55,913 bases of DNA, taken from Hydrogenophilaceae bacterium (lineage in GTDB: Bacteria > Pseudomonadota > Alphaproteobacteria > Caulobacterales > Aquidulcibacteraceae). Shown here piece after piece: positions 1-55,913 of the stretch (position 1 is its first letter; each line of letters starts with the position of its first letter). Under the pieces are notes generated by a model. The model was not told the origin of the DNA and ran no database searches. It saw nothing but the letters and a program-made list of their open reading frames with translations. The stretch covers positions 1 to 55,913 of the forward strand of contig JACAEE010000047.1 in the NCBI GenBank assembly GCA_013389015.1. Direction: 5' to 3'. A program made the position numbers and the translations under genes.

Positions 1-177
1 GCGCCCTTGAGCGATGATGGCCCCGTCGCGCTGCCGGCCATCCCGGCATGACGGCCGGCCTGGCCTCGCCAGCGATCACGATGCCCGCCGGCTCGTACAC
101 CACAGGATGGGACACGATCCAACTACACCCTTGAATTAGTCAGGGAGCGTTGAGTTTGCCATGCATTGGGGGAGCCA

Positions 178-573
178 ATGAAACAAATGATTGCGTTGCT
201 ATCAGCTGCCGCCGCTCTGTCGGGATGTAGCGATAGTTCATCGTCTTACGACGACGGATACGCTAGAGCCTCCGCGAGTCCTTACGAAAATTCCTTCAGA
301 GCGTCCGAAGACAGAGAACCGTTTGATGAGGACGCTGCGCGGGAGGCGGCAGAACGAGACCTGGCTTCTGAAGGTTACGATTACAGCTACGGTTGCACTG
401 ACGACTGCTCGGGCCATGAAGCGGGATGGCAGTGGAGAGCCGAGAACGGCTATTCGACTTATGGCAATAGCGAGAGCTTCGCGGAAGGCGGATATGCTTT
501 CGACGAGGCGCTAGAAAGTCGTGTCGAGGAAATGAGAGATGACTACGAGGCTGGTCTCGACCCCGATTATTGA
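178..573 (+). CDS. Small acidic lipoprotein, function unknown
   Basis: Encodes 131 aa. The N-terminus is a lipoprotein signal: Met-Lys, a hydrophobic stretch, then the lipobox LSGC with the lipidated Cys at residue 17. The mature part is Ser/Tyr/Glu-rich, very acidic and lacks further membrane segments. Residues 73-86 read CTDDCSGHEAGWQW, a Cys-x3-CSGHEAG motif I associate with short bacterial proteins of unknown role. I chose ATG 178 over the TTG at 166 because GGGGGA at 168-173 is a good ribosome binding site for it. It is isolated, with no gene I recognise in 1-177. I infer an exported envelope lipoprotein and cannot assign a function. Confidence 0.65.
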   Translation: MKQMIALLSAAAALSGCSDSSSSYDDGYARASASPYENSFRASEDREPFDEDAAREAAERDLASEGYDYSYGCTDDCSGHEAGWQWRAENGYSTYGNSESFAEGGYAFDEALESRVEEMRDDYEAGLDPDY

Positions 574-1722
574 GCCAGCCGCATGAAGCTGTGTGCGAAC
601 GTCCGCTTTGGAGCTGCGTGCGTCGAACGTCTGCTCGCGGGATTCCTCCTGGACTAATTGATGTTAGGCCGCACCACGTCGGTGCTAGGAAGATCTGCGG
701 GGGATTTGCGGAGGTGATAGTCCGCGCAATTCCGTGCAATATCGGACTCTTACTTGGCCATTCTTCGCTGCCGGCGGTATCATTGAGGGTAGCAAGTGCT
801 CCCCAATTTGGAGAGACTGGCGTGTGTTCAAGCAGCTACGGCGAGCGAGAAAGTTATCTTCTGGCACCATTTGTTCGTTCTTGCGGACCCCGCCAGCTTC
901 CACTCATCGGAACGCCGCGAACGCCCTGAGCGGTCTTGCAAAACTGTGGGCTGAAAATCGAGCGTCTTGTCGCCGCCGGTTCGGGGGCGCGCGTGTCCAT
1001 TTCATATGCCCGCGCTACGCCCTTCGTACGCTGCGATTAGCGGTGCTGGCGCGCGGCCTTCTGTGCGGCGCGCGCGGACGCATCAGCGTGTCGGCGATCG
1101 AAGCCCCAAGCGCAGCGCCAATTTGATGGACGGATAGCTGGGGAAATCCCGTCTGTCGGCGCTGGCCGCGCGCGCCTCGTTCGAGCGCGGCGCTCAACCG
1201 TTGCCGCGAAGCCGGCGTCGCTGCGCCGTAGGGCGTCTCAGGGATCATGATGGGCGGACGCGACTTGGGCGAGGCGCTGGTCGATCACCCGCTTGCGCCG
1301 CTCGCGTCCGCAACAGGATCCCCACTGTGGGGCGCGCCATGGGACCGCGCTTCGCGCGCCGCTTCGCACGGCGGTTGCTGGAGCTCAGCGGCAACAAAGC
1401 GGCGATCATCCGCCTTCAGCGGATCCCGACTTGGCCCTGCGCGGTGCGGCGTTCGCGGCGATGAGGCTGAGGGTCAGAGGCGCACGAGGGCTGCCGCCGC
1501 ATCGCCCTTTGGGGGGATTGCGCGGCGCAAGCGGGACGGGCTCGAGCGTAGAACATCGGACGAACATCCTGGTGGAGGAGCGCCGCTGGGGCGTGCGGCT
1601 GGCGTGGGCGCGCAACATGATCTTCGCTCACGAGAGAATTAATATTGACAGGGCGACGGCGGCGATGGACCCTGCGGCATGCGCCGAAGAGCGCGGGCTA
1701 CGCTTGGCCAACGGGAGGGACC
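574..1722. other. Long region without a recognisable gene
   Basis: About 1.15 kb between the lipoprotein and the TonB receptor. Open frames here are short, Arg/Ala-rich and overlap in several frames, as expected for GC-rich non-coding or decayed DNA. The only structure I can support is the 110-bp sequence at 863-972, nearly repeated at 22223-22332. A TTGACA at 1645-1650 upstream of the receptor has no convincing -10 partner. I read the region as decayed mobile-element DNA followed by the receptor's upstream region. Confidence 0.5.
863..972. repeat. Element-end repeat, copy 1
   Basis: 110 bp matching 22223-22332 in the same orientation without gaps. I count about seven mismatches (near 94% identity). 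The other copy lies immediately before a tRNA-Ser attachment core at 22334. Here the similarity stops at the same point, but the expected core is missing and unrelated sequence follows. I infer a right-hand end of a related integrated element whose attachment core was lost. Confidence 0.75.
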
Positions 1723-3861
1723 ATGAATATCCACGCATTGTGGTTGAGCGCATCTGTGCTCACGCTGGGATGGACTGGCGCGGCCCTCGCGCAGACCTCC
1801 GACGAACCGGAAGGCGCCGCGAGCGAGGAAATCGTCGTCACGGCCGAGCGCCGCAGCACGAGCCTGCAGACGACGGGGATTTCGGCGTCGGTGCTCACCG
1901 GCGAGGACCTCGCCGATCGCGGCGTCACCTACGTCGATCAGCTGCAATTCATCACGCCGGCGGCGACGGTGAACAATTTCGGGCAGGGGATCGATTTCAA
2001 CATCCGCGGCATCGGCAAGGCCGAACACAACACGCAGACGACGACGGGCGTCATCACCTATCGCGACGGCGTGGCGACGTTCCCCGGCTATTTCACCGCT
2101 GAGCCCTACTACGACATCGCGCGCGTAGAGATCTTGCGCGGGCCGCAGGGGACGTTCGTGGGCCAGAACGCGACGGGCGGGGCGGTGTTCGTCACGTCGA
2201 ACAGTCCCGTCATCAATGGCGGCCATCACGGCTATATCGCCGGCCAGCTCGGCAATTACAGTAATGTCGCGCTGCAGGGTGCGATCAATCTGCCGATTAG
2301 CGATACGCTCGCGGCGCGCGTCGCCTTCAACGGCGACATGCGCGACAGCTTTTACGACATCACCGGGCCGTACACGGGCGATGACGGCGTGCGCATGGCG
2401 AGTGCGCGCTTCGGGCTCCTATGGGAGCCGACGGATGCGCTCTCGGTGCTGTGGAAGACCGATCTCAATTATCTCGATCTCAGCGCCTATCCATCGGATC
2501 CTGTGAACTCCACGAACAGCCTGTTCGAGATCACGCAGAACGCCGATCTGGTCGCGCTCGACCGGGGCGTGCGCTCGGTGCTGGAAGTGAACTACCAGTT
2601 CGGCGGCGGGATCACGCTGCGGTCGGTGAGCGGCTACCAGGAAGCCAACACCGCCTATAAGGCCGACCTTGACGGCACAAGCGTGGGCAACAGGACGTTC
2701 CGGGACTCGGTCGACGAAGTGATCTGGTCGCAGGAGTTCAACCTGATTTCGCCGGATGCTCAGCCGTTCTCCTGGGTGCTGGGCGGCATGTGGCAGTACG
2801 ACAAGTACACCTTCCGTCCGGGCGAGTTTGTGATTGGGTTGCCCGAAGGCAATCCGCTCACGGAATATGTGCTCGACGGCACGAATCCGAAGAACAGTTG
2901 GGCGGTGTTCGGGCAGGCTGGCTACGACCTGGCGCCGGGGCTCGAACTGACGGTCGGCGCGCGCTATTCGTACTCCGATACGACGAACAACATCTTCGTG
3001 ATGCAGTATGGCCTGCCGCTCACGCAAAACCAAAGCGCGGAATTTTCCAACCTCTCCGGCAAAGTCGCACTCAATTGGGAGGTCAACGACGACAACTTTC
3101 TATACGGCTTCGTCGCCACAGGCTTCCGGCCAGGTGGGTTGAACGTTCCCGTCGGTCTGGGGCCGCCGGCGCCGTTCGCCGAAGAAGAAGTGACCAGCTA
3201 TGAGGTCGGCTGGAAGGCCATCTGGTTCGATGGGCGTCTGCACACGCAGACTAACGCCTTCTATAATGAGTATGACGGCTTCCAGGTGATCATCGGCTAT
3301 CCCACGATCCCGGTGTTCGGCTTCGAACTCAACAATCCGAACACGACGACCATGTACGGGTTCGAGTTTCAGGCGCAGGCGACGCTGGGCGATCTTTCCG
3401 TCGATGTGGGTCTTGGCCTGCTGAAGAGCGAGCTCGGGGAGTTCTTCGCAACAGACCCGCGCGTTCCGGCGACGACGCCGTGCGATCCGGAGACCGGCCC
3501 GTCGAGCGCCTCATGCATCAATCTCGTTGGCCGCGAGCAGACCTATGCGCCGGAATTCACGTTCAACCTCGCCGCCCAGTACGTTTTCCGTCTTGACGGC
3601 GGCGACAGGCTCACGCCGCGGATCAACTACGGCCACGTCTCCGAACAATGGGCGACGCTGTTCCAGAACGTCGCGCGTGGAGACAACATCGAAGCGCGCA
3701 ACGTGGTGAACGGGCAGCTCGCGTGGACGCATGGCGATCTGGTCGTCACGCTCTACGGCACGAACCTGACCGATCAAGAATATGTGGGCGCGATCAACTC
3801 CGGCCTCCGGTTCGCCGGTCCTCCACGACAATACGGGATCCGTCTGATGCGCGTGTTCTGA
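1723..3861 (+). CDS. TonB-dependent outer-membrane receptor
   Basis: A 712-aa receptor for TonB-energised uptake across the outer membrane. Residues 1-23 form a signal peptide ending ALA, followed by the mature start QTSDEPEG. A TonB-box-like segment EEIVVTAERR lies at about 35-44. A plug domain follows (VEILRGPQGTFVGQNATGG is typical), then a 22-strand-type barrel ending in the aromatic C-terminus RVF. I chose ATG 1723 because GGGAGGGA (1713-1720) precedes it and it begins the signal peptide; the frame is open upstream but lacks such a signal. The downstream TetR, esterase and MFS genes suggest uptake of an ester or ester-linked natural product. The ligand cannot be read from sequence. Confidence 0.93.
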   Translation: MNIHALWLSASVLTLGWTGAALAQTSDEPEGAASEEIVVTAERRSTSLQTTGISASVLTGEDLADRGVTYVDQLQFITPAATVNNFGQGIDFNIRGIGKAEHNTQTTTGVITYRDGVATFPGYFTAEPYYDIARVEILRGPQGTFVGQNATGGAVFVTSNSPVINGGHHGYIAGQLGNYSNVALQGAINLPISDTLAARVAFNGDMRDSFYDITGPYTGDDGVRMASARFGLLWEPTDALSVLWKTDLNYLDLSAYPSDPVNSTNSLFEITQNADLVALDRGVRSVLEVNYQFGGGITLRSVSGYQEANTAYKADLDGTSVGNRTFRDSVDEVIWSQEFNLISPDAQPFSWVLGGMWQYDKYTFRPGEFVIGLPEGNPLTEYVLDGTNPKNSWAVFGQAGYDLAPGLELTVGARYSYSDTTNNIFVMQYGLPLTQNQSAEFSNLSGKVALNWEVNDDNFLYGFVATGFRPGGLNVPVGLGPPAPFAEEEVTSYEVGWKAIWFDGRLHTQTNAFYNEYDGFQVIIGYPTIPVFGFELNNPNTTTMYGFEFQAQATLGDLSVDVGLGLLKSELGEFFATDPRVPATTPCDPETGPSSASCINLVGREQTYAPEFTFNLAAQYVFRLDGGDRLTPRINYGHVSEQWATLFQNVARGDNIEARNVVNGQLAWTHGDLVVTLYGTNLTDQEYVGAINSGLRFAGPPRQYGIRLMRVF

Positions 3862-3977
3862 CCGCCGCCGCTCGCGGATCCGCTGACAAGAACCGGCTGG
3901 GCGCGGAGCTAGTTTTGGGAGGGATCTTGACGGATTCGGCTCGGCCGTTTTCATACCAGCGCGAAAGGGTTGGCGCG

Positions 3978-4652
3978 ATGTCAGATGGCGCACGAGCCAA
4001 ACGCGGTCGCCGGACGAAAGCAGAGCAGCGCGCCGAGAGTTTGGAGCAGATTCTCGACGCGGCGGAGTACTTGTTCTCGAAACACGGCCTTTATGGCGTG
4101 ACGCTGCGCGACGTGGCGCAGCGCGTGGGCATTCATACGACGCTGCTGCACTACTATTTCAAGGACAAGAAGGACCTGTTTGAAACGGTGTTCGCGCGCC
4201 GCGCGGGCGTGACCAGCGGTCGGCGGATGGTGGCGCTCGAACAGTACGAAACCGCCGCGGGAGCGCACCCGACCGTAGAAGGCGCGCTGCACGCCTTTCT
4301 CGACACGGACCTGGATCTCTATTTTGAGGGCGGCGAACTCTGGATGAACTACGCCGCCTTCTGCGCCCGGGTCAGCAACACGCCGGAAGGCGCGGTGCTG
4401 ATGGACGTTCACTTCGACCCGGTCGTGCTCAAACTCGTCAGCATCTTGAAGCGGGCGCTGCCGGACTACCCGGACGAAGACATCTTCTGGGGTTACCACT
4501 TCGTGACGGGCGCGCTGATGAACACGCTCGCCCGCACCGGGCGCATCGACCGCCTCTCGGGCGGAGTCTGCCGCTCCGATGATTTTCCCGCGGTGAAGAA
4601 GCGCATCGCCAAGTTCATGGCGGCAGGGTTCCTGGCGCTGAAAGACGCCTAG
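3978..4652 (+). CDS. TetR/AcrR family transcriptional regulator
   Basis: 224 aa. A basic N-terminal tail (KRGRRTKAEQRAE) leads into a TetR-type helix-turn-helix at about residues 20-70, with the signature GVTLRDVAQRVGIHTTLLHYYF. The rest is helical and ligand-binding, with no family-specific residue I can name. The open frame extends back into the TonB gene, but ATG 3978 gives the normal family length. It lies 116 bp after the receptor on the same strand and overlaps the esterase stop tail-to-tail by 4 bp. It probably represses the receptor and/or the esterase-MFS pair in response to the imported substrate. That role is inferred from position. Confidence 0.9.
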   Translation: MSDGARAKRGRRTKAEQRAESLEQILDAAEYLFSKHGLYGVTLRDVAQRVGIHTTLLHYYFKDKKDLFETVFARRAGVTSGRRMVALEQYETAAGAHPTVEGALHAFLDTDLDLYFEGGELWMNYAAFCARVSNTPEGAVLMDVHFDPVVLKLVSILKRALPDYPDEDIFWGYHFVTGALMNTLARTGRIDRLSGGVCRSDDFPAVKKRIAKFMAAGFLALKDA

Positions 4653-6328
4653 AGGCCGACGCCCCGGCAGGCGTCTTGCGCGGCGAGCGGGGGCGAGAGG
4701 ATGCCGGTGTTCCAGTTCCAGGCGAGGTCGCCGCGCGCGCGGCGCCGGCACACGGCCTGCTCATGCAAGGCGAACATCCCGGGAAGGAGGTGCTCCGAGG
4801 GGCGCGGCGCATCGGCGAAATGCATGTAGGCCCCTGAGGCTCCGTAGCGCGGCCAGTGTGGCGCGCCCGCTGCTTCGGGCTGGCCCGCGCGCGCGAAGCT
4901 TGCCCAATAGCCGACCATCGCGTCGGAGAACTGCGCCTCCTGCGGCGTCATGGGGATTCTCGGCCAGAATTGCGGCGTGCGATCGAGCGTGCCGAACATG
5001 TAGGGCAATTCGCTGGCGTGAAAGCCATGCAGACCCGCGGAATCCGCCTGCGGATAGCCGTGATCGAACAGATAGAGAAAAGCTGGGGCGCCGAGCGCGG
5101 TCTGGTTGCGCGCGAGCCGCTCCGCAGTCCAGCCATAGAGCGCGTCGCGCGTGGCGGCCAGGATGCTCTCACGCAGGTCGGCGCTCGGATAAAGGCGCAG
5201 AAACTCATCGGCCAGATCGAAATAACGTTCGCGGATGGCGCCTTCGTAGTCCGCCGCGCTCGCTGGCGTCGGCGGAGCGAGGACGGTCAGCGAACGGATT
5301 TCGCCGCTGTTGAAGCCGACGAGCAGCGGCACGGGCGCTTGTTCGCCCCTGTCGAACACATCGACCAGCTGGCGCGGCAGGATCTGTCCGTCCACGGTTC
5401 CGAATGGCGCAAACCGCGCCGCCGCCGCCGCGTCGATCAGCGCGCGCGCATCCATGGTCCGCAGGGAGGCGATGTCGGGCGCGTTGAGCTGAGCGGCGAG
5501 GCGCGCTCCGCTCTGTTCTGCGCTCGCCAGGCCGAACCTGCCTTCGCGCAGTTCCGGCGTGGTGACCATGTACGCGCTCTGTGCGATCGCCTTCGCGAAC
5601 AGCCCGCGCGCGGCGGGCGCAGCCATGAGGTACAGGACGCTGAGGCCGCCGGCGGATTCACCCGCGATCGTTACGTTGGACGCATCGCCGCCGAAGGCGC
5701 CGATGTTGCGTTGAATCCAGCGCAGCGCTTCGATCTGATCGAGCGTGCCGTAATTGCCGGAAATGCCGGCCGGATGTTCGGCGCTGAGTTGGGGATGCGC
5801 AAGGTAGCCGAGCACGCCCAACCGATAATTGATGGAGACGACGACAAGACCTTCAGCGGCCAGGCGCGCGCCGTCGTACAGCGTCTCTTTGCTCGATCCG
5901 GTGAGAAACGCGCCGCCGTGAATCCAAACGAGGACCGGCGCATTGTGCGCATTGGCGGGCGCCCAGACGTTCAGCGTCAGGCAATCCTCGCTCATCGGCG
6001 TCAGATCCTGCGCGTAGATGTGCGCGAGCCGCGACAAGGGCTGCATGCAGGCAGGCCCGAATTCTGTCGCGCGCCGGACGCCTTGCCAGCGCGGCATCGG
6101 CGCGGGCGCTCTCCAGCGCGCCGGTCCGATGGGCGGCGCAGCATAGGGAACGCCCTTAAACACGCGCACCGCGCCTTCTCGCCGCCCCTCCATCGTTCCA
6201 GCGGGCGCCTCGACGAGCGGGCCCAGTTCGCCGTGCGGCGTGGGCGGCGCATCTGCAGATGCACATGATGCTAGGAGGAGGCATGCTGCGGCGAGCCATC
6301 CGACAGGGCGGCGGTCTGTGTAGTTCAT
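4649..6328 (-). CDS. Carboxylesterase type B, exported lipoprotein
   Basis: A 559-aa alpha/beta hydrolase of the carboxylesterase B family, which hydrolyses carboxylic esters. The N-terminus has a lipoprotein signal with lipobox LASC near residue 22, so it is probably anchored in the envelope. Family marks are EDCLTLNVW, oxyanion-hole WIHGGAF, nucleophile elbow AGESAGG (Ser near 224), an acidic residue in NSGEI and the catalytic His in GLHGFHASELPYMFG. Its start overlaps the MFS stop by 4 bp (6325-6328), so the two are translated from one minus-strand message. I infer that it cleaves a substrate brought in by the TonB receptor and that the MFS protein moves a product. Confidence 0.92.
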   Translation of the reverse strand: MNYTDRRPVGWLAAACLLLASCASADAPPTPHGELGPLVEAPAGTMEGRREGAVRVFKGVPYAAPPIGPARWRAPAPMPRWQGVRRATEFGPACMQPLSRLAHIYAQDLTPMSEDCLTLNVWAPANAHNAPVLVWIHGGAFLTGSSKETLYDGARLAAEGLVVVSINYRLGVLGYLAHPQLSAEHPAGISGNYGTLDQIEALRWIQRNIGAFGGDASNVTIAGESAGGLSVLYLMAAPAARGLFAKAIAQSAYMVTTPELREGRFGLASAEQSGARLAAQLNAPDIASLRTMDARALIDAAAAARFAPFGTVDGQILPRQLVDVFDRGEQAPVPLLVGFNSGEIRSLTVLAPPTPASAADYEGAIRERYFDLADEFLRLYPSADLRESILAATRDALYGWTAERLARNQTALGAPAFLYLFDHGYPQADSAGLHGFHASELPYMFGTLDRTPQFWPRIPMTPQEAQFSDAMVGYWASFARAGQPEAAGAPHWPRYGASGAYMHFADAPRPSEHLLPGMFALHEQAVCRRRARGDLAWNWNTGILSPPLAAQDACRGVGL

Positions 6329-7665
6329 GACGCGGCGTCTCCGAGCGCGCGCCGTTCATTGCGGAACACGCGCGCCAAGATGAGGAAGAGCAGGATCGCT
6401 AAGGCGTAGAACGGCGTGAGTGTATACAGGGCGATCTGCAGAGAATTGGCGGGAAAGCTGGCTCTGAAGAAGTCGCTGGCCGCGCCCACATAGGTTGGTC
6501 CGAGCCCAAGGCCGATCAGGTTCATCACCAGCAGCAGCAGCGCGCCGGACATGACGCGCTGGTCGGGCCGCACTTCCTGCTGAACCAGCGCGACCGACGA
6601 AGAGAGGTAGAAGTAGTTGAGGAAAGTCGGGCCGATGAGGAGCAGGGTCGCGAGTTGCCAGGACGGCGCCCACACGAAGCCGATATAGAACGGCACGGCC
6701 AGCGCAAGCGATATGGCGGGGACGGTGGCGTACGCGAGTTTCGAGCGCCGCGTGAACCGATCAATAACCCAGCCTGAGACGAAGATGCCGGCGCTCATCG
6801 CGACGCCCACAACGAGCGCGTAATAGACGGCGACCTCCTCAAGCGACATGCCCTTTTCGCGCATGAGGAACAGCGTCGTGAAATTGCCCATGCCGTAGGT
6901 GATGAATTGCGTCGCGCCGCCGCCAAGCGCGGCAAGCATGAGCGTGGGCCGGGAGAAGAACATCGCAAATGTCGCCGCGAAGCCGGAGCGGGCGGTGGCG
7001 GCGGCGGCTTGATCCGGAACCGGATCAAGGCCGCCTCGGCGGGGTTCGCGGACAAAGAGATAGACGGCGATCGCGGCGACAATCCCGACGGCGCCAAGCA
7101 CAAGGAAGGCGTAGCGCCAGCTGAACGCGGCTGCGATCGACGCGCCGAAGGCGATTCCGAGCGCAGCCCCGATCGGGGGGCCCAGATTGAAGATGCCGAG
7201 CGCTGTGCCGCGCCGGCCAGGCGGAAAGTAGTCTGAAATGATCGCGTAGGACGGGGGAACGCCTCCCGCTTCGCCGACGCCGACGGCCATGCGAGCGGCG
7301 ACAAGCTGCGGATAGTTTGCAGCCAGGCCGCAGGCCATCGTCGCCGCGCTCCAGGTCGCGCAGGCGATCGAGAGCACCTTGACCCGATTGGTCTTGTCGG
7401 CCAGCCAGCCGACTGGGATCGAGATAAAGCAATAGAAGAGCGCGAAGTAGAGTCCGCCGATCAGGCCCAGCTCGCCATCGGTGACATGCAGCGTGTCTTG
7501 GATGGGCTTGGCCAGGATCGACAGAAGCTGCCGATCCAGGAAGTTCAATACGTAGACGAAGCACAGCATGCCCAGCACGAACCAGGCGCGTGCGTCGGGG
7601 GCGGCGGCGACCGCATGGGCGCGGCTGTCGAAGCAGTCTTCCGCCGGAGACTTGTATGCGGTCAT
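6325..7665 (-). CDS. MFS transporter, spinster-like
   Basis: A 446-aa inner-membrane transporter with about 12 hydrophobic segments in two halves. TM1 carries NFLDRQLLSILAKPIQ, and the loop after TM2 has GWLADKTNRVKVL, the MFS motif A. This N-terminal pattern is typical of the spinster-like (Spns) MFS proteins frequent beside TonB receptors in alphaproteobacteria. It is the first gene of a two-gene minus-strand operon with the esterase (4-bp overlap). It probably imports or exports a small organic acid or alcohol product. Direction and substrate are not readable. Confidence 0.92.
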   Translation of the reverse strand: MTAYKSPAEDCFDSRAHAVAAAPDARAWFVLGMLCFVYVLNFLDRQLLSILAKPIQDTLHVTDGELGLIGGLYFALFYCFISIPVGWLADKTNRVKVLSIACATWSAATMACGLAANYPQLVAARMAVGVGEAGGVPPSYAIISDYFPPGRRGTALGIFNLGPPIGAALGIAFGASIAAAFSWRYAFLVLGAVGIVAAIAVYLFVREPRRGGLDPVPDQAAAATARSGFAATFAMFFSRPTLMLAALGGGATQFITYGMGNFTTLFLMREKGMSLEEVAVYYALVVGVAMSAGIFVSGWVIDRFTRRSKLAYATVPAISLALAVPFYIGFVWAPSWQLATLLLIGPTFLNYFYLSSSVALVQQEVRPDQRVMSGALLLLVMNLIGLGLGPTYVGAASDFFRASFPANSLQIALYTLTPFYALAILLFLILARVFRNERRALGDAAS

Positions 7666-7836
7666 CGTTCGGAGGCCGCGCTGCCAGGGGAGATCAAGGA
7701 GGCGTGAAGCGAACCCCGATGCTGCGCAGCAATCGGCGCGAAGGTCTCAATCCGCACCCGGCCCCCCCAACTAAAGATCGATCCTGCGCGTCGACTTGGA
7801 GCCATCTTGCCGCCGCCACGGCGACAACGTCAATAC

Positions 7837-7854
7837 TCACTCATGAACGAATGA
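7837..7854. promoter_or_regulatory. Possible TetR-type operator
   Basis: An imperfect 18-bp inverted repeat, TCACTCATGAACGAATGA, in which 12 of 18 positions match the reverse complement. It lies 172 bp upstream of the MFS start and resembles the partly palindromic sites TetR proteins bind. I found no matching copy before the TonB receptor, so this is weak. Confidence 0.2.
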
Positions 7855-7899
7855 AGATTTTTGGCGCGGGCGGCTGCGCGTGCGCGCTCCCAATGCGCA

Positions 7900-8006
7900 C
7901 CGACGCGCGACTTCGTCCGTTAGCGTAGGGCAAGGCCGATGCGCCCCGGTAGTTCATAAGTAAAATCAGATGGATAGGGCCATAGTCTGGCGGAGAGGGA
8001 GGGATT
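7900..8006. repeat. Attachment site 1 and flank (left end of block A)
   Basis: The core 7986-8006 is identical over 21 bp to 37472-37492, which is the 3' end of tRNA-Ser(CGA) including CCA, read on the minus strand. The flank 7900-7985 is also similar to 37380-37471, with one gap of about 6 bp; both contain TTCGTCCGTTA and AAAATCAGATGGATA. This is the distal duplicate of a tRNA 3' end left by site-specific integration. Confidence 0.85.
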
Positions 8007-8182
8007 GGGGCGCCCTTTGTTTCCATGGCTCGCGGGGTGGCGCGTCAAAAAATACCGTGGTTTATCCCGGCTGGTCGTGGGTAGCGTCGTGGATAGCGCG
8101 CGCGAAGCAGGGAAATATCGTTAACAGGTCATTTGCTGACCGTGAGTCAGAAGGTCGCACACAACCTTGGATTCCATGTGCG

Positions 8183-8983
8183 ATGGCCGACGAACAGCTT
8201 TTCCTTGCGCCCATAAATGACCGCTTCCGCGAGGCCGTCCGCGATGATGAGAACGCAAAGCCGTGGTTGGTATTCGCGGATGAGCTAGCTCGCGTCGGCC
8301 TAGCGCTGCTGCACGACATTGAAGTCCCGACTTATGACGGCCGAAAGTTTGCTGCCGCTGGAATCTTCGCACGCGCGCATCAATCGCTTCAGGCCGCAGT
8401 GATTGTGATTGAGCGCGGGATGGTAGGTGACGGCCGTGCTATTCTGCGAACCGTCGTGGAAGCGGCAATAGCGCTCAACGCTCTCGCGAACGATGAGAAC
8501 TTTGGTCAGCGCTTGGCGAGCGCGTCGCACGCCGACAGTCTCAAGCTGACGAACATGCTCCTGAATAAACCCGACATCCGAGCGGAGGTGTCGGCCGAAG
8601 ACATCGCACTTCTGGAAGCAACGCGCGACCAACTCATGGCGATGCCAAAGGAAGAGCGCAGTTCGATCATTTGGGATCAGGTTGCGCAAAAACACTGCCC
8701 CGATCTCTATGATACGCTTTATCGTCTGCTCTCGATGGACGGGACGCACATAAACGCGGGCTCACTGGCGCGCCGCTTCGAGCGCAACGGCGAAGACTTC
8801 ACGATGATGAAGGTCGGACCCGATGTCGAAGGACTCGTCAGTGCGCTTCAAGCGGCGTGCGCCGCCTTCCTGCACTCCATAGAACCCTTCGTGAAGCTCT
8901 ACCCCGTGTCGGGATACGCCGAGAAAGTCGATGTGCTTGTTCAGCGATTGAAGGCAATGGAAGCCGTCGAAATTGCTTGGTGA
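8183..8983 (+). CDS. DUF5677-like protein
   Basis: 266 aa, largely helical. The central part (RAHQSLQAAVIVIERGMVG... ILRTVVEAAIALNAL) resembles the DUF5677 family, helical proteins often carried on mobile and defence DNA and sometimes compared with HEPN folds. No catalytic motif is plain to me. I chose ATG 8183 (MADEQLFLAP) because the frame upstream runs through the attachment core. It is the first gene of block A and lies 23 bp before the basic small protein, probably in one transcript. The family call is from memory of sequence texture; the function is unknown. Confidence 0.7.
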   Translation: MADEQLFLAPINDRFREAVRDDENAKPWLVFADELARVGLALLHDIEVPTYDGRKFAAAGIFARAHQSLQAAVIVIERGMVGDGRAILRTVVEAAIALNALANDENFGQRLASASHADSLKLTNMLLNKPDIRAEVSAEDIALLEATRDQLMAMPKEERSSIIWDQVAQKHCPDLYDTLYRLLSMDGTHINAGSLARRFERNGEDFTMMKVGPDVEGLVSALQAACAAFLHSIEPFVKLYPVSGYAEKVDVLVQRLKAMEAVEIAW

Positions 8984-9006
8984 GTCAACAGTCGAGGAGA
9001 AAGAAG

Positions 9007-9378
9007 ATGGTCGAAGTTGTCATTGTCGTTCGCGAATTCGGCCGCAAGAAGCCGGACTATTCGTTGAAATTCGAGCTTCCAACGTTGCCCCGACCTGGGG
9101 ACTACATCTCGATCAAGAAGCAGTGGCGCAAGGCGAACGCCGAGCGCGCGCTTGCGCGCGGCCGTGAGGATTCCGCCAAGTTTCGCAAGTCAAACCCGGA
9201 GAGTGTTCGCGCCTCGCAGCGCAAATGGAATGCTGCGAACAAGGAATACAAACGCCAAGCCGACCGCGACCGCTACGAGAGAGAGAAGGAAAAGCGCAAG
9301 GCCGCGCGCCGCGCTCGATATGCTGCGCGAAAGGCAATGGCGGTTATTGAGCGCCACGCTGCAACTCTCTCCTTATAG
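9007..9378 (+). CDS. Small basic protein, apparent two-part fusion
   Basis: 123 aa. Residues 1-38 are a beta-rich segment ending LPRPGDYISIKK. From about residue 39 the protein becomes strongly basic and helical, with Arg/Lys/Ala repeats such as SNPESVRASQRKWNAANKEY. That tail resembles the leaders of phage-type HNH proteins, but no HNH motif follows. The start is ATG 9007, preceded by GAGGAGA (8994-9000). The 3' end overlaps the convergent PIN gene by 6 bp. It may bind nucleic acid. The change of composition suggests recombination between two unrelated genes. Confidence 0.6.
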   Translation: MVEVVIVVREFGRKKPDYSLKFELPTLPRPGDYISIKKQWRKANAERALARGREDSAKFRKSNPESVRASQRKWNAANKEYKRQADRDRYEREKEKRKAARRARYAARKAMAVIERHAATLSL

Positions 9379-9951
9379 CAGTTTTACTGCGTGGTCCGGT
9401 GCCGCTATCCTCGCGTTCGAGAACTCCTGAGATTGGCCAAGGCGTTTTCGAAAATTCTCATCGCTCGTCACGAAAACGTCCCGGCTGTTGTGATCGTGGG
9501 CCCAAAACATCTGACGGTCGCAAAAGGCGTTGCGCCAGCGCTTCGCTTCCGGGATTTTGATGGTCTCAGACGAGACGCCCACGCTTGCAGCAAAATCGGA
9601 CCATGCGAATGGAATCGTGGGAAACAGCGTCTCGTGGATGAGACGTTCCCGCGCGGTCATTTCCGGCGTTCCGCCGAATAGGCCGACGCCCCAAAAGCCG
9701 ATACCCCAGTATGTAATCGTGGGAAGTACCTCAAGGTGTTCAAGCTTCAATGCGGCGAGTCGAGATTTGAACTCACCAAAGTTCTCTAGATAGGCGTCGC
9801 CGGGCTGACGTTCTGAAGCACTGACGGACACTACAGCGACATGCGCACGCCCTTCTGCGCTGGCGTCGGACAGTGCTCGCACCGCCGAAGCAGGCGGCCT
9901 GTTCTCCGCAAGATCGATGATGCAGTTAGTGTCCAGCGTGAAACTAAGCAT
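9373..9951 (-). CDS. PIN-like domain protein
   Basis: 192 aa. The N-terminus FTLDTNCIIDLAEN has the first PIN acidic site (Asp7, Asn9, Asp13). A later RDVFVTSDENFRKRL matches the C-terminal part of the PIN fold, where further acidic residues coordinate metal. PIN proteins are ribonucleases, often toxins, but this is longer than a VapC (about 130 aa) and I see no antitoxin gene beside it. The start at 9951 gives a clean PIN N-terminus; the frame is open to 10110. It lies 17 bp downstream of the two-TM protein, probably co-transcribed. Confidence 0.75.
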   Translation of the reverse strand: MLSFTLDTNCIIDLAENRPPASAVRALSDASAEGRAHVAVVSVSASERQPGDAYLENFGEFKSRLAALKLEHLEVLPTITYWGIGFWGVGLFGGTPEMTARERLIHETLFPTIPFAWSDFAASVGVSSETIKIPEAKRWRNAFCDRQMFWAHDHNSRDVFVTSDENFRKRLGQSQEFSNARIAAPDHAVKLL

Positions 9952-9968
9952 TTGTGACTGATGGCCGG

Positions 9969-10541
9969 CTAGGCAGGCTTTGCCAGTTGTTGGCGGAGGC
10001 GTCCACGATCCGCAGGGATGAGCATCCCAAGCGCCATTTCCAGCGATGCGGCAGGTGGGTCTTTGTGGCCAAGGTCTTTGCGAATGGCGGCAAAGAGCGC
10101 GCCCATCCACCTAGTCATGTGCGCCGGCGCCTGTTCTGGCTCCGCTGCCGGCAACTCCCCCATCTTGTCCAGCATGGCGATTGTCTCCGCGCTGCCCCAA
10201 ACTAGGAGCTTCGTGCGGATCGCTTGAAGCTTCTTCACGAGCGCTGTTTGTTCGTCCGGCGTCGGATTGATCTTCTTCTCATGAAAGAGCCCCATGAGCG
10301 TCCCGATCAGGTCGGAATAGACCGCTTGCTTCTCAGAGAAGAGCCGCGCATCGGTCTCCTTGTCCTTCGCCGCTCGATATTGGAATGATGCGGTGATGAT
10401 TGCGACCGCGATCCCGAAAACGCCGAGGACGAACTGCGGGTCGGTAAAACGAAACACGACGATGATGGCCGCCGCTGACGCCGCCATCACAATCAACACA
10501 ACTGCCAACGAAACCCACAAACCAGCGGCGCGCATACACAA
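9969..10541 (-). CDS. Small membrane protein, unknown function
   Basis: 190 aa with two hydrophobic segments near the N-terminus (about residues 6-30 and 36-53) and a long soluble helical part of mixed charge. I do not recognise the family. It overlaps the end of the beheaded RelE-UvrD frame (10493-10541) and precedes the PIN gene by 17 bp. A membrane anchor next to a nuclease fits a defence role, but nothing in the sequence shows it. Start ATG 10541 or 10535. Confidence 0.6.
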   Translation of the reverse strand: MCMRAAGLWVSLAVVLIVMAASAAAIIVVFRFTDPQFVLGVFGIAVAIITASFQYRAAKDKETDARLFSEKQAVYSDLIGTLMGLFHEKKINPTPDEQTALVKKLQAIRTKLLVWGSAETIAMLDKMGELPAAEPEQAPAHMTRWMGALFAAIRKDLGHKDPPAASLEMALGMLIPADRGRLRQQLAKPA

Positions 10542-11293
10542 TCCTCCGATCCTATTTTACGTCGATTCGGAGGCGCCGAGCGGCGGGAACAGAAATCGCC
10601 AAAAATCCTAGGACTGGACTTCTCCCACGGGGCATCCAGCGCCGCTTCCAGTTCGGCCGCATTCTCCACGACACGGATGCGTCGCAGCGCGTCTGGATGC
10701 GCGAACGGATCGGCCGAGGCTGGTACGGGCGGCGGTGGAAGTACGCCGTTGGCGACGTACGTCAGCAGCGCTTCTGCCGCTTCGGCGGGAAGGTGCGTAG
10801 CCAGATCGAGAAAGCGATCTTCGTTGGCGGATTTCAGTTCAGCGACCCAGTCCGCCGGCACGCCAATCGATAGGAGATCGGCGGCAGCTAGACCTTGGAA
10901 CACGGGAGGAGACGTGGGCGTCGGTGGAGGTGCAACGGCCCAAGTCGCCGCTACATCTTCGATCATCTCACGAACTTCGACGATCTGGATCGCGCCGGTG
11001 TTGGGATGCGCTTCGATCCGCCGGCGTTCAGCCCAGGCATACGCCTTGTCGTGGTGATCGACGTAGGCGAGCAGAAGGCTGCGATCGGTCTTGTGAACGA
11101 TGATGCGGATATCGCGATTGACCCGGATCGACCAGAAGTTCGGGTCCTTCGATCGCTCGATCCGATGGAACTGGAGCCCCGGCGCCGATGGATCAAGCTG
11201 AAGGTCGAAGGCGCTGGTCTTGACCGCCTTCTGATCCTGGGCTGGCAGCCGGGCGAGAGCGTCGGCGAATGTATCTGCGATCCGGAAATCCAC
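10493..11293 (-). pseudogene. Truncated RelE-UvrD type helicase
   Basis: The first about 225 residues match the N-terminal half of UvrD-family helicases with a RelE-like head: DFRIADTFADALARL, FHRIERSKDPNFWSIRVNRD and VDHHDKAYAWAERRRIEAHP, then a linker ending LEAALDAPWEK. In the family the helicase core with Walker A follows that point. Here the frame runs into about 42 unrelated residues (SSPRIFGD onward) and stops. The junction is near 10618. No ATPase motif remains, so helicase activity is lost; the RelE-like head could still be made. It lies 5 bp after the DEAH helicase in the same operon. Confidence 0.8.
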
Positions 11294-11298
11294 GATGT

Positions 11299-13884
11299 CT
11301 ACCCGCCGTCACTTTGATGCGCGTCGTCTAGCTCATGGAATTCCCCGGTGTCCGGGTTCCACAACACCCACGACCACTCCTGTCCTGTGGGTTGAACCTG
11401 ATCGTGCGGAATGAACCCCGCACCGCCATTCAAGCGATAGCTATAAAACAACGTAGGGAGACCAGTGTTGAATGGGTCGGCGAGCTTTGGCTCGATAATC
11501 TCTCGTTCGACGAAGTTCCCATTGTAGAGCACGCAAACGATGCTGCCCGGCTTGTAAACTTGGAACCATCCGTCAGGTGTCGAGATAGTGGAGCCAAGAT
11601 CGGCCTGTCCGGCGCCCAGCGTCTTCGTCCACTCGATCAATTGTGCGGTGATATCATCACCCACTATAGCGTCACCGCCGGCTAGGTCCGCCGCCTTGTC
11701 GAGTTGACTCACGTACCGCTCAAACTCGACGAACAGGTCCTCGGTTAAACGCAACCCTCCGTAAACGGCGTCGTAGATCACGACAGCATCGGTAAGGCGT
11801 TTCGGGCCTGCTTCGGTCAGCAGGGCGATATTGGTGTGGGTCGCATCGATATCTCTCGGGGAAATGCTTCGGTCGCGGCTGATCAGCCCCAACAGGCCCT
11901 CGGCAACATGTTCGCGAACGCCAGCCTTCTGAGTTCCTGCAAACCATGCCTCGTCAATCTTGATCACGACGCCGGTCGTTCGGAAGTCGCGCTGCTTCCT
12001 CGACATATTCGGATTCTCGGCTCGAAGGCCCTTGTAGGGAAAGGCCGTCCTGCCAATCGTATACCCTTCGACGCTTTCATTCACTTGGAGATGAACTTCG
12101 GCAACTAGCCCCGACTTTGCCCGCTTAATGCGACTATCGACGATGCCATCCGGTGAAAGGGAGAAGTTCGCCGTCTTGCGCAGCATCGGTCGTGTTTGAA
12201 CAGGGTGTGTCGACGCCACGACTCTTATCGAACGATCGTAGCTGCGGGTGCTCCACTCCAGGATTTTATAGGCTCGGCCCATGTGAAGGTAGTTGGCGCC
12301 TGGGTACGCTTCACGGATCGCTTGGTTCGTCGCGATGCTCCCAATAACCTGCTGGTACTCCCCTCGACCATCCTTGATCTGAAAGTTCGCTTCGCCGACT
12401 TGGCGCAACGGGTAGTTCAAATGCGGCGCATCGGAACCGACCTGGGCGATGTAGTCGAATTCACGGGGTCGCCCCGCTCCCGGCTTGGCGAGCCTAATCG
12501 CATCGGCGAATCCTTCCGGCCAATCCACGCCAGCCGGCAACGAAGCCTGATCACCGCCGAGAACTTCAACCTCATCGAGGAGACATCTGGCATGGGCGAA
12601 TTGAATGAACCTATTGCCGAGGTACAGGTATGAAGGCTCGACCGAACCGGCATAATAATCCTGGAAGGTTTCGCCGAAACGACGAAACGCGCTTGGTGGC
12701 GCGATGACGAAGAACACGCCTGGGCCAGATCGGCCTACTCGACCAATCCTCTGGCGAAACGCCTTGCGAGACTCCGGTACGCCGAGATTGATGCCAACCG
12801 ACATATCCGAAACGTCGATGCCCAGTTCCAGCGCTGAAGTAGCAACAACACCGTCCAGGCTTCCGCTTCGAAGAGCACGCTCGATGCGCGTGCGATCCTC
12901 GACTTCGTAGCCGCTTCGATAGGGCATAACGCCTTCTTCGTTGATCTGCCGGACAGTTCGTTCAACGCCCTGACGTGAGTCCATAAATCCGATGAACCGC
13001 CGGCGTGGAGACAAGGCGCGAACGCCTCGGGCGATGTCGGCCAGCGCAGTCTCGCCCGCAGCGCCATAGTCGGCGCCGTTTACGTGAATGATCTGGCGAG
13101 GATGGAACGGAGCGCCGTTGTCGCTCTCACTGACAACGGAATAGGTTAGGCCCGTAAGCCGATGCAGATGTTCTTCCGGGTCCCGGATAGTAGCCGTCGC
13201 CGCGATGACTTGCAGCCGACGGTTTTCCGATAACTGGTGGGTGGCTCGTCGCTTGGCGCTGATCATACGCCGGAGCAGGAAGGCGACGTTGCTTCCGAAT
13301 ACGGATTCGTAGACATGCGCTTCATCGAGAACCAGTAGAGCAAGCCGCTCAAGAAAGCGCCGGACCAGTCCACTGCCCACGTTTCTCATGAGCCATGCCT
13401 GACACACGTCAGGAGTCATCAAGACGATACGAGCCGCGTCGAGAGCGTCGCCACGTTCTGAAGTCGGCATATCTCCGTCGATCTTGACGATCGCCGACGA
13501 GTCCAGCCCCACGGCGCTCGCCATATCCAACCATCGGGCATGCTGATCCGAAGCGAGCGCCTTCAGCGGATAGAACACAAGGACCTTCGCCTCCGCATCT
13601 TCAAGGATGCGATGGAACGCCATGGCCTGGAAGATGAGCGACTTCCCCGATGCTGTCCCCGTCGCCACGACGATGTTCTCGCGCGCCAGCAGGCGGCTCA
13701 ACGCCAGTGATTGATGAGTCCACGCCGTTCCGTCCGGCGCCACGTTCCGCAGCGCTGGGCCCAAGGCGCCCGCCAACAACTCAGGAGGCAAGGGTGATCG
13801 CCGTTCCGGGCGGCCGGGCAGATCAAGCGTCTCGATCACTTCCAGGTTGAGCGCCCGGATCAATTCGGCAGCGATTTCGTTCAT
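11299..13884 (-). CDS. DEAH-box helicase, defence associated
   Basis: An 861-aa SF2 helicase. Walker A ATGTASGKS, DEAH (LVLDEAHVYES), motif III ATATIRDP, and a C-terminal helicase domain with motif VI QRIGRVGRSG. The later IYDAVYGGLRLTEDLF resembles the end region of YprA/DUF1998-type helicases, but I see no cysteine cluster there. It probably unwinds or translocates on DNA for the adjacent Mod/Res system. I chose ATG 13884; the frame is open to a TTG at 13941 that lacks a clear binding site. It is 128 bp after the methyltransferase and 5 bp before the truncated UvrD gene. Confidence 0.88.
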   Translation of the reverse strand: MNEIAAELIRALNLEVIETLDLPGRPERRSPLPPELLAGALGPALRNVAPDGTAWTHQSLALSRLLARENIVVATGTASGKSLIFQAMAFHRILEDAEAKVLVFYPLKALASDQHARWLDMASAVGLDSSAIVKIDGDMPTSERGDALDAARIVLMTPDVCQAWLMRNVGSGLVRRFLERLALLVLDEAHVYESVFGSNVAFLLRRMISAKRRATHQLSENRRLQVIAATATIRDPEEHLHRLTGLTYSVVSESDNGAPFHPRQIIHVNGADYGAAGETALADIARGVRALSPRRRFIGFMDSRQGVERTVRQINEEGVMPYRSGYEVEDRTRIERALRSGSLDGVVATSALELGIDVSDMSVGINLGVPESRKAFRQRIGRVGRSGPGVFFVIAPPSAFRRFGETFQDYYAGSVEPSYLYLGNRFIQFAHARCLLDEVEVLGGDQASLPAGVDWPEGFADAIRLAKPGAGRPREFDYIAQVGSDAPHLNYPLRQVGEANFQIKDGRGEYQQVIGSIATNQAIREAYPGANYLHMGRAYKILEWSTRSYDRSIRVVASTHPVQTRPMLRKTANFSLSPDGIVDSRIKRAKSGLVAEVHLQVNESVEGYTIGRTAFPYKGLRAENPNMSRKQRDFRTTGVVIKIDEAWFAGTQKAGVREHVAEGLLGLISRDRSISPRDIDATHTNIALLTEAGPKRLTDAVVIYDAVYGGLRLTEDLFVEFERYVSQLDKAADLAGGDAIVGDDITAQLIEWTKTLGAGQADLGSTISTPDGWFQVYKPGSIVCVLYNGNFVEREIIEPKLADPFNTGLPTLFYSYRLNGGAGFIPHDQVQPTGQEWSWVLWNPDTGEFHELDDAHQSDGG

Positions 13885-14012
13885 CCGTCGACCCTTGGAC
13901 CAACTGGAGATAGCATCATCGACACGCCGTAGTACGGTCAAGTGATGTGTCGAACTACTGATGCGAACGCAGTAGAGCCAAGATCATTGGCTCACTTAGG
14001 AAGTCGATCCGA

Positions 14013-16961
14013 CTATACCGAAAACACCTTCATCACTTCATCGCCGAAGTGGTTGATCACCTTGACGGCGATGCGATTCGTTTCGGGACGGGGGAACGGG
14101 CGTGAGGTGTCGCTGTAGAGCGTAGACCACGCTTCTTCGTTGATCTCAGCCTTCAGGGCGGCCTTTAGGCTCTTGTACGGATCGGAGGCGCCGAGGAAGT
14201 AGGCATGGCGGACGAAGAAGCTCTCTTCGTTGTAGTCCGTATCGATGAACCATGCGGCGATGCCCTTAGTGTCATTCGAGCGGATGTCGCCGGTGTTCGG
14301 ATCGAACACGTCCACGCCTTTGATCTGCACCTGGAGTTTGCCGTCATCGAGTTGCTTGATGTCGATGTCAGGCTCGCCGAACACAACGAAGAGATTGCCT
14401 TTGCCGGTGTTCTTCAAGTCCCCGGCCATGTGGAGGTCGGGGTTCATCTTGGCCTTCAGGATCGGCAGCGGGCCGAGCTTCTGGAACTCCGAGGCGTGGG
14501 CGTCGAAGTTGAAGGCGCAGGCGATCAGGACGTCGAACCGTGCCTCATTCGCTTCACGAGCGGCGGCGGCAAGATCGACGCGTGAGAGCGTGCCGAACTC
14601 CGGTCCGATAAAGATCGCCGCCCGTCGCTCGGTCTCGCCTTCCATGAAGCGGCCTTCGGCATTGACGTATTCGCCGGGCCAGCCCGTCGGGCGACCGAGG
14701 AACTTGATCGTATCCCGCTTCTCGGTCTGATGAATGCCGGCAGTCTCAAGGTGATCGAGGATCATCTCGGCGAAGTCGGTCGGCGGCGTGACGAACTTGG
14801 TGCAGCGACGTTTGGCGGCTTTGGCGCTCTGGTAGTCCAGCAGTTCTTCCTCGTCTGCCGGCACGACTCTATGCGGTGACAGGCTTTCGACTGTGAAAGG
14901 GCCGGCGACCCGCACCTTGGAGGAATCTATGTAAGGGCGATCGTAGAGCAGTTCGATGTCCGCACCTTTGGCGATCACATCGTCGATTTTCCCCTGCCGC
15001 TCGACGCGAAGCTTCCACCACTCGGCGTGCAGCGCTTTCGTCTTCTCCGACCAGGACGTTTCAGCCTCCCGAGGAATTTCCCATTCCTCGAATGAGCCCC
15101 CCAGAAGGCCGCCAAGTTCGATGCGCAAGAACTCAAGTTGCGAGTCGTAACCTTCCCAGATCGTATCGATCGCCGTGTTGCTCGCGATAGAACTAAGCAT
15201 GATGTGGGGGGCACGCTCATAAACGAAACCGTGACGCACATCGCTAAGGGTCGGTTCGTCGGCCTGAACTTTTCCCGTAAGCTCTTGCTCCTTGGATCGA
15301 CCGTCTCGGCTGTCTTTTAACAGATAGAATGGATAGCGGGCGCCCATAATGCGGGCACGTGCTAGCGCAAGCGCTACGCGCGATGTGTCGATCGTAATCC
15401 AGCGTCTGCCCCACTGCTCGGCGACCGTCGCGGTGGTGCCAGAACCGCAGGTCGGATCGAGTACGAGATCGCCGGGGTCGGTTGCCATCAACAGGCAGCG
15501 TTGTACAATTCCTGTGGCCGTCTCCACGACGTAGCGTCTGTCGGTAGCTCCTCCGAATTCAGTCCAGACATTCGAAATTGCGAAAACTCGAAAATCGTTG
15601 AACCGTCGAAGATACCTCAGGGCGGTTGCCTGCGGAATGAGCCGCCCGGCGCGCCGAAGGCGTTCCATTCCGACTTCGCTCGTTTTCCATCGACTCTGCG
15701 GTGTAGGAGTGAATTTTCGCCCCTCAACTTCAACCTCAAACCAAGAGGCCGCCCCAAGTCCCTTTTCTCGGCCCATGCTGGCCGATTGCAGTTGGTCCGC
15801 CGTATAGAAGTCGGCGCCTGCCTCCAGCGGCACATCGCCTAGGATTTCAGCTTGCGATGCCGGCCTGCGCTGGCCGCTCGCAAGAACGATCCCTGAATAA
15901 TGGGCACCGCCTTCACCTCCGGCTGCTTTGATGCGGTAGAGTGGACGGTACTTTGCCACGGAACGGTCTCTGGCGTACCAGAGGATGTAGTCCGCCACAC
16001 CGGAGATGAAATCGTTAGTCGCGGATGTCGTCTTAGTGAATGTGATTTCTGAAATCGCATTCTCGACACCGAAAACTTCATCCATCAGCGCCCGAACGCG
16101 ATGGACATTCTCATCGCCGATCTGCACGAAGATACTGCCGCTCCTGGCAAGAAGTTCCCTCATTACTGTCAGGCGATCACGCAGATACGTAAGATACGAA
16201 TGAATGCCGTCCTTCCACGTGTCTCGGAACGCTTTCACTTGCTCCGGTTCACGTGAAATGTCGGTCTGCTTGCCGTCCTTTACATCCCGCGATTGGGTCG
16301 AGACCTGCCAGTTCGAGTTGAACTTGATCCCGTATGGCGGATCGAAATAGATGCACTGGACCTTGCCGCGCAGCCCTTCCCGCACGGCGAGACTAGCCAT
16401 CACCTGAAGGCTGTCGCCCAGGATCATGCGGTTCGACCAGTGCTGGGCGTGCTGATAGAAGTCCGTGCGTTGATCGGGATCGAGGCCGTTGAAATCGGCG
16501 AACAAGTCCATGGTGTCGCCGGCGCCGCTCCCGTTCGCAGAACGCCGCGTCAAATCGTCGATGATCGCCTTCGGGTGTATTTTCTCTTGGATATAAATCG
16601 GGGGCACGTTGACCACGAGGTCAGACCAATCCTGCCGGTCCTTGCCGCGCCACACGAGTTGAGCGTCGCCGATTTCGATCTCACCCTTGGTCTCAAGCTG
16701 TTTGATCTGATCTTTCGTCAGCTTGATCTTCACGCCCTTCCAGACGATCTGCGGATCAAGGTCCTCGTCACGCTCGACCTTCTCGCCCTTGGCCAGCTTG
16801 GTGCGGCGAGGAAACGCCACCGGCGGCAGCGGGTTCATTTCCTCCAGCCGCTCGGCGACGTCCTGCAACTCCGCCGTCGGCACGTTGCGCCGGTGCGCGG
16901 CTTCGTGCGTCAGCGTCTCGATCTTCTTGCGCTTCGGCGCCGCCCTGGGTGTTCTAGCCAT
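14013..16961 (-). CDS. Type III-like DNA adenine methyltransferase (Mod)
   Basis: 982 aa. Beta-class order of amino-methyltransferase motifs: catalytic motif IV FDPPYG near residue 210 precedes the AdoMet-binding motif I DPTCGSGTT near residue 500. About 280 residues lie between, room for target recognition. The N-terminal 150 residues and the C-terminal 400 extend beyond a classical Mod (about 650 aa), as in the large Mods paired with Res proteins ending in a nuclease. It should methylate N6-adenine in a short site and protect the host. It starts 3 bp after the DUF262 stop, so it is co-translated. Target site unknown. Confidence 0.9.
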   Translation of the reverse strand: MARTPRAAPKRKKIETLTHEAAHRRNVPTAELQDVAERLEEMNPLPPVAFPRRTKLAKGEKVERDEDLDPQIVWKGVKIKLTKDQIKQLETKGEIEIGDAQLVWRGKDRQDWSDLVVNVPPIYIQEKIHPKAIIDDLTRRSANGSGAGDTMDLFADFNGLDPDQRTDFYQHAQHWSNRMILGDSLQVMASLAVREGLRGKVQCIYFDPPYGIKFNSNWQVSTQSRDVKDGKQTDISREPEQVKAFRDTWKDGIHSYLTYLRDRLTVMRELLARSGSIFVQIGDENVHRVRALMDEVFGVENAISEITFTKTTSATNDFISGVADYILWYARDRSVAKYRPLYRIKAAGGEGGAHYSGIVLASGQRRPASQAEILGDVPLEAGADFYTADQLQSASMGREKGLGAASWFEVEVEGRKFTPTPQSRWKTSEVGMERLRRAGRLIPQATALRYLRRFNDFRVFAISNVWTEFGGATDRRYVVETATGIVQRCLLMATDPGDLVLDPTCGSGTTATVAEQWGRRWITIDTSRVALALARARIMGARYPFYLLKDSRDGRSKEQELTGKVQADEPTLSDVRHGFVYERAPHIMLSSIASNTAIDTIWEGYDSQLEFLRIELGGLLGGSFEEWEIPREAETSWSEKTKALHAEWWKLRVERQGKIDDVIAKGADIELLYDRPYIDSSKVRVAGPFTVESLSPHRVVPADEEELLDYQSAKAAKRRCTKFVTPPTDFAEMILDHLETAGIHQTEKRDTIKFLGRPTGWPGEYVNAEGRFMEGETERRAAIFIGPEFGTLSRVDLAAAAREANEARFDVLIACAFNFDAHASEFQKLGPLPILKAKMNPDLHMAGDLKNTGKGNLFVVFGEPDIDIKQLDDGKLQVQIKGVDVFDPNTGDIRSNDTKGIAAWFIDTDYNEESFFVRHAYFLGASDPYKSLKAALKAEINEEAWSTLYSDTSRPFPRPETNRIAVKVINHFGDEVMKVFSV

Positions 16962-16964
16962 GAG

Positions 16965-18857
16965 TTAAGCAGCTTCTTCTGTGCTTGAGAGAATGGCGTC
17001 CCCAGCGTCTTCGTCAGACGTGTCTGCCTCAATCTCGATTATCTCAGCGGTCCCAGGGTGGTCCCGATGCACTGATTTACCGGTCGCATCTTCGATGAGA
17101 GCAATGAGGGCCTGCTGCCGGGCCGCGACGAAGGCCGCGTAGTCGTCCGCACGCAGCAACGTTGGGTCGATCAAATGCGAGGCGAGATACGCATCAAGAC
17201 GCTCACCCGGAATGGCGGGAGAATCCTTTCGGCCTTTCTCCAGACGCCCAATGTATACGCTGGGCGCCACGCCGCCGATGATGCGGTTGGTCCGCGCCGA
17301 CAGGGGTGTCTTGTTTATGATGGAGTCGAAGTCCAGCGGCGGCGGCTTTTGCTGCTTACACCAATCCTTCGGGAAGATGTGATGGATGTCCACGTTCTCG
17401 TTGAAGAAGACCGTGTGATCGAAATCCTGGCCGGACCGGAAGTCCTGAGCGCCTTTCTTCATCAGCAACGCGTTCATGCCTTTGTAGGCTGCTGAGAGCC
17501 GGCTCACCATGCTGCGTAAGCGCTCCGAGCGGAATGTCGCTTCCACGACTGTACCGGGCTCGCCCTTGCCATCGATCCAATCGAGGACCTCGACGACATC
17601 CTTGGCGAAGCGAGACTCCACCGCTGATCCATAAAGCTCCCCGAACACACCGTTCCAGTACCAGCGCGTCAGCTTCTGCCTCGGCCCTTCGTGGTCCCAT
17701 CGGTCGCCGAGTTCGGCGAGGATCGCGGCAAGCGGCACCAACTGCGTCTGATACGGCAGGTCGAACTCACGGTAGATACGCAGTGTATGCAGGAACTTGG
17801 CGGCGCGAACCAAGCCTTCTTCGACCTTATCGGCATATCTCTTATAGGCGGACAGCGGCAGGCTCAGCAGTGACTGGCGTGTGGCGCTCACCGCCGGAAG
17901 TTCACGCCCTTTTTTTCCTGCCTTCTCTTCGGCGGCACGACGCTCTCTCGTGTGGAGAAGGGAGATGGCCTGGAGGAATTCCGTCGAAGCAATCTTGGAA
18001 AGCACGCGAAACTTCTTCAGACGCGTCTCTCGACCTTCGTGACCGACGCCGCCGATCCAGTCTTTACGAAGCTCGAAACCGTCAGCGGCATACATCGCCG
18101 TAACAAGTTCGAATGCGTCGAGCGGCTTGCCGCCTGTGTTCACCTTCTCGAACACGAGACAAACGGCTTCCTTGGTCGTGTCGGCGCCTAGCGCGATGAC
18201 CGGCACCTGATAGTGCTTGAAGTTCTGGAGCACTTCGTTCTTGAAGCGTTGGAAGAAGCGACGCTTCTCCGGATCGCCCTTGTCGATCCAGTAATCGCCG
18301 AACCCATCCTGCCACGCATCCCAGTCGAACACCCGGTTCACCGGAAACATCAGGGATTCGTACTCGAGTTCTGGCGACGACAGATCAAGCTCCACGGTCT
18401 TGCCGAACGCCGCCTTCACCTTCCGATCTTCCGGCACACCGATGAACGCCTCTTCTCGGTCCCCTTGAGGGTCGAGCGCCTTCTGCATGTCGATGTAATA
18501 CCAAAAGCTCACCTTTACGCGGCGTGCCGTGATGGTCCTGACGACCTCCTTCCGCATGGTGGTCTGGTAGAGCGAGGTCATTCGTTGTTGACCATCGAGG
18601 AGCAGCGATTGCGGCTTCGTCGTGCTGGGGGGCGTGCCTTCGAGTTTTCTCGGTTTGAAGTCCACGTGCCCGCCGGTGTCCAGCGTCATCAAGGCGCCAA
18701 CAGGAAATCCCTCCGACACGGACGCCAATAGGCCGCGAATTCGTTCATCGTCCCAGACCCAACTGCGTTGGAAGTCCGGGAGTTGAAGCGTGCCTGCTTC
18801 GCATTCCTTCAACAGCGCTTCGAGCGAGACCGGATTGGTTCGGAACGTTGATGGCAC
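16965..18857 (-). CDS. DUF262/HNH protein, GmrSD-like
   Basis: 630 aa. The N-terminal DUF262 domain has LQLPDFQRSWVWDDERIRGL and LLLDGQQRMTSLY; the DGQQR motif is the ParB-like nucleotide site seen in GmrS. The C-terminal part has an HNH-type nuclease motif (DIHHIFPKDW) as in GmrD/DUF1524. GmrSD-type enzymes cut modified DNA. The GTG start at 18857 shares its G with the Res stop (TAGTG), so translation is coupled. The open frame upstream overlaps the Res gene and is not coding. Set between Res and Mod, it may be a second nuclease or a regulator of the complex. Confidence 0.88.
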   Translation of the reverse strand: MPSTFRTNPVSLEALLKECEAGTLQLPDFQRSWVWDDERIRGLLASVSEGFPVGALMTLDTGGHVDFKPRKLEGTPPSTTKPQSLLLDGQQRMTSLYQTTMRKEVVRTITARRVKVSFWYYIDMQKALDPQGDREEAFIGVPEDRKVKAAFGKTVELDLSSPELEYESLMFPVNRVFDWDAWQDGFGDYWIDKGDPEKRRFFQRFKNEVLQNFKHYQVPVIALGADTTKEAVCLVFEKVNTGGKPLDAFELVTAMYAADGFELRKDWIGGVGHEGRETRLKKFRVLSKIASTEFLQAISLLHTRERRAAEEKAGKKGRELPAVSATRQSLLSLPLSAYKRYADKVEEGLVRAAKFLHTLRIYREFDLPYQTQLVPLAAILAELGDRWDHEGPRQKLTRWYWNGVFGELYGSAVESRFAKDVVEVLDWIDGKGEPGTVVEATFRSERLRSMVSRLSAAYKGMNALLMKKGAQDFRSGQDFDHTVFFNENVDIHHIFPKDWCKQQKPPPLDFDSIINKTPLSARTNRIIGGVAPSVYIGRLEKGRKDSPAIPGERLDAYLASHLIDPTLLRADDYAAFVAARQQALIALIEDATGKSVHRDHPGTAEIIEIEADTSDEDAGDAILSSTEEAA

Positions 18858-20161
18858 TATTGGCCCCCCCGCTGGATGTACCCGTCGATCAAGGCGTCCA
18901 GATTCTCTTCTATCGTATGGACCTCGGTGAACTCGGCGAAGGCCCAGCGACCGAACGTCCCCAGGTTGTTCACGCCGGGGACCCACAGCACCGACATGGT
19001 CTCGGCCTTGGCCTGGGCGTCCTTACCGCGAAAGCCCTTCGTTTCGAGGATGAGGTGGAGCGGTTCTTCGCCGCCATCATGGATGCGAGCGATGAAGTCC
19101 GGCAGATACTTCCTCGGCGTCGAGCCATCGCGATACGGGACTTCGAACTGAAGACCGTGGTTCTTCACATACGCCGTGACGTGCGGATTGCGCTCCAGCG
19201 CCCTTGCAAGCTCAGCTTCCCATGATGAATCGCAGACGACGTAGTTCACGTGACATTTGTCCGGCGCCGTTCGATAGACATCCTTGGACGTCGTGAAGTT
19301 CACGAAGCGGGTAGAGCCCTTCGGGTTGTAGGCATCGAGGATCGCCTTCTTTCGTTCTTCCCCACGCAGCGTCCGTTGGCAAGCTAGGTAGATTCTCTGG
19401 CACGCATCTTCGGCGATCGAGGGGTAGAGCACGGCGCCCACCGGGGCCCCCTTCATCACGAGATAGCCGCCGTCGAGCCATTGCCGCACGACGTATCGAA
19501 TCGAAGGAAACAGGTTTACCGGCAGCGGCTCGCCGTGATCCCGGAAGTGCCGCTCCATGAGACGCTTCGCCAAGTTATAGACGATCGTGCTGGGACGAAT
19601 GTCCTCCAGAACGTTGGCGTTCAATTCTACGCCTTCGCCGACGATCCCTTCCATCAGCACCTTGGTTGGTCCGATGGCGGTAGGATCGATGATCAGCTTG
19701 GAGTCGTCCGTGAATTCCGCCTCGATCCGTTCCTCGGGCATCTCGACACGATAGCCCTCAACGCGGGGGAAGACGATTTCTAGCTCACGCTCTCTTTCCT
19801 TCACGGCCTGCACACGGGTCGTCGGCTTCGGCGCCGTGGGCTTCGAAATGACCGGCTTTGCCGTGAAGTCGAATGGAATGCCTAAGATGTCGGCGTACTC
19901 GACGTCGAACAGACCGTCTTCGTTCAGATCGTAGTTCTGACGCCGCAGCGCACGGCCGACGACCTGTTCGCAGAGCAATTGCGTGCCGAACGCCCGGACA
20001 CCCAGGATGTGCGTCACCGTGTTCACGTCCCAACCTTCGGTAAGCATCGAGACGGAGACGACGCAACGGATCGACTCGCCGAGACGTCCAGGTTTGCCGA
20101 CCGTATTCATCACCTCCCGCAGCAGGTCCTTGTCGGTACCATAGAAAGCGTTTCGCGCCAA
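18857..20161 (-). CDS. Res helicase-nuclease, N-terminally truncated
   Basis: The C-terminal half of a type III-like restriction subunit. What remains begins DKDLLREVMNTVGK, then helicase motif V (VSMLTEGWD) and motif VI (CEQVVGRALRRQ). It ends in a PD-(D/E)xK nuclease: YLPDFIARI and LILETKG. Walker A, the DEAD box and roughly the first half of the family length are missing; the TIR gene lies there instead. The TIR stop overlaps an in-frame ATG at 20110 (TGATG) with GGGAGG just upstream, so a 417-aa fragment could still be translated; the frame opens at a TTG at 20161. It cannot be an ATP-driven translocase; the nuclease half could fold alone. Confidence 0.82.
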   Translation of the reverse strand: MARNAFYGTDKDLLREVMNTVGKPGRLGESIRCVVSVSMLTEGWDVNTVTHILGVRAFGTQLLCEQVVGRALRRQNYDLNEDGLFDVEYADILGIPFDFTAKPVISKPTAPKPTTRVQAVKERERELEIVFPRVEGYRVEMPEERIEAEFTDDSKLIIDPTAIGPTKVLMEGIVGEGVELNANVLEDIRPSTIVYNLAKRLMERHFRDHGEPLPVNLFPSIRYVVRQWLDGGYLVMKGAPVGAVLYPSIAEDACQRIYLACQRTLRGEERKKAILDAYNPKGSTRFVNFTTSKDVYRTAPDKCHVNYVVCDSSWEAELARALERNPHVTAYVKNHGLQFEVPYRDGSTPRKYLPDFIARIHDGGEEPLHLILETKGFRGKDAQAKAETMSVLWVPGVNNLGTFGRWAFAEFTEVHTIEENLDALIDGYIQRGGQ

Positions 20162-21222
20162 TCAGCGCCGATGGCTGCGGCGGGGAAGTGGACATAGGAG
20201 TCCACCTTACCTTCTGACGCAGCGAGCCCGGTCTTCACCAGCGTGTCGCCGCCCGGTGTTCGAAAGCCGCGAAAGCGCTCCTTCATAATCGGCTGAAGAG
20301 CCCATCGCATTTCCGCTGTCTCGTGATCGGATGGCCCGACAGTTTCAATTTTCAGAAGTTCGCGAATATCGCTGTCATCTCGTGACTTCTTGGCATCTAT
20401 TGCCATGCGATTTTCTAGGGTCGGGCGGAGAACGAGGGCGATCAGGATTCTATAGAATGCAGTCGCGATGGCTTGCGCTTGCTCTCTCCTAATCGTGCCC
20501 TGCCCAAGCGATGCGTGCAGATTGCGAAGAACAATCCGCAAAGCGGCGTCCGCTAGTTCCAGCCTCCAGACGATTTCCGGGCGGCGACGGGTTTCCCGCT
20601 CGTAGAACGAAGCGGCTTGTGGGCTATCCTTGCCCGACGCCCACGCTAAGACTTCATCATGCCAGTCGAGCCAATGTCCGTTGGAATCGAGGATGACGCG
20701 ACGTTCGTCGCCCGGCGTCTTCAATGCCTCTCCTAGTTCCTTCGTCGACAATACGCAGGGCGAGCGTGGATCAACGGGAACGGTGCAGACGCTCTTCAAC
20801 GCTGCGTTCCTGACCACTTCCATGAGTTTCGGAGATAAGTCGCCACGAGAAGCGTCGATATAGACCCATTTTCTCAGGCGCTCGCTGATTGTCCGCTTAT
20901 CGGTGACGATGGGGAGAAGGACAAATCCATCCTTCCCACCATGCCGACCTTCAGCAAAGTCCAATTCTCTTTCGACCCAGTGAGACGAGTTGGAGTCTGG
21001 CGTCCTAAGTTGGATGAAACACTCCGCGCCTCGCACGCGCTCTGCGAGCACATCATCAAGCTTGGTGTTGATCAGCGAGGTTTCGTCTTCCATCTGCACC
21101 TGGAAACCCGCGCCAGTCAGATCATCGCGGATCACCGACGCCAGGGCCGTATCGCTGAAGCTGTAGGAAATGAAGGTCCGTGGCCCAATGGCTCGCAGCG
21201 CATTCCCCGTCATTGTCGTCAC
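20110..21222 (-). CDS. TIR-domain protein, probable NADase effector
   Basis: 370 aa. The TIR domain spans about residues 14-140: RTFISYSFSD at the start, then SHWVERELDFA, where Glu86 sits at the usual catalytic position of TIR NADases. About 230 helical residues follow that I do not recognise, perhaps a sensor. The last residues (about VPTRTCCGR) are read out of frame from Res DNA, so the original C-terminus was replaced. It starts 3 bp after the membrane-protein stop. TIR effectors deplete NAD+ or make cyclic-ADP-ribose-type signals in phage defence; a membrane partner is the natural thing to suspect. Confidence 0.82.
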   Translation of the reverse strand: MTTMTGNALRAIGPRTFISYSFSDTALASVIRDDLTGAGFQVQMEDETSLINTKLDDVLAERVRGAECFIQLRTPDSNSSHWVERELDFAEGRHGGKDGFVLLPIVTDKRTISERLRKWVYIDASRGDLSPKLMEVVRNAALKSVCTVPVDPRSPCVLSTKELGEALKTPGDERRVILDSNGHWLDWHDEVLAWASGKDSPQAASFYERETRRRPEIVWRLELADAALRIVLRNLHASLGQGTIRREQAQAIATAFYRILIALVLRPTLENRMAIDAKKSRDDSDIRELLKIETVGPSDHETAEMRWALQPIMKERFRGFRTPGGDTLVKTGLAASEGKVDSYVHFPAAAIGADWRETLSMVPTRTCCGR

Positions 21223-21225
21223 CAG

Positions 21226-21966
21226 TCAGCCATAGAGATTGAGAAAGGCGTTGAGTCCGAACCAAGCCGCGATGCAGAGAGTGGCAGTAATGGCCTGCGT
21301 CGCGAGCACGATCCGCATATCATACAGGAATGTCGCTTCGCTGATCAGCGAACCTCTATCATATTCTCTGTCACGACGCCGGTGTGCGCTTGGAACCAGG
21401 AAGTCCAATTGGTAACGCCAGTCGCGGAGGCGATATATTCTCGGTGTGAGTAGCATCGCTCTTAAGGGCCAAGGCCAGAGCAGCAGATAGCCAATTGCGA
21501 AGGCAATGAACGAGACGTGCCACATCACAGAAGAGCCTTGCCATTCGAGCATCCTCTGCATTGGGAGACGGCGAAGCCGCCATTCCTTCACGACTCTTTC
21601 CCGTGCCTCCGGTGGCGCGATTGAGGCTGACACTTGAAGAGCCTGCTTGCGTAGAGCGAGTACGCTACGCAGAATAACGCCTCCGATCAGCAACCACAGA
21701 ACTACTGCGTCAATTGCCCAAGGCGCGGGGCTGGGCCAATTCAGCCATCCGAAGACCCAGAGAACGGGGAAATGGACGACGCCTTGATAGACGCGAACGA
21801 TCTCAGCGAGCACGTCCGAGAGTTCGATGCGGACGATGTTGCGGGCGAGATTGAAGCCGGTCACGGACGCGGCGAGAATTCCAAAGACCGCCCACCAATT
21901 TGAGAACGCCGCACGCACGGAGACGAGCGCGCCGTTCTTCCGCCTCTCCTCGGTGCCGGTGGTCAT
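21226..21966 (-). CDS. Multi-pass membrane protein paired with TIR gene
   Basis: 246 aa with four to five hydrophobic segments (about residues 24-41, 60-76, 82-100, 148-168 and 220-243) and a basic cytosolic loop between the third and fourth. No family recognised. It is the first gene of the minus-strand run and ends 3 bp before the TIR start, so the two are surely co-transcribed and probably translationally coupled. I infer either a membrane anchor or sensor for the TIR protein, or a channel-type effector opened by a TIR product. Nothing in the sequence decides between these. Confidence 0.72.
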   Translation of the reverse strand: MTTGTEERRKNGALVSVRAAFSNWWAVFGILAASVTGFNLARNIVRIELSDVLAEIVRVYQGVVHFPVLWVFGWLNWPSPAPWAIDAVVLWLLIGGVILRSVLALRKQALQVSASIAPPEARERVVKEWRLRRLPMQRMLEWQGSSVMWHVSFIAFAIGYLLLWPWPLRAMLLTPRIYRLRDWRYQLDFLVPSAHRRRDREYDRGSLISEATFLYDMRIVLATQAITATLCIAAWFGLNAFLNLYG

Positions 21967-22222
21967 CGCTCCCCGCCCGCGTTGCCTCGCTCCGCTAGAT
22001 TGCCCCTACGACTAGGGGTAGCAAGTTCAATCGTGCTCCGTGCTGCCAGCAACAGAAAAGGGACTGGTTCGAGTCCGCGTTTGGGACTCGAACTCCGGCG
22101 AGTCGAACACACTTGCTGGCAACGCCCTCCAGCCCTACACCAGCCCCTACACCGCTTTAGGCGGCACCAGTGATTTTGCGTGACTTTTCAAGCTCAAAGA
22201 GTGGTGCTCTTCACTTCTTCTG

Positions 22223-22332
22223 GGCACCATTTGTTCGTTCTTCTGGACGCCGCCAGCCTCCACTCATCGGAACGCCGCGAACGCCCTGAGCGGGTTTGCA
22301 AAACTGTGGGCTGAAAATCGGGCGTCTTGTCG
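22223..22332. repeat. Element-end repeat, copy 2
   Basis: Near-identical to 863-972 (about seven mismatches in 110, no gaps). It ends two bases before the attachment core, so it is the right-hand end of block A, of a type different from the flanks at 7900 and 37380. Confidence 0.75.
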
Positions 22333-22333
22333 T

Positions 22334-22352
22334 GATCTGGCGGAGAGGGAGG
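22334..22352. repeat. Attachment site 2, between blocks A and B
   Basis: 19 bp, GATCTGGCGGAGAGGGAGG, identical to 37470-37488 at the 3' end of tRNA-Ser(CGA). Similarity fades but continues (GGAACCC against CGAACCC). The integrase gene starts 186 bp to the right, so this is the integrase-proximal end of block B and also the right end of block A. Confidence 0.88.
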
Positions 22353-22537
22353 AAGTGGAACCCACACCCCATGCGCTTTCACCCGATTTCATTTTCCTAT
22401 GTTTTTCAATTAACTATGGAGTTTTTCCGCCTTTTATGTTCTCATCCTGTTTCGGCCGATTTCATCCAAATTCGGGTGCCTGTTAGGGCAGAAGTTAGGG
22501 CGCGGTGCGCCGAATTTGCGTGTGGCGGAGAACATTT

Positions 22538-23737
22538 GTGGCGCAGCGGATCAACCGGCTGTCTCCGGGAGAAGTTCTGAGGCTTTCGGCGCCCGGTCTG
22601 CATGCCGACGGCGGCGGGCTGTACCTGCGTATCAGCGCCAATGGCGGGCGGCGCTGGGTGTTCATATTCCGGTGGCGCGGCAAGCGCGCGGAGATGGGCC
22701 TCGGCAGCGCGCGCAAGGGGCATGTCGGACTTCGCGAAGCGCGAGATCGGGCCGCTGACGCGCGGCGCCTGCTACGAGACGGCGTTAACCCGCTAGAGGC
22801 GAAGCGCACCGCGCCGAAGGCGGTGCCGACGTTTGGCGAGTTTGCCGAAAGACTGATCGACGATCTCGCGCCCGGCTTTTCAAACGCGAAGCACGTTGAG
22901 CAGTGGCGCAGCACGCTCAAAACGCACGCCGCATCGCTTCGAGATAGGCCGATCAATCAAATCACCACAGAAGATGTACTCACCGTCCTGAGGCCAATTT
23001 GGACAACACGAAATGAAACAGCGTCGCGCGTTCGAGGGCGCATCGCGCGGGTGCTCAGCGCCGCAAAGGCGCAGGGCTTCCGAGACGGTGAGAACCCCGC
23101 ACTGTGGCACGGCCACCTCGATCAGAGGCTCCCCAAGCGCCAGAAGCTCAGTCGCGGCCACCATGCGGCCATGCCGTTCGGGGAGGTGCCGGCTTTCATC
23201 GCGCGCTTACGTCTGCGCGATGCGCGATCCGCTCGCGCGCTCGAATTCCTAATCCTCACCGCCACGCGCGGAAACGAGACGCGGGGCGCGCGTTGGGAGG
23301 AGTTCGACCTGGATAAGCGTGTCTGGACCATTCCGGCGGAACGCATGAAGAGCAAGCGACCGCACCGGGTTCCGCTGACACCGCGAATGATTGAGCTTCT
23401 CGCCGACGCCAGGGCGGGCAATTCGAGTGACTTTGCGTTTGTCGGACCGGACGGCAAGCGACCCCTATCTGAGGGTGCCTTCAAGGTGCTCCTTGATCGT
23501 ATGGAGTTGGGTCAATGGACGCCTCACGGCTTCCGCTCATCGTTCAGTGATTGGGCCGCTGAAACGACACCCTTCGCTCGCGACGTGGTCGAGATGGCGC
23601 TGGCGCACGTGATCTCGAACGATACTGAGGCCGCCTATCGGCGCGGCGACATGCTGGATAAGCGACGCGCGCTAGTGGAGGCGTGGGAGACGTATTGCTG
23701 CGGTCAGGCGAGGGTGGCGTCTGTAACAGTCATCTAA
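22538..23737 (+). CDS. P4-type tyrosine integrase
   Basis: 399 aa from the GTG at 22538. The N-terminal DUF4102-like domain (INRLSPGEVLRL, DGGGLYLRIS) precedes a SAM-like domain and a C-terminal catalytic domain. Catalytic residues visible are Arg in TATRGNETRGARW, His-x-x-Arg in PHGFRSSFSDW and Tyr in EAAYRRGD. This family inserts elements into tRNA 3' ends, in line with the attachment core 186 bp upstream and tRNA-Ser at the other end of the block. It is the only integrase in the window and may act on all the tRNA-Ser attachment copies. Confidence 0.95.
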   Translation: MAQRINRLSPGEVLRLSAPGLHADGGGLYLRISANGGRRWVFIFRWRGKRAEMGLGSARKGHVGLREARDRAADARRLLRDGVNPLEAKRTAPKAVPTFGEFAERLIDDLAPGFSNAKHVEQWRSTLKTHAASLRDRPINQITTEDVLTVLRPIWTTRNETASRVRGRIARVLSAAKAQGFRDGENPALWHGHLDQRLPKRQKLSRGHHAAMPFGEVPAFIARLRLRDARSARALEFLILTATRGNETRGARWEEFDLDKRVWTIPAERMKSKRPHRVPLTPRMIELLADARAGNSSDFAFVGPDGKRPLSEGAFKVLLDRMELGQWTPHGFRSSFSDWAAETTPFARDVVEMALAHVISNDTEAAYRRGDMLDKRRALVEAWETYCCGQARVASVTVI

Positions 23738-23739
23738 TC

Positions 23740-24168
23740 CTAGAAGGTAGAGCCGCTGTTCACAGAGAAGGCGGTCTTCGGCCTTTGACCAACGACACGC
23801 ATCCGCTCCTGTCGAAATTGCCGCTGCACCCCTCTCCATCGTTCCCCAAAGGCGGCGACCGATGACGTGTGCGTGACGATCAATCTGTCTGGCGCATGGC
23901 CGTACTTCTTCTCAACGATTGTGAAGTGACCAAGGCTTCGCGTTTCGCTGAGTGCGCCGGGACCTGTGATCGCATCAATGATCCGCCGCGCTTGCTTCGC
24001 ACTCACCCCCATCGCGTCCCCAAGCTGCGCGTAAGTAAATACGTTGCAGCCTGAGAAGGTGGCAGAAGCCAGCGTGCCGCTTCCCGTCACGAAGTCAGGA
24101 TAGCCCACAAGCAGCATCGGGGTGGGCAACTTGGTTAACGGGTCCAGGGGTGGTCTGCGGTTTGTCAC
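23740..24168 (-). CDS. Winged-helix-like protein of the element
   Basis: About 142 aa from a GTG at 24168, preceded by GGTGAG; ATG 24117 is an alternative. A helix-turn-helix is suggested by YAQLGDAMGVSAKQARRIIDAI at mid-protein, followed by LSETRSLGHFTIVEKKYG, which reads like a wing. The C-terminus is Arg-rich. It is convergent with the integrase, two bases apart, and divergent from alpA. I infer an element regulator or replication accessory protein; family not recognised. The longer open frame antisense to alpA is not coding. Confidence 0.55.
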   Translation of the reverse strand: MTNRRPPLDPLTKLPTPMLLVGYPDFVTGSGTLASATFSGCNVFTYAQLGDAMGVSAKQARRIIDAITGPGALSETRSLGHFTIVEKKYGHAPDRLIVTHTSSVAAFGERWRGVQRQFRQERMRVVGQRPKTAFSVNSGSTF

Positions 24169-24259
24169 ACGCTCACCAAAGCAAGATATGTCCCAATAGT
24201 GTCTGCCGATTTCACATGTGTAGATGTTCGCGACGCTGCAACCGCAAGGGGCGTCACCT

Positions 24260-24445
24260 ATGTCGAAAATCCTACGTAACCGAGACGTCTGCGAACACCT
24301 TGGCATTAGTCCCGCGACGCTTTGGCGCTGGGTTCGAGCCGAGCACTTCCCCGCGCCTGTAAAGCTTGGGCCGAACACGGTGGGCTGGCCCTCCGCGACG
24401 GTCGAAGAGTGGCTCACCAATCGCGCGAAGGGGGACGCGCGATGA
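24260..24445 (+). CDS. AlpA-family regulator
   Basis: 61 aa, the whole being one MerR/AlpA-type helix-turn-helix: ILRNRDVCEHLGISPATLWRW, with the usual FPAPVKLGPNTVGW and VEEWL that close the family. AlpA proteins are small activators or excisionase-like factors of P4-type elements. Its stop overlaps the next start by 4 bp (ATGA), so it heads a plus-strand replication operon. It probably controls integrase or operon expression. Confidence 0.9.
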   Translation: MSKILRNRDVCEHLGISPATLWRWVRAEHFPAPVKLGPNTVGWPSATVEEWLTNRAKGDAR

Positions 24446-24819
24446 GCGAGATCAATGAAGACCGAGCGCGAGAGTTTGCGCTGCATGTGCGCCGCAGAAC
24501 ACACCCTAACGGTCCAGCTACGCGCTTCACCGGCATGGACGCGGTGGCGCTCTATCGCATCCTCAATATGTGCTGGGCGCACGACGCTGATGAATGCAAT
24601 CGCCTCCACCGAGTTTTTCGCGTCCTGTTTGGTCGCGATGCGCGAGACTGCCTGCACATCTCATTCTGCCTACCGTGCGCGTGGGTAATTGTGCGCACCG
24701 AGGGCGACGTGCCCGACGTCCCGCCATGGGGCATCCCTGAACACTACGTGTGCGCCGCAAATCGTGGTGCGGAGCCCGACGCAAAGCCGGCGTCTTTGGG
24801 GGCGTCCGATGAAGGGTAA
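24442..24819 (+). CDS. Hypothetical protein between alpA and primase
   Basis: 125 aa, no family recognised. Mixed composition with several Cys and His residues (MCWAHDADECNRLHR, CLHISFCLPCAW), which could bind a metal. ATG 24442 overlaps the alpA stop by 4 bp and its end overlaps the primase start by 11 bp, so it is tightly coupled within the element's replication operon. Confidence 0.65.
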   Translation: MSEINEDRAREFALHVRRRTHPNGPATRFTGMDAVALYRILNMCWAHDADECNRLHRVFRVLFGRDARDCLHISFCLPCAWVIVRTEGDVPDVPPWGIPEHYVCAANRGAEPDAKPASLGASDEG

Positions 24820-27307
24820 CTTCGAAAACGGCAGGGCAGCGGCCCACAGCTATCTAGACTTGGGCTTCGATCCGCTCCCGATCCTTCCGCGCTCCAAAGA
24901 GCCGCGAGGCAAATGGGGCGAAAAATACGTCGTATCCCACACGATCATCGATCACGCCTTTCAAGGCGGCGACAACGTTGCGGTGGCGCTTGGCGCTCGA
25001 TCCGACGGGCTCGTTGACTTCGATTTCGATCATCCCGTTGCGGTGGAGATGGCCGAATTGCTTGAGGGCGTCGGGCTACTGCCATCTGGGCCGGTGTTTG
25101 GGCGCAAGAGCAATCGCGCATCGCACCGCCTGTTTCGCTGCGCGGATGCTGGGCGGCTTGTTGTTTGTCAGGTTCCCGACGACCTGAAACGCCTCATCAA
25201 TGCGCCAAAATCGAAACTCATCGAAGTGCGTGGCAACGGTTGTTACACAGTGATGCCCGGCTCCATCCATCCAAGCGGCGAGCCAGTTGTATGGGAGCCT
25301 AACAGCAGCGATGACCTGCCGGAGCTTTCAGGGGCAGAAGCGGTCAGATTGGGTGGCCTGATCGGCTTCTTGACGGTCATTGATCAATGTCCCCCCCCTG
25401 AGGGGGCGCGGAACGACGCTGCGCTTGCGCTCACTGGCACCCTGATGATCGCGGGCGTTGAGCCACAGATCGCTGAAGAGATCGTTGTCGCTCTTGCCGA
25501 ACGGGCCAATGACGAGGAGGCAACGACGCGACGCTTTGGCGACCGTACCGCGCGCTTTCTTGAGGCGGGCAAGCCAGTCGTGGCGGTTGCAAAGCTCTGT
25601 GGCATTCTTGGCCTTGATGCTCACAAGCGGTTGTTCAGGTCGTGGCTGCATCCAACGACTGACAGCAACAAGGCTGCAATTCACATAGTTCCGGGCAAGC
25701 TGGCGGAGGCGGTGGACAAGGCGGAAGCCGCGCTCTTGGAAGCTGGGCTCCACATTTACGAGCGAAGTGGGGAACTCGTCAGACCGTGTCGTCTCGACGC
25801 GCAGCGCTCGATGGCGACGGCGTCCAATCTGATCCAAGTGCATGATCCGGAACCAAGTGCGGGGGCCTTGGTGCTGACGCCGGTGACGGAGCCTTGGCTG
25901 CTTGATCAGCTATCTCGTGTGGCGCGCTTTGCGAAACCCTCTGCGCGCAAGGGGGACAGCTTCGTCACGGCTGATCCGCCGTTGGCCCTTGCGAGAGGGC
26001 TGCTTGCAAGAAAAGGCGCGTGGCGGCTTCCAGTCATTCGTGGCCTGATCGAAGCGCCCACGTTACGTCGGGATCGCAGCATCCTCCAAGACGAAGGCCA
26101 TGATCCGCAATCGGGCCTTTACTTTGATGCGGCGGGCATTGTGTTTCCGAAAATCCCAGAGGAGCCCTCGCGCGAGGATGCACTCCGGGCGCTTGAGCGA
26201 TTTATCCGCCTGTTCCGCTGCTTCCCGTTCGCACCACACGATGCGCCCGAGGATTGGCGGCCCGATGCTGAAGAAGGCTTGAAACCGTCAGTCAGCCGCT
26301 CCGTCGTCTTATCCGCGGTCTTGACAGGGCTCGTGCGGCGAAGCCTTGCGTCTGCGCCCCTGCATGCAGTGGACGCGCCCACGCGCGGGAGTGGCAAGTC
26401 GCTCATTGCAGATTTGGTATCGATCATTGTAACCGGGCGTCGCGCGCGCGTGGTTTCGTGGGTGCGCGATGAAGCCGAAAACGAAAAACGCCTTTTCTCA
26501 GCACTGCTTCAAGGCGACCCGGCAATCTTTATCGATAACGTGGAGCATCAACTCGAAAGCGCCGCGCTTTGCTCAATTTTGACCCAAGGAGATTGGACCT
26601 CGCGCGTACTCAAGGAGAGCAAGAATGTCTCCGTCAGCACTGCGGCGCTGTTCATGGCTACGGGTAACAATTTGGCGTTCAAGGGCGACATGACGCGGCG
26701 CGTGGTTGTAGCCCGCCTCGATCCCCGTGCTGAGCGGCCCGAAGAGCGCGGCTTTTCATTCGATGCGCGCGAGCATGCAGTGATGGAACGGAGCTTCCTT
26801 GTCGCTAGCGGTCTCACAATCCTGCGGGCCTATGTGGCGGCTGGTTGCCCGATGCGAGGTCGGGTGTCGCCCGTTGGCAGCTTCGAAGACTGGACCTTCA
26901 TTCGCGAGGCGCTCACCTGGCTGGATCAGCCGGACCCCGCGTTGTCACGCTCTCGCGTGCAAGACGAAGACCCGGAGCGAGAGGAGCTTGGCGAAGTGAT
27001 GGCGGCGTGGGCGGAGGCATTCGGCGACAGGCCCGTCACCGTTCGCGAGGCGCTGGACTTCGCCTTCGAAGGGCGAAACGGCCTCATGCGAGAAGCCGAA
27101 GAAGCGCGGCCCAGGCTGCGGCTGCTCGCGGCGTTCGAACAGACGGGCTTTGGCGACAAGGTCAACGCAAAGCGCCTTGGCCATTGGTTCAAGAGTAGGT
27201 CCGGCAAAATCGTTGACGCCAAATCCTTCGAGAAGGTCGGCACGGACGGCCACAAGTCGAGCCGCTACGTACTTCGTGGCGCGCAACCTCTCCCGAAGAA
27301 GTTCTAG
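24809..27307 (+). CDS. Primase-helicase of a P4-like element
   Basis: 832 aa. The N-terminal part looks like a bifunctional primase-polymerase domain: FDPLPILPRSKEPRGKWG, then DGLVDFDFDHPVAVEMA with the Asp-x-Asp metal site. The C-terminal half has a P-loop (RGSGKSLIADLV) and Walker B (AIFIDNVE), then a sensor-like MATGNNLAFKGDMTRR. This is the primase plus helicase of satellite or island replication. I chose ATG 24809 because the domain starts right there; the frame is open further upstream inside the previous gene. It suggests block B can replicate after excision. Confidence 0.9.
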   Translation: MKGNFENGRAAAHSYLDLGFDPLPILPRSKEPRGKWGEKYVVSHTIIDHAFQGGDNVAVALGARSDGLVDFDFDHPVAVEMAELLEGVGLLPSGPVFGRKSNRASHRLFRCADAGRLVVCQVPDDLKRLINAPKSKLIEVRGNGCYTVMPGSIHPSGEPVVWEPNSSDDLPELSGAEAVRLGGLIGFLTVIDQCPPPEGARNDAALALTGTLMIAGVEPQIAEEIVVALAERANDEEATTRRFGDRTARFLEAGKPVVAVAKLCGILGLDAHKRLFRSWLHPTTDSNKAAIHIVPGKLAEAVDKAEAALLEAGLHIYERSGELVRPCRLDAQRSMATASNLIQVHDPEPSAGALVLTPVTEPWLLDQLSRVARFAKPSARKGDSFVTADPPLALARGLLARKGAWRLPVIRGLIEAPTLRRDRSILQDEGHDPQSGLYFDAAGIVFPKIPEEPSREDALRALERFIRLFRCFPFAPHDAPEDWRPDAEEGLKPSVSRSVVLSAVLTGLVRRSLASAPLHAVDAPTRGSGKSLIADLVSIIVTGRRARVVSWVRDEAENEKRLFSALLQGDPAIFIDNVEHQLESAALCSILTQGDWTSRVLKESKNVSVSTAALFMATGNNLAFKGDMTRRVVVARLDPRAERPEERGFSFDAREHAVMERSFLVASGLTILRAYVAAGCPMRGRVSPVGSFEDWTFIREALTWLDQPDPALSRSRVQDEDPEREELGEVMAAWAEAFGDRPVTVREALDFAFEGRNGLMREAEEARPRLRLLAAFEQTGFGDKVNAKRLGHWFKSRSGKIVDAKSFEKVGTDGHKSSRYVLRGAQPLPKKF

Positions 27308-27373
27308 CGACGTCCGGTTTTCCGGTTCTTCCGGTTTTCTTTGGCTTCCCCTTAGTACGAGTGTTGATGTGAG

Positions 27374-27799
27374 ATGTTTGATCCCTCCTCCACCGACCAG
27401 GAAAAAACCGTAGAAACCGGAGAACCGGAGCACGAAACACAAGGCACGAAACCCGCTGAACCAAACGCGACTACGTCGGCGACCATAGCTGAACGCCTCG
27501 GGCCTTGTGCTTCGCGTCTCAGGTCTCGGCGTTCCTTGGGCGAACGCCTCGACCGCGCGCACTGGACCTCGCAGATTTCGGTGTCCGTGCCGGGCTTCGG
27601 GCGCGTCGCCACCGCCCGGCGGGAACGGGGGGGCGTGGTGGCTGTCTTGTATGAACGCTGTCGCGCGCAATTGCACGAGATCGCGCCAGCGTTCGCGATA
27701 CTCTATCCGGGCGTGCCCCTGTTGCCCCCCGTTGATCCCGATTGGCTCAGGGCGCAGCGGGCGTCATGGCTGAGGCGCTACGGCCGGCGGCGCATGTAA
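27374..27799 (+). CDS. Hypothetical protein
   Basis: 141 aa, with a polar low-complexity N-terminus (Glu/Thr/Pro) and an Arg-rich, more ordered second half (RAQLHEIAPAFAILYPGVPLLP). No family recognised. It lies 66 bp after the primase on the same strand. The reverse strand has longer but less protein-like frames, so I favour this one with limited confidence. Confidence 0.4.
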   Translation: MFDPSSTDQEKTVETGEPEHETQGTKPAEPNATTSATIAERLGPCASRLRSRRSLGERLDRAHWTSQISVSVPGFGRVATARRERGGVVAVLYERCRAQLHEIAPAFAILYPGVPLLPPVDPDWLRAQRASWLRRYGRRRM

Positions 27800-27971
27800 G
27801 CTCGCCTTGGCCCTGGTTTCTTCGGGTTCTGCGAGCGCCAGCAACGGCGTGCGCCACCAAGTCCCAATTGCTAACCTCTATTTCGTGCGCGCTCCCGTCA
27901 CGCGCATAGACGCTCGAAACACGAGGCGCGAGACGCAAATGCCCGATAGACCGGAACGCACGGCCTTGGGA

Positions 27972-28316
27972 TCACCTTGGCGCAAGCTCCAAAATCCGCG
28001 CGCACCGGGCGCGCACTTCGCTTGAGACGGGCTCTTCGAGCTGCCGACAGGTCTCGGCGAGCTGATACGCCTCGACGATTTCGGCGGCTTCGGGTGTTAT
28101 CGTATTCACGGGTGCGCACGTGCCGGTTTCCCAGCAAGGCTTGTCCTCTTCTTTGAACTGCAGGCTGACGAGCCCGATTGCGCTGATGGCGACACCAGCA
28201 ACGATCGCCCAAGCCAAGTGCTTGCGCTCATATCGGTGGCGCACTGTCATGCGCGCAGCCTCAAGCGCTTGCTCTTGAGCCTCTTCTTGTGCGCTCACAC
28301 GCGGGCGACGCCTCAT
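27972..28316 (-). CDS. Small single-pass membrane protein
   Basis: 114 aa from ATG 28316. A basic helical N-terminus (RRRPRVSAQEEAQEQ...) leads to one transmembrane segment (HLAWAIVAGVAISAIGLVSL), then a short outside part with three or four cysteines. Unknown family. It is divergent from the XRE regulator, sharing the intergenic region 28317-28440. Confidence 0.45.
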   Translation of the reverse strand: MRRRPRVSAQEEAQEQALEAARMTVRHRYERKHLAWAIVAGVAISAIGLVSLQFKEEDKPCWETGTCAPVNTITPEAAEIVEAYQLAETCRQLEEPVSSEVRARCARILELAPR

Positions 28317-28440
28317 GGCGTCCTCCCGAAAGATGAAGCCGTCGCCCAAATGGTTAGCCCAGCCTTCACGAAGCACCTCACCAAGAATATGTAGGCTATA
28401 TCCCGTAGTTTAAGGCCGCGTTGATGGCCTCGCTCCTCCC

Positions 28441-28704
28441 ATGAAGGGGCGAGCGCTGGTGGCTTGGAACTTGAGGCGATTGCGGACCGCACAGCGCGTC
28501 TCGCAAGAGCGGCTTGCCGCCGATGCAGGCGTTGACCGGGCCTATATCAGCGAGATCGAACGAGAAGAGGGAAACGCGACGGTTGACCTGCTGGACCGGC
28601 TTGCGGACGTGCTCGATGTGCCGCTTGCGGAGTTCTTCGCGCAGCCTCCGCCCGGCTCAAAGCGCGCCGCCACCCTTCCGAAGGGCAGGCGCCCTGCCAA
28701 GTAG
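28441..28704 (+). CDS. XRE-family regulator, possible R-M controller
   Basis: 87 aa. A single HTH_3 domain: WNLRRLRTAQRVSQERLAADAGVDRAYISEIERE, then the dimer helix LLDRLADVLDVPLAEFF. Size and position just before a restriction gene fit a controller (C) protein, which delays nuclease expression until methylation is established. The following hsdR starts 73 bp downstream on the same strand. I did not find a clear C-box-like repeat upstream, so the controller role is inference. Confidence 0.85.
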   Translation: MKGRALVAWNLRRLRTAQRVSQERLAADAGVDRAYISEIEREEGNATVDLLDRLADVLDVPLAEFFAQPPPGSKRAATLPKGRRPAK

Positions 28705-28777
28705 CAACGCCTCGCCAGCCCCGCCCTGAACAACCTTGGCTTTGCCATGGGGTCCGAACTCCCCCAAATTGGACCGG

Positions 28778-30892
28778 ATGGCGAACGAAGCCTTTTCCCG
28801 CGTCCAGGTGGACGCCCTCCTCAAAGACGTGGGGTGGAGCCTCACGGACGGGCGGAGCGTGCGCTTCGAGGTGCCATGCCCGGACCGGTCCAAGGCGGAC
28901 TATGTGTTGGGAGACCGCAATGGCCGCGCCCTGGCGGTGGTGGAGGCCAAGCGGGCCGCCATCAGCCCCGTGGAGGCCGAAGGACAGGCCCTAGCCTACG
29001 CCAAGCAGCTCGGCACGCCATTCGTCTTCCTGACCAACGGGGAAGAGGTCTGGTTCTGGGAGCACGCCCGCGAGGCCCACCCACGGCAGGTCCGCACCTT
29101 CTTCTCCCAACTCGATCTCGAAAGACGGGCCGCGAGCTACGCCGTCCGGCGCGACCTGCTCAGCGTGCCGGTGGACCACCGCATCGCGGGGCGGGAGTAT
29201 CAAAGCGCTTGCATCGAGGCGGTGAGCCGCGAAATCGCCCAAGGCCGCCGATCAGCGCTCATTGAGATGGCGACAGGGACCGGCAAGACCCGAACGGCGG
29301 CGGCGCTCATCAAGCGCCTCTTCGAGGCGGGCCTCGCGTCTCGTGTCTTGTTTCTGGTGGATCGCAAGACGCTCGCCAAGCAGACGGCGGAAGCCTTCGA
29401 GGAAGCGCTGCCGGAGTACGCGAGCTACTGGATGCGTGCCGGGCGTTTCCGTGATGAGAAGCAGATCACGATCACGACCTTGCAATCGATGATCAACATC
29501 TATCGCGATTATTCATCCGGATATTTCGATCTGGTGATCACGGATGAGTGCCACCGCTCGATCTATGGCAAATGGTCGGGCGTGCTGAAACACTTCGACG
29601 GATTTCAAGTTGGCCTGACGGCGACGCCATGCGTTGCGTCGGACGAAACGCTGGCGCGCTTGGAGGATGAAGATCAAGCCTTCGTGCGCGACACGCTGCG
29701 CTTCTTCAACGTCGAGAAGCCTACCTATCGCTACACGATGAAGGAGGCCATCGCCGACGGCTATCTTGTCCCGTACCACGTCTATAAGGCCAAGACCGTG
29801 AAGACGGCGGCTGAGGATGGGTTTCCCGTCAAGCGCGATGAGATCGATTGGTCCGGCCTAGACGCGGAAACGAAGGCCGAACTTGAGCAAGCCTTCGGTG
29901 AAGACGGCACGCTTCTCGTCGATCCCAACGCGCTCGAGCGCAAGTTCACGATCCCGGAGCGCAACCGCGCCATCGTGCGCGAGTTCCGCAAGGTGCTGGA
30001 CGAGGGCTATCTCGGCCCAGACGGCGTCATGCGGCGCCCCCAGATCGGCAAGACCATCGTGTTCGCGGTGAGCAAGCGGCACGCCGAAACACTTGCCCGC
30101 ATGTTTGACGACGCTTTCGCCGATCAAAAGCCGAGCCCCGAAACACGATACGCGGATTTCGTCGTCTCCGATCTCTCGGAAGACGAGACGGGCGACGCTG
30201 ACGACAAGATCAAGCGCTTCAAGGACGAGGCGTTCCCGAAAATTCTCGTCTCAGTGAATATGCTCGACACGGGATTTGACTGCCCGGAGGTGACGCATCT
30301 CGTGATGGCGCGCTTCACGAAGTCCACCATCCTCTACCAGCAGATGCGCGGGCGCGGCACGCGGCGCGCCGACCACATCCGCAAGGACAAGTTCACGATC
30401 TGGGATTTCGTCGGCGTCACCGATTTTCACATGGACGATGAGGGCGAGCACGAGGGCGGCCTCGTGATCGCGCGCCCGCGCAAGGAACCGCCCAAGCCCC
30501 GCGCGCTCCTCGTGCTCGACATTCACGATTGGATCGATCCGGCCACACGCGGCTGGGTGGCGATGGACCCCGACGGCAACCCAGTACCCATCGATGGCCC
30601 TGAAGCGCGCGCTAAGGAGCTGGGCGAGCGCTTCGAATATTGGATGGCGGAGCACGAAGGCGATCTCTCGCCGAGCCAAGAACGGCTGCTGAAGCAGATC
30701 GGCGAACAGATTAAAGTCAACGCCACGCAGATCAGCGGCTTCGGCATGGAGCGGCTGGTGCATCCGCCCTTCTCGCTGAGGGGAGGCTTGGCGGCGGCGG
30801 TGGAGGCGTTCGGCGGCGAGGAGAAACTTGCCGGCACACTCGAACACTTGAACAAGGCCGTCTTCCAATCGGGAGGCGACGGCGCGCACTGA
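28778..30892 (+). CDS. hsdR: Type I restriction subunit R
   Basis: 704 aa. N-terminal PD-(D/E)xK nuclease: SKADYVLGD and VVEAKRA. The SF2 motor follows with Walker A EMATGTGKTRT, the DECH box (TDECHRSIYGKW), motif III GLTATP and motif VI QQMRGRGTRR. The C-terminal part matches the short EcoEI-like R subunits (700-800 aa). I chose ATG 28778; an in-frame TTG at 28736 is open. It works only in complex with HsdM and HsdS, and hsdM, 35 bp downstream, is broken here. Confidence 0.92.
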   Translation: MANEAFSRVQVDALLKDVGWSLTDGRSVRFEVPCPDRSKADYVLGDRNGRALAVVEAKRAAISPVEAEGQALAYAKQLGTPFVFLTNGEEVWFWEHAREAHPRQVRTFFSQLDLERRAASYAVRRDLLSVPVDHRIAGREYQSACIEAVSREIAQGRRSALIEMATGTGKTRTAAALIKRLFEAGLASRVLFLVDRKTLAKQTAEAFEEALPEYASYWMRAGRFRDEKQITITTLQSMINIYRDYSSGYFDLVITDECHRSIYGKWSGVLKHFDGFQVGLTATPCVASDETLARLEDEDQAFVRDTLRFFNVEKPTYRYTMKEAIADGYLVPYHVYKAKTVKTAAEDGFPVKRDEIDWSGLDAETKAELEQAFGEDGTLLVDPNALERKFTIPERNRAIVREFRKVLDEGYLGPDGVMRRPQIGKTIVFAVSKRHAETLARMFDDAFADQKPSPETRYADFVVSDLSEDETGDADDKIKRFKDEAFPKILVSVNMLDTGFDCPEVTHLVMARFTKSTILYQQMRGRGTRRADHIRKDKFTIWDFVGVTDFHMDDEGEHEGGLVIARPRKEPPKPRALLVLDIHDWIDPATRGWVAMDPDGNPVPIDGPEARAKELGERFEYWMAEHEGDLSPSQERLLKQIGEQIKVNATQISGFGMERLVHPPFSLRGGLAAAVEAFGGEEKLAGTLEHLNKAVFQSGGDGAH

Positions 30893-30927
30893 ATGCGCGT
30901 GCGGTGATAAGGGCAAAAGGGGCTTAA

Positions 30928-32552
30928 ATGCCATTCACGCAGGACATGCGCCGGGATGTGGATCGCATCCGGGACTATCTCTATGGCGGCGGCTATCCCG
31001 ATCCGGTGGCCAACGCCACGCAGCTCTCATTCCTGTTCTTCTTCTACCTGATCGAAGGCATCGACCGGGACAACGCGCTCACCGCCAAAGCACGAAAGGC
31101 GAAATACGAGCCGATCTTTGAAGGTGTGTGGGAACTCAAGAACACGCGCAACGCCCAGACCGAAGGCGAGACCACGATCCCGCGCGAGCGCTTCCGCTGG
31201 TCGCATTGGGCGCGCGGCATGAGCGGCGAGCCGCTGGTGCGCTTCGTGCGCGACGAAGTGTTTCCGTTCTTCGCCGAAGTGGCGGAGCGCTCCGCGATGA
31301 ACTTCATGGAGGGCGCCCGCCTTGGCGTCGATGATCCCGTCGTGCTGGCGCAAGTGCTGACGCTGATCGACGGCCTAAGGCTCGACCGCGCCGACGCCGA
31401 CGTGAAGGGCGACCTCTTCGAGCACATCTTGAAGCAGATCAAGACGGCGGGCGAACTCGGCCAGTTCCGCACGCCGCGCCATGTGATCCGGCCATCGTGC
31501 GCATGATCGATCCCAAAATCGGTGAGACGATCTATGACCCCGCCGCCGGCACCGCCGGCTTTCTCGTGGCCGCCTATGATCACATCCGCCTGCAAAACTC
31601 GTCAGCGGATGGCGTTGAAGAAGCGGAGGTGGACGGAAAGCCGCTCAAGCGCGGCGTGGGTGATCGTCTGTCGGACAAGCAGATCGCCACGCTTCGCAAC
31701 GCCACGTTCTACGGCAACGACGTGGACCCCAACATGGTGCGCCTCGCCACCATGAACCTCACGCTGCGCGGGCTGGGCAATGTCCACATCCTGCGCCGCA
31801 ACGTACTCACCGAGACGTTCGATGCGGAGAAGAAGGCCGCGCTTGGCTTGCCGCTCGAAGGCTTCGACGTGATCCTCGCCAATCCGCCCTTCTCAGGGCG
31901 GCTCGATGCGGATCGCATTGTCGATAGCGTGAAGGTGGGCGCGACGACCCAAACGGAGCTGCTTTTCCTCGCCTACATGCTGAGCGCATTGAAGGAAGGC
32001 GGGCGCTGCGGCGTGATCGTGCCCGAAGGCGTGCTCTTCGGCTCCACCGGCGCGCACAAGGAGCTGCGTCGGCGGCTCATCGAGACCAACCAGGTGGAGG
32101 CGGTGCTCTCGCTGCCGGCGGGCGTATTTCAGCCCTATAGCGGCGTGAAAACGGCGGCGCTGATCTTGAGGAAGGGCGGGCGCACCGAGCGCGTGCTCTT
32201 CCTCGATTGCCAGGCCGATGGCTACAAGCTCGACGCCCAGCACGACACGCCCATCGACGCGGACGATTTGCCGGCGCTGGTGGAGACGTTTCAGGCGCGC
32301 GCCGACGCGTGGATGCGCTGGCAGGATCGCGATCCCGATGCGGCATGGAATGAACGCTGGTGGTTCGCGACCGCCGCCGATCTGCGCGCGCATGATCTGA
32401 GCCTCTCCGCCGCCAAGTACAAGCCGCACCTGCGCGTCGCGGCCGACCACCGTCCGCCCGCCGAAATCCTCGCGGAGCTGAAAGAGCTGAACGCCGAGAT
32501 CGCGGCGGAGATGGAGGCGCTGGAATTAGAGCTTGCGGAGCTGCGGGCGTGA
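30928..32552 (+). pseudogene. hsdM: Type I methyltransferase subunit M, frameshifted
   Basis: Two frames that together make one HsdM of about 541 aa. Frame 1 (30928-31506) has the helical N-terminal domain and runs to QFRTPRHVIR, then PSCA and stop. Frame 2 (31497-32552) resumes at MIDPKIGETI, motif I DPAAGTAGF and motif IV NPPFSG. The family reads RHVIRAIVRMIDP; one base is missing near 31491-31493 (ATCCGGCCATC where an extra G or C is needed). Length 1625 is one short of a multiple of three. No other defect is visible, so it is a recent loss or a sequencing error. Frame 2 keeps both catalytic motifs but lacks the N-terminal domain. Confidence 0.9.
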
Positions 32553-33715
32553 GTGAGTGGCCGATGGGCACCATTGGCGATCTGTGCGAGCAAGATCGTC
32601 GAACGGTGTCTCCCGACGATCCTGCCGCTGCGCGGCTCCGTTTTGTCGGAGTGGAGCATGTCGAAGCGGACACCGGCGAGATAAGCGATGGAAACGGCTC
32701 TCGCACCGGCGAAGGCAAGAGCGTCAACTTCTCCTTCACCGCCGAGCACGTTCTGTACAGCAAGTTGCGGCCATACCTGAACAAGGTGGCGACGCCAGAC
32801 TTTGAAGGCAAATGTTCTACCGAGCTGATCCCCCTGAGACCGCGTCCGGGCGTTGATCGTCGTTTCCTCGCATATGCGCTGCGCCGCAAGGCGGTCGCGG
32901 ACGCCATCACGACTGCGAGCATAGGCGCAAGAATGCCGCGCGCTGACCTCTCAATCCTTATGCGACAACCGATCCCGCTCCCGCCCATCGAAGAGCAACG
33001 TCGCATCGCGGCGGCGCTGGATCGCGCCGCGCGGCTCGTGAAGCTGCACAAACAAGCCGCCGCCAAAACCCGCGACCTGATCCCCGCGCTCTTCATCGAC
33101 ATGTTCGGCGACCCCGCCACCAACCCGCGGGGATGGCCGGTGAAACGGCTAAAAGAGTTGGCACCATTTGTGACCTCCGGTTCGCGGGGGTGGGGGCGAT
33201 ACTATGCTGAAAGCGGTGCCAGGTTTGTGCGCGTACAGAACCTTGTTGGCCACCGGCTTGACCTAAGTGACATTGCTTTTGTGAAGCCACCCACTGGAAG
33301 AGAAACTGAACGTGCCCGCGTCTTCTCAGGAGACGTTCTTGTCGCCATTACTGGCGCACCGGGCCAATCAGGCTTCGCACGCGACAATATTGGAGAGGCT
33401 TACGTCAACCAGCATGTCGCAATCATACGCCCAGCGCATGAAATTGTGCTCACGGAATACCTGTGGGCCTTTATCGCTAACGAGAACGGCGGGCAACGAC
33501 AGTTGGGGTTGTCGTCGTACGGCCAAACACGGCCTGGTCTCGGCCTAAACGACTTGCGACGCCTAGCGGTTTCAGTTCCTCCCTTGCGCGATCAAGACAG
33601 ATTCATGGCGAAGGTCCGCCAGCTCATGCTTATGGAGACAGTGGATTTGCAGCGTGTCGATGCTGCCGTTGCGTTGCAAGCAAGCATTCTCGGCGAAGTC
33701 TTCGGAGACGCCTGA
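32549..33715 (+). CDS. hsdS: Type I specificity subunit S
   Basis: 388 aa with two target-recognition domains. TRD1 covers about 1-145 and ends in the conserved IPLPPIEEQRRIAAALDRA; TRD2 covers about 200-350 and ends SVPPLRDQDRFMAKV. The helical spacers between and after set the gap of a bipartite DNA site. GTG 32549 overlaps the hsdM stop by 4 bp (GTGA). It is intact. Base content is a little lower in GC in TRD2, as often in exchanged TRDs. Confidence 0.92.
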   Translation: MSEWPMGTIGDLCEQDRRTVSPDDPAAARLRFVGVEHVEADTGEISDGNGSRTGEGKSVNFSFTAEHVLYSKLRPYLNKVATPDFEGKCSTELIPLRPRPGVDRRFLAYALRRKAVADAITTASIGARMPRADLSILMRQPIPLPPIEEQRRIAAALDRAARLVKLHKQAAAKTRDLIPALFIDMFGDPATNPRGWPVKRLKELAPFVTSGSRGWGRYYAESGARFVRVQNLVGHRLDLSDIAFVKPPTGRETERARVFSGDVLVAITGAPGQSGFARDNIGEAYVNQHVAIIRPAHEIVLTEYLWAFIANENGGQRQLGLSSYGQTRPGLGLNDLRRLAVSVPPLRDQDRFMAKVRQLMLMETVDLQRVDAAVALQASILGEVFGDA

Positions 33716-33717
33716 CC

Positions 33718-34659
33718 ATGAAGCTCTCCAACGGCGTCCCGACCTTCGACGAAGTGATGCTGCCGCTGCTCAAGATCGCGGCAACTGGACCGCTCACGCG
33801 CGCAGAGGCCACCGAGCGCGTCGCCGACGCGATGCAGCTTACGCAAGAGCAACGCACCGCACTCATGCCCAAGGGCCACACGATCATCCGCGACCGCGTC
33901 GGCTGGGCGCGCACTTACCTCGTGCAAGCCGGCCTGTTGCGCGCAGTGAAACGTGGCGTCTTCGAGATCACGGATCGCGGGCGCGAACTGCTCGCGCGCA
34001 ATCCCGCCAAAATCGATTTCCGCTTCCTGATGACATACCCAGAGTTTCAGGCGTTCCATGAGCGCTCGGTCGCGAGCCAGCGCCGCGCCGGTGACGCGCC
34101 AAACACGGAAGACGAGGCAAGCGACCCGGCGCAAGCAACACCGGAAGACCGCATCGACGCCGCACTCAAGGAGATCGACGTGGCGTTGCGTGAAGCGCTC
34201 TTGGACCGCATCCGCGCCGGCACGCCCGCCTTCTTCGAACGCCTCGTGATCGAGTTGCTCACCCGGATGGGTTATGGCGGTTCGCGCGCGGAAGCGGCGC
34301 AGCATCTTGGCGGCCCCGGCGACGGCGGCGTCGATGGCGTGATCAAGCTCGATCCGTTGGGGCTCGACGTGGTCTATATCCAGGCCAAGAAGAACGGCGC
34401 CGACAACGCCGTCTCCCGCCCCACGGTGCAGGGCTTCGCGGGCGCGCTCGATACGCACGGCGCGACGCGCGGCGTCTTCATCACCACGTCCTACTTCACC
34501 GCCGACGCCGAAGCCTGCGCCCGCGCCATCCGCACCAAGCAGATCGTCCTCATCGACGGCGACCGCCTCGCCGACCTCCTCATCGCGCACGACGTGGCCG
34601 TCCGCGAGGACCGGCGGATGATCATCAAGAAGCTGGACGAGGACTTTTTCGAGGAATGA
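33718..34659 (+). CDS. mrr: Mrr-family restriction endonuclease
   Basis: 313 aa. The N-terminal Mrr_N winged helix (VPTFDEVMLPLLKIAATG, RVGWARTYLVQAGLL) is followed by a C-terminal Mrr catalytic domain with GGPGDGGVDGVI and VYIQAKK, the D...QxK variant of the PD-(D/E)xK site. Mrr cuts methylated DNA as a type IV enzyme. It starts 2 bp after hsdS, so it is part of the same operon. Confidence 0.93.
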   Translation: MKLSNGVPTFDEVMLPLLKIAATGPLTRAEATERVADAMQLTQEQRTALMPKGHTIIRDRVGWARTYLVQAGLLRAVKRGVFEITDRGRELLARNPAKIDFRFLMTYPEFQAFHERSVASQRRAGDAPNTEDEASDPAQATPEDRIDAALKEIDVALREALLDRIRAGTPAFFERLVIELLTRMGYGGSRAEAAQHLGGPGDGGVDGVIKLDPLGLDVVYIQAKKNGADNAVSRPTVQGFAGALDTHGATRGVFITTSYFTADAEACARAIRTKQIVLIDGDRLADLLIAHDVAVREDRRMIIKKLDEDFFEE

Positions 34660-34706
34660 TCTAGGGGCATTCACAAAGGGTTTCGGAACATTCAACGGAG
34701 CGGACG

Positions 34707-37157
34707 ATGATCGAAACAGAGGTGGCGCATCGAATGGAGCCAGGCATTCGGGGCGGCCAATACAATCTCCTTCTCGGTTCGGGGATAAGCTTGGACAGCC
34801 ATGTGCTGCGGAATGGCAAAGCCGTACCTATCCCATCAGCCAAACAGCTAAGAGACGAGCTTTGCCAGGAGAAGAAAGTGCACGCGGGATCGAGCCTGCA
34901 GCGCGTCTATCAATTGTTGTCTTCCGATGAAGTTCGTTCGCTGATTACGCCCCGATTTCGCAACAGCGTACCGGGGCCAACGGCGAGCCTCATAGCCTCC
35001 TTCAATTGGCGACGAATTTTCACGCTCAACGTGGACGACGCCCTTGAGGCCGCGCTCCGTAAGGACAAGCGCAAGCCAAAATTCAGAGTGTTCAATTACT
35101 GTGATCTCTACTCAGAACCGCAAGTTGGCGAGGGCGTGCCAATCGCGCACCTACACGGATATGCGCCCAGAGAGGAAGACGGCTACATCTTCTCGCAGCA
35201 AGAGTATGCAAACCAAATCCGCTCGATTAATGCTTGGGCGCACAACCTAACGCACTTTTTGCTCAGCGAACCTTTCATCGTAATGGGCACCACACTCGAA
35301 GAGATTGATATCGAGTACTTCCTGTCTTTTCGAGATGCAGTCGGCAGCAGGACCGACAAGCCTCCCTCTTTCCTGGTCGAGCCCTTTCCCGACGCCGCCA
35401 CCGTTGAGCTATCTCGACGCCGAAATCTAACTTTGTACGAAGGCGATGCGCTGACCTTCCTGAACGAGTTGGGCAAAGCGATCCCGAATGCGAAGTCACC
35501 GCTGCCTGTTGTGCCCGCGGACATTCGCCAGATCATTTCGCCGGACACGAAGGCGCCCATAGCAGCCGCATTTGCCGCCGACTTCGAGTTCGTTCCGTCC
35601 CGGACGGATCGAAACGCGGACCAGAGCACAGACTTTCTCTACGGACACACAATTTCATGGCCCGAGTTGGACGTTGGTCTGGATGTATCGAGGAAGGTCA
35701 CGACAAGCCTGCAATCTAGGGTGACCGCTGCCATTCGCGGCGCGAACAATGCGGTCGTCGTACTTCATGACGAGCCCGGCGGCGGCAAGACAACCGTGCT
35801 GCGCCGAATTGGGTGGGAAACGGCAAGAGCCGGCGCGAAGGTGTTTTGGTGCAAGGCTATTGGGCGGCTTGACCCCAACAAGACGGTTGAAGCAATTGGT
35901 GGGATTGAAGGCCCCGTGGTTCTCCTCATCGACAATTTTGCCGATCACGTGGATGCTGCCCTCGCAATTGCGGCGAACCAAAAGAGAAGTGGTATCGTCA
36001 TCGTTGGCGCCGAGCGGGCATATCGTCTGCAACATATTGGGCGCGTCATGGGCGCTTTTCCTACGGAGAGAGTGCCGGGAGCCAAGCTTCTCCAAACGGA
36101 GGCGAATGCGCTGGTTCAGCTCTACGCATCCAAGGGGCTAGTTGGTGAGAAGGATGCCATCCAGCAACCGGAGCACTTCTCACGGGAGATCAGTAACGAC
36201 GAAATTGCCGTGGCTTGCTGTCGAATTCTAAACGACTTCCAACCTCTGGAGCGTATTGTCCTTCGCGCGTGGCAGGACGCCGATCAAGACGCGCGATATG
36301 CGTATCTTGTTTGTGCGATTGTTGACCGTTGTGTGCGTGTCGGACTTCGCTATGGCATCCTTGCGAAGCTGGCGGGTGGAAAGACACTTGCGAAACAGCT
36401 ATCCGAAACTCATCCTCTACCGCTCGACTTTACTGACTATCCGATCAACGAATTCGTTAGGCCGCTGAATGCAATCGTCGCCGATCAGGCACTAAACGTA
36501 CTCGTGCGAAAGGAGAGAAGGCTGGTTTTCGATGCTGCCGTTGAACTTGGCTTGGCAATCAGCCCTTATGTAAATCGGGGGACAATCAAGCAAAGGCTTC
36601 CAGAGCCACGCTTGGCCCAGCGGCTTTTTGATCTGGACGTCGTGCTGGATCTCCTGGGGCCCCTTACACGCGAATTTTATGAGGCTCTAAAGACGAAGTG
36701 GGAGTGGAACTCACGTTACTGGGAGCAAGTTTCCCTCCTAAATCTTCGCGCGGCAATGGATGCGACTTCAGAGGCAGATCGTCAGCGTTTCGCGACTAAT
36801 GCTCTGCAGAATGCTAGGCATGCTGTAACCATCGAGCGGCATCCGTTCACACTCACTACGCTGGCGAAGGTGATACTCTGGAAGCGTGACAATGTAGATC
36901 AAGGGTCCGTGCAGATGTTTGCCGAGGCATTCGGTCATTTGACAAGGGCCATTGAGCTAGAGCGCAGATCGTTTCGCGTCACCGTTCATCCGTATATGAC
37001 GCTTCTCCAGGCCGTCCGGCGGTACCTTGAGCGTGGGGGGCGGTTAACTCCGGCCCAAACTTCAAAGGTCAACGAACTGCTGCCGCAGGCGCAAGCAGAG
37101 TTTGCTCACGACGCCGAGCTAAGCGGCACCTTGGAAGCAATTAGGCGGATGGCGTGA
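34707..37157 (+). CDS. SIR2-STAND NTPase, Avs-like defence protein
   Basis: 816 aa. The N-terminal SIR2-like domain has LLLGSGISL (about residue 22), FTLNVDDAL and IAHLHGYA with the likely catalytic His. The middle is a STAND-type P-loop NTPase: VVLHDEPGGGKTTVLRRIG and Walker B VVLLIDNFAD. The C-terminal about 300 residues are helical and repeat-like, the probable sensor. This is the architecture of Avs-type antiphage proteins with a SIR2 NADase. It lies 47 bp after mrr with its own binding site, and is the gene nearest tRNA-Ser. NADase action and the phage trigger are inferred from the family. Confidence 0.88.
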   Translation: MIETEVAHRMEPGIRGGQYNLLLGSGISLDSHVLRNGKAVPIPSAKQLRDELCQEKKVHAGSSLQRVYQLLSSDEVRSLITPRFRNSVPGPTASLIASFNWRRIFTLNVDDALEAALRKDKRKPKFRVFNYCDLYSEPQVGEGVPIAHLHGYAPREEDGYIFSQQEYANQIRSINAWAHNLTHFLLSEPFIVMGTTLEEIDIEYFLSFRDAVGSRTDKPPSFLVEPFPDAATVELSRRRNLTLYEGDALTFLNELGKAIPNAKSPLPVVPADIRQIISPDTKAPIAAAFAADFEFVPSRTDRNADQSTDFLYGHTISWPELDVGLDVSRKVTTSLQSRVTAAIRGANNAVVVLHDEPGGGKTTVLRRIGWETARAGAKVFWCKAIGRLDPNKTVEAIGGIEGPVVLLIDNFADHVDAALAIAANQKRSGIVIVGAERAYRLQHIGRVMGAFPTERVPGAKLLQTEANALVQLYASKGLVGEKDAIQQPEHFSREISNDEIAVACCRILNDFQPLERIVLRAWQDADQDARYAYLVCAIVDRCVRVGLRYGILAKLAGGKTLAKQLSETHPLPLDFTDYPINEFVRPLNAIVADQALNVLVRKERRLVFDAAVELGLAISPYVNRGTIKQRLPEPRLAQRLFDLDVVLDLLGPLTREFYEALKTKWEWNSRYWEQVSLLNLRAAMDATSEADRQRFATNALQNARHAVTIERHPFTLTTLAKVILWKRDNVDQGSVQMFAEAFGHLTRAIELERRSFRVTVHPYMTLLQAVRRYLERGGRLTPAQTSKVNELLPQAQAEFAHDAELSGTLEAIRRMA

Positions 37158-37471
37158 TGCGGGACACTCCTGGTCGCGGAATGCGTGATGCATTAACTCT
37201 GGACCAACGTGGACGCTTGTATTGGCCAAGCTGCTGTTTTGGGCCTTGGCGTTTCCAGGTTTTGCGCGTCGCGATTTCGAAGACCCGCCCCTGGCTCGAA
37301 GTGACCAAAGCAGAACTGCCGGCGGCTTCGATTGCCACTCGGCAAATATCACCGGCGGCCATTACCGCACGCTTCGGCCCGACGCTCGATTTCGTCCGTT
37401 AGGGCAGGCGTTAGGGCAAGACCGACGCGTCCCCATAATTCATCGGCAAAATCAGATGGATATGAGCACGA
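37158..37471. other. Right-hand flank of block B
   Basis: About 310 bp between the SIR2-STAND gene and tRNA-Ser without a credible gene. Positions 37380-37471 resemble 7900-7985, the flank of attachment site 1, so both are the same type of element end. The rest shows nothing I recognise. Confidence 0.6.
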
Positions 37472-37473
37472 TC

Positions 37474-37563
<90 letters not shown>

Positions 37564-37861
37564 GGGGCCGCCCAGCGGGCGGGACGAGTGGAGGCGCCCA
37601 GATAGGGCAATCGGCGCTCGGGGGCAATCGCGCGGGGGGCTAAATCCGGACGCCGCGCGCGCGGCGCCGGCCTGCTGGTGCCGCCCTGGTCTCTCGCGTC
37701 CGCCGGCGCGCCGCCGTTGCTGGAGTCCGTCGAACGGCGGCAAGAACGTTAGGTTTTTCTGACGGAAGCGCCGCGTCCTCCTTGATGCGGATCGAGAGGG
37801 GCGAACGCGGCGCCGCCATGGTCTCTTGCCGGCGCCGCGCGCCCATGCTCGGCTGCGCACG

Positions 37862-38797
37862 ATGGCCAAGCTGGACTCCTATCTCGGCTGGAAAGTTGAT
37901 TTCGCGAACCCGCCCGGCGCGCCGGCGTTCGCGGGGCCGGACTCCGTTTCCTGGCGCGTGTTCAAGAACCCGGTCGCGCTGGGCGTCGGCGGGGTGGCGG
38001 CGGTGCTCTTGGAGTTCGCCGATGCGCGCATCCGCTCCGGCGTCTGGAATCATTCGACGTTCAAGCGTGATCCGCTTGGCCGCTCGGAACGCACCGGCAT
38101 GGCCGCCATGGTCGGCGTCTATGGCCCGATGGAGGCCGCGCGCCGCGTCATCCGCGGCGTCACCAACATGCACGCTCGCGTCGAAGGCGAAACGCCGGCG
38201 GGCGAGACCTATCGCGCGCTCGATGCCGCGCTTCTCGACTGGGTGAGCGCCACCGCCGGCTACGGCTTCCTCGCCGCCTACGACCGCTTCGTCGCGCCGC
38301 TCTCCGAAGCCGACAAGCGCCGCTATTACGCCGAGGGCGAGCCCGTCGCCCGGCTCTATGGCGTCGAGGCGACGTTGCGCTGCGACGAAGATTTCTTCGC
38401 CATGATGGAAACGCTCGCGCCGCGCTTCGAGCCGCATCCCATCGTCGAAGAATTCCTCGACATCATCGAGACCCGCCCGCTCGCCCGCGCCGGCCTCGCC
38501 GCGCCCCCGCGCTTCGTGCGCCGCGCGCTTGCCCGCGCCTCGGTTTCGATCCTGCCCTCGCTCGTGCGCGAGAAGCTGGCGCTGGGCCCCCGCTATGATC
38601 TGAGCGGCGCCGAGCGGGCGATGATCAAATCCCTCGGCGCTCTCGCCGACCGGATCTGCGTCCGCGACGCCCCGCCGGCGCAAGCCTGCCTGCGCCTCGG
38701 CCTGCCCGCCGACTTCCTCTATAAGAGCCGCAAGGCCCAGGCCCGCATCCTCGCGCAATGGCCCCGGCCCGCCGCGTCCCCCGTCCCCGCCGAGTGA
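37862..38797 (+). CDS. MpaB/DUF2236 family oxygenase
   Basis: 311 aa. The DUF2236 domain (MpaB and latex-clearing-protein family) starts near residue 20, with FKNPVALGVGGVAAVLLEF, VWNHSTFKRDPLGR and MVGVYGPMEAARRV. Proteins of this family bind heme b and are oxygenases or peroxidases of unclear substrate. There is no signal peptide. ATG 37862 is preferred because upstream in-frame codons are an Arg/Pro-rich non-conserved lead. It stands alone between tRNA-Ser and the rplU promoter. Confidence 0.88.
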   Translation: MAKLDSYLGWKVDFANPPGAPAFAGPDSVSWRVFKNPVALGVGGVAAVLLEFADARIRSGVWNHSTFKRDPLGRSERTGMAAMVGVYGPMEAARRVIRGVTNMHARVEGETPAGETYRALDAALLDWVSATAGYGFLAAYDRFVAPLSEADKRRYYAEGEPVARLYGVEATLRCDEDFFAMMETLAPRFEPHPIVEEFLDIIETRPLARAGLAAPPRFVRRALARASVSILPSLVREKLALGPRYDLSGAERAMIKSLGALADRICVRDAPPAQACLRLGLPADFLYKSRKAQARILAQWPRPAASPVPAE

Positions 38798-38842
38798 CCC
38801 CGCGCCCGCCGGTTTCCAGCCGGCCCGGCGTCATCCCCGCCA

Positions 38843-38872
38843 TTGACGCTTCGCCGGCCCCCCGCTTATAAG
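38843..38872 (+). promoter_or_regulatory. Sigma-70 promoter of rplU-rpmA
   Basis: TTGACG (38843-38848), an 18-base spacer and TATAAG (38867-38872), 70 bp before rplU. A GC-rich hairpin follows in the leader (about 38883-38906), which may matter for L21 feedback but is not a known element I can name. Confidence 0.7.
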
Positions 38873-38941
38873 CGCGCTCCCGTCCGCGCCCCTCGGCGCG
38901 GGCGACACGATGTTTTGCGCAATCCCCACGGGCTTCAGACG

Positions 38942-39256
38942 ATGTTTGCGATCATCAAGGCGGGCGGCCGCCAGTACCGCGTGGCCGAGGGCGACGAGAT
39001 CGTCGTCGAAAAACTGCCGGGCGAGGCGAAGACGAAGATCGACTTCGCTGAGGTCCTGATGGTGGGCGACGGCGACAAGGTCACGGTCGGCGCGCCGCTG
39101 GTGTCCGGCGCCAAGGTCGCCGGCGAGATCGTCGAGACCCGCAAGGGCGAGAAGGTGCTGGTGTTCAAGAAGCGGCGCCGCTCCACCTACCGCAGGAAGC
39201 GCGGCCATCGCCAGTTCGAGACCGTGGTGAAAATCACCAACGTCGCTGCATCGTAA
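38942..39256 (+). CDS. rplU: 50S ribosomal protein L21
   Basis: 104 aa, the full family length. [17 protein letters not shown] at the start and [16 protein letters not shown] near the end are the L21 signatures. It binds 23S rRNA in the large subunit. It is followed by rpmA 72 bp later, the near-universal order. Confidence 0.98.
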
Positions 39257-39328
39257 TGAATCTGTGAGCGTTTCGCCCCGGTTTCACCGCGTTTGGGCGA
39301 GACGGATAGAGCCAACGGAGAACGCGCC

Positions 39329-39595
39329 ATGGCGCATAAGAAGGCAGGCGGATCGTCCAGGAACGGTCGGGATTCACCGGGCCAGCGCCTCGGCGTGAAG
39401 CGGTTCGGCGGCCAGCGCGTGAACGCCGGCGAAATCCTCGTGCGTCAGCGCGGGACGAAATTCCATCCGGGCCGCAATGTCGGCCTCGGCCGCGATCACA
39501 CGCTGTTCGCGCTCTGCGACGGCGAAGTGCAGTTCGCGGTCAAACGCCAGGCGCGGACTTACGTATCCATCGCGCCGCTGGCCGCGAAACCCTAG
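39329..39595 (+). CDS. rpmA: 50S ribosomal protein L27
   Basis: 88 aa, full length. [21 protein letters not shown] at the N-terminus is the L27 signature that reaches the peptidyl-transferase centre; the protein starts directly at the mature end, without the Firmicute extension. Co-transcribed with rplU. Confidence 0.98.
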
Positions 39596-39614
39596 GCGAG
39601 ACCCGTGTGAGCCG

Positions 39615-39643
39615 CGGATCGCCTTGCTCGAAAAGGCGATCCG
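39615..39643 (+). terminator. Hairpin after rpmA
   Basis: A perfect 11-bp stem, CGGATCGCCTT (39615-39625) with 39633-39643, and a 7-base loop, 20 bp after the rpmA stop. It has no T run of its own and may act with the stronger terminator downstream or protect the mRNA end. Confidence 0.5.
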
Positions 39644-39660
39644 GGTCCCGAAATGCGTGC

Positions 39661-39696
39661 GGGGGAGCTGGATCGCCAGCTCCCCCGTTTTCGTTT
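39661..39696 (+). terminator. Intrinsic terminator of rplU-rpmA
   Basis: A perfect 11-bp stem, GGGGGAGCTGG (39661-39671) and CCAGCTCCCCC (39676-39686), with loop ATCG, followed by GTTTTCGTTT. A strong Rho-independent terminator, 66 bp after rpmA and 23 bp before the next gene. Confidence 0.9.
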
Positions 39697-39718
39697 CCGC
39701 GCGTGAGGGACCAGACCC

Positions 39719-40318
39719 ATGCCAAGACGGCCGCCCCCCGAACGCCCCGAGCCGCCACGGCCGCGCTTGGCGGAGCGCTACCTCACTCAGCGCCTCGTCC
39801 TGCGCCCGCTCGAATTCGAAGACGCCGCCCGCGTGTCGCGCTTCACCTCGGATCCGGCGGTGGCGCGCATGGTCGGGATGATCCCGCTCCCGCACCCGCG
39901 CATCTGCGCCGAGGGCTGGATCCAGATCATGAAGGCGCGCGCCCCGCTCGCGCGCGACTTCCCGTATGCGGTCGAGCTGCCGGGGGAGGGGATGATCGGC
40001 TGCATCGGCGTCCACGCACGCGGCGAGGGCGAGCGCGCGCGCCTGTACGAACTCGGCTATTGGTTCGGCCGCCCTTATTGGGGCGAAGGCTTCGCCACCG
40101 AGGCCGCCAAGCGCCTGGCCGCGGCCGCGCAAGCGCTCGGCCAGATCATCGCCGGCCACTATCTCGACAATCCCGCCTCCGGCCGCGTGCTGGAAAAGGC
40201 GGGCTTCGTCGATGTCGGCCGCATTGAGAAGCGCTTCTCGCTCGCCCGCGCCGCGAAGGTCGAGACGCGGATCATGGCGCTCGCCGCCGCCGCGGGCGAA
40301 TGGCGCGAGAGCGCCTGA
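39719..40318 (+). CDS. GNAT acetyltransferase, RimJ/RimL-like
   Basis: 199 aa. After a Pro/Arg-rich lead, LTQRLVLRPLEFEDAARV opens a RimJ/RimL-type GNAT fold. ELGYWFGRPYWGEGFATEAA is the usual acetyl-CoA-binding region and DNPASGRVLEKAGF the C-terminal signature. N-acetylates a small molecule or a protein N-terminus; substrate unknown. Confidence 0.92.
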   Translation: MPRRPPPERPEPPRPRLAERYLTQRLVLRPLEFEDAARVSRFTSDPAVARMVGMIPLPHPRICAEGWIQIMKARAPLARDFPYAVELPGEGMIGCIGVHARGEGERARLYELGYWFGRPYWGEGFATEAAKRLAAAAQALGQIIAGHYLDNPASGRVLEKAGFVDVGRIEKRFSLARAAKVETRIMALAAAAGEWRESA

Positions 40319-40351
40319 CCGCTGCGCGCGATCTTGCGCTAAGCTCGGCGC

Positions 40352-40942
40352 ATGATCGACGCCGTTGAGCCGCTCACGCCCGCGCGCTGGAAGGATTTCG
40401 AAGATCTGTTCGGGCCTTCCGGCGCGTGCATGGGGTGCTGGTGCATGTATTGGCGCCTGCCGCGCAAGGACTGGGAGGCCGCGCGCGGCGCCGCCGCCAA
40501 GGCCTTCTTCAAGGCGCGGGTGAAAAAGGGGCCTCCCCCGGGCGTGCTCGCCTACGCCGAGGGCGAAGCGGTCGGCTGGCTGCAGATCGGCCCGCGCGCC
40601 GACGTTCCGCAATGGAACGGCCCAAAGCGCGTCTCCGCGCCGCTCGACGATGCGCCGGTCACGGACGATCGCGTCTGGGCGGCGAGCTGCTTCTTCGTCC
40701 GCCGCGGCTGTCGCGGCAAGGGCGTGACGAAGGCGCTGCTTGAAGGCGCCGTGGCGTTCGCCCGCGCGCGCGGCGCGCGCCTGATCGAGGCCTGTCCGCA
40801 CGAAGGCGAGACCCGCCTCGACGCCGCCTCGCTCTATGTCGGCGCCGCCGAAGTCTTCAGGCGCGCCGGCTTCAAGGAAGTCGCCCGCCGCAAGTCCAAT
40901 CGTCCCTTGATGCGTATAGTCCTGAGAAGGAGGAGCGCATGA
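40352..40942 (+). CDS. GNAT acetyltransferase, Cys-rich N-terminus
   Basis: 196 aa. The N-terminus has a Trp/Cys cluster (GACMGCWCMYWRLP) seen in a subfamily of GNATs, then SCFFVRRGCRGKGVTKALLEGA, the acetyl-CoA loop, and VFRRAGFKEVARR at the end. Its stop overlaps the next start by 4 bp, so the two are one transcript. Substrate unknown. Confidence 0.9.
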   Translation: MIDAVEPLTPARWKDFEDLFGPSGACMGCWCMYWRLPRKDWEAARGAAAKAFFKARVKKGPPPGVLAYAEGEAVGWLQIGPRADVPQWNGPKRVSAPLDDAPVTDDRVWAASCFFVRRGCRGKGVTKALLEGAVAFARARGARLIEACPHEGETRLDAASLYVGAAEVFRRAGFKEVARRKSNRPLMRIVLRRRSA

Positions 40943-41436
40943 GCATCATCAGGGAGCGCCGGACGGCGCGTCTCGAAGGCGATTTCGTCGTCTTCCTCAT
41001 CGGCATGCGCATCAACAAGCTTTGGAAGGTCTGGAAGTGGTGGCCGGTGGCCGCCGCCATGCCGCGGATGCTGTTTGAGCTGATGGCGAAGCCCGAACTG
41101 GGCCTGCTGCACGCGCGCACGCATTTCGGCCTGCGCAACATCATGGTGGTGCAGTATTGGCGCAGCTTTCAGGCGCTGCACGATTACGCCGTCAACGCCG
41201 AGGCCGCCCATCTGCCCGCCTGGCGCGCCTTCAACAAGGCGATCGCCTCCAACGGCGACGTCGGCATCTGGCACGAGACGTTTCTGGTGCCCGCCGGCGC
41301 CCACGAAAGCGTCTACAACAACATGCCTCTCTTCGGCCTGGCCCTGGCCGGCGAAAGCGTCCCCGCGACCGGCCAGCGCAAATCCGCCAAAGGCCGCCTC
41401 AAACAGAGCGACGGCGCCGATCAGCCCGTGGCGTGA
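40939..41436 (+). CDS. DUF4188-like protein
   Basis: 165 aa. It resembles the DUF4188 family (monooxygenase-like dimeric fold): GDFVVFLIGMRINKLWKVWKW, HFGLRNIMVVQYWRSFQAL and HETFLVPAGAHESVYNNMP. No cofactor motif. It is coupled to the GNAT before it by a 4-bp overlap. Confidence 0.88.
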   Translation: MSIIRERRTARLEGDFVVFLIGMRINKLWKVWKWWPVAAAMPRMLFELMAKPELGLLHARTHFGLRNIMVVQYWRSFQALHDYAVNAEAAHLPAWRAFNKAIASNGDVGIWHETFLVPAGAHESVYNNMPLFGLALAGESVPATGQRKSAKGRLKQSDGADQPVA

Positions 41437-41494
41437 GCGTCGCCAGCGCGACTGAAGGGGCGCTAGAGCGCGTGGCGATCAGCCAGGATCACCT

Positions 41495-41627
41495 TCCCTC
41501 ATTCCGGCCGCAGCGTTGCGGAGCAACGCGGAGAGCCGGAACCCAGAAGCTCGTCGAGCGCCGCGCCTTCGCCGCTGGGTTCCGGGTCTCCCCCGCGCTT
41601 TAGCGATGGTTCGCCCGGAATGAGGGA
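41495..41627. repeat. Palindromic intergenic repeat
   Basis: Outer arms TCCCTCATTCCGG (41495-41507) and its reverse complement (41615-41627) enclose two further inverted pairs: GCGTTGC with GCAACGC, and CCGGAACCCAG with CTGGGTTCCGG. Nested palindromes of this wording are scattered in intergenic regions of many alphaproteobacterial genomes. It lies between two convergent genes and could also end transcription. Confidence 0.75.
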
Positions 41628-41660
41628 GGAGAGAATGAATCCGTTTGATCGCAACAAGCG

Positions 41661-42338
41661 CTATATCTTCGCCGCGACGCGATCGAGAATTTCGCTGAAC
41701 GCCGCCGTCCGCGGCGCAAAGCGCTGATCCGCGATCCCGCGCACGCTCGCAGGCGCGCGCGCCGGCGAGCCCGCGTCAAACGGCGGCGCAGGATCATACT
41801 CGAGCGCGAGCTGGATCGCTTGCGCCGCCTCCGGTCCTGCGATCTCGTTCACGAGCACGAACGCGAAATCGATCCCCGCCGTGACGCCCCCGCCCGTGAA
41901 CAGGTTCCCGTCGCGCACCACGCGTCCGCGTTCTGGAATTGCGCCCACGCGCGCCAGGAGTTCGTGATACGCCCAGTGCGTCGTCGCGCGCTTGCCTTTG
42001 AGCAGCCCCGCCGCGCCGAGAATGAAGGCCCCCGTGCACACGCTCGTCACGTAGCGCGCGCGTGCGCCCTGCGCGCGCACATAGCCAAGCGTCGCCTCAT
42101 CCTCCACCGCCTGATCGACGCCGAATCCGCCCGGGACGCACAGCAGATCGAGCGGCGGCGCCGTATCGAACGTCGCCGTCGGCGCGAGCGACAATCCGCA
42201 ATCGGACGGAACCGGATCCATCGTCTTGGCGACGATATGCGTGCTCCAGCCGGGAATCCGCGAAAGCACTTGCAGCGGGCCGGTGAAGTCGAGCTGCGTG
42301 AGATTGGGAAAGATTACGAATCCGGCGTTGGAGCGCAT
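41661..42338 (-). CDS. DJ-1/PfpI family protein, isonitrile hydratase-like
   Basis: 225 aa. A GATase1-like fold: FVIFPNLTQLDFTGPLQVL, CVPGGFGVDQ and the nucleophile elbow SVCTGAFILGAAGLLKGKRA with the catalytic Cys. It lacks the AraC-type C-terminus of GlxA regulators, so it is an enzyme of the isonitrile hydratase type or a related hydratase. I chose ATG 42338; the frame is open to 42395 without better evidence. Divergent from the first curlin gene. Confidence 0.9.
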   Translation of the reverse strand: MRSNAGFVIFPNLTQLDFTGPLQVLSRIPGWSTHIVAKTMDPVPSDCGLSLAPTATFDTAPPLDLLCVPGGFGVDQAVEDEATLGYVRAQGARARYVTSVCTGAFILGAAGLLKGKRATTHWAYHELLARVGAIPERGRVVRDGNLFTGGGVTAGIDFAFVLVNEIAGPEAAQAIQLALEYDPAPPFDAGSPARAPASVRGIADQRFAPRTAAFSEILDRVAAKI

Positions 42339-42514
42339 GGCGTGTCCTCGCGCGAAGGCAGGCATGTGTGTCGGGTCGTCTATGTGTATCGGCAAGGATC
42401 AAGAAAGGCGAGCGCGATTCATTCAGGTTCCGCTCATCCAGAGCGCGTCACAGTGCGTCTCGTTCGAGCGCGGACGAGGGAGCGCGAGACGGTCAGTGTT
42501 GGGAGCTTGAACAG

Positions 42515-43024
42515 ATGAAGCGTTTCCTTGTTGCAACAGCCGCCGCGCTGCTCACGGCCGGCGTCGGCGTCTCCGCCGCCTCGGCGCAGACCAACCGTGT
42601 CCGCGTCGAGCAATCAGGCTACGACAACGGCGCAGCCGCGGTGCAGAACGGCGAGCGCAACGGCGCCGTCGTCGTCCAGGGCGGCCAAGGCCACTATGCG
42701 CGCGGCGTGCAGCGCGGCCACAATAACTTCCTGCGCATGGATCAGTACGGCACGCGCAATCACGTGACCACCGCGCAGCGCGGCTCATCCAATTACGCCG
42801 TCACGGCGCAGGAAGGCCGGCGCATGCGCGCCGATACGCTGCAGACCGGCGTCGGCAATATCAGCGGAATCGCGCAGATCGGCAGCGGCCACACCGCCGT
42901 CGCGGACCAGGACGGCGTCGACAACACCTCCGCGATCATCCAGACCGGGTCTGGCCAGGACGCGCGCGTGCGCCAGAGCGGAGAGGGCAACATCTCCGTC
43001 GTCATCCAAGGCGGCTATGACTGA
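42515..43024 (+). CDS. Curlin-repeat protein (curli subunit-like)
   Basis: 169 aa. The signal peptide is residues 1-24, ending ASAQ. The mature part is about six curlin repeats with the register N-x-A-x-V-x-Q-x-G, for example NGAVVVQGGQ, NHVTTAQRG, NISGIAQIGSG and NISVVIQGG. Such repeats stack into beta-helical amyloid fibres outside the cell. It is followed by csgH and a second curlin gene, so this is a fibre-forming cluster. The curli pore csgG and csgE/F are not in this window. Confidence 0.92.
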   Translation: MKRFLVATAAALLTAGVGVSAASAQTNRVRVEQSGYDNGAAAVQNGERNGAVVVQGGQGHYARGVQRGHNNFLRMDQYGTRNHVTTAQRGSSNYAVTAQEGRRMRADTLQTGVGNISGIAQIGSGHTAVADQDGVDNTSAIIQTGSGQDARVRQSGEGNISVVIQGGYD

Positions 43025-43091
43025 CGCGCGCGGCGCGTCGCGGACGGGCGGCGTGGGCCAAACCCGCGCCGCCGCTTTCCGGGAGAATTCC

Positions 43092-43493
43092 ATGACCCAT
43101 GGCGTCTATGCCTCGCGCACGGCTGTCGCGGCGCTCCTGACTCTTGCAGCTGTCGCCTGCGCGGCGCCGGCCCAATCCCATCCGCCGGACGCGGCGCACG
43201 TCGCGAGCGACCGTCGCGGCGAGTGCGTCATCACCGCCACGTCCACCCGAGGCGGCGTGCGCATCGAAGCCGACGCCGAATCACGCGGCGACGGCGAATA
43301 CAGTCTCGTCATCGTCAAGCGCGGACCTGACGGCGAATCGAGCATCGTCCAGGGCGGCGCGCTGCGCGACGCCGACCCAGACAGCCCGCTTGCCGGCGCC
43401 GAGATCTCGCTCGAACGCGGCGCGCGATTCCGCGCCACGCTCACCATCCACGATTCCGCCGGAGTGACATGCCGTGATGAGATCCGCTCCTAA
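43092..43493 (+). CDS. csgH: CsgH-like curli chaperone
   Basis: 133 aa. Signal peptide of about 30 residues (TAVAALLTLAAVACAAPAQS), then an immunoglobulin-like beta sandwich: CVITATSTRGGVRIEADAES, GEYSLVIVKRG and SIVQGGALR, which match the alphaproteobacterial CsgH (a CsgC-like inhibitor of premature amyloid). Periplasmic. Its end overlaps the next curlin start by about 17-20 bp, so the genes are coupled. Confidence 0.85.
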   Translation: MTHGVYASRTAVAALLTLAAVACAAPAQSHPPDAAHVASDRRGECVITATSTRGGVRIEADAESRGDGEYSLVIVKRGPDGESSIVQGGALRDADPDSPLAGAEISLERGARFRATLTIHDSAGVTCRDEIRS

Positions 43494-43944
43494 CGCGGCG
43501 CGCGCCATGCTCGCGGCGCTGAGCCTCTTTTCGTTCGCCGCGTCCGCCGCCTCCGCCCAGACTGGGCGCGGCGGCGCCGTCATCGATCAGCGCGGCGAAG
43601 GCAATGGCGCAGTCATGGTTCAGAACGACTCAAGCGCCGGCGCAGGTCAGCGCGCCGCCATCGTTCAGCGCGGCGCATCCAATGCCGGGCGCATTGTCCA
43701 GCACGGCGCCGGCAACACCGCGATGCTGCGCCAGAGCGGGCGCAACAACGAGGGCGCTGTCATACAGTCCGGCGACGGCAATACCGGCTGCCTCATTCAA
43801 CGCGGCGCTGGGCTCTCCGGCGCCCTGGTGCAGACGGGCGACGGCCTTGCGCGCGCAGTGGTGCAGACTCGCCAGGGCGCCCATGACGTCTCGCCGCATC
43901 TGTGCAGCGTCGGCGCCGGCGCCCATTGGGGCGCACGCCGCTGA
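43474..43944 (+). CDS. Second curlin-repeat protein
   Basis: 156 aa. Start GTG 43474 or ATG 43477. Signal peptide ending ASAQ near residue 29, then about five curlin repeats: GNGAVMVQNDS, RAAIVQRGASN, RIVQHGAGN, AMLRQSGRNN and GAVIQSGDGN. The C-terminus departs from the repeat and has two cysteines (GCLIQ and LCSVG). By analogy with CsgA/CsgB, one of the two curlin proteins may nucleate the other; I cannot say which. Confidence 0.9.
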   Translation: MMRSAPNAARAMLAALSLFSFAASAASAQTGRGGAVIDQRGEGNGAVMVQNDSSAGAGQRAAIVQRGASNAGRIVQHGAGNTAMLRQSGRNNEGAVIQSGDGNTGCLIQRGAGLSGALVQTGDGLARAVVQTRQGAHDVSPHLCSVGAGAHWGARR

Positions 43945-44047
43945 CGCAGCGACATCAACGACCGTCGCCTGCCTCCATCGCGAGGTCCGATTTCGGCCAG
44001 ACCGCTTCCGCCCGCAGCGCGTATCCATAGGCGGTGCAGGAGATTCC

Positions 44048-44518
44048 ATGGCCCGCTTTCAGGTCGCCCCCATTTCCCCCGCAGCCGTGGCCGAGGCCGC
44101 ACGCCGCCTCGCCGCCGGCGATCCCGCCGTCGCGCTGCGCACGGTCGACGCGCCCGTCGGCTATCCCTGCCGGCTGACGCTTGAAGAAGCCCCCCTGGGC
44201 GAGCAAGTGCTGCTGTTCCGCTATCGCCCGTTCGGCGCCGTTACGCCGTACACGGAGGAAGGCCCGATTTTCGCGCGCCTGCACGCGGCGCCCGCGCAGC
44301 TTCCGCCGGGCGCGCTGCCGCCCTTCATGGCCGGCCGCAAGCTCGTGAGCGTGCGGCGCTACGATCATGCCGGCGCCATCGCCGGCGCCGAGATTGTCGC
44401 TCCCGAGGATTGCGCCGCCGCGATCGCTTCCGCGCTCGATGATCCGGCGGTCGAATGCGTCCACGTTCGCAACGCCGGCTATGGCTGCTTTCTCTTCCGC
44501 GCGGATCGCGCGGCCTGA
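44048..44518 (+). CDS. DUF1203 family protein
   Basis: 156 aa. The family pattern is clear: GYPCRLTLEEAPLGEQVLLF, YRPFG, PYTEEGPIFARL and the C-terminal CVHVRNAGYGCFLF. Function unknown; cytoplasmic. ATG 44048 starts the conserved part; the longer frame upstream overlaps the curlin gene and is not coding. It lies three bases from the convergent regA stop. Confidence 0.9.
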   Translation: MARFQVAPISPAAVAEAARRLAAGDPAVALRTVDAPVGYPCRLTLEEAPLGEQVLLFRYRPFGAVTPYTEEGPIFARLHAAPAQLPPGALPPFMAGRKLVSVRRYDHAGAIAGAEIVAPEDCAAAIASALDDPAVECVHVRNAGYGCFLFRADRAA

Positions 44519-44520
44519 GG

Positions 44521-45066
44521 CTAGCGCGGCGCGCGCTTGGCCAGAATCCGCTGCAGCGTGCGGCGATGCATGTTGAGCCGCCGCGCCGTCTCCGAGACAT
44601 TGTGCCCGCAGAGTTCGTAGACGCGCTGGATATGCTCCCAGCGCACGCGGTCCGCGCTCATGGGATTGTCCGGCGGCGCGGGCTTGTCGGACGGCGGCGC
44701 CAGCAGCGCCTTCACCACATCATCGACGTCGGCCGGCTTGGGCAGGTAGTCCACCGCGCCGGCCTTCACGGCCGCGACCGCCGTCGCGATCGCCCCGTAT
44801 CCCGTCAGCATGATCACGCGGCACTCGGGCCGCTTCTTGTTCAGCAATTCGACCACCGAAAGCCCGGAGCCGTCCTCCAATCGAAGATCGAGTACGGCAT
44901 AGGCCGGCGCTTGCTGCTGAACGGCTTCCGAGGCCTCGGCGACGGAGCCCGCCTGCGCCACCTGGAATCCGCGCTGTTCCAACGCCCGGGCCATGCGCTG
45001 CCGGAACGGGGCGTCGTCGTCGAGAAGCAGGAGGGAAGCGTCCCCGGACGGAGCGGAGAGAGTCAT
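44521..45066 (-). CDS. regA: Response regulator RegA/ActR/PrrA
   Basis: 181 aa. The receiver domain has LLLDDDAPFRQRM, the phospho-acceptor Asp in AVLDLRLEDG, and LTGYG with the Lys of LPKPAD. A proline linker leads to the Fis-type HTH NVSETARRLNMHRRTLQRIL, which is diagnostic of RegA. It controls redox-dependent genes (respiration, and photosynthesis or carbon/nitrogen fixation where present). Start ATG 45066. It is downstream of regB on the same strand, with a 225-bp gap, so it may have its own promoter. Confidence 0.95.
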   Translation of the reverse strand: MTLSAPSGDASLLLLDDDAPFRQRMARALEQRGFQVAQAGSVAEASEAVQQQAPAYAVLDLRLEDGSGLSVVELLNKKRPECRVIMLTGYGAIATAVAAVKAGAVDYLPKPADVDDVVKALLAPPSDKPAPPDNPMSADRVRWEHIQRVYELCGHNVSETARRLNMHRRTLQRILAKRAPR

Positions 45067-45291
45067 AATGCTGACTTTACAATATTTCAGCGACAATCAA
45101 ATCCAAGACTGCGCCGTTAACCACGCTTGTCGATCACAAGGCGGCGCGCAACCGAGCGCGGCGAACGAACGTCGCCCCTACAAGGCGCGAGCGACCTTCA
45201 GAGTCACGAGCCGCTCAAGGCGCTTTGATTCTAACATCTCTTTTTTGGATTTGAAGCGTGCAGCGGCCCGATGATGACGCAAGCGCCGGCG

Positions 45292-46626
45292 CTAGAGCGG
45301 CGCCGCTTCGATCGCGCTGCGCGGCCAGGTCACGCTGACGACCGCGCCGCTGATCGCGCCGGTGCGGTTGCGCGCGATGAGCTTGCCGCCGCTGCCCTCC
45401 AGGAGCGTTTTGGCGATGAAGAATCCGAGGCCGAGGCCCCCGGCCTTGCCGCGCTGCGCGCCGCGCCGGACTGAAAGATAGGGCGCGCCCAGGCGCGTGA
45501 GGACATCGCCGGAGAAGCCCGGCCCGTCGTCGCGCACCAGGATCGTGACCTCCTCATCGTTCCAGCGCGCTGCGACCTCGACCGCCTCCCGCGCGAAGCT
45601 CACGGCGTTTTCGATCAGGTTTCCAAGGCCATGCAGGATTTCCGGCATCCGCTTGAGATCGGGCGCCCGCGCCCCTTCGGGGCCTTCCAGGCGCACCGCG
45701 ATGGTCACGCCCTGGCCGCGATGCGGGCCGGCGGCTTCCTCCAGCAGCACCCCGAGCGGCGCGCGCGCATGGACCGCGTCGCCCGCCTCGGGTTTGATAG
45801 AGAGCTGCTGCAGAATGCCCCGGCAGCGCTCGGCTTGGGTCGCCAGAAGGTGGACATCATCCGCAAGCGGAGAATCCGCCGGCAGCGTCCGCTCCATCTC
45901 CTTGGCCGCCAGGTGGATGGTGGCGAGCGGGGTGCCCAGCGCATGCGCTGCGGCCGCTGCAAGCCCGCCGAGCGCCGAGAGCCGTTGCTCGCGCGCCAGC
46001 ACCGCCTCGGTGGCCGCCAGCGCCAGCGTCATCCGCTCTTCTTCCGCCGCCACCGCCCAGGCGTAGATTCCGGTGAATACGAGCCCGATGATCGCCGCCG
46101 TCGACAGCCCGGCCTCATAGAGCGGCGGCACGTCGAACGGCACGCCGTCGATCCAAGGCAAGGGCGCGCGCCAGGAGCGCAGCGCGGCCACGCTGACGAT
46201 CGCCAGGCTCGCGAGCAACGCCGTGATCGCGGGCCTCAGCACCGCCGCCGAAATCGCCACCGGCGCGATGAACAGCACCAGGAAGGGGTTCTGCACCCCC
46301 CCGGTCAGCCCCAGCAGCACCGCCAGCTGAATGATGTCATAGGCGAGTTGGACCCCCGCTTCCCATTCCTTCACCGGCCCCTGGATCGGCCGCGCGATCA
46401 TCAGGAAGAGGTTCACCCACGCGCTCATCGCGATGACCGCGAGCACCGGCCCCAGCGGGACCGAGAGCTGGAGCACGAACTCGACGAACAGCACCGCCGC
46501 CGTCTGGCCGATGATCGCGAGCCACCGGATCAGGATCAGCGTCTCCAGCCGCACGCGCCCGGGCCGGCGCCACACGGAGCGGGTGGAGAAGGTGCGGGTC
46601 GACAGGTCGGTCAGCTGCAGCGCCAT
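45292..46626 (-). CDS. regB: Sensor histidine kinase RegB/PrrB
   Basis: 444 aa. The N-terminal half has about six transmembrane segments and the quinone-site motif GGVQNPF. The kinase half has an H-box AAAAHALGTPLATI, the redox Cys in QAERCRGILQQLS, N-box LIENAVSFA, and DDGPGFS with GLGLGFF for ATP. In most RegB the residue after the phospho-His is Glu (HELGTP); here it is Ala (codon GCG). Senses quinone redox state and phosphorylates RegA. ATG 46626 is the likely start. No senC is beside it. Confidence 0.95.
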   Translation of the reverse strand: MALQLTDLSTRTFSTRSVWRRPGRVRLETLILIRWLAIIGQTAAVLFVEFVLQLSVPLGPVLAVIAMSAWVNLFLMIARPIQGPVKEWEAGVQLAYDIIQLAVLLGLTGGVQNPFLVLFIAPVAISAAVLRPAITALLASLAIVSVAALRSWRAPLPWIDGVPFDVPPLYEAGLSTAAIIGLVFTGIYAWAVAAEEERMTLALAATEAVLAREQRLSALGGLAAAAAHALGTPLATIHLAAKEMERTLPADSPLADDVHLLATQAERCRGILQQLSIKPEAGDAVHARAPLGVLLEEAAGPHRGQGVTIAVRLEGPEGARAPDLKRMPEILHGLGNLIENAVSFAREAVEVAARWNDEEVTILVRDDGPGFSGDVLTRLGAPYLSVRRGAQRGKAGGLGLGFFIAKTLLEGSGGKLIARNRTGAISGAVVSVTWPRSAIEAAPL

Positions 46627-46727
46627 GGGTCGGTCTTTCGCGCGTCGTCGCGGCGCGCGCAATCAGGGCTAAACCCGGCGCGGCCGCCGCCCTATGTAGG
46701 GTCTGGCTCGCGAGGGGAGGAGCAGGC

Positions 46728-47663
46728 ATGCGCATCGCCGTTCAGATGGACCCGATCGACTCCATGGTCGTCGAGCGCGACACCTCGCTTGCGCTCATGG
46801 CCGAGGCGCAGGCGCGGGGGCATGAGATCTGGTGGTTCACGCCGAACGAGCTCTTTTTCGAGGGCGGCGTCGTGCAGGCGCGGGCGCGGCGCGTGAGCGT
46901 GCGCCTCGCTCGCCCGCACTATGAGGCCCACGAAGAGGCGATCCGCGAGGCGGGCGCGTTCGATGTGATCTTGATCCGTCAGGATCCGCCGTTCGACATG
47001 GGCTATGTCTCCAACACCTACCTGCTCGAACGTGTGCCGGCGGCGACGCTCGTGCTCAATCGCCCGCAGGGCATCCGCAACATTCCCGAGAAGCTGTCCA
47101 CGCTGCGCTTTCCCGATCTCATTCCCCCGACCTTCGTCGGCCGCGATCTCGATGCGCTTGAAGCGTTCGCCAAGCGCTTCGATGCTGTGGTGCTGAAGCC
47201 CGCCTTCCTCGCCGGCGGCGAAGGCGTGATCAAGGCGCGCGCGCGCGAGCCTGATTTCCGCTGGCGCGCGACCAAGTTCATGGAGGAGGCGGGCCGCGAG
47301 CCGATCATCGCCCAGGAATTCCTCCCCGGCGTGAAGGACGGCGACAAGCGCGTGTTCGTGCTCGGCGGCGAAGCGATCGGCGCGGTGATGCGTCTGCCTC
47401 AGGGCGATGATTTCCGCGCCAATCTCCACGCCGGCGGCCGCGCGGTGAAGACGGACCTCGACGCGCGCGATCGCGAGATCGCCGCCGCCGTCGCGCCCTT
47501 GCTCGCCGAAGAGAGCATCCTCTTCGCCGGCCTCGACGTCATCGCCGGCCGCCTTACCGAGATCAACGTCACCTCGCCCACGCTGGTGCGCGAACTCGCC
47601 CGCTTCGGCGGCGCCGACATCCCCAAACTCTTCTGGGACCGCGTCGAAGCGCTGCGCAAGTAG
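46728..47663 (+). CDS. gshB: Glutathione synthetase-type ATP-grasp ligase
   Basis: 311 aa. IAVQMDPIDSM at the start, LIRQDPPFDMGYVSNTYLLE, QGIRNIPEKLSTLRFPDLIPP and FAGLDVIAGRLTEINVTSP are GshB signatures. It joins glutamylcysteine and glycine with ATP. The glycine-rich loop reads KPAFLAGGEGV where GshB usually has a GNGG- or GMGG-type loop, so it may be a divergent paralogue rather than the housekeeping enzyme. It is divergent from regB across about 100 bp. Confidence 0.85.
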   Translation: MRIAVQMDPIDSMVVERDTSLALMAEAQARGHEIWWFTPNELFFEGGVVQARARRVSVRLARPHYEAHEEAIREAGAFDVILIRQDPPFDMGYVSNTYLLERVPAATLVLNRPQGIRNIPEKLSTLRFPDLIPPTFVGRDLDALEAFAKRFDAVVLKPAFLAGGEGVIKARAREPDFRWRATKFMEEAGREPIIAQEFLPGVKDGDKRVFVLGGEAIGAVMRLPQGDDFRANLHAGGRAVKTDLDARDREIAAAVAPLLAEESILFAGLDVIAGRLTEINVTSPTLVRELARFGGADIPKLFWDRVEALRK

Positions 47664-47810
47664 CGCAAGAGGACTCCCGTCCTTCCCCCGAGGAGAAGGC
47701 GGTCCGCGATTCACGCGCGCCGAGCAAACCAGCCCGCCGCTTGCCAAGCGCGCGCCGGCGCGCGAACCATAGGCGCAGCGGCGTCAGACCGCGTGACAAG
47801 GGAGCGGCCA

Positions 47811-49388
47811 ATGGCGGTGCTGACGCGCGAACGCGCGCTGACTCGCGGGACCGAGATCGCGCTCATCGACGAATTCGGCGAGACCGCCTGGGCCGCGCTC
47901 GACGCCCGCGTCAACGCGCTCGTGCACGCTTTGCGCGGCCTGGGGCTGAAGGCGGGCGACACGCTGGCCGTCGTGCTCGGCAATCGCCGCGAATGGTTCG
48001 AGGTCGCGCTCGCCTGCGCCCATGGCGGCTTCGTCTACGTGCCGGTGAATTGGCACTGGGTCGCCGATGAACTGGCTTACGTCTTCCAGGATGCGCAGGC
48101 CGCCGCCGTCGTCGTCGAGCCGCGCTACGCTGAGGCGGTCGCCGTCGCGCTCCGCGATCCGCGCGGCGCCGGCGTGCGCGCCGTCATCGCGATCGGCGGC
48201 GCGGAGAAAGACGCGCTGCGCGAGGAGCCGCGGGCGGCGAGCTACGAAGCGCTGATCGCCGCCGCGCCCGCGCACGAGCCCGAGGATCAGGCCATGGGCG
48301 GCCCGATGTTCTACACGTCGGGCACGACGGGGCGCCCCAAGGGCGTGCGCGGCGCGCTGGCGGCCGCGCGCGGCGTCCCGCCGGAAATGTTGCAGATGAT
48401 GGGCGCCAGCTTCACGCGCTTCTTTCCGATCCCCGGCCGCACGCTGCTCTGCGGCCCGTTCTATCATTCCGCACAATGGGCGTTCTCGTTCCTGCCGCTG
48501 GCTGCGGGCTCCTCGGTCGTGATGCAGCACAAGTTCGACGCCGCCGGCGTTCTCGATCTGATCGATCGCTGCGGCGTCACCAATCTCCATCTCGTGCCCA
48601 CGCAGATGAAGCGCCTGCTCGATCTGCCGGCTGACGTGAAGGCGCGCTTCAGCGGCCGAAGCCTCGCGATCGCGATCCATGGCGCGGCCCCCTGTCCCCC
48701 GGCCGTCAAGCGCGGCATGATCGAATGGTGGGGCGAGAAGATCAGCGAATATTACGGCTCCACCGAAGGCTCGATCATCTCTCTCATCACCGCGCCCGAA
48801 TGGCTGGCCAAGGGCGGCAGCGTCGGCAAGCCGTCAGAGATGGTCGAAGTCCTGGTGATCGGCGATGACGGCCGGCCGGTTCCTCCGGGTACGGACGGCC
48901 AGCTCTATTTCCGCAATCTCAGCGGCGCCGACTTCGTCTACCACAACGATCCCGAGAAGACCGCCGCCGCGCATCTGGCGCCGGGCGTCTTCACCACCGG
49001 CGATGTCGGCCGCATCGATGCGGACGGCTATCTCTGGCTGTCGGACCGCAAGATCGACATGATCATTTCCGGCGGCGTCAACATCTATCCGGCCGAGATC
49101 GAAGGCGTGCTGAACGCCCATCCTGCGGTCGAGGATTGCGCCGTCATCGGCGTGCCGGATGAAGAATATGGCGAGAGCGTCAAGGCGATCGTGGTCGCCA
49201 AGCCGGACGCAATCCCCGGCGCCGCGCTCGCCGCCGAGCTCATCGCCCACTGTCGCGTCTTGCTCGCCGGCTACAAGGCGCCGAGAAGCGTCGACTTCAT
49301 CGACGCCATCCCCCGCTCCGCCGCCGGCAAGATCCAGAAGAAGCCGCTGCGTGATCCCTATTGGCGCGGCGCCGAGCGCAGAATCTAG
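47811..49388 (+). CDS. AMP-forming acyl-CoA synthetase
   Basis: 525 aa, ANL superfamily. P-loop FYTSGTTGRPKGV, YYGSTEGS, TTGDVGRIDADGYLWLSDR, ISGGVNIYPAEIE, and the C-terminal catalytic Lys in SAAGKIQKKPLR. Activates a fatty or aromatic acid to its CoA thioester. ATG 47811 has GGGAGCGG before it. It overlaps the convergent SLC13 transporter by 4 bp. Substrate unknown. Confidence 0.92.
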   Translation: MAVLTRERALTRGTEIALIDEFGETAWAALDARVNALVHALRGLGLKAGDTLAVVLGNRREWFEVALACAHGGFVYVPVNWHWVADELAYVFQDAQAAAVVVEPRYAEAVAVALRDPRGAGVRAVIAIGGAEKDALREEPRAASYEALIAAAPAHEPEDQAMGGPMFYTSGTTGRPKGVRGALAAARGVPPEMLQMMGASFTRFFPIPGRTLLCGPFYHSAQWAFSFLPLAAGSSVVMQHKFDAAGVLDLIDRCGVTNLHLVPTQMKRLLDLPADVKARFSGRSLAIAIHGAAPCPPAVKRGMIEWWGEKISEYYGSTEGSIISLITAPEWLAKGGSVGKPSEMVEVLVIGDDGRPVPPGTDGQLYFRNLSGADFVYHNDPEKTAAAHLAPGVFTTGDVGRIDADGYLWLSDRKIDMIISGGVNIYPAEIEGVLNAHPAVEDCAVIGVPDEEYGESVKAIVVAKPDAIPGAALAAELIAHCRVLLAGYKAPRSVDFIDAIPRSAAGKIQKKPLRDPYWRGAERRI

Positions 49389-50842
49389 AGCCCCAGCACC
49401 CGCGTCGCGGAGATGATCAGGAAGAACGCCGCGATATTGAGGCACGCGCCCACGATCAGCATCCGGCGCAATGTGACGAGCCCTGAGGCGTAGGCGATCG
49501 CATTGGGCGGCGTCGCCACCGGCAGCATGAAGGCGAAGCTCGCCGCGATCGCCATCGGAAAGCCGAGCGTCTTGAGATCGACGCCGGTCGCCGCCGCCAC
49601 CGCCGCCGCGATCGGCAGCATCGAGGTGAGCGTCGCCACGTTCGAAGCCACTTCCGAGACCAGGATCGTGGCCGCTGCCAGCGCCGCGATGAGCCCCGCG
49701 ATCGTCACCCAATCCATCGCCGCGATCCGTTCGCCGATCCAGTGCGTGAGGTCCGTCGCCTCCATCGCCGCCGCGAGCGAGAGCCCGCCGCCGAACATGA
49801 TCACGATGCCCCACGGAATCCGCTCCGCCGTCGGCCAGTCGATCAGCCGCTCGCCCGCCGCGCGGCCCGAGGGGATGAGAAAGAGCGAGATCGCCCCGAT
49901 GAGCGCGATGCCGGCGTCCGAGAGCGTCGACAGCCCCGGCGTCAAATTGAGCAGGGGACGGAACATCCAGAGGAACGCGACCACGCCGAACACCGCCGCG
50001 ATCCGCGCCTCCGGTCCCGAGAGCGGTCCCAGCTGATCGAGCTGCGCCTGCAGCGTGCGATTGATCTGCGCCATTTGCGCGGGGTCGCGCGGGCGCACCG
50101 GCCAGGTGACGAGCAACCACGCCAGCGGCAGCATGACGAGCGCCATCGGCGCCGCCGCCAGCGCCCAGGCCGCGAAGCTCACCTCCTCCCCTGCGCGCGC
50201 GAAGAACTCGATCGCGACAAGATTGGTCGGCGAGCCGACCGGCATCACGATCCCACCGATCGTCGCGGCGTGCGCGAGCCCGAGCATCAAGGCGCCGCCG
50301 AGCGCCAGATCGGCTTCGCCGTCGGGATTGGCTGCGCGCGCCGCGCCGAACGCAATCGGCGCCAGCATCAGCGTCGTCGCCGTGTTCGAGATCCACATCG
50401 AGATCAGCGCGGCCGCGACCATGAAGCCGGCGACCATCGCCTTTGGCCGCCCACGCGCGCGCACCACGACATTGAGCGCCAGCCGCTCGTGCAGCCGCCA
50501 CTTCTCGACCGCCGCGCCGAGGATGAAGCCGCCGATGAACAGGTAGAGGATCGGATCGGCGTAGGGCGCCGCCGCCTGGTCCATCGTCACCACGCCAAGC
50601 GCGGGCAGGAGCGCGAGCGGCAGCAGCGCGGTCACCGCGATCGGCACGGCCTCGGTGACCCACCAGATCACCATCAGCGCCGCGAGCGCGACCACGATCC
50701 AGGCGTCGGGGGTGAGGTTCGCCGGGCGCGGCGCTGCGAGGATGATCACGGCCGCTCCGAGGCCGACGCCGAGCCCCACGAGCTTTGTCCGCGGCCCCCC
50801 CACGCTCGGTTCGTCGCCGCTTGTCTCCGCGATTCGCGCCAT
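49385..50842 (-). CDS. SLC13/DASS family anion transporter
   Basis: 485 aa with about 11-12 hydrophobic segments. ISNTATTLMLAPIA and, at the other ion site, PVGSPTNLVAIEFF correspond to the paired SNT-type motifs of DASS transporters. Probably sodium-coupled uptake of dicarboxylates or sulfate. Its neighbours do not narrow the substrate. Confidence 0.9.
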   Translation of the reverse strand: MARIAETSGDEPSVGGPRTKLVGLGVGLGAAVIILAAPRPANLTPDAWIVVALAALMVIWWVTEAVPIAVTALLPLALLPALGVVTMDQAAAPYADPILYLFIGGFILGAAVEKWRLHERLALNVVVRARGRPKAMVAGFMVAAALISMWISNTATTLMLAPIAFGAARAANPDGEADLALGGALMLGLAHAATIGGIVMPVGSPTNLVAIEFFARAGEEVSFAAWALAAAPMALVMLPLAWLLVTWPVRPRDPAQMAQINRTLQAQLDQLGPLSGPEARIAAVFGVVAFLWMFRPLLNLTPGLSTLSDAGIALIGAISLFLIPSGRAAGERLIDWPTAERIPWGIVIMFGGGLSLAAAMEATDLTHWIGERIAAMDWVTIAGLIAALAAATILVSEVASNVATLTSMLPIAAAVAAATGVDLKTLGFPMAIAASFAFMLPVATPPNAIAYASGLVTLRRMLIVGACLNIAAFFLIISATRVLGL

Positions 50843-50894
50843 CTGATTCCGCCTGCGCCGCTCTTAGCGGCGCGGGCGGGCCGGGGCGAGGCGT

Positions 50895-51491
50895 CTAGCG
50901 TCCGTCATCGCGCGCCAGGCGCAGAAATTCCTGGCGCGTGCGTTCATCGTCACGCACCACGCCCATCAGCCGCGAGGTCACCAAGTGCGACCCCGGCGTG
51001 TTCACGCCCCGCAGCGTCATGCAGGAATGTTCCGCCTCGATCACCACGCCCACGCCTTGCGGCTCCAGGATGTCCTGGATCGCCTGGGCGATTTCGGCGG
51101 TGAGCTTCTCCTGGATCTGCAGCCGCCGCGCGAAGCCCTGGACCACGCGCGCAAGCTTGGAGATGCCGACGACCTTGTTCGTCGGCAGATAGCCGACATG
51201 CGCCCGGCCCACGACCGGCAGCATATGATGCTCGCAGAAGCTGACCACCGGAATGTCGCGCAGGACGACGAGCTCGTCATAGCCCCCGACCTCCTCGAAC
51301 GTGCGTTCCAGGTACGCGCGCGGATCGGCGTCGTAGCCGGCGAAAAGCTCGCGATAGGAGCGCGCCACCCGCGCCGGCGTCTCCCGGAGGCCCTCGCGGT
51401 CCGGGTCGTCTCCCGCCCATTCGATCAGCACGCGCACGGCGGCTTCGGCTTCGGCTTGGGTGCGCTTGGTCTTGCTGGATTGGCTGGCCAT
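50895..51491 (-). CDS. folE: GTP cyclohydrolase I
   Basis: 198 aa, family length. [37 protein letters not shown] (Zn Cys and the catalytic His), [15 protein letters not shown] and HSCMTLRGV with the second Zn Cys. First step from GTP to tetrahydrofolate/pterin. It is 50 bp from the VOC gene on the same strand. Confidence 0.97.
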
Positions 51492-51541
51492 GGCCGCTAT
51501 GTGGCGCCTTGCACGCCGGACGCCAACCCGCGCGCCGGATC

Positions 51542-52078
51542 CTATTCCGCCGCCACGGCCTTGGCCTTGTGCATCGTCATGCTGGGTTTGGCCGGGGCGC
51601 GCGGAACGTCGTCGCTGTTGAGCGCCAGGAGCGCGAAGTCGCGATCCGCCTGGGTGAACGCGCCGGTCGTCAGGCAGAACTCGACGAGATTATCGTTCGG
51701 GTCCTTGGTGTAGATCGAGCGGCACCAGCCGTGATCGATCTCCATTACGTCGCGCCCGCTCGCCAGCCACTGATCGCGCCTGCGATCGAGATCGGCGCGG
51801 TCCCTCACGTCGAAGGCGATGTGATTGATGAAATCCGGCACCCCGGCCGCCTTGGAGATATTGGTCTCCACTGTGTCGCCGCCCGGCGTGCCGTGCATCT
51901 CCCAGAACGCGACGAACTTGTTGTCGTCTTCCATCCGATAGAAAAAGTGTTTCGCCCAGCCGCCGCCCGGCGTCTCGCCGATCTCGACCTTCACCAGCTC
52001 CATCCCCATCACGCCTTCGTAGAAGGCGTGGCAGGCTTTGATGTCGCGCGTCGCCAGCGCCAGATGATGATAGCCCAT
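51542..52078 (-). CDS. VOC family (glyoxalase/dioxygenase) protein
   Basis: 178 aa. [20 protein letters not shown] is the first beta-alpha-beta unit of the vicinal-oxygen-chelate fold, and [19 protein letters not shown] the second. His of HHLA and His of NHIAF are probable metal ligands. ATG 52078. It lies 4 bp after the carboxymuconolactone-decarboxylase-family gene, so the two form a small operon, probably breakdown of an aromatic or oxidised compound. Confidence 0.9.
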
Positions 52079-52082
52079 TTGC

Positions 52083-52724
52083 TCAGTCCTTCCTCCTGTC
52101 CGCAAACGCCATCGGATCGACGAAACTTTCGTGCGGCCCGGGGACTTCCACGATCCGTTCGTCGACGTCGTCGAACTCGCACTTGAGCGCGCGCGTCATC
52201 ACCGCATGCATATCATAGAGCGCCGTGATGTATGTGAACTCGAGAATCTCCTCGTCGGAGAGATGCGCCTTCAGCACGTCGAACACCGCATCCGGCGTGC
52301 GCCCGCCGTCGAGCACGAGGCAATCGGCGTAGGCCAAGAGCGCGCGCTCGAGCGGGGAGAACAGGTCGCTCACCTGCCAATGCGCGATCGCCGCGATCTT
52401 CGCTTCGGGCACATTGAGCTGCCGCAGCGATTTGCAGTGCTGCGAGAACACGAATTGCGAGCCGCGCGCATAGCCCGCCCGCGTCTGCCCCAGCTCGCGC
52501 AGCACAGGGTCGAGCTTCCGCTTCTTCGAGCGGTAATATTGAAAGCCTTCCATGCAATGCTTGAGGCAGTCGGGCGAATTGGCGAACACCGTCCACCAAT
52601 TGCCCGGCGTCCCCGTCGCCGTGCCGGGTTCCGCCACCGGATCGCGCTCGCCGAACAACAGGCGATAGACGCCCTGGGTGTACGCGTCGGCTTCCGCCTT
52701 CGGCACTTCGCGCAAGCGCGGCAT
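52083..52724 (-). CDS. Carboxymuconolactone decarboxylase/AhpD-like protein
   Basis: 213 aa, helical. ELGQTRAGYARGSQFVFSQHCK fits the CMD/AhpD core in which a Cys and His near the helix are reactive, though only one Cys of the usual CxxC is present (SQHCKSL). First gene of the operon with the VOC gene. A hydrolase or peroxidase-like role is possible, not shown. Confidence 0.82.
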   Translation of the reverse strand: MPRLREVPKAEADAYTQGVYRLLFGERDPVAEPGTATGTPGNWWTVFANSPDCLKHCMEGFQYYRSKKRKLDPVLRELGQTRAGYARGSQFVFSQHCKSLRQLNVPEAKIAAIAHWQVSDLFSPLERALLAYADCLVLDGGRTPDAVFDVLKAHLSDEEILEFTYITALYDMHAVMTRALKCEFDDVDERIVEVPGPHESFVDPMAFADRRKD

Positions 52725-52790
52725 GCGGCCTCCCTTTGCATTAGTGCGGCAAGACTATGCGCCGCGCCGCAAATGCGCCATGCCTGACGC

Positions 52791-53312
52791 ATGGTGAGCG
52801 CGGCGCGTCTGCCCATTCTTCGTCGTCAGTTCGAGTTGACGTGGCGCCTGGCGGTGGAGCACCTGCCGGCGCTGACCGACGCGATGTGCCTCTGGCGCCC
52901 GGCGCCCGGCGCCTGGACGGTGCGTCAAGGCGACGACGGCGCTTGGCGACCGGACTGGGCGGACGCCGAGCCGAGCCCGGCGCCGCCGGTGACGATCGCC
53001 TGGCTCACTTGGCACATGGATTGGTGGTGGTCGGGCCTAATCTCGGCCGTCCGCAACGAGCCGCAACGCCCGCGCGAATGCGTCCATTGGCCCGGAAGCG
53101 CGGCGCTGGTCATTGCCCGCCTGGACGCGCTGGCCGCAGACTGGAAACGGGAACTCGATCGCCTCGCTGAGCCCGATCTCGAGTCTCCGCTGGCTTATCC
53201 CTGGCCGGCGCCGCGCCCTCTGGGCGACGCGCTCGCCTGGACCAATGTCGAGCTCACGAAGAACGTCGCCGAGATCGGCATGCTGCGTCACATCTATCAG
53301 GCGCAGCGTTGA
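52791..53312 (+). CDS. DinB-family protein
   Basis: 173 aa. A four-helix DinB-like fold is suggested by RQFELTWRLAVEHLPALTDA, WRPAPGAWTVRQ, ITIAWLTWHMDWWWSG-like text and NVAEIGMLRHIYQ; His residues in those helices are the usual metal ligands. Putative metal-dependent enzyme of unknown substrate. Divergent from the CMD gene across 66 bp. Confidence 0.82.
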   Translation: MVSAARLPILRRQFELTWRLAVEHLPALTDAMCLWRPAPGAWTVRQGDDGAWRPDWADAEPSPAPPVTIAWLTWHMDWWWSGLISAVRNEPQRPRECVHWPGSAALVIARLDALAADWKRELDRLAEPDLESPLAYPWPAPRPLGDALAWTNVELTKNVAEIGMLRHIYQAQR

Positions 53313-53317
53313 ATGGA

Positions 53318-53404
53318 TGGTGCCCCAGGTCCGACTCGAACGGACACGCCCTTGCGAGCGGCAGATTTTGAGTCTGCTGCGTCTACCGGTTCCGCCACTG
53401 GGGC
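53318..53404 (-). tRNA. tRNA-Leu(CAA)
   Basis: 87 nt including CCA. Acceptor GCCCCAG pairs with CTGGGGC. Anticodon arm GCAGA-CTCAAAA-TCTGC with anticodon CAA, reading UUG. A long class-II variable arm (CGCTCGCAAGGGCG) and T arm GTTCGAGTC confirm leucine. It sits five bases after the DinB gene on the other strand. Confidence 0.96.
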
Positions 53405-53515
53405 GCGGAAGGTGGGGGAGGTAGGAGCGCGGGCGCGCTCTTGTCAATTGCGGCCCGGCGGCGCCGCAGTCAGCGTTAATGACGCCTTGGCCCGGCTCAT
53501 GCTAGGGCCGGGGCC

Positions 53516-54148
53516 ATGACGGTCTCCACTGATCCCGCCCAGCCGGCGCCGGCTGAGCCTTCGCCGCGCCGCTCCCTGCGCGCCCGGCTGATGGATGTCG
53601 CCCGCGGTCCCAACGCGGAACGGACGATGTGGGCGGTGTCGTTCACGGAAAGCTCGTTCTTCCCGCTGCCGCCCGATCTGCTGCTCGGCCCCATGGCGGC
53701 GCTGCAGCCGAAGAAATGGCTGCGCTACGCCATCGGCTGCACCATCGCTTCCGTGCTCGGCGGCCTCTTGGGCTACGCCATCGGCATGTATCTGTTCGAG
53801 CTCGTCGGCCAGGCGATCCTCAACGTTTTCGGCTACGCCGGCGAGCGTGAGGCGGCCCTGCGCGAGGAATACGCGAAATGGGGCGCCTGGGTGATCCTGA
53901 TCAAGGGCCTCACCCCCATCCCCTACAAGCTTGTCACCATTCTCTCCGGCGCCATGGCGTTCTCGCTGCCGATCTTCATCGTCACATCGGCGATCACGCG
54001 CGGCGCGCGCTTCCTGATCGTCGCCTGGATTTTCCAGAAGTTCGGGCCGGGCGTCGCGCCGATGATCGAGAAGCGGCTGGGGATCGTGCTCCTCTTGGTC
54101 GCGCTCGCCATCGTCGCGATCGTGGTGGCGCTCCGGTACCTGCACTGA
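53516..54148 (+). CDS. YqaA/DedA-like membrane protein
   Basis: 210 aa with four to five hydrophobic segments. SFTESSFFPLPPDLLL and LIKGLTPIPYKLVTILSGAM are the two re-entrant motifs of the SNARE-associated/DedA fold (YqaA type). Such proteins act in lipid flipping and membrane homeostasis. It heads a plus-strand run toward dsbB, 53 bp downstream. Confidence 0.9.
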   Translation: MTVSTDPAQPAPAEPSPRRSLRARLMDVARGPNAERTMWAVSFTESSFFPLPPDLLLGPMAALQPKKWLRYAIGCTIASVLGGLLGYAIGMYLFELVGQAILNVFGYAGEREAALREEYAKWGAWVILIKGLTPIPYKLVTILSGAMAFSLPIFIVTSAITRGARFLIVAWIFQKFGPGVAPMIEKRLGIVLLLVALAIVAIVVALRYLH

Positions 54149-54201
54149 CGCGGCGCGACGCCGCAGACTCGCCGCGCGGCGTTCGCGCTTAGGATGAGGC
54201 C

Positions 54202-54711
54202 ATGTCCGCCCTGGCCTCGCGCATGCTCCCGTTTTGGGCGCTTGTGGCTCTCGCCGCCTGCGCCGCGATCTTGAGCGCAGCGCATCTTTTCGAACGCGTC
54301 GGCGACCTGGCGCCGTGCGCGCTGTGCTACAAGCAGCGGCAGGTCTATTGGGGCGCGGGCGCCTTCGCCCTGGTCGGCTTCGCCGGCACCTTGGTCTTCC
54401 GCCAGATCGCGGTGAAGCGCGCGGTGGCCGCGCTTCTCGGCGTCGCGTTTCTGATCGGCGCGATCGTGGCGATGTACCATGTGGCGGTGGAGCAGAAATG
54501 GATCGTGGCCCAGTGCGATCTTTTCGGCCCTCGCGAGATTCCGGCCTTCGACGCCCAGGCGACGTTCGACATCCCGGCCTGCGATGAAGTGCAGTGGGCC
54601 TTCCTCGGCGTCTCGATGGCCGGCTGGAACGGCCTGATCTCGGCGGCGCTGGCGGCGGCGAGCTTCCTGGTGGCGGCCGCGCCCCGTCCGGTGATAGAGG
54701 GCGACGCATGA
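54202..54711 (+). CDS. dsbB: Disulfide bond formation protein DsbB
   Basis: 169 aa, four transmembrane segments. The redox pair Cys39-x-x-Cys42 is in APCALCYKQR and the second pair in VAQCDLF and DIPACDEV, outside the membrane. It passes electrons from DsbA to ubiquinone. Its stop overlaps the coq7 start by 4 bp, putting a quinone user next to a quinone-making enzyme. Confidence 0.93.
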   Translation: MSALASRMLPFWALVALAACAAILSAAHLFERVGDLAPCALCYKQRQVYWGAGAFALVGFAGTLVFRQIAVKRAVAALLGVAFLIGAIVAMYHVAVEQKWIVAQCDLFGPREIPAFDAQATFDIPACDEVQWAFLGVSMAGWNGLISAALAAASFLVAAAPRPVIEGDA

Positions 54712-55259
54712 GCCCGCCTTTTCCCGCCGACGGCGCGCGCGCGCGCCGGCTGGAGCGGATGATCCGCGTGGACCATGCCGGGGAGTTCGGCGCCGTGCAG
54801 ATCTATCGCGGCCAGCGCGCGGTGTTCGATCGTCTGCCGGGAAAGGCCCGCACCGCGGCTCTGATTGCGGAAATGGAGGCCGGCGAGGCCGAGCATCTGG
54901 ACGCGTTCGACCGCCTGATCGCGGAGCGGAACGTGCGCCCTACGGCTATGGCGCCGCTCTGGCGGATCGCCGGCTTCGGTCTGGGCGCGGCCACCGCGCT
55001 CTTGGGCGAAAAGGCCGCCCATGCCTGCACCGCGGCCGTCGAGGAGGTGATCGAGGAGCACTACGCCGATCAGCTTCGCGCCCTCGGCGAAGAGGAGCCG
55101 GCGTTCCGCCGCACCATCGAAAAGTTCCGCGCCGACGAAATCGGCCACCGCGAGACGGCGCTCAAGGAAGGCGCCGAGGAGGCGCCCGGCTACCGGCTGC
55201 TGTCCTCGGCGATCAAGCTCGGCTGCCGCGCCGCGATCCGGATTTCGGAGCGCGTGTGA
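54708..55259 (+). CDS. coq7: Demethoxyubiquinone hydroxylase
   Basis: 183 aa. A di-iron carboxylate protein with DHAGEFGAVQIYRGQ, EMEAGEAEHLDAF, EEVIEEHYADQL and DEIGHRETAL, giving two E..ExxH sets. Hydroxylates demethoxyubiquinol in ubiquinone synthesis. It overlaps dsbB by 4 bp and the GNAT by 4 bp. Confidence 0.95.
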   Translation: MSPPFPADGARARRLERMIRVDHAGEFGAVQIYRGQRAVFDRLPGKARTAALIAEMEAGEAEHLDAFDRLIAERNVRPTAMAPLWRIAGFGLGAATALLGEKAAHACTAAVEEVIEEHYADQLRALGEEEPAFRRTIEKFRADEIGHRETALKEGAEEAPGYRLLSSAIKLGCRAAIRISERV

Positions 55260-55864
55260 ACGCGCCGCCCGCGCCGCACCGCGCCGGACGCGCCGAGCGC
55301 GACAGCGTCGCCGACATCCTCACCGACGCCTTCATTGATGAGCCCGGTCTCAATTGGTGGCTGAAGCAGGGGGCGCGTAAGGAGCGCGCCCGCGCCCGCT
55401 TCTTCCGCGCCGTGGTTCGCGATGTGGTCAGCCCGCGCCGGGAATTGTGGAGCAGCGGCGACGACGCCGCGGCCGTCTGGTGCCCGCCGGGGGCCGCCGC
55501 GTTCCGGATGTCGCCGCTGAAGGAGCTGCTGCTCACCCCGTTCTGGCTCTCCATCGCCGGTCGCGAAGGCATGCGCCGGGCCATGGCTTTCGGGGCGGCG
55601 CTGGCGGAGCATCACCCTGCAGTGCCCCACGCCCACCTGGTGTTCCTTGGCGTGCGCAGGCGGGCGCAAGGCCGCGGGCTCGGGTCGACTTTGCTGAAGG
55701 CGGGGCTGGCGCCGATCGACGCGGCGCGGCTTCCGGCCTATCTCGAAGCGACTCTCGAGCGCAATGTGCGCCTCTATCTGCGCCATGGCTTTGAAGTGGC
55801 TGCGGAGTTCGACGCCCCCGGCGGGGGCCCGCACGTGTGGGCGATGGTGCGCCCCGCCGCGTGA
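55256..55864 (+). CDS. GNAT acetyltransferase
   Basis: 202 aa from GTG 55256, overlapping the coq7 stop by 4 bp. RAERDSVADILTDAFIDEP at the start, then HLVFLGVRRRAQGRGLGSTLL, the acetyl-CoA pyrophosphate loop, and LRHGFEVAAEF at the end. Substrate unknown. Confidence 0.9.
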   Translation: MNAPPAPHRAGRAERDSVADILTDAFIDEPGLNWWLKQGARKERARARFFRAVVRDVVSPRRELWSSGDDAAAVWCPPGAAAFRMSPLKELLLTPFWLSIAGREGMRRAMAFGAALAEHHPAVPHAHLVFLGVRRRAQGRGLGSTLLKAGLAPIDAARLPAYLEATLERNVRLYLRHGFEVAAEFDAPGGGPHVWAMVRPAA

Positions 55865-55893
55865 AGCTGGGTGGCGCCGCGGCCCGCCGTTAG

Positions 55894-55913
55894 CCCCCCC
55901 CCCCCCCCCCCCC
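55894..55913. other. 20-base poly-C at the window end
   Basis: An unbroken run of 20 C residues ends the window, 30 bp after the last stop codon. The reverse complement is poly-G, the usual dark-base artefact of two-colour sequencing, so this is probably a contig end and not genome. Confidence 0.75.

Follow-up and report, generated by a model that had tools for sequence, protein, structure and literature searches.

The window, which is the whole stretch of DNA analysed here (55,913 nucleotides), spans contig C100 from end to end; the genome to which this contig belongs has 2.97 Mb in 172 contigs and is 83% complete. The segment of 15.1 kb from about 22337 to 37473, denoted block B, is on its sequence a tRNA-Ser(CGA) element. 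It encodes, in this order, a tyrosine integrase, AlpA, a small open reading frame (ORF) and a Prim-Pol/SF3 helicase, followed by a type I restriction-modification (RM) system, Mrr and a SIR2-STAND protein. The segment to its left is denoted block A. The features of the two blocks are as follows.

7900-8006, unstranded: what appears to be the degraded tRNA-side terminus of an earlier element, 79% identical to 37379-37492; left neighbour of block A
8007-22215, unstranded: block A, with type III RM-like genes, GmrSD, TIR and helicase; no integrase and no exact arm site
22216-22332, unstranded: right end of block A, a repeat in which the 3' end of tRNA-Leu(CAG) is included
22334-22352, unstranded: attL core of block B, a copy of the tRNA-Ser 3' end and an exact 19-nt repeat of 37470-37488
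22482-22501, plus: pair of putative arm-type sites on the integrase side, GTTAGGGC, at 22482 and 22494, with a 12-bp period
22505-23737, plus: tyrosine integrase (Pfam; alignment)
24224-24445, plus: AlpA-family directionality factor or regulator (PF05930, E = 1e-12; PHROG excisionase, 1e-11)
24442-24819, plus: small ORF of 125 aa between alpA and primase, with a 4-nt overlap with alpA
24809-27307, plus: primase-helicase, Prim-Pol (AEP) plus SF3/D5-type AAA+ helicase (PF09250, E = 3e-16; model)
27313-27429, unstranded: candidate origin of replication, with a 69-nt spacer between the facing arms 27313-27336 and 27406-27429
27374-27799, plus: ORF of 141 aa, a doubtful gene, with its start inside the origin spacer
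28441-28704, plus: C1-type HTH regulator ahead of the type I RM genes (PF01381)
28760-33715, plus: type I RM system, whole, with HsdR at 28760-30892 and HsdS at 32549-33715
30928-31506 and 31497-32552, plus: HsdM, in two overlapping frames
33718-34659, plus: Mrr-type restriction enzyme (PF04471, PF14338)
34707-37157, plus: SIR2-STAND NTPase, a candidate defence gene (PF13289, PF25199)
37398-37417, plus: pair of putative arm-type sites on the tRNA side, GTTAGGGC, at 37398 and 37410
37470-37563, minus: attR core and intact tRNA-Ser(CGA), the tRNA at 37474-37563

The integrase, the AlpA protein and the Prim-Pol protein had been recognised at these positions in an earlier sequence-only reading, and all three were borne out by Pfam, with a structural model in place of Pfam for the helicase half of the last. 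The Arm-DNA-bind_3, Phage_int_M and Phage_integrase families all scored over cut-off in the integrase. Residues R255, K282, H341, R344, H368 and Y378, which we take to be the catalytic set of a tyrosine integrase, are invariant across 12 aligned sequences, that of the window included. The same reading had described tight overlaps among these genes. Overlaps are found between alpA and the small ORF (4 nt, ATGA, 24442-24445) and between the small ORF and the primase gene (11 nt, 24809-24819), but int and alpA are separated by a gap of 486 nt.

No family match was obtained for the small ORF in Pfam or PHROGs. When seven ORFs of block B were compared with PHROGs, AlpA matched the terminase small subunit weakly (1.1e-4) in addition to its excisionase match, and we read the weaker match as a shared HTH. 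Pfam families for capsid, tail and terminase proteins were absent from the 15 ORFs of block B that were scanned, in agreement with the earlier statement that capsid and tail genes are missing; for HsdM-C and HsdS the scan was with PADLOC alone. The type I system is possibly inactive because HsdM is split between two frames. The ORF at 27374-27799 is possibly not a real gene, as no family or relative was obtained for it in the scans and it begins within the candidate origin. A search of 22000-28500 with the sigma-70 consensus alone gave no promoter, and Rfam at the gathering threshold returned nothing except tRNA.

The sole Pfam match of the replicase at E ≤ 0.001 was PF09250, and the helicase half had no Pfam match. 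Folds were used for comparison because a search of the PDB with the replicase profile returned nothing at E ≤ 0.01. The model of the replicase (pLDDT 77) was matched to poxvirus D5 (8apl_A) with Z 14.9 and to the SaPI5 primase-helicase (7ola_D) with Z 14.7 (323 residues, rmsd 4.9), and residues 5-285 were matched to the pRN1 primase (9aam) with Z 10.8. As modelled, the helicase half matches the SF3/D5 type. Full-length relatives of the replicase (38% identity) are found in Roseibaca, Rhodobacteraceae, Oceaniradius, Rhodovulum and Paracoccaceae. Upstream of the replicase there is an integrase together with an HTH_17 protein in locus L208, an integrase in L207 and an HTH_17 protein in L212. A tRNA-Thr(CGT) lies downstream of the replicase in five of six relatives (L208-L212, not L207), and in L208 the replicase is followed by type I RM genes. 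Among 398 genomes of the order, 20 gave a match to the replicase (E ≤ 0.001) and 214 a match to the integrase group (E ≤ 1e-30), the genome studied here being included in both counts. From these counts we infer that integrase and replicase modules have been exchanged between elements. The close tRNA-Ser relative G056 (integrase 59%) has a D5_N/DUF5906 replicase instead, and it also carries a DUF4011-helicase-MTES_1575 protein.

An inverted repeat, TCCGGTTTTCCGGTTCTTCCGGTT, starts at the sixth base after the stop codon of the primase gene, and its partner lies 69 nt further on. The arms are complementary at 20 of 24 positions, which was equalled in 3 of 500 random windows, and each has an internal period of 9 bp (p 0.013 each). 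Repeats after the replicase were surveyed in a first set of 20 loci and later in 69 of 78 replicase loci, with stop codons located by a simple open-frame rule. L220 was excluded because a contig end was too close; L062, L205, L233, L246, L248, L250, L252 and L253 were dropped before the count, either for a nearby contig end or for being partial or doubled. An inverted repeat of at least 18/24 within 260 bp after the stop was found in 34 of the 69 loci, the window counted (32 of 67 distinct loci, L053/L214 and L054/L200 being the same sequences twice), and in 16 of 414 random windows. Among the viral contigs tested, 15 of 18 have a repeat at this threshold. The 35 replicase relatives without one include the close relatives L208-L210; facing repeats are visible in L209 and L210 at 16-17/24 only. 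The period was determined for 16 of the 20 loci in the first survey, with L190, L199, L208 and L213 excluded for repeats that are weak or of another kind; 9 was the best period in 23 of the 32 arms, with p ≤ 0.033 in 19.

Replication of plasmid pRN1 needs a 100-bp stem-loop downstream of the replication gene, and the same was proposed by the authors for phages (PMC4234260). The origins of PICIs are described as two iteron sets just 3' of the initiator gene (PMC6092414). By comparison with the pRN1 3' stem-loop and the PICI 3' iteron sets, the candidate origin was placed at 27313-27429. As single-stranded DNA, the 163-nt region folds no better than shuffled sequences (z -0.79, 41 of 200 as good), and for this reason we favour iterons over a hairpin. 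The spacer is outside the 12 most AT-rich 60-bp windows of block B. What is new here is an inverted repeat pair with a 9-bp period that appears to be placed and built like the origins of pRN1-type replicons and PICIs. It would carry the proposal of a pRN1-type origin over to integrative defence elements and further phage contigs.

The end of the tRNA-Ser gene at 37470-37492 is repeated exactly at 7986-8006 (21 nt) and at 22334-22352 (19 nt). The shared core, CTGGCGGAGAGGGAG, is found at 22337-22351, and the 15-bp core is also found at 7987 and 37473. When both strands of the 55.9 kb were searched, four exact copies of the 8-bp sequence GTTAGGGC were found. All are on one strand and two are just inside each end of block B, with one pair just before int and the other just before the tRNA. 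When up to 3 mismatches were allowed, the tandem was matched 3 times, always at the two ends of block B, versus 0-1 in each of 10 shuffles; at 4 mismatches there was no enrichment (5 in the window versus 5-9 in the shuffles). The tandems are presumably arm-type binding sites for the integrase.

The two ends of elements with related integrases share sites of their own: GTTAGGGCCGG in G056, GTAGGGACT in G291, TTGGGGCA in G304 and G157, and GTAGGGAC in G196. Arm 8-mers common to both ends were found at p ≤ 0.022 relative to shuffles in six of seven elements, block B included; the exception is G031 (p 0.126). These putative arm-type tandems inside both ends of block B, with their counterparts in integrase relatives, are new here. 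Of 29 close integrase relatives, 20 have a core from the tRNA-Ser end at a distance of 120-165 bp ahead of int; among random windows such a core was found in 106 of 3320. The 29 are those for which loci were returned, some equally close matches having had no locus. The core is present before int in all 11 of the most similar relatives, and in six of these 11, fetched with long flanks, an intact tRNA-Ser was located by ARAGORN within the fetched stretch. Among the tRNA-Ser genes so located there are four different anticodons (CGA, GGA, GCT and TGA). At the integrase-side junctions of the relatives, TCCG is found in 16 of 20 and GGAT in none of 20. The integrase-side junction of block B itself is GAAG, and it departs from the majority in lacking the TCCG half. 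Inspection by eye of the 200 bp after tRNA-Ser(CGA) in the congeners G010 and G012 revealed no arm-type site, and in a third congener, G011, this tRNA is followed by a protein with a weak HsdM match.

Two earlier statements about block A were upheld, namely that it has the same att core and that it has no integrase. A search of the whole genome with Phage_integrase gave a single match on the window contig, which is the integrase of block B. At 7900-8006 the arm pair is damaged, and the core is kept together with 21 nt of the tRNA end. The core at 7987 continues for 5 nt as tRNA (GGATT), unlike all 20 integrase-side junctions of the relatives, and on this evidence the left junction of block A is the tRNA-side end of an older B-type element. 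The right end of block A (22216-22332) is 97% identical to C146:1303-1426 and 93% identical to 857-972 of the window; an intact tRNA-Leu(CAG) shares its final 14 nt with the C146 copy. The 118-bp repeat at these three places (857, 22216 and C146) consists of the 14-nt tRNA-Leu end plus about 104 nt, and its far boundary is nearly identical at all three. The ends of block A have no 8-mer in common with each other or with the opposite arm of block B. Exact GTTAGGGC is absent from them, and the single sites with 2 mismatches that occur there are as expected by chance.

Of 398 genomes of the order, 27 contain a relative of the block A methyltransferase (E ≤ 1e-60, own genome included), and 10 relatives of the RM core of block A were fetched with their flanks. 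Three of the 10 are near other integrases: a tRNA-Phe and an integrase match are beside the RM genes in G114 and G170, and an integrase match adjoins tRNA-Leu(CAG) in G390. G190 has a tRNA-Phe and no integrase match; other tRNAs are found in the stretches from G026, G075 and G081, and none in those from G027, G106 and G217.

The genome was searched with the PF04860 portal family, which gave one match. The neighbours of this portal gene are a prohead protease, a head-tail connector, NlpC/P60 and GTA_TIM, and because of them we read the locus as a cluster of gene-transfer-agent type and not as a prophage. The helper prophage envisaged in the sequence-only reading was therefore not found in this 83%-complete genome with the one portal family used. 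Other integrase-family genes of the genome, none of them assigned to a prophage, are on C27, C42 and C104.

We consider it likely that block B is an integrative, self-replicating defence island that is moved by its own integrase and copied from its own origin. The integrase would recombine the 15-bp core in the 3' end of tRNA-Ser by way of the tandem arm sites inside both ends, and AlpA would give excision its direction and may trigger it. AlpA is needed for the excision of EcCIMP1 (PMC11773190) and is reported as necessary and sufficient to activate PICMI115 (PMC10803314), and VefA, a relative of AlpA, is required for the excision of VPI-2 at tRNA-Ser (PMC3014918). Copying of the excised circle would then start at the inverted repeat pair that immediately follows the replicase gene and be carried out by the Prim-Pol/SF3 helicase, and the type I RM, Mrr and SIR2-STAND genes would be the cargo, with a presumed role in defence. 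A helper phage, transduction or another helper might carry block B from cell to cell. Its mode of operation would resemble that of a PICI or PICMI satellite, with a replicon of the pRN1 type. The earlier proposal that an integration and replication set of satellite type drives block B is sustained by the presence of an integrase, a directional factor, a replicase, a candidate origin and attachment arms at both ends. An alphaproteobacterial defence island can apparently carry everything that seems to be needed to leave the chromosome, be copied and re-enter it, and block B offers concrete sites (att core, arm sites and origin) in this respect.

The position of the inverted repeats directly after the stop codon would also suit a transcription terminator or an RNA structure. 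We regard this reading as unlikely because the 69-nt spacer and the 9-bp period within both arms argue against a terminator, the fold (calculated with DNA energies) is no better than that of shuffles, and relatives of different sequence have repeats of the same design at the same place. It is also rather improbable that block B is a decayed, immobile defence island in which the mobility genes are relics. The split hsdM, the older decayed element end next to block A and the unusual right half of the integrase-side core of block B would be consistent with decay, but the integrase, AlpA and replicase frames are intact, the four arm sites are exact, and the cores and inverted repeats are intact as well. 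Block B is probably a well-formed satellite-type defence island that is mobile within the cell; it may be a domesticated relic.

The 15-bp core common to 7987, 22337 and 37473 had led to the proposal that block A is mobilised in trans by the integrase of block B, and the two blocks could by the same token be one system, from which block A, or blocks A and B together, are excised by this integrase. The findings do not support mobilisation in trans, and a single system is very doubtful. Exact arm sites are found at block B only, the ends of block A have no common 8-mer, the core at 7987 continues as tRNA, the right end is derived from tRNA-Leu(CAG), and relatives of the RM core in three of 10 cases lie near other integrases. 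The common core by itself does not make block A mobile by the integrase of block B. Block A is best read as a passenger beside block B with a separate history, given its tRNA-side left junction, its tRNA-Leu right end and the relatives beside other integrases; its excision by a different integrase, since lost, is possible. Where neighbouring blocks have a common core, the sequence of the arm sites would thus indicate which of them an integrase is likely to move.

The sequence-only reading had called the core of block B P4-like. The test for P4 uses seven components and accepts sets missing one or two (PMC8628076). Integrase (PF00589, over cut-off) and AlpA (PF05930, E = 1e-12) were found in block B; alpha (PF03288) was absent from its replicase at E ≤ 0.001, and Psu (PF07455), delta (PF04606) and epsilon (PF10554) were absent from the 15 ORFs scanned with Pfam. 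Sid is represented by a custom profile only in the P4 paper (PMC8628076), and the tally for block B covers the other components. P4-family membership was rejected on components, integrase and AlpA alone having been found of the seven. P4, as described in PMC8628076, is like block B in having an integrase, AlpA and a primase-helicase protein, and defence cargo is known in the P4 family. Although these likenesses include a replicase of the primase-helicase type, it is extremely unlikely that block B is a satellite of the P4 family with a P2-like helper that it hijacks: the PF03288 alpha, Psu, delta and epsilon of P4 were not found in it, and the sole PF04860 portal gene found in the genome adjoins GTA_TIM and other GTA-type genes.

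A closer likeness is found in the PICMIs of Vibrionaceae (PMC10803314), whose defining set is int, alpA and prim, with these genes and often a small gene arranged in the same order as in block B. Capsid-remodelling genes are absent from PICMIs in the published description, as they are from block B, and the integrase and AlpA (PF05930/PF12728) of the PICMI definition are present in block B. PICMIs differ in a primase with DUF3987 (PF13148) or DUF5906 (PF19263), neither of which is in the replicase of block B, and they insert at fis, whereas block B is at tRNA-Ser. Their small gene often overlaps int, whereas the overlaps in block B are those of alpA, the small ORF and prim (PMC10803314). Gram-negative PICIs such as EcCICFT073 are described with int, alpA, a primase-helicase, a length of about 15 kb and no structural genes (PMC6092414), and this entire gene set, with a primase-replicase, is found in block B. 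In PICIs of the EcCICFT073 type the iteron sets are directly 3' of the replicase, which matches the position of the candidate origin (PMC6092414). In a PICI origin the two iteron sets flank an AT-rich region; block B has facing repeats at the corresponding place, a candidate origin of this kind, and the spacer between them is not among its AT-richest windows. It is also unlike the PICIs of this account in that no packaging or phage-interference gene was found in the scanned ORFs and in that the N-terminus of its replicase is a Prim-Pol (PMC6092414).

The replicons of plasmid pRN1 and phage BIP-1 have a Prim-Pol plus SF3 helicase with a large inverted repeat just downstream (PMC4234260). The same pair of activities is predicted for the replicase of block B from PF09250 and the structure matches; unlike these replicons as described, block B is an integrative element with 9-bp periodic arms (PMC4234260). 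VPI-2 of Vibrio cholerae is likewise inserted at tRNA-Ser, with a tyrosine integrase, an AlpA-like directionality factor and type I RM cargo, and transfer genes are absent from it in the published account (PMC3014918). It differs in its length of 57 kb and its pathogenicity cargo (PMC3014918).

A PICI- or PICMI-like element with a pRN1-type replicon fits block B better than a P4-like element. No described family of this kind was among the matches listed from the open-licence literature. We tentatively propose, as a possibility that falls short of being probable, that block B belongs to an undescribed alphaproteobacterial integrative family, spread by a helper, in which a pRN1-type replicon (a Prim-Pol/SF3 helicase whose origin consists of inverted iterons downstream) is combined with exchangeable integrase/AlpA sets, tRNA-specific cores, co-changing arm sites and defence cargo, and which has no recognisable packaging or hijacking gene. 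The tRNA concerned would be tRNA-Ser for block B, and tRNA-Thr(CGT) lies beside five of the six close named relatives.

A 118-bp repeat that opens with the last 14 nucleotides of tRNA-Leu(CAG) was found in three copies, which alternate with the tRNA-Ser repeats. The far boundary is almost identical in all three. The copies, and the genes that follow the first of them, are:

857-972, 118-bp repeat
972-7984, genes for a TonB receptor, TetR, a carboxylesterase and an MFS protein
22216-22332, 118-bp repeat
L018 (contig C146 of the same genome):1303-1426, 118-bp repeat

The genes at 972-7984 are bounded by the tRNA-Leu repeat and the decayed end of a tRNA-Ser element, and could belong either to the chromosome or, as cargo, to that older element. 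In the congener G010, the tRNA-Ser and the stretch that adjoins it in the window are separated by 46 kb and lie on opposite strands:

G010:C78:52106-52246, tRNA-Ser
G010:C78:98126-99200, stretch that adjoins the tRNA-Ser in the window, opposite strand

Genes in both defense blocks differ from their relatives in extent or reading frame:

10493-11293, HigB/RelE-like protein (block A)
18857-21222, type III-like restriction gene (block A)
30928-32552, HsdM in two overlapping frames (block B)

The restriction gene lacks the first 589 residues of a relative in L171, and what remains is overlapped by a TIR-domain ORF. The HigB/RelE-like protein matches only residues 1-219 of a 686-residue relative, also in L171, that accompanies a block A-type restriction-modification system elsewhere. 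HsdM is a single frame in the relative L055 versus two in the window, and the split may reflect a real frameshift or an assembly error.

Viral contigs with a block B-type helicase were drawn from loci L188-L206. Of the 18 tested, 15 carry an inverted repeat (at least 18/24) directly 3' of the helicase gene, a possible general phage origin.

A tRNA-Ser(GGA) element of G056 (L100), related to block B, has a D5_N-type replicase and encodes a 1699-residue DUF4011-helicase-MTES_1575 protein. Contig C123 (L257), from the same genome as the window, holds a gene-transfer-agent-type cluster that includes GTA_TIM.
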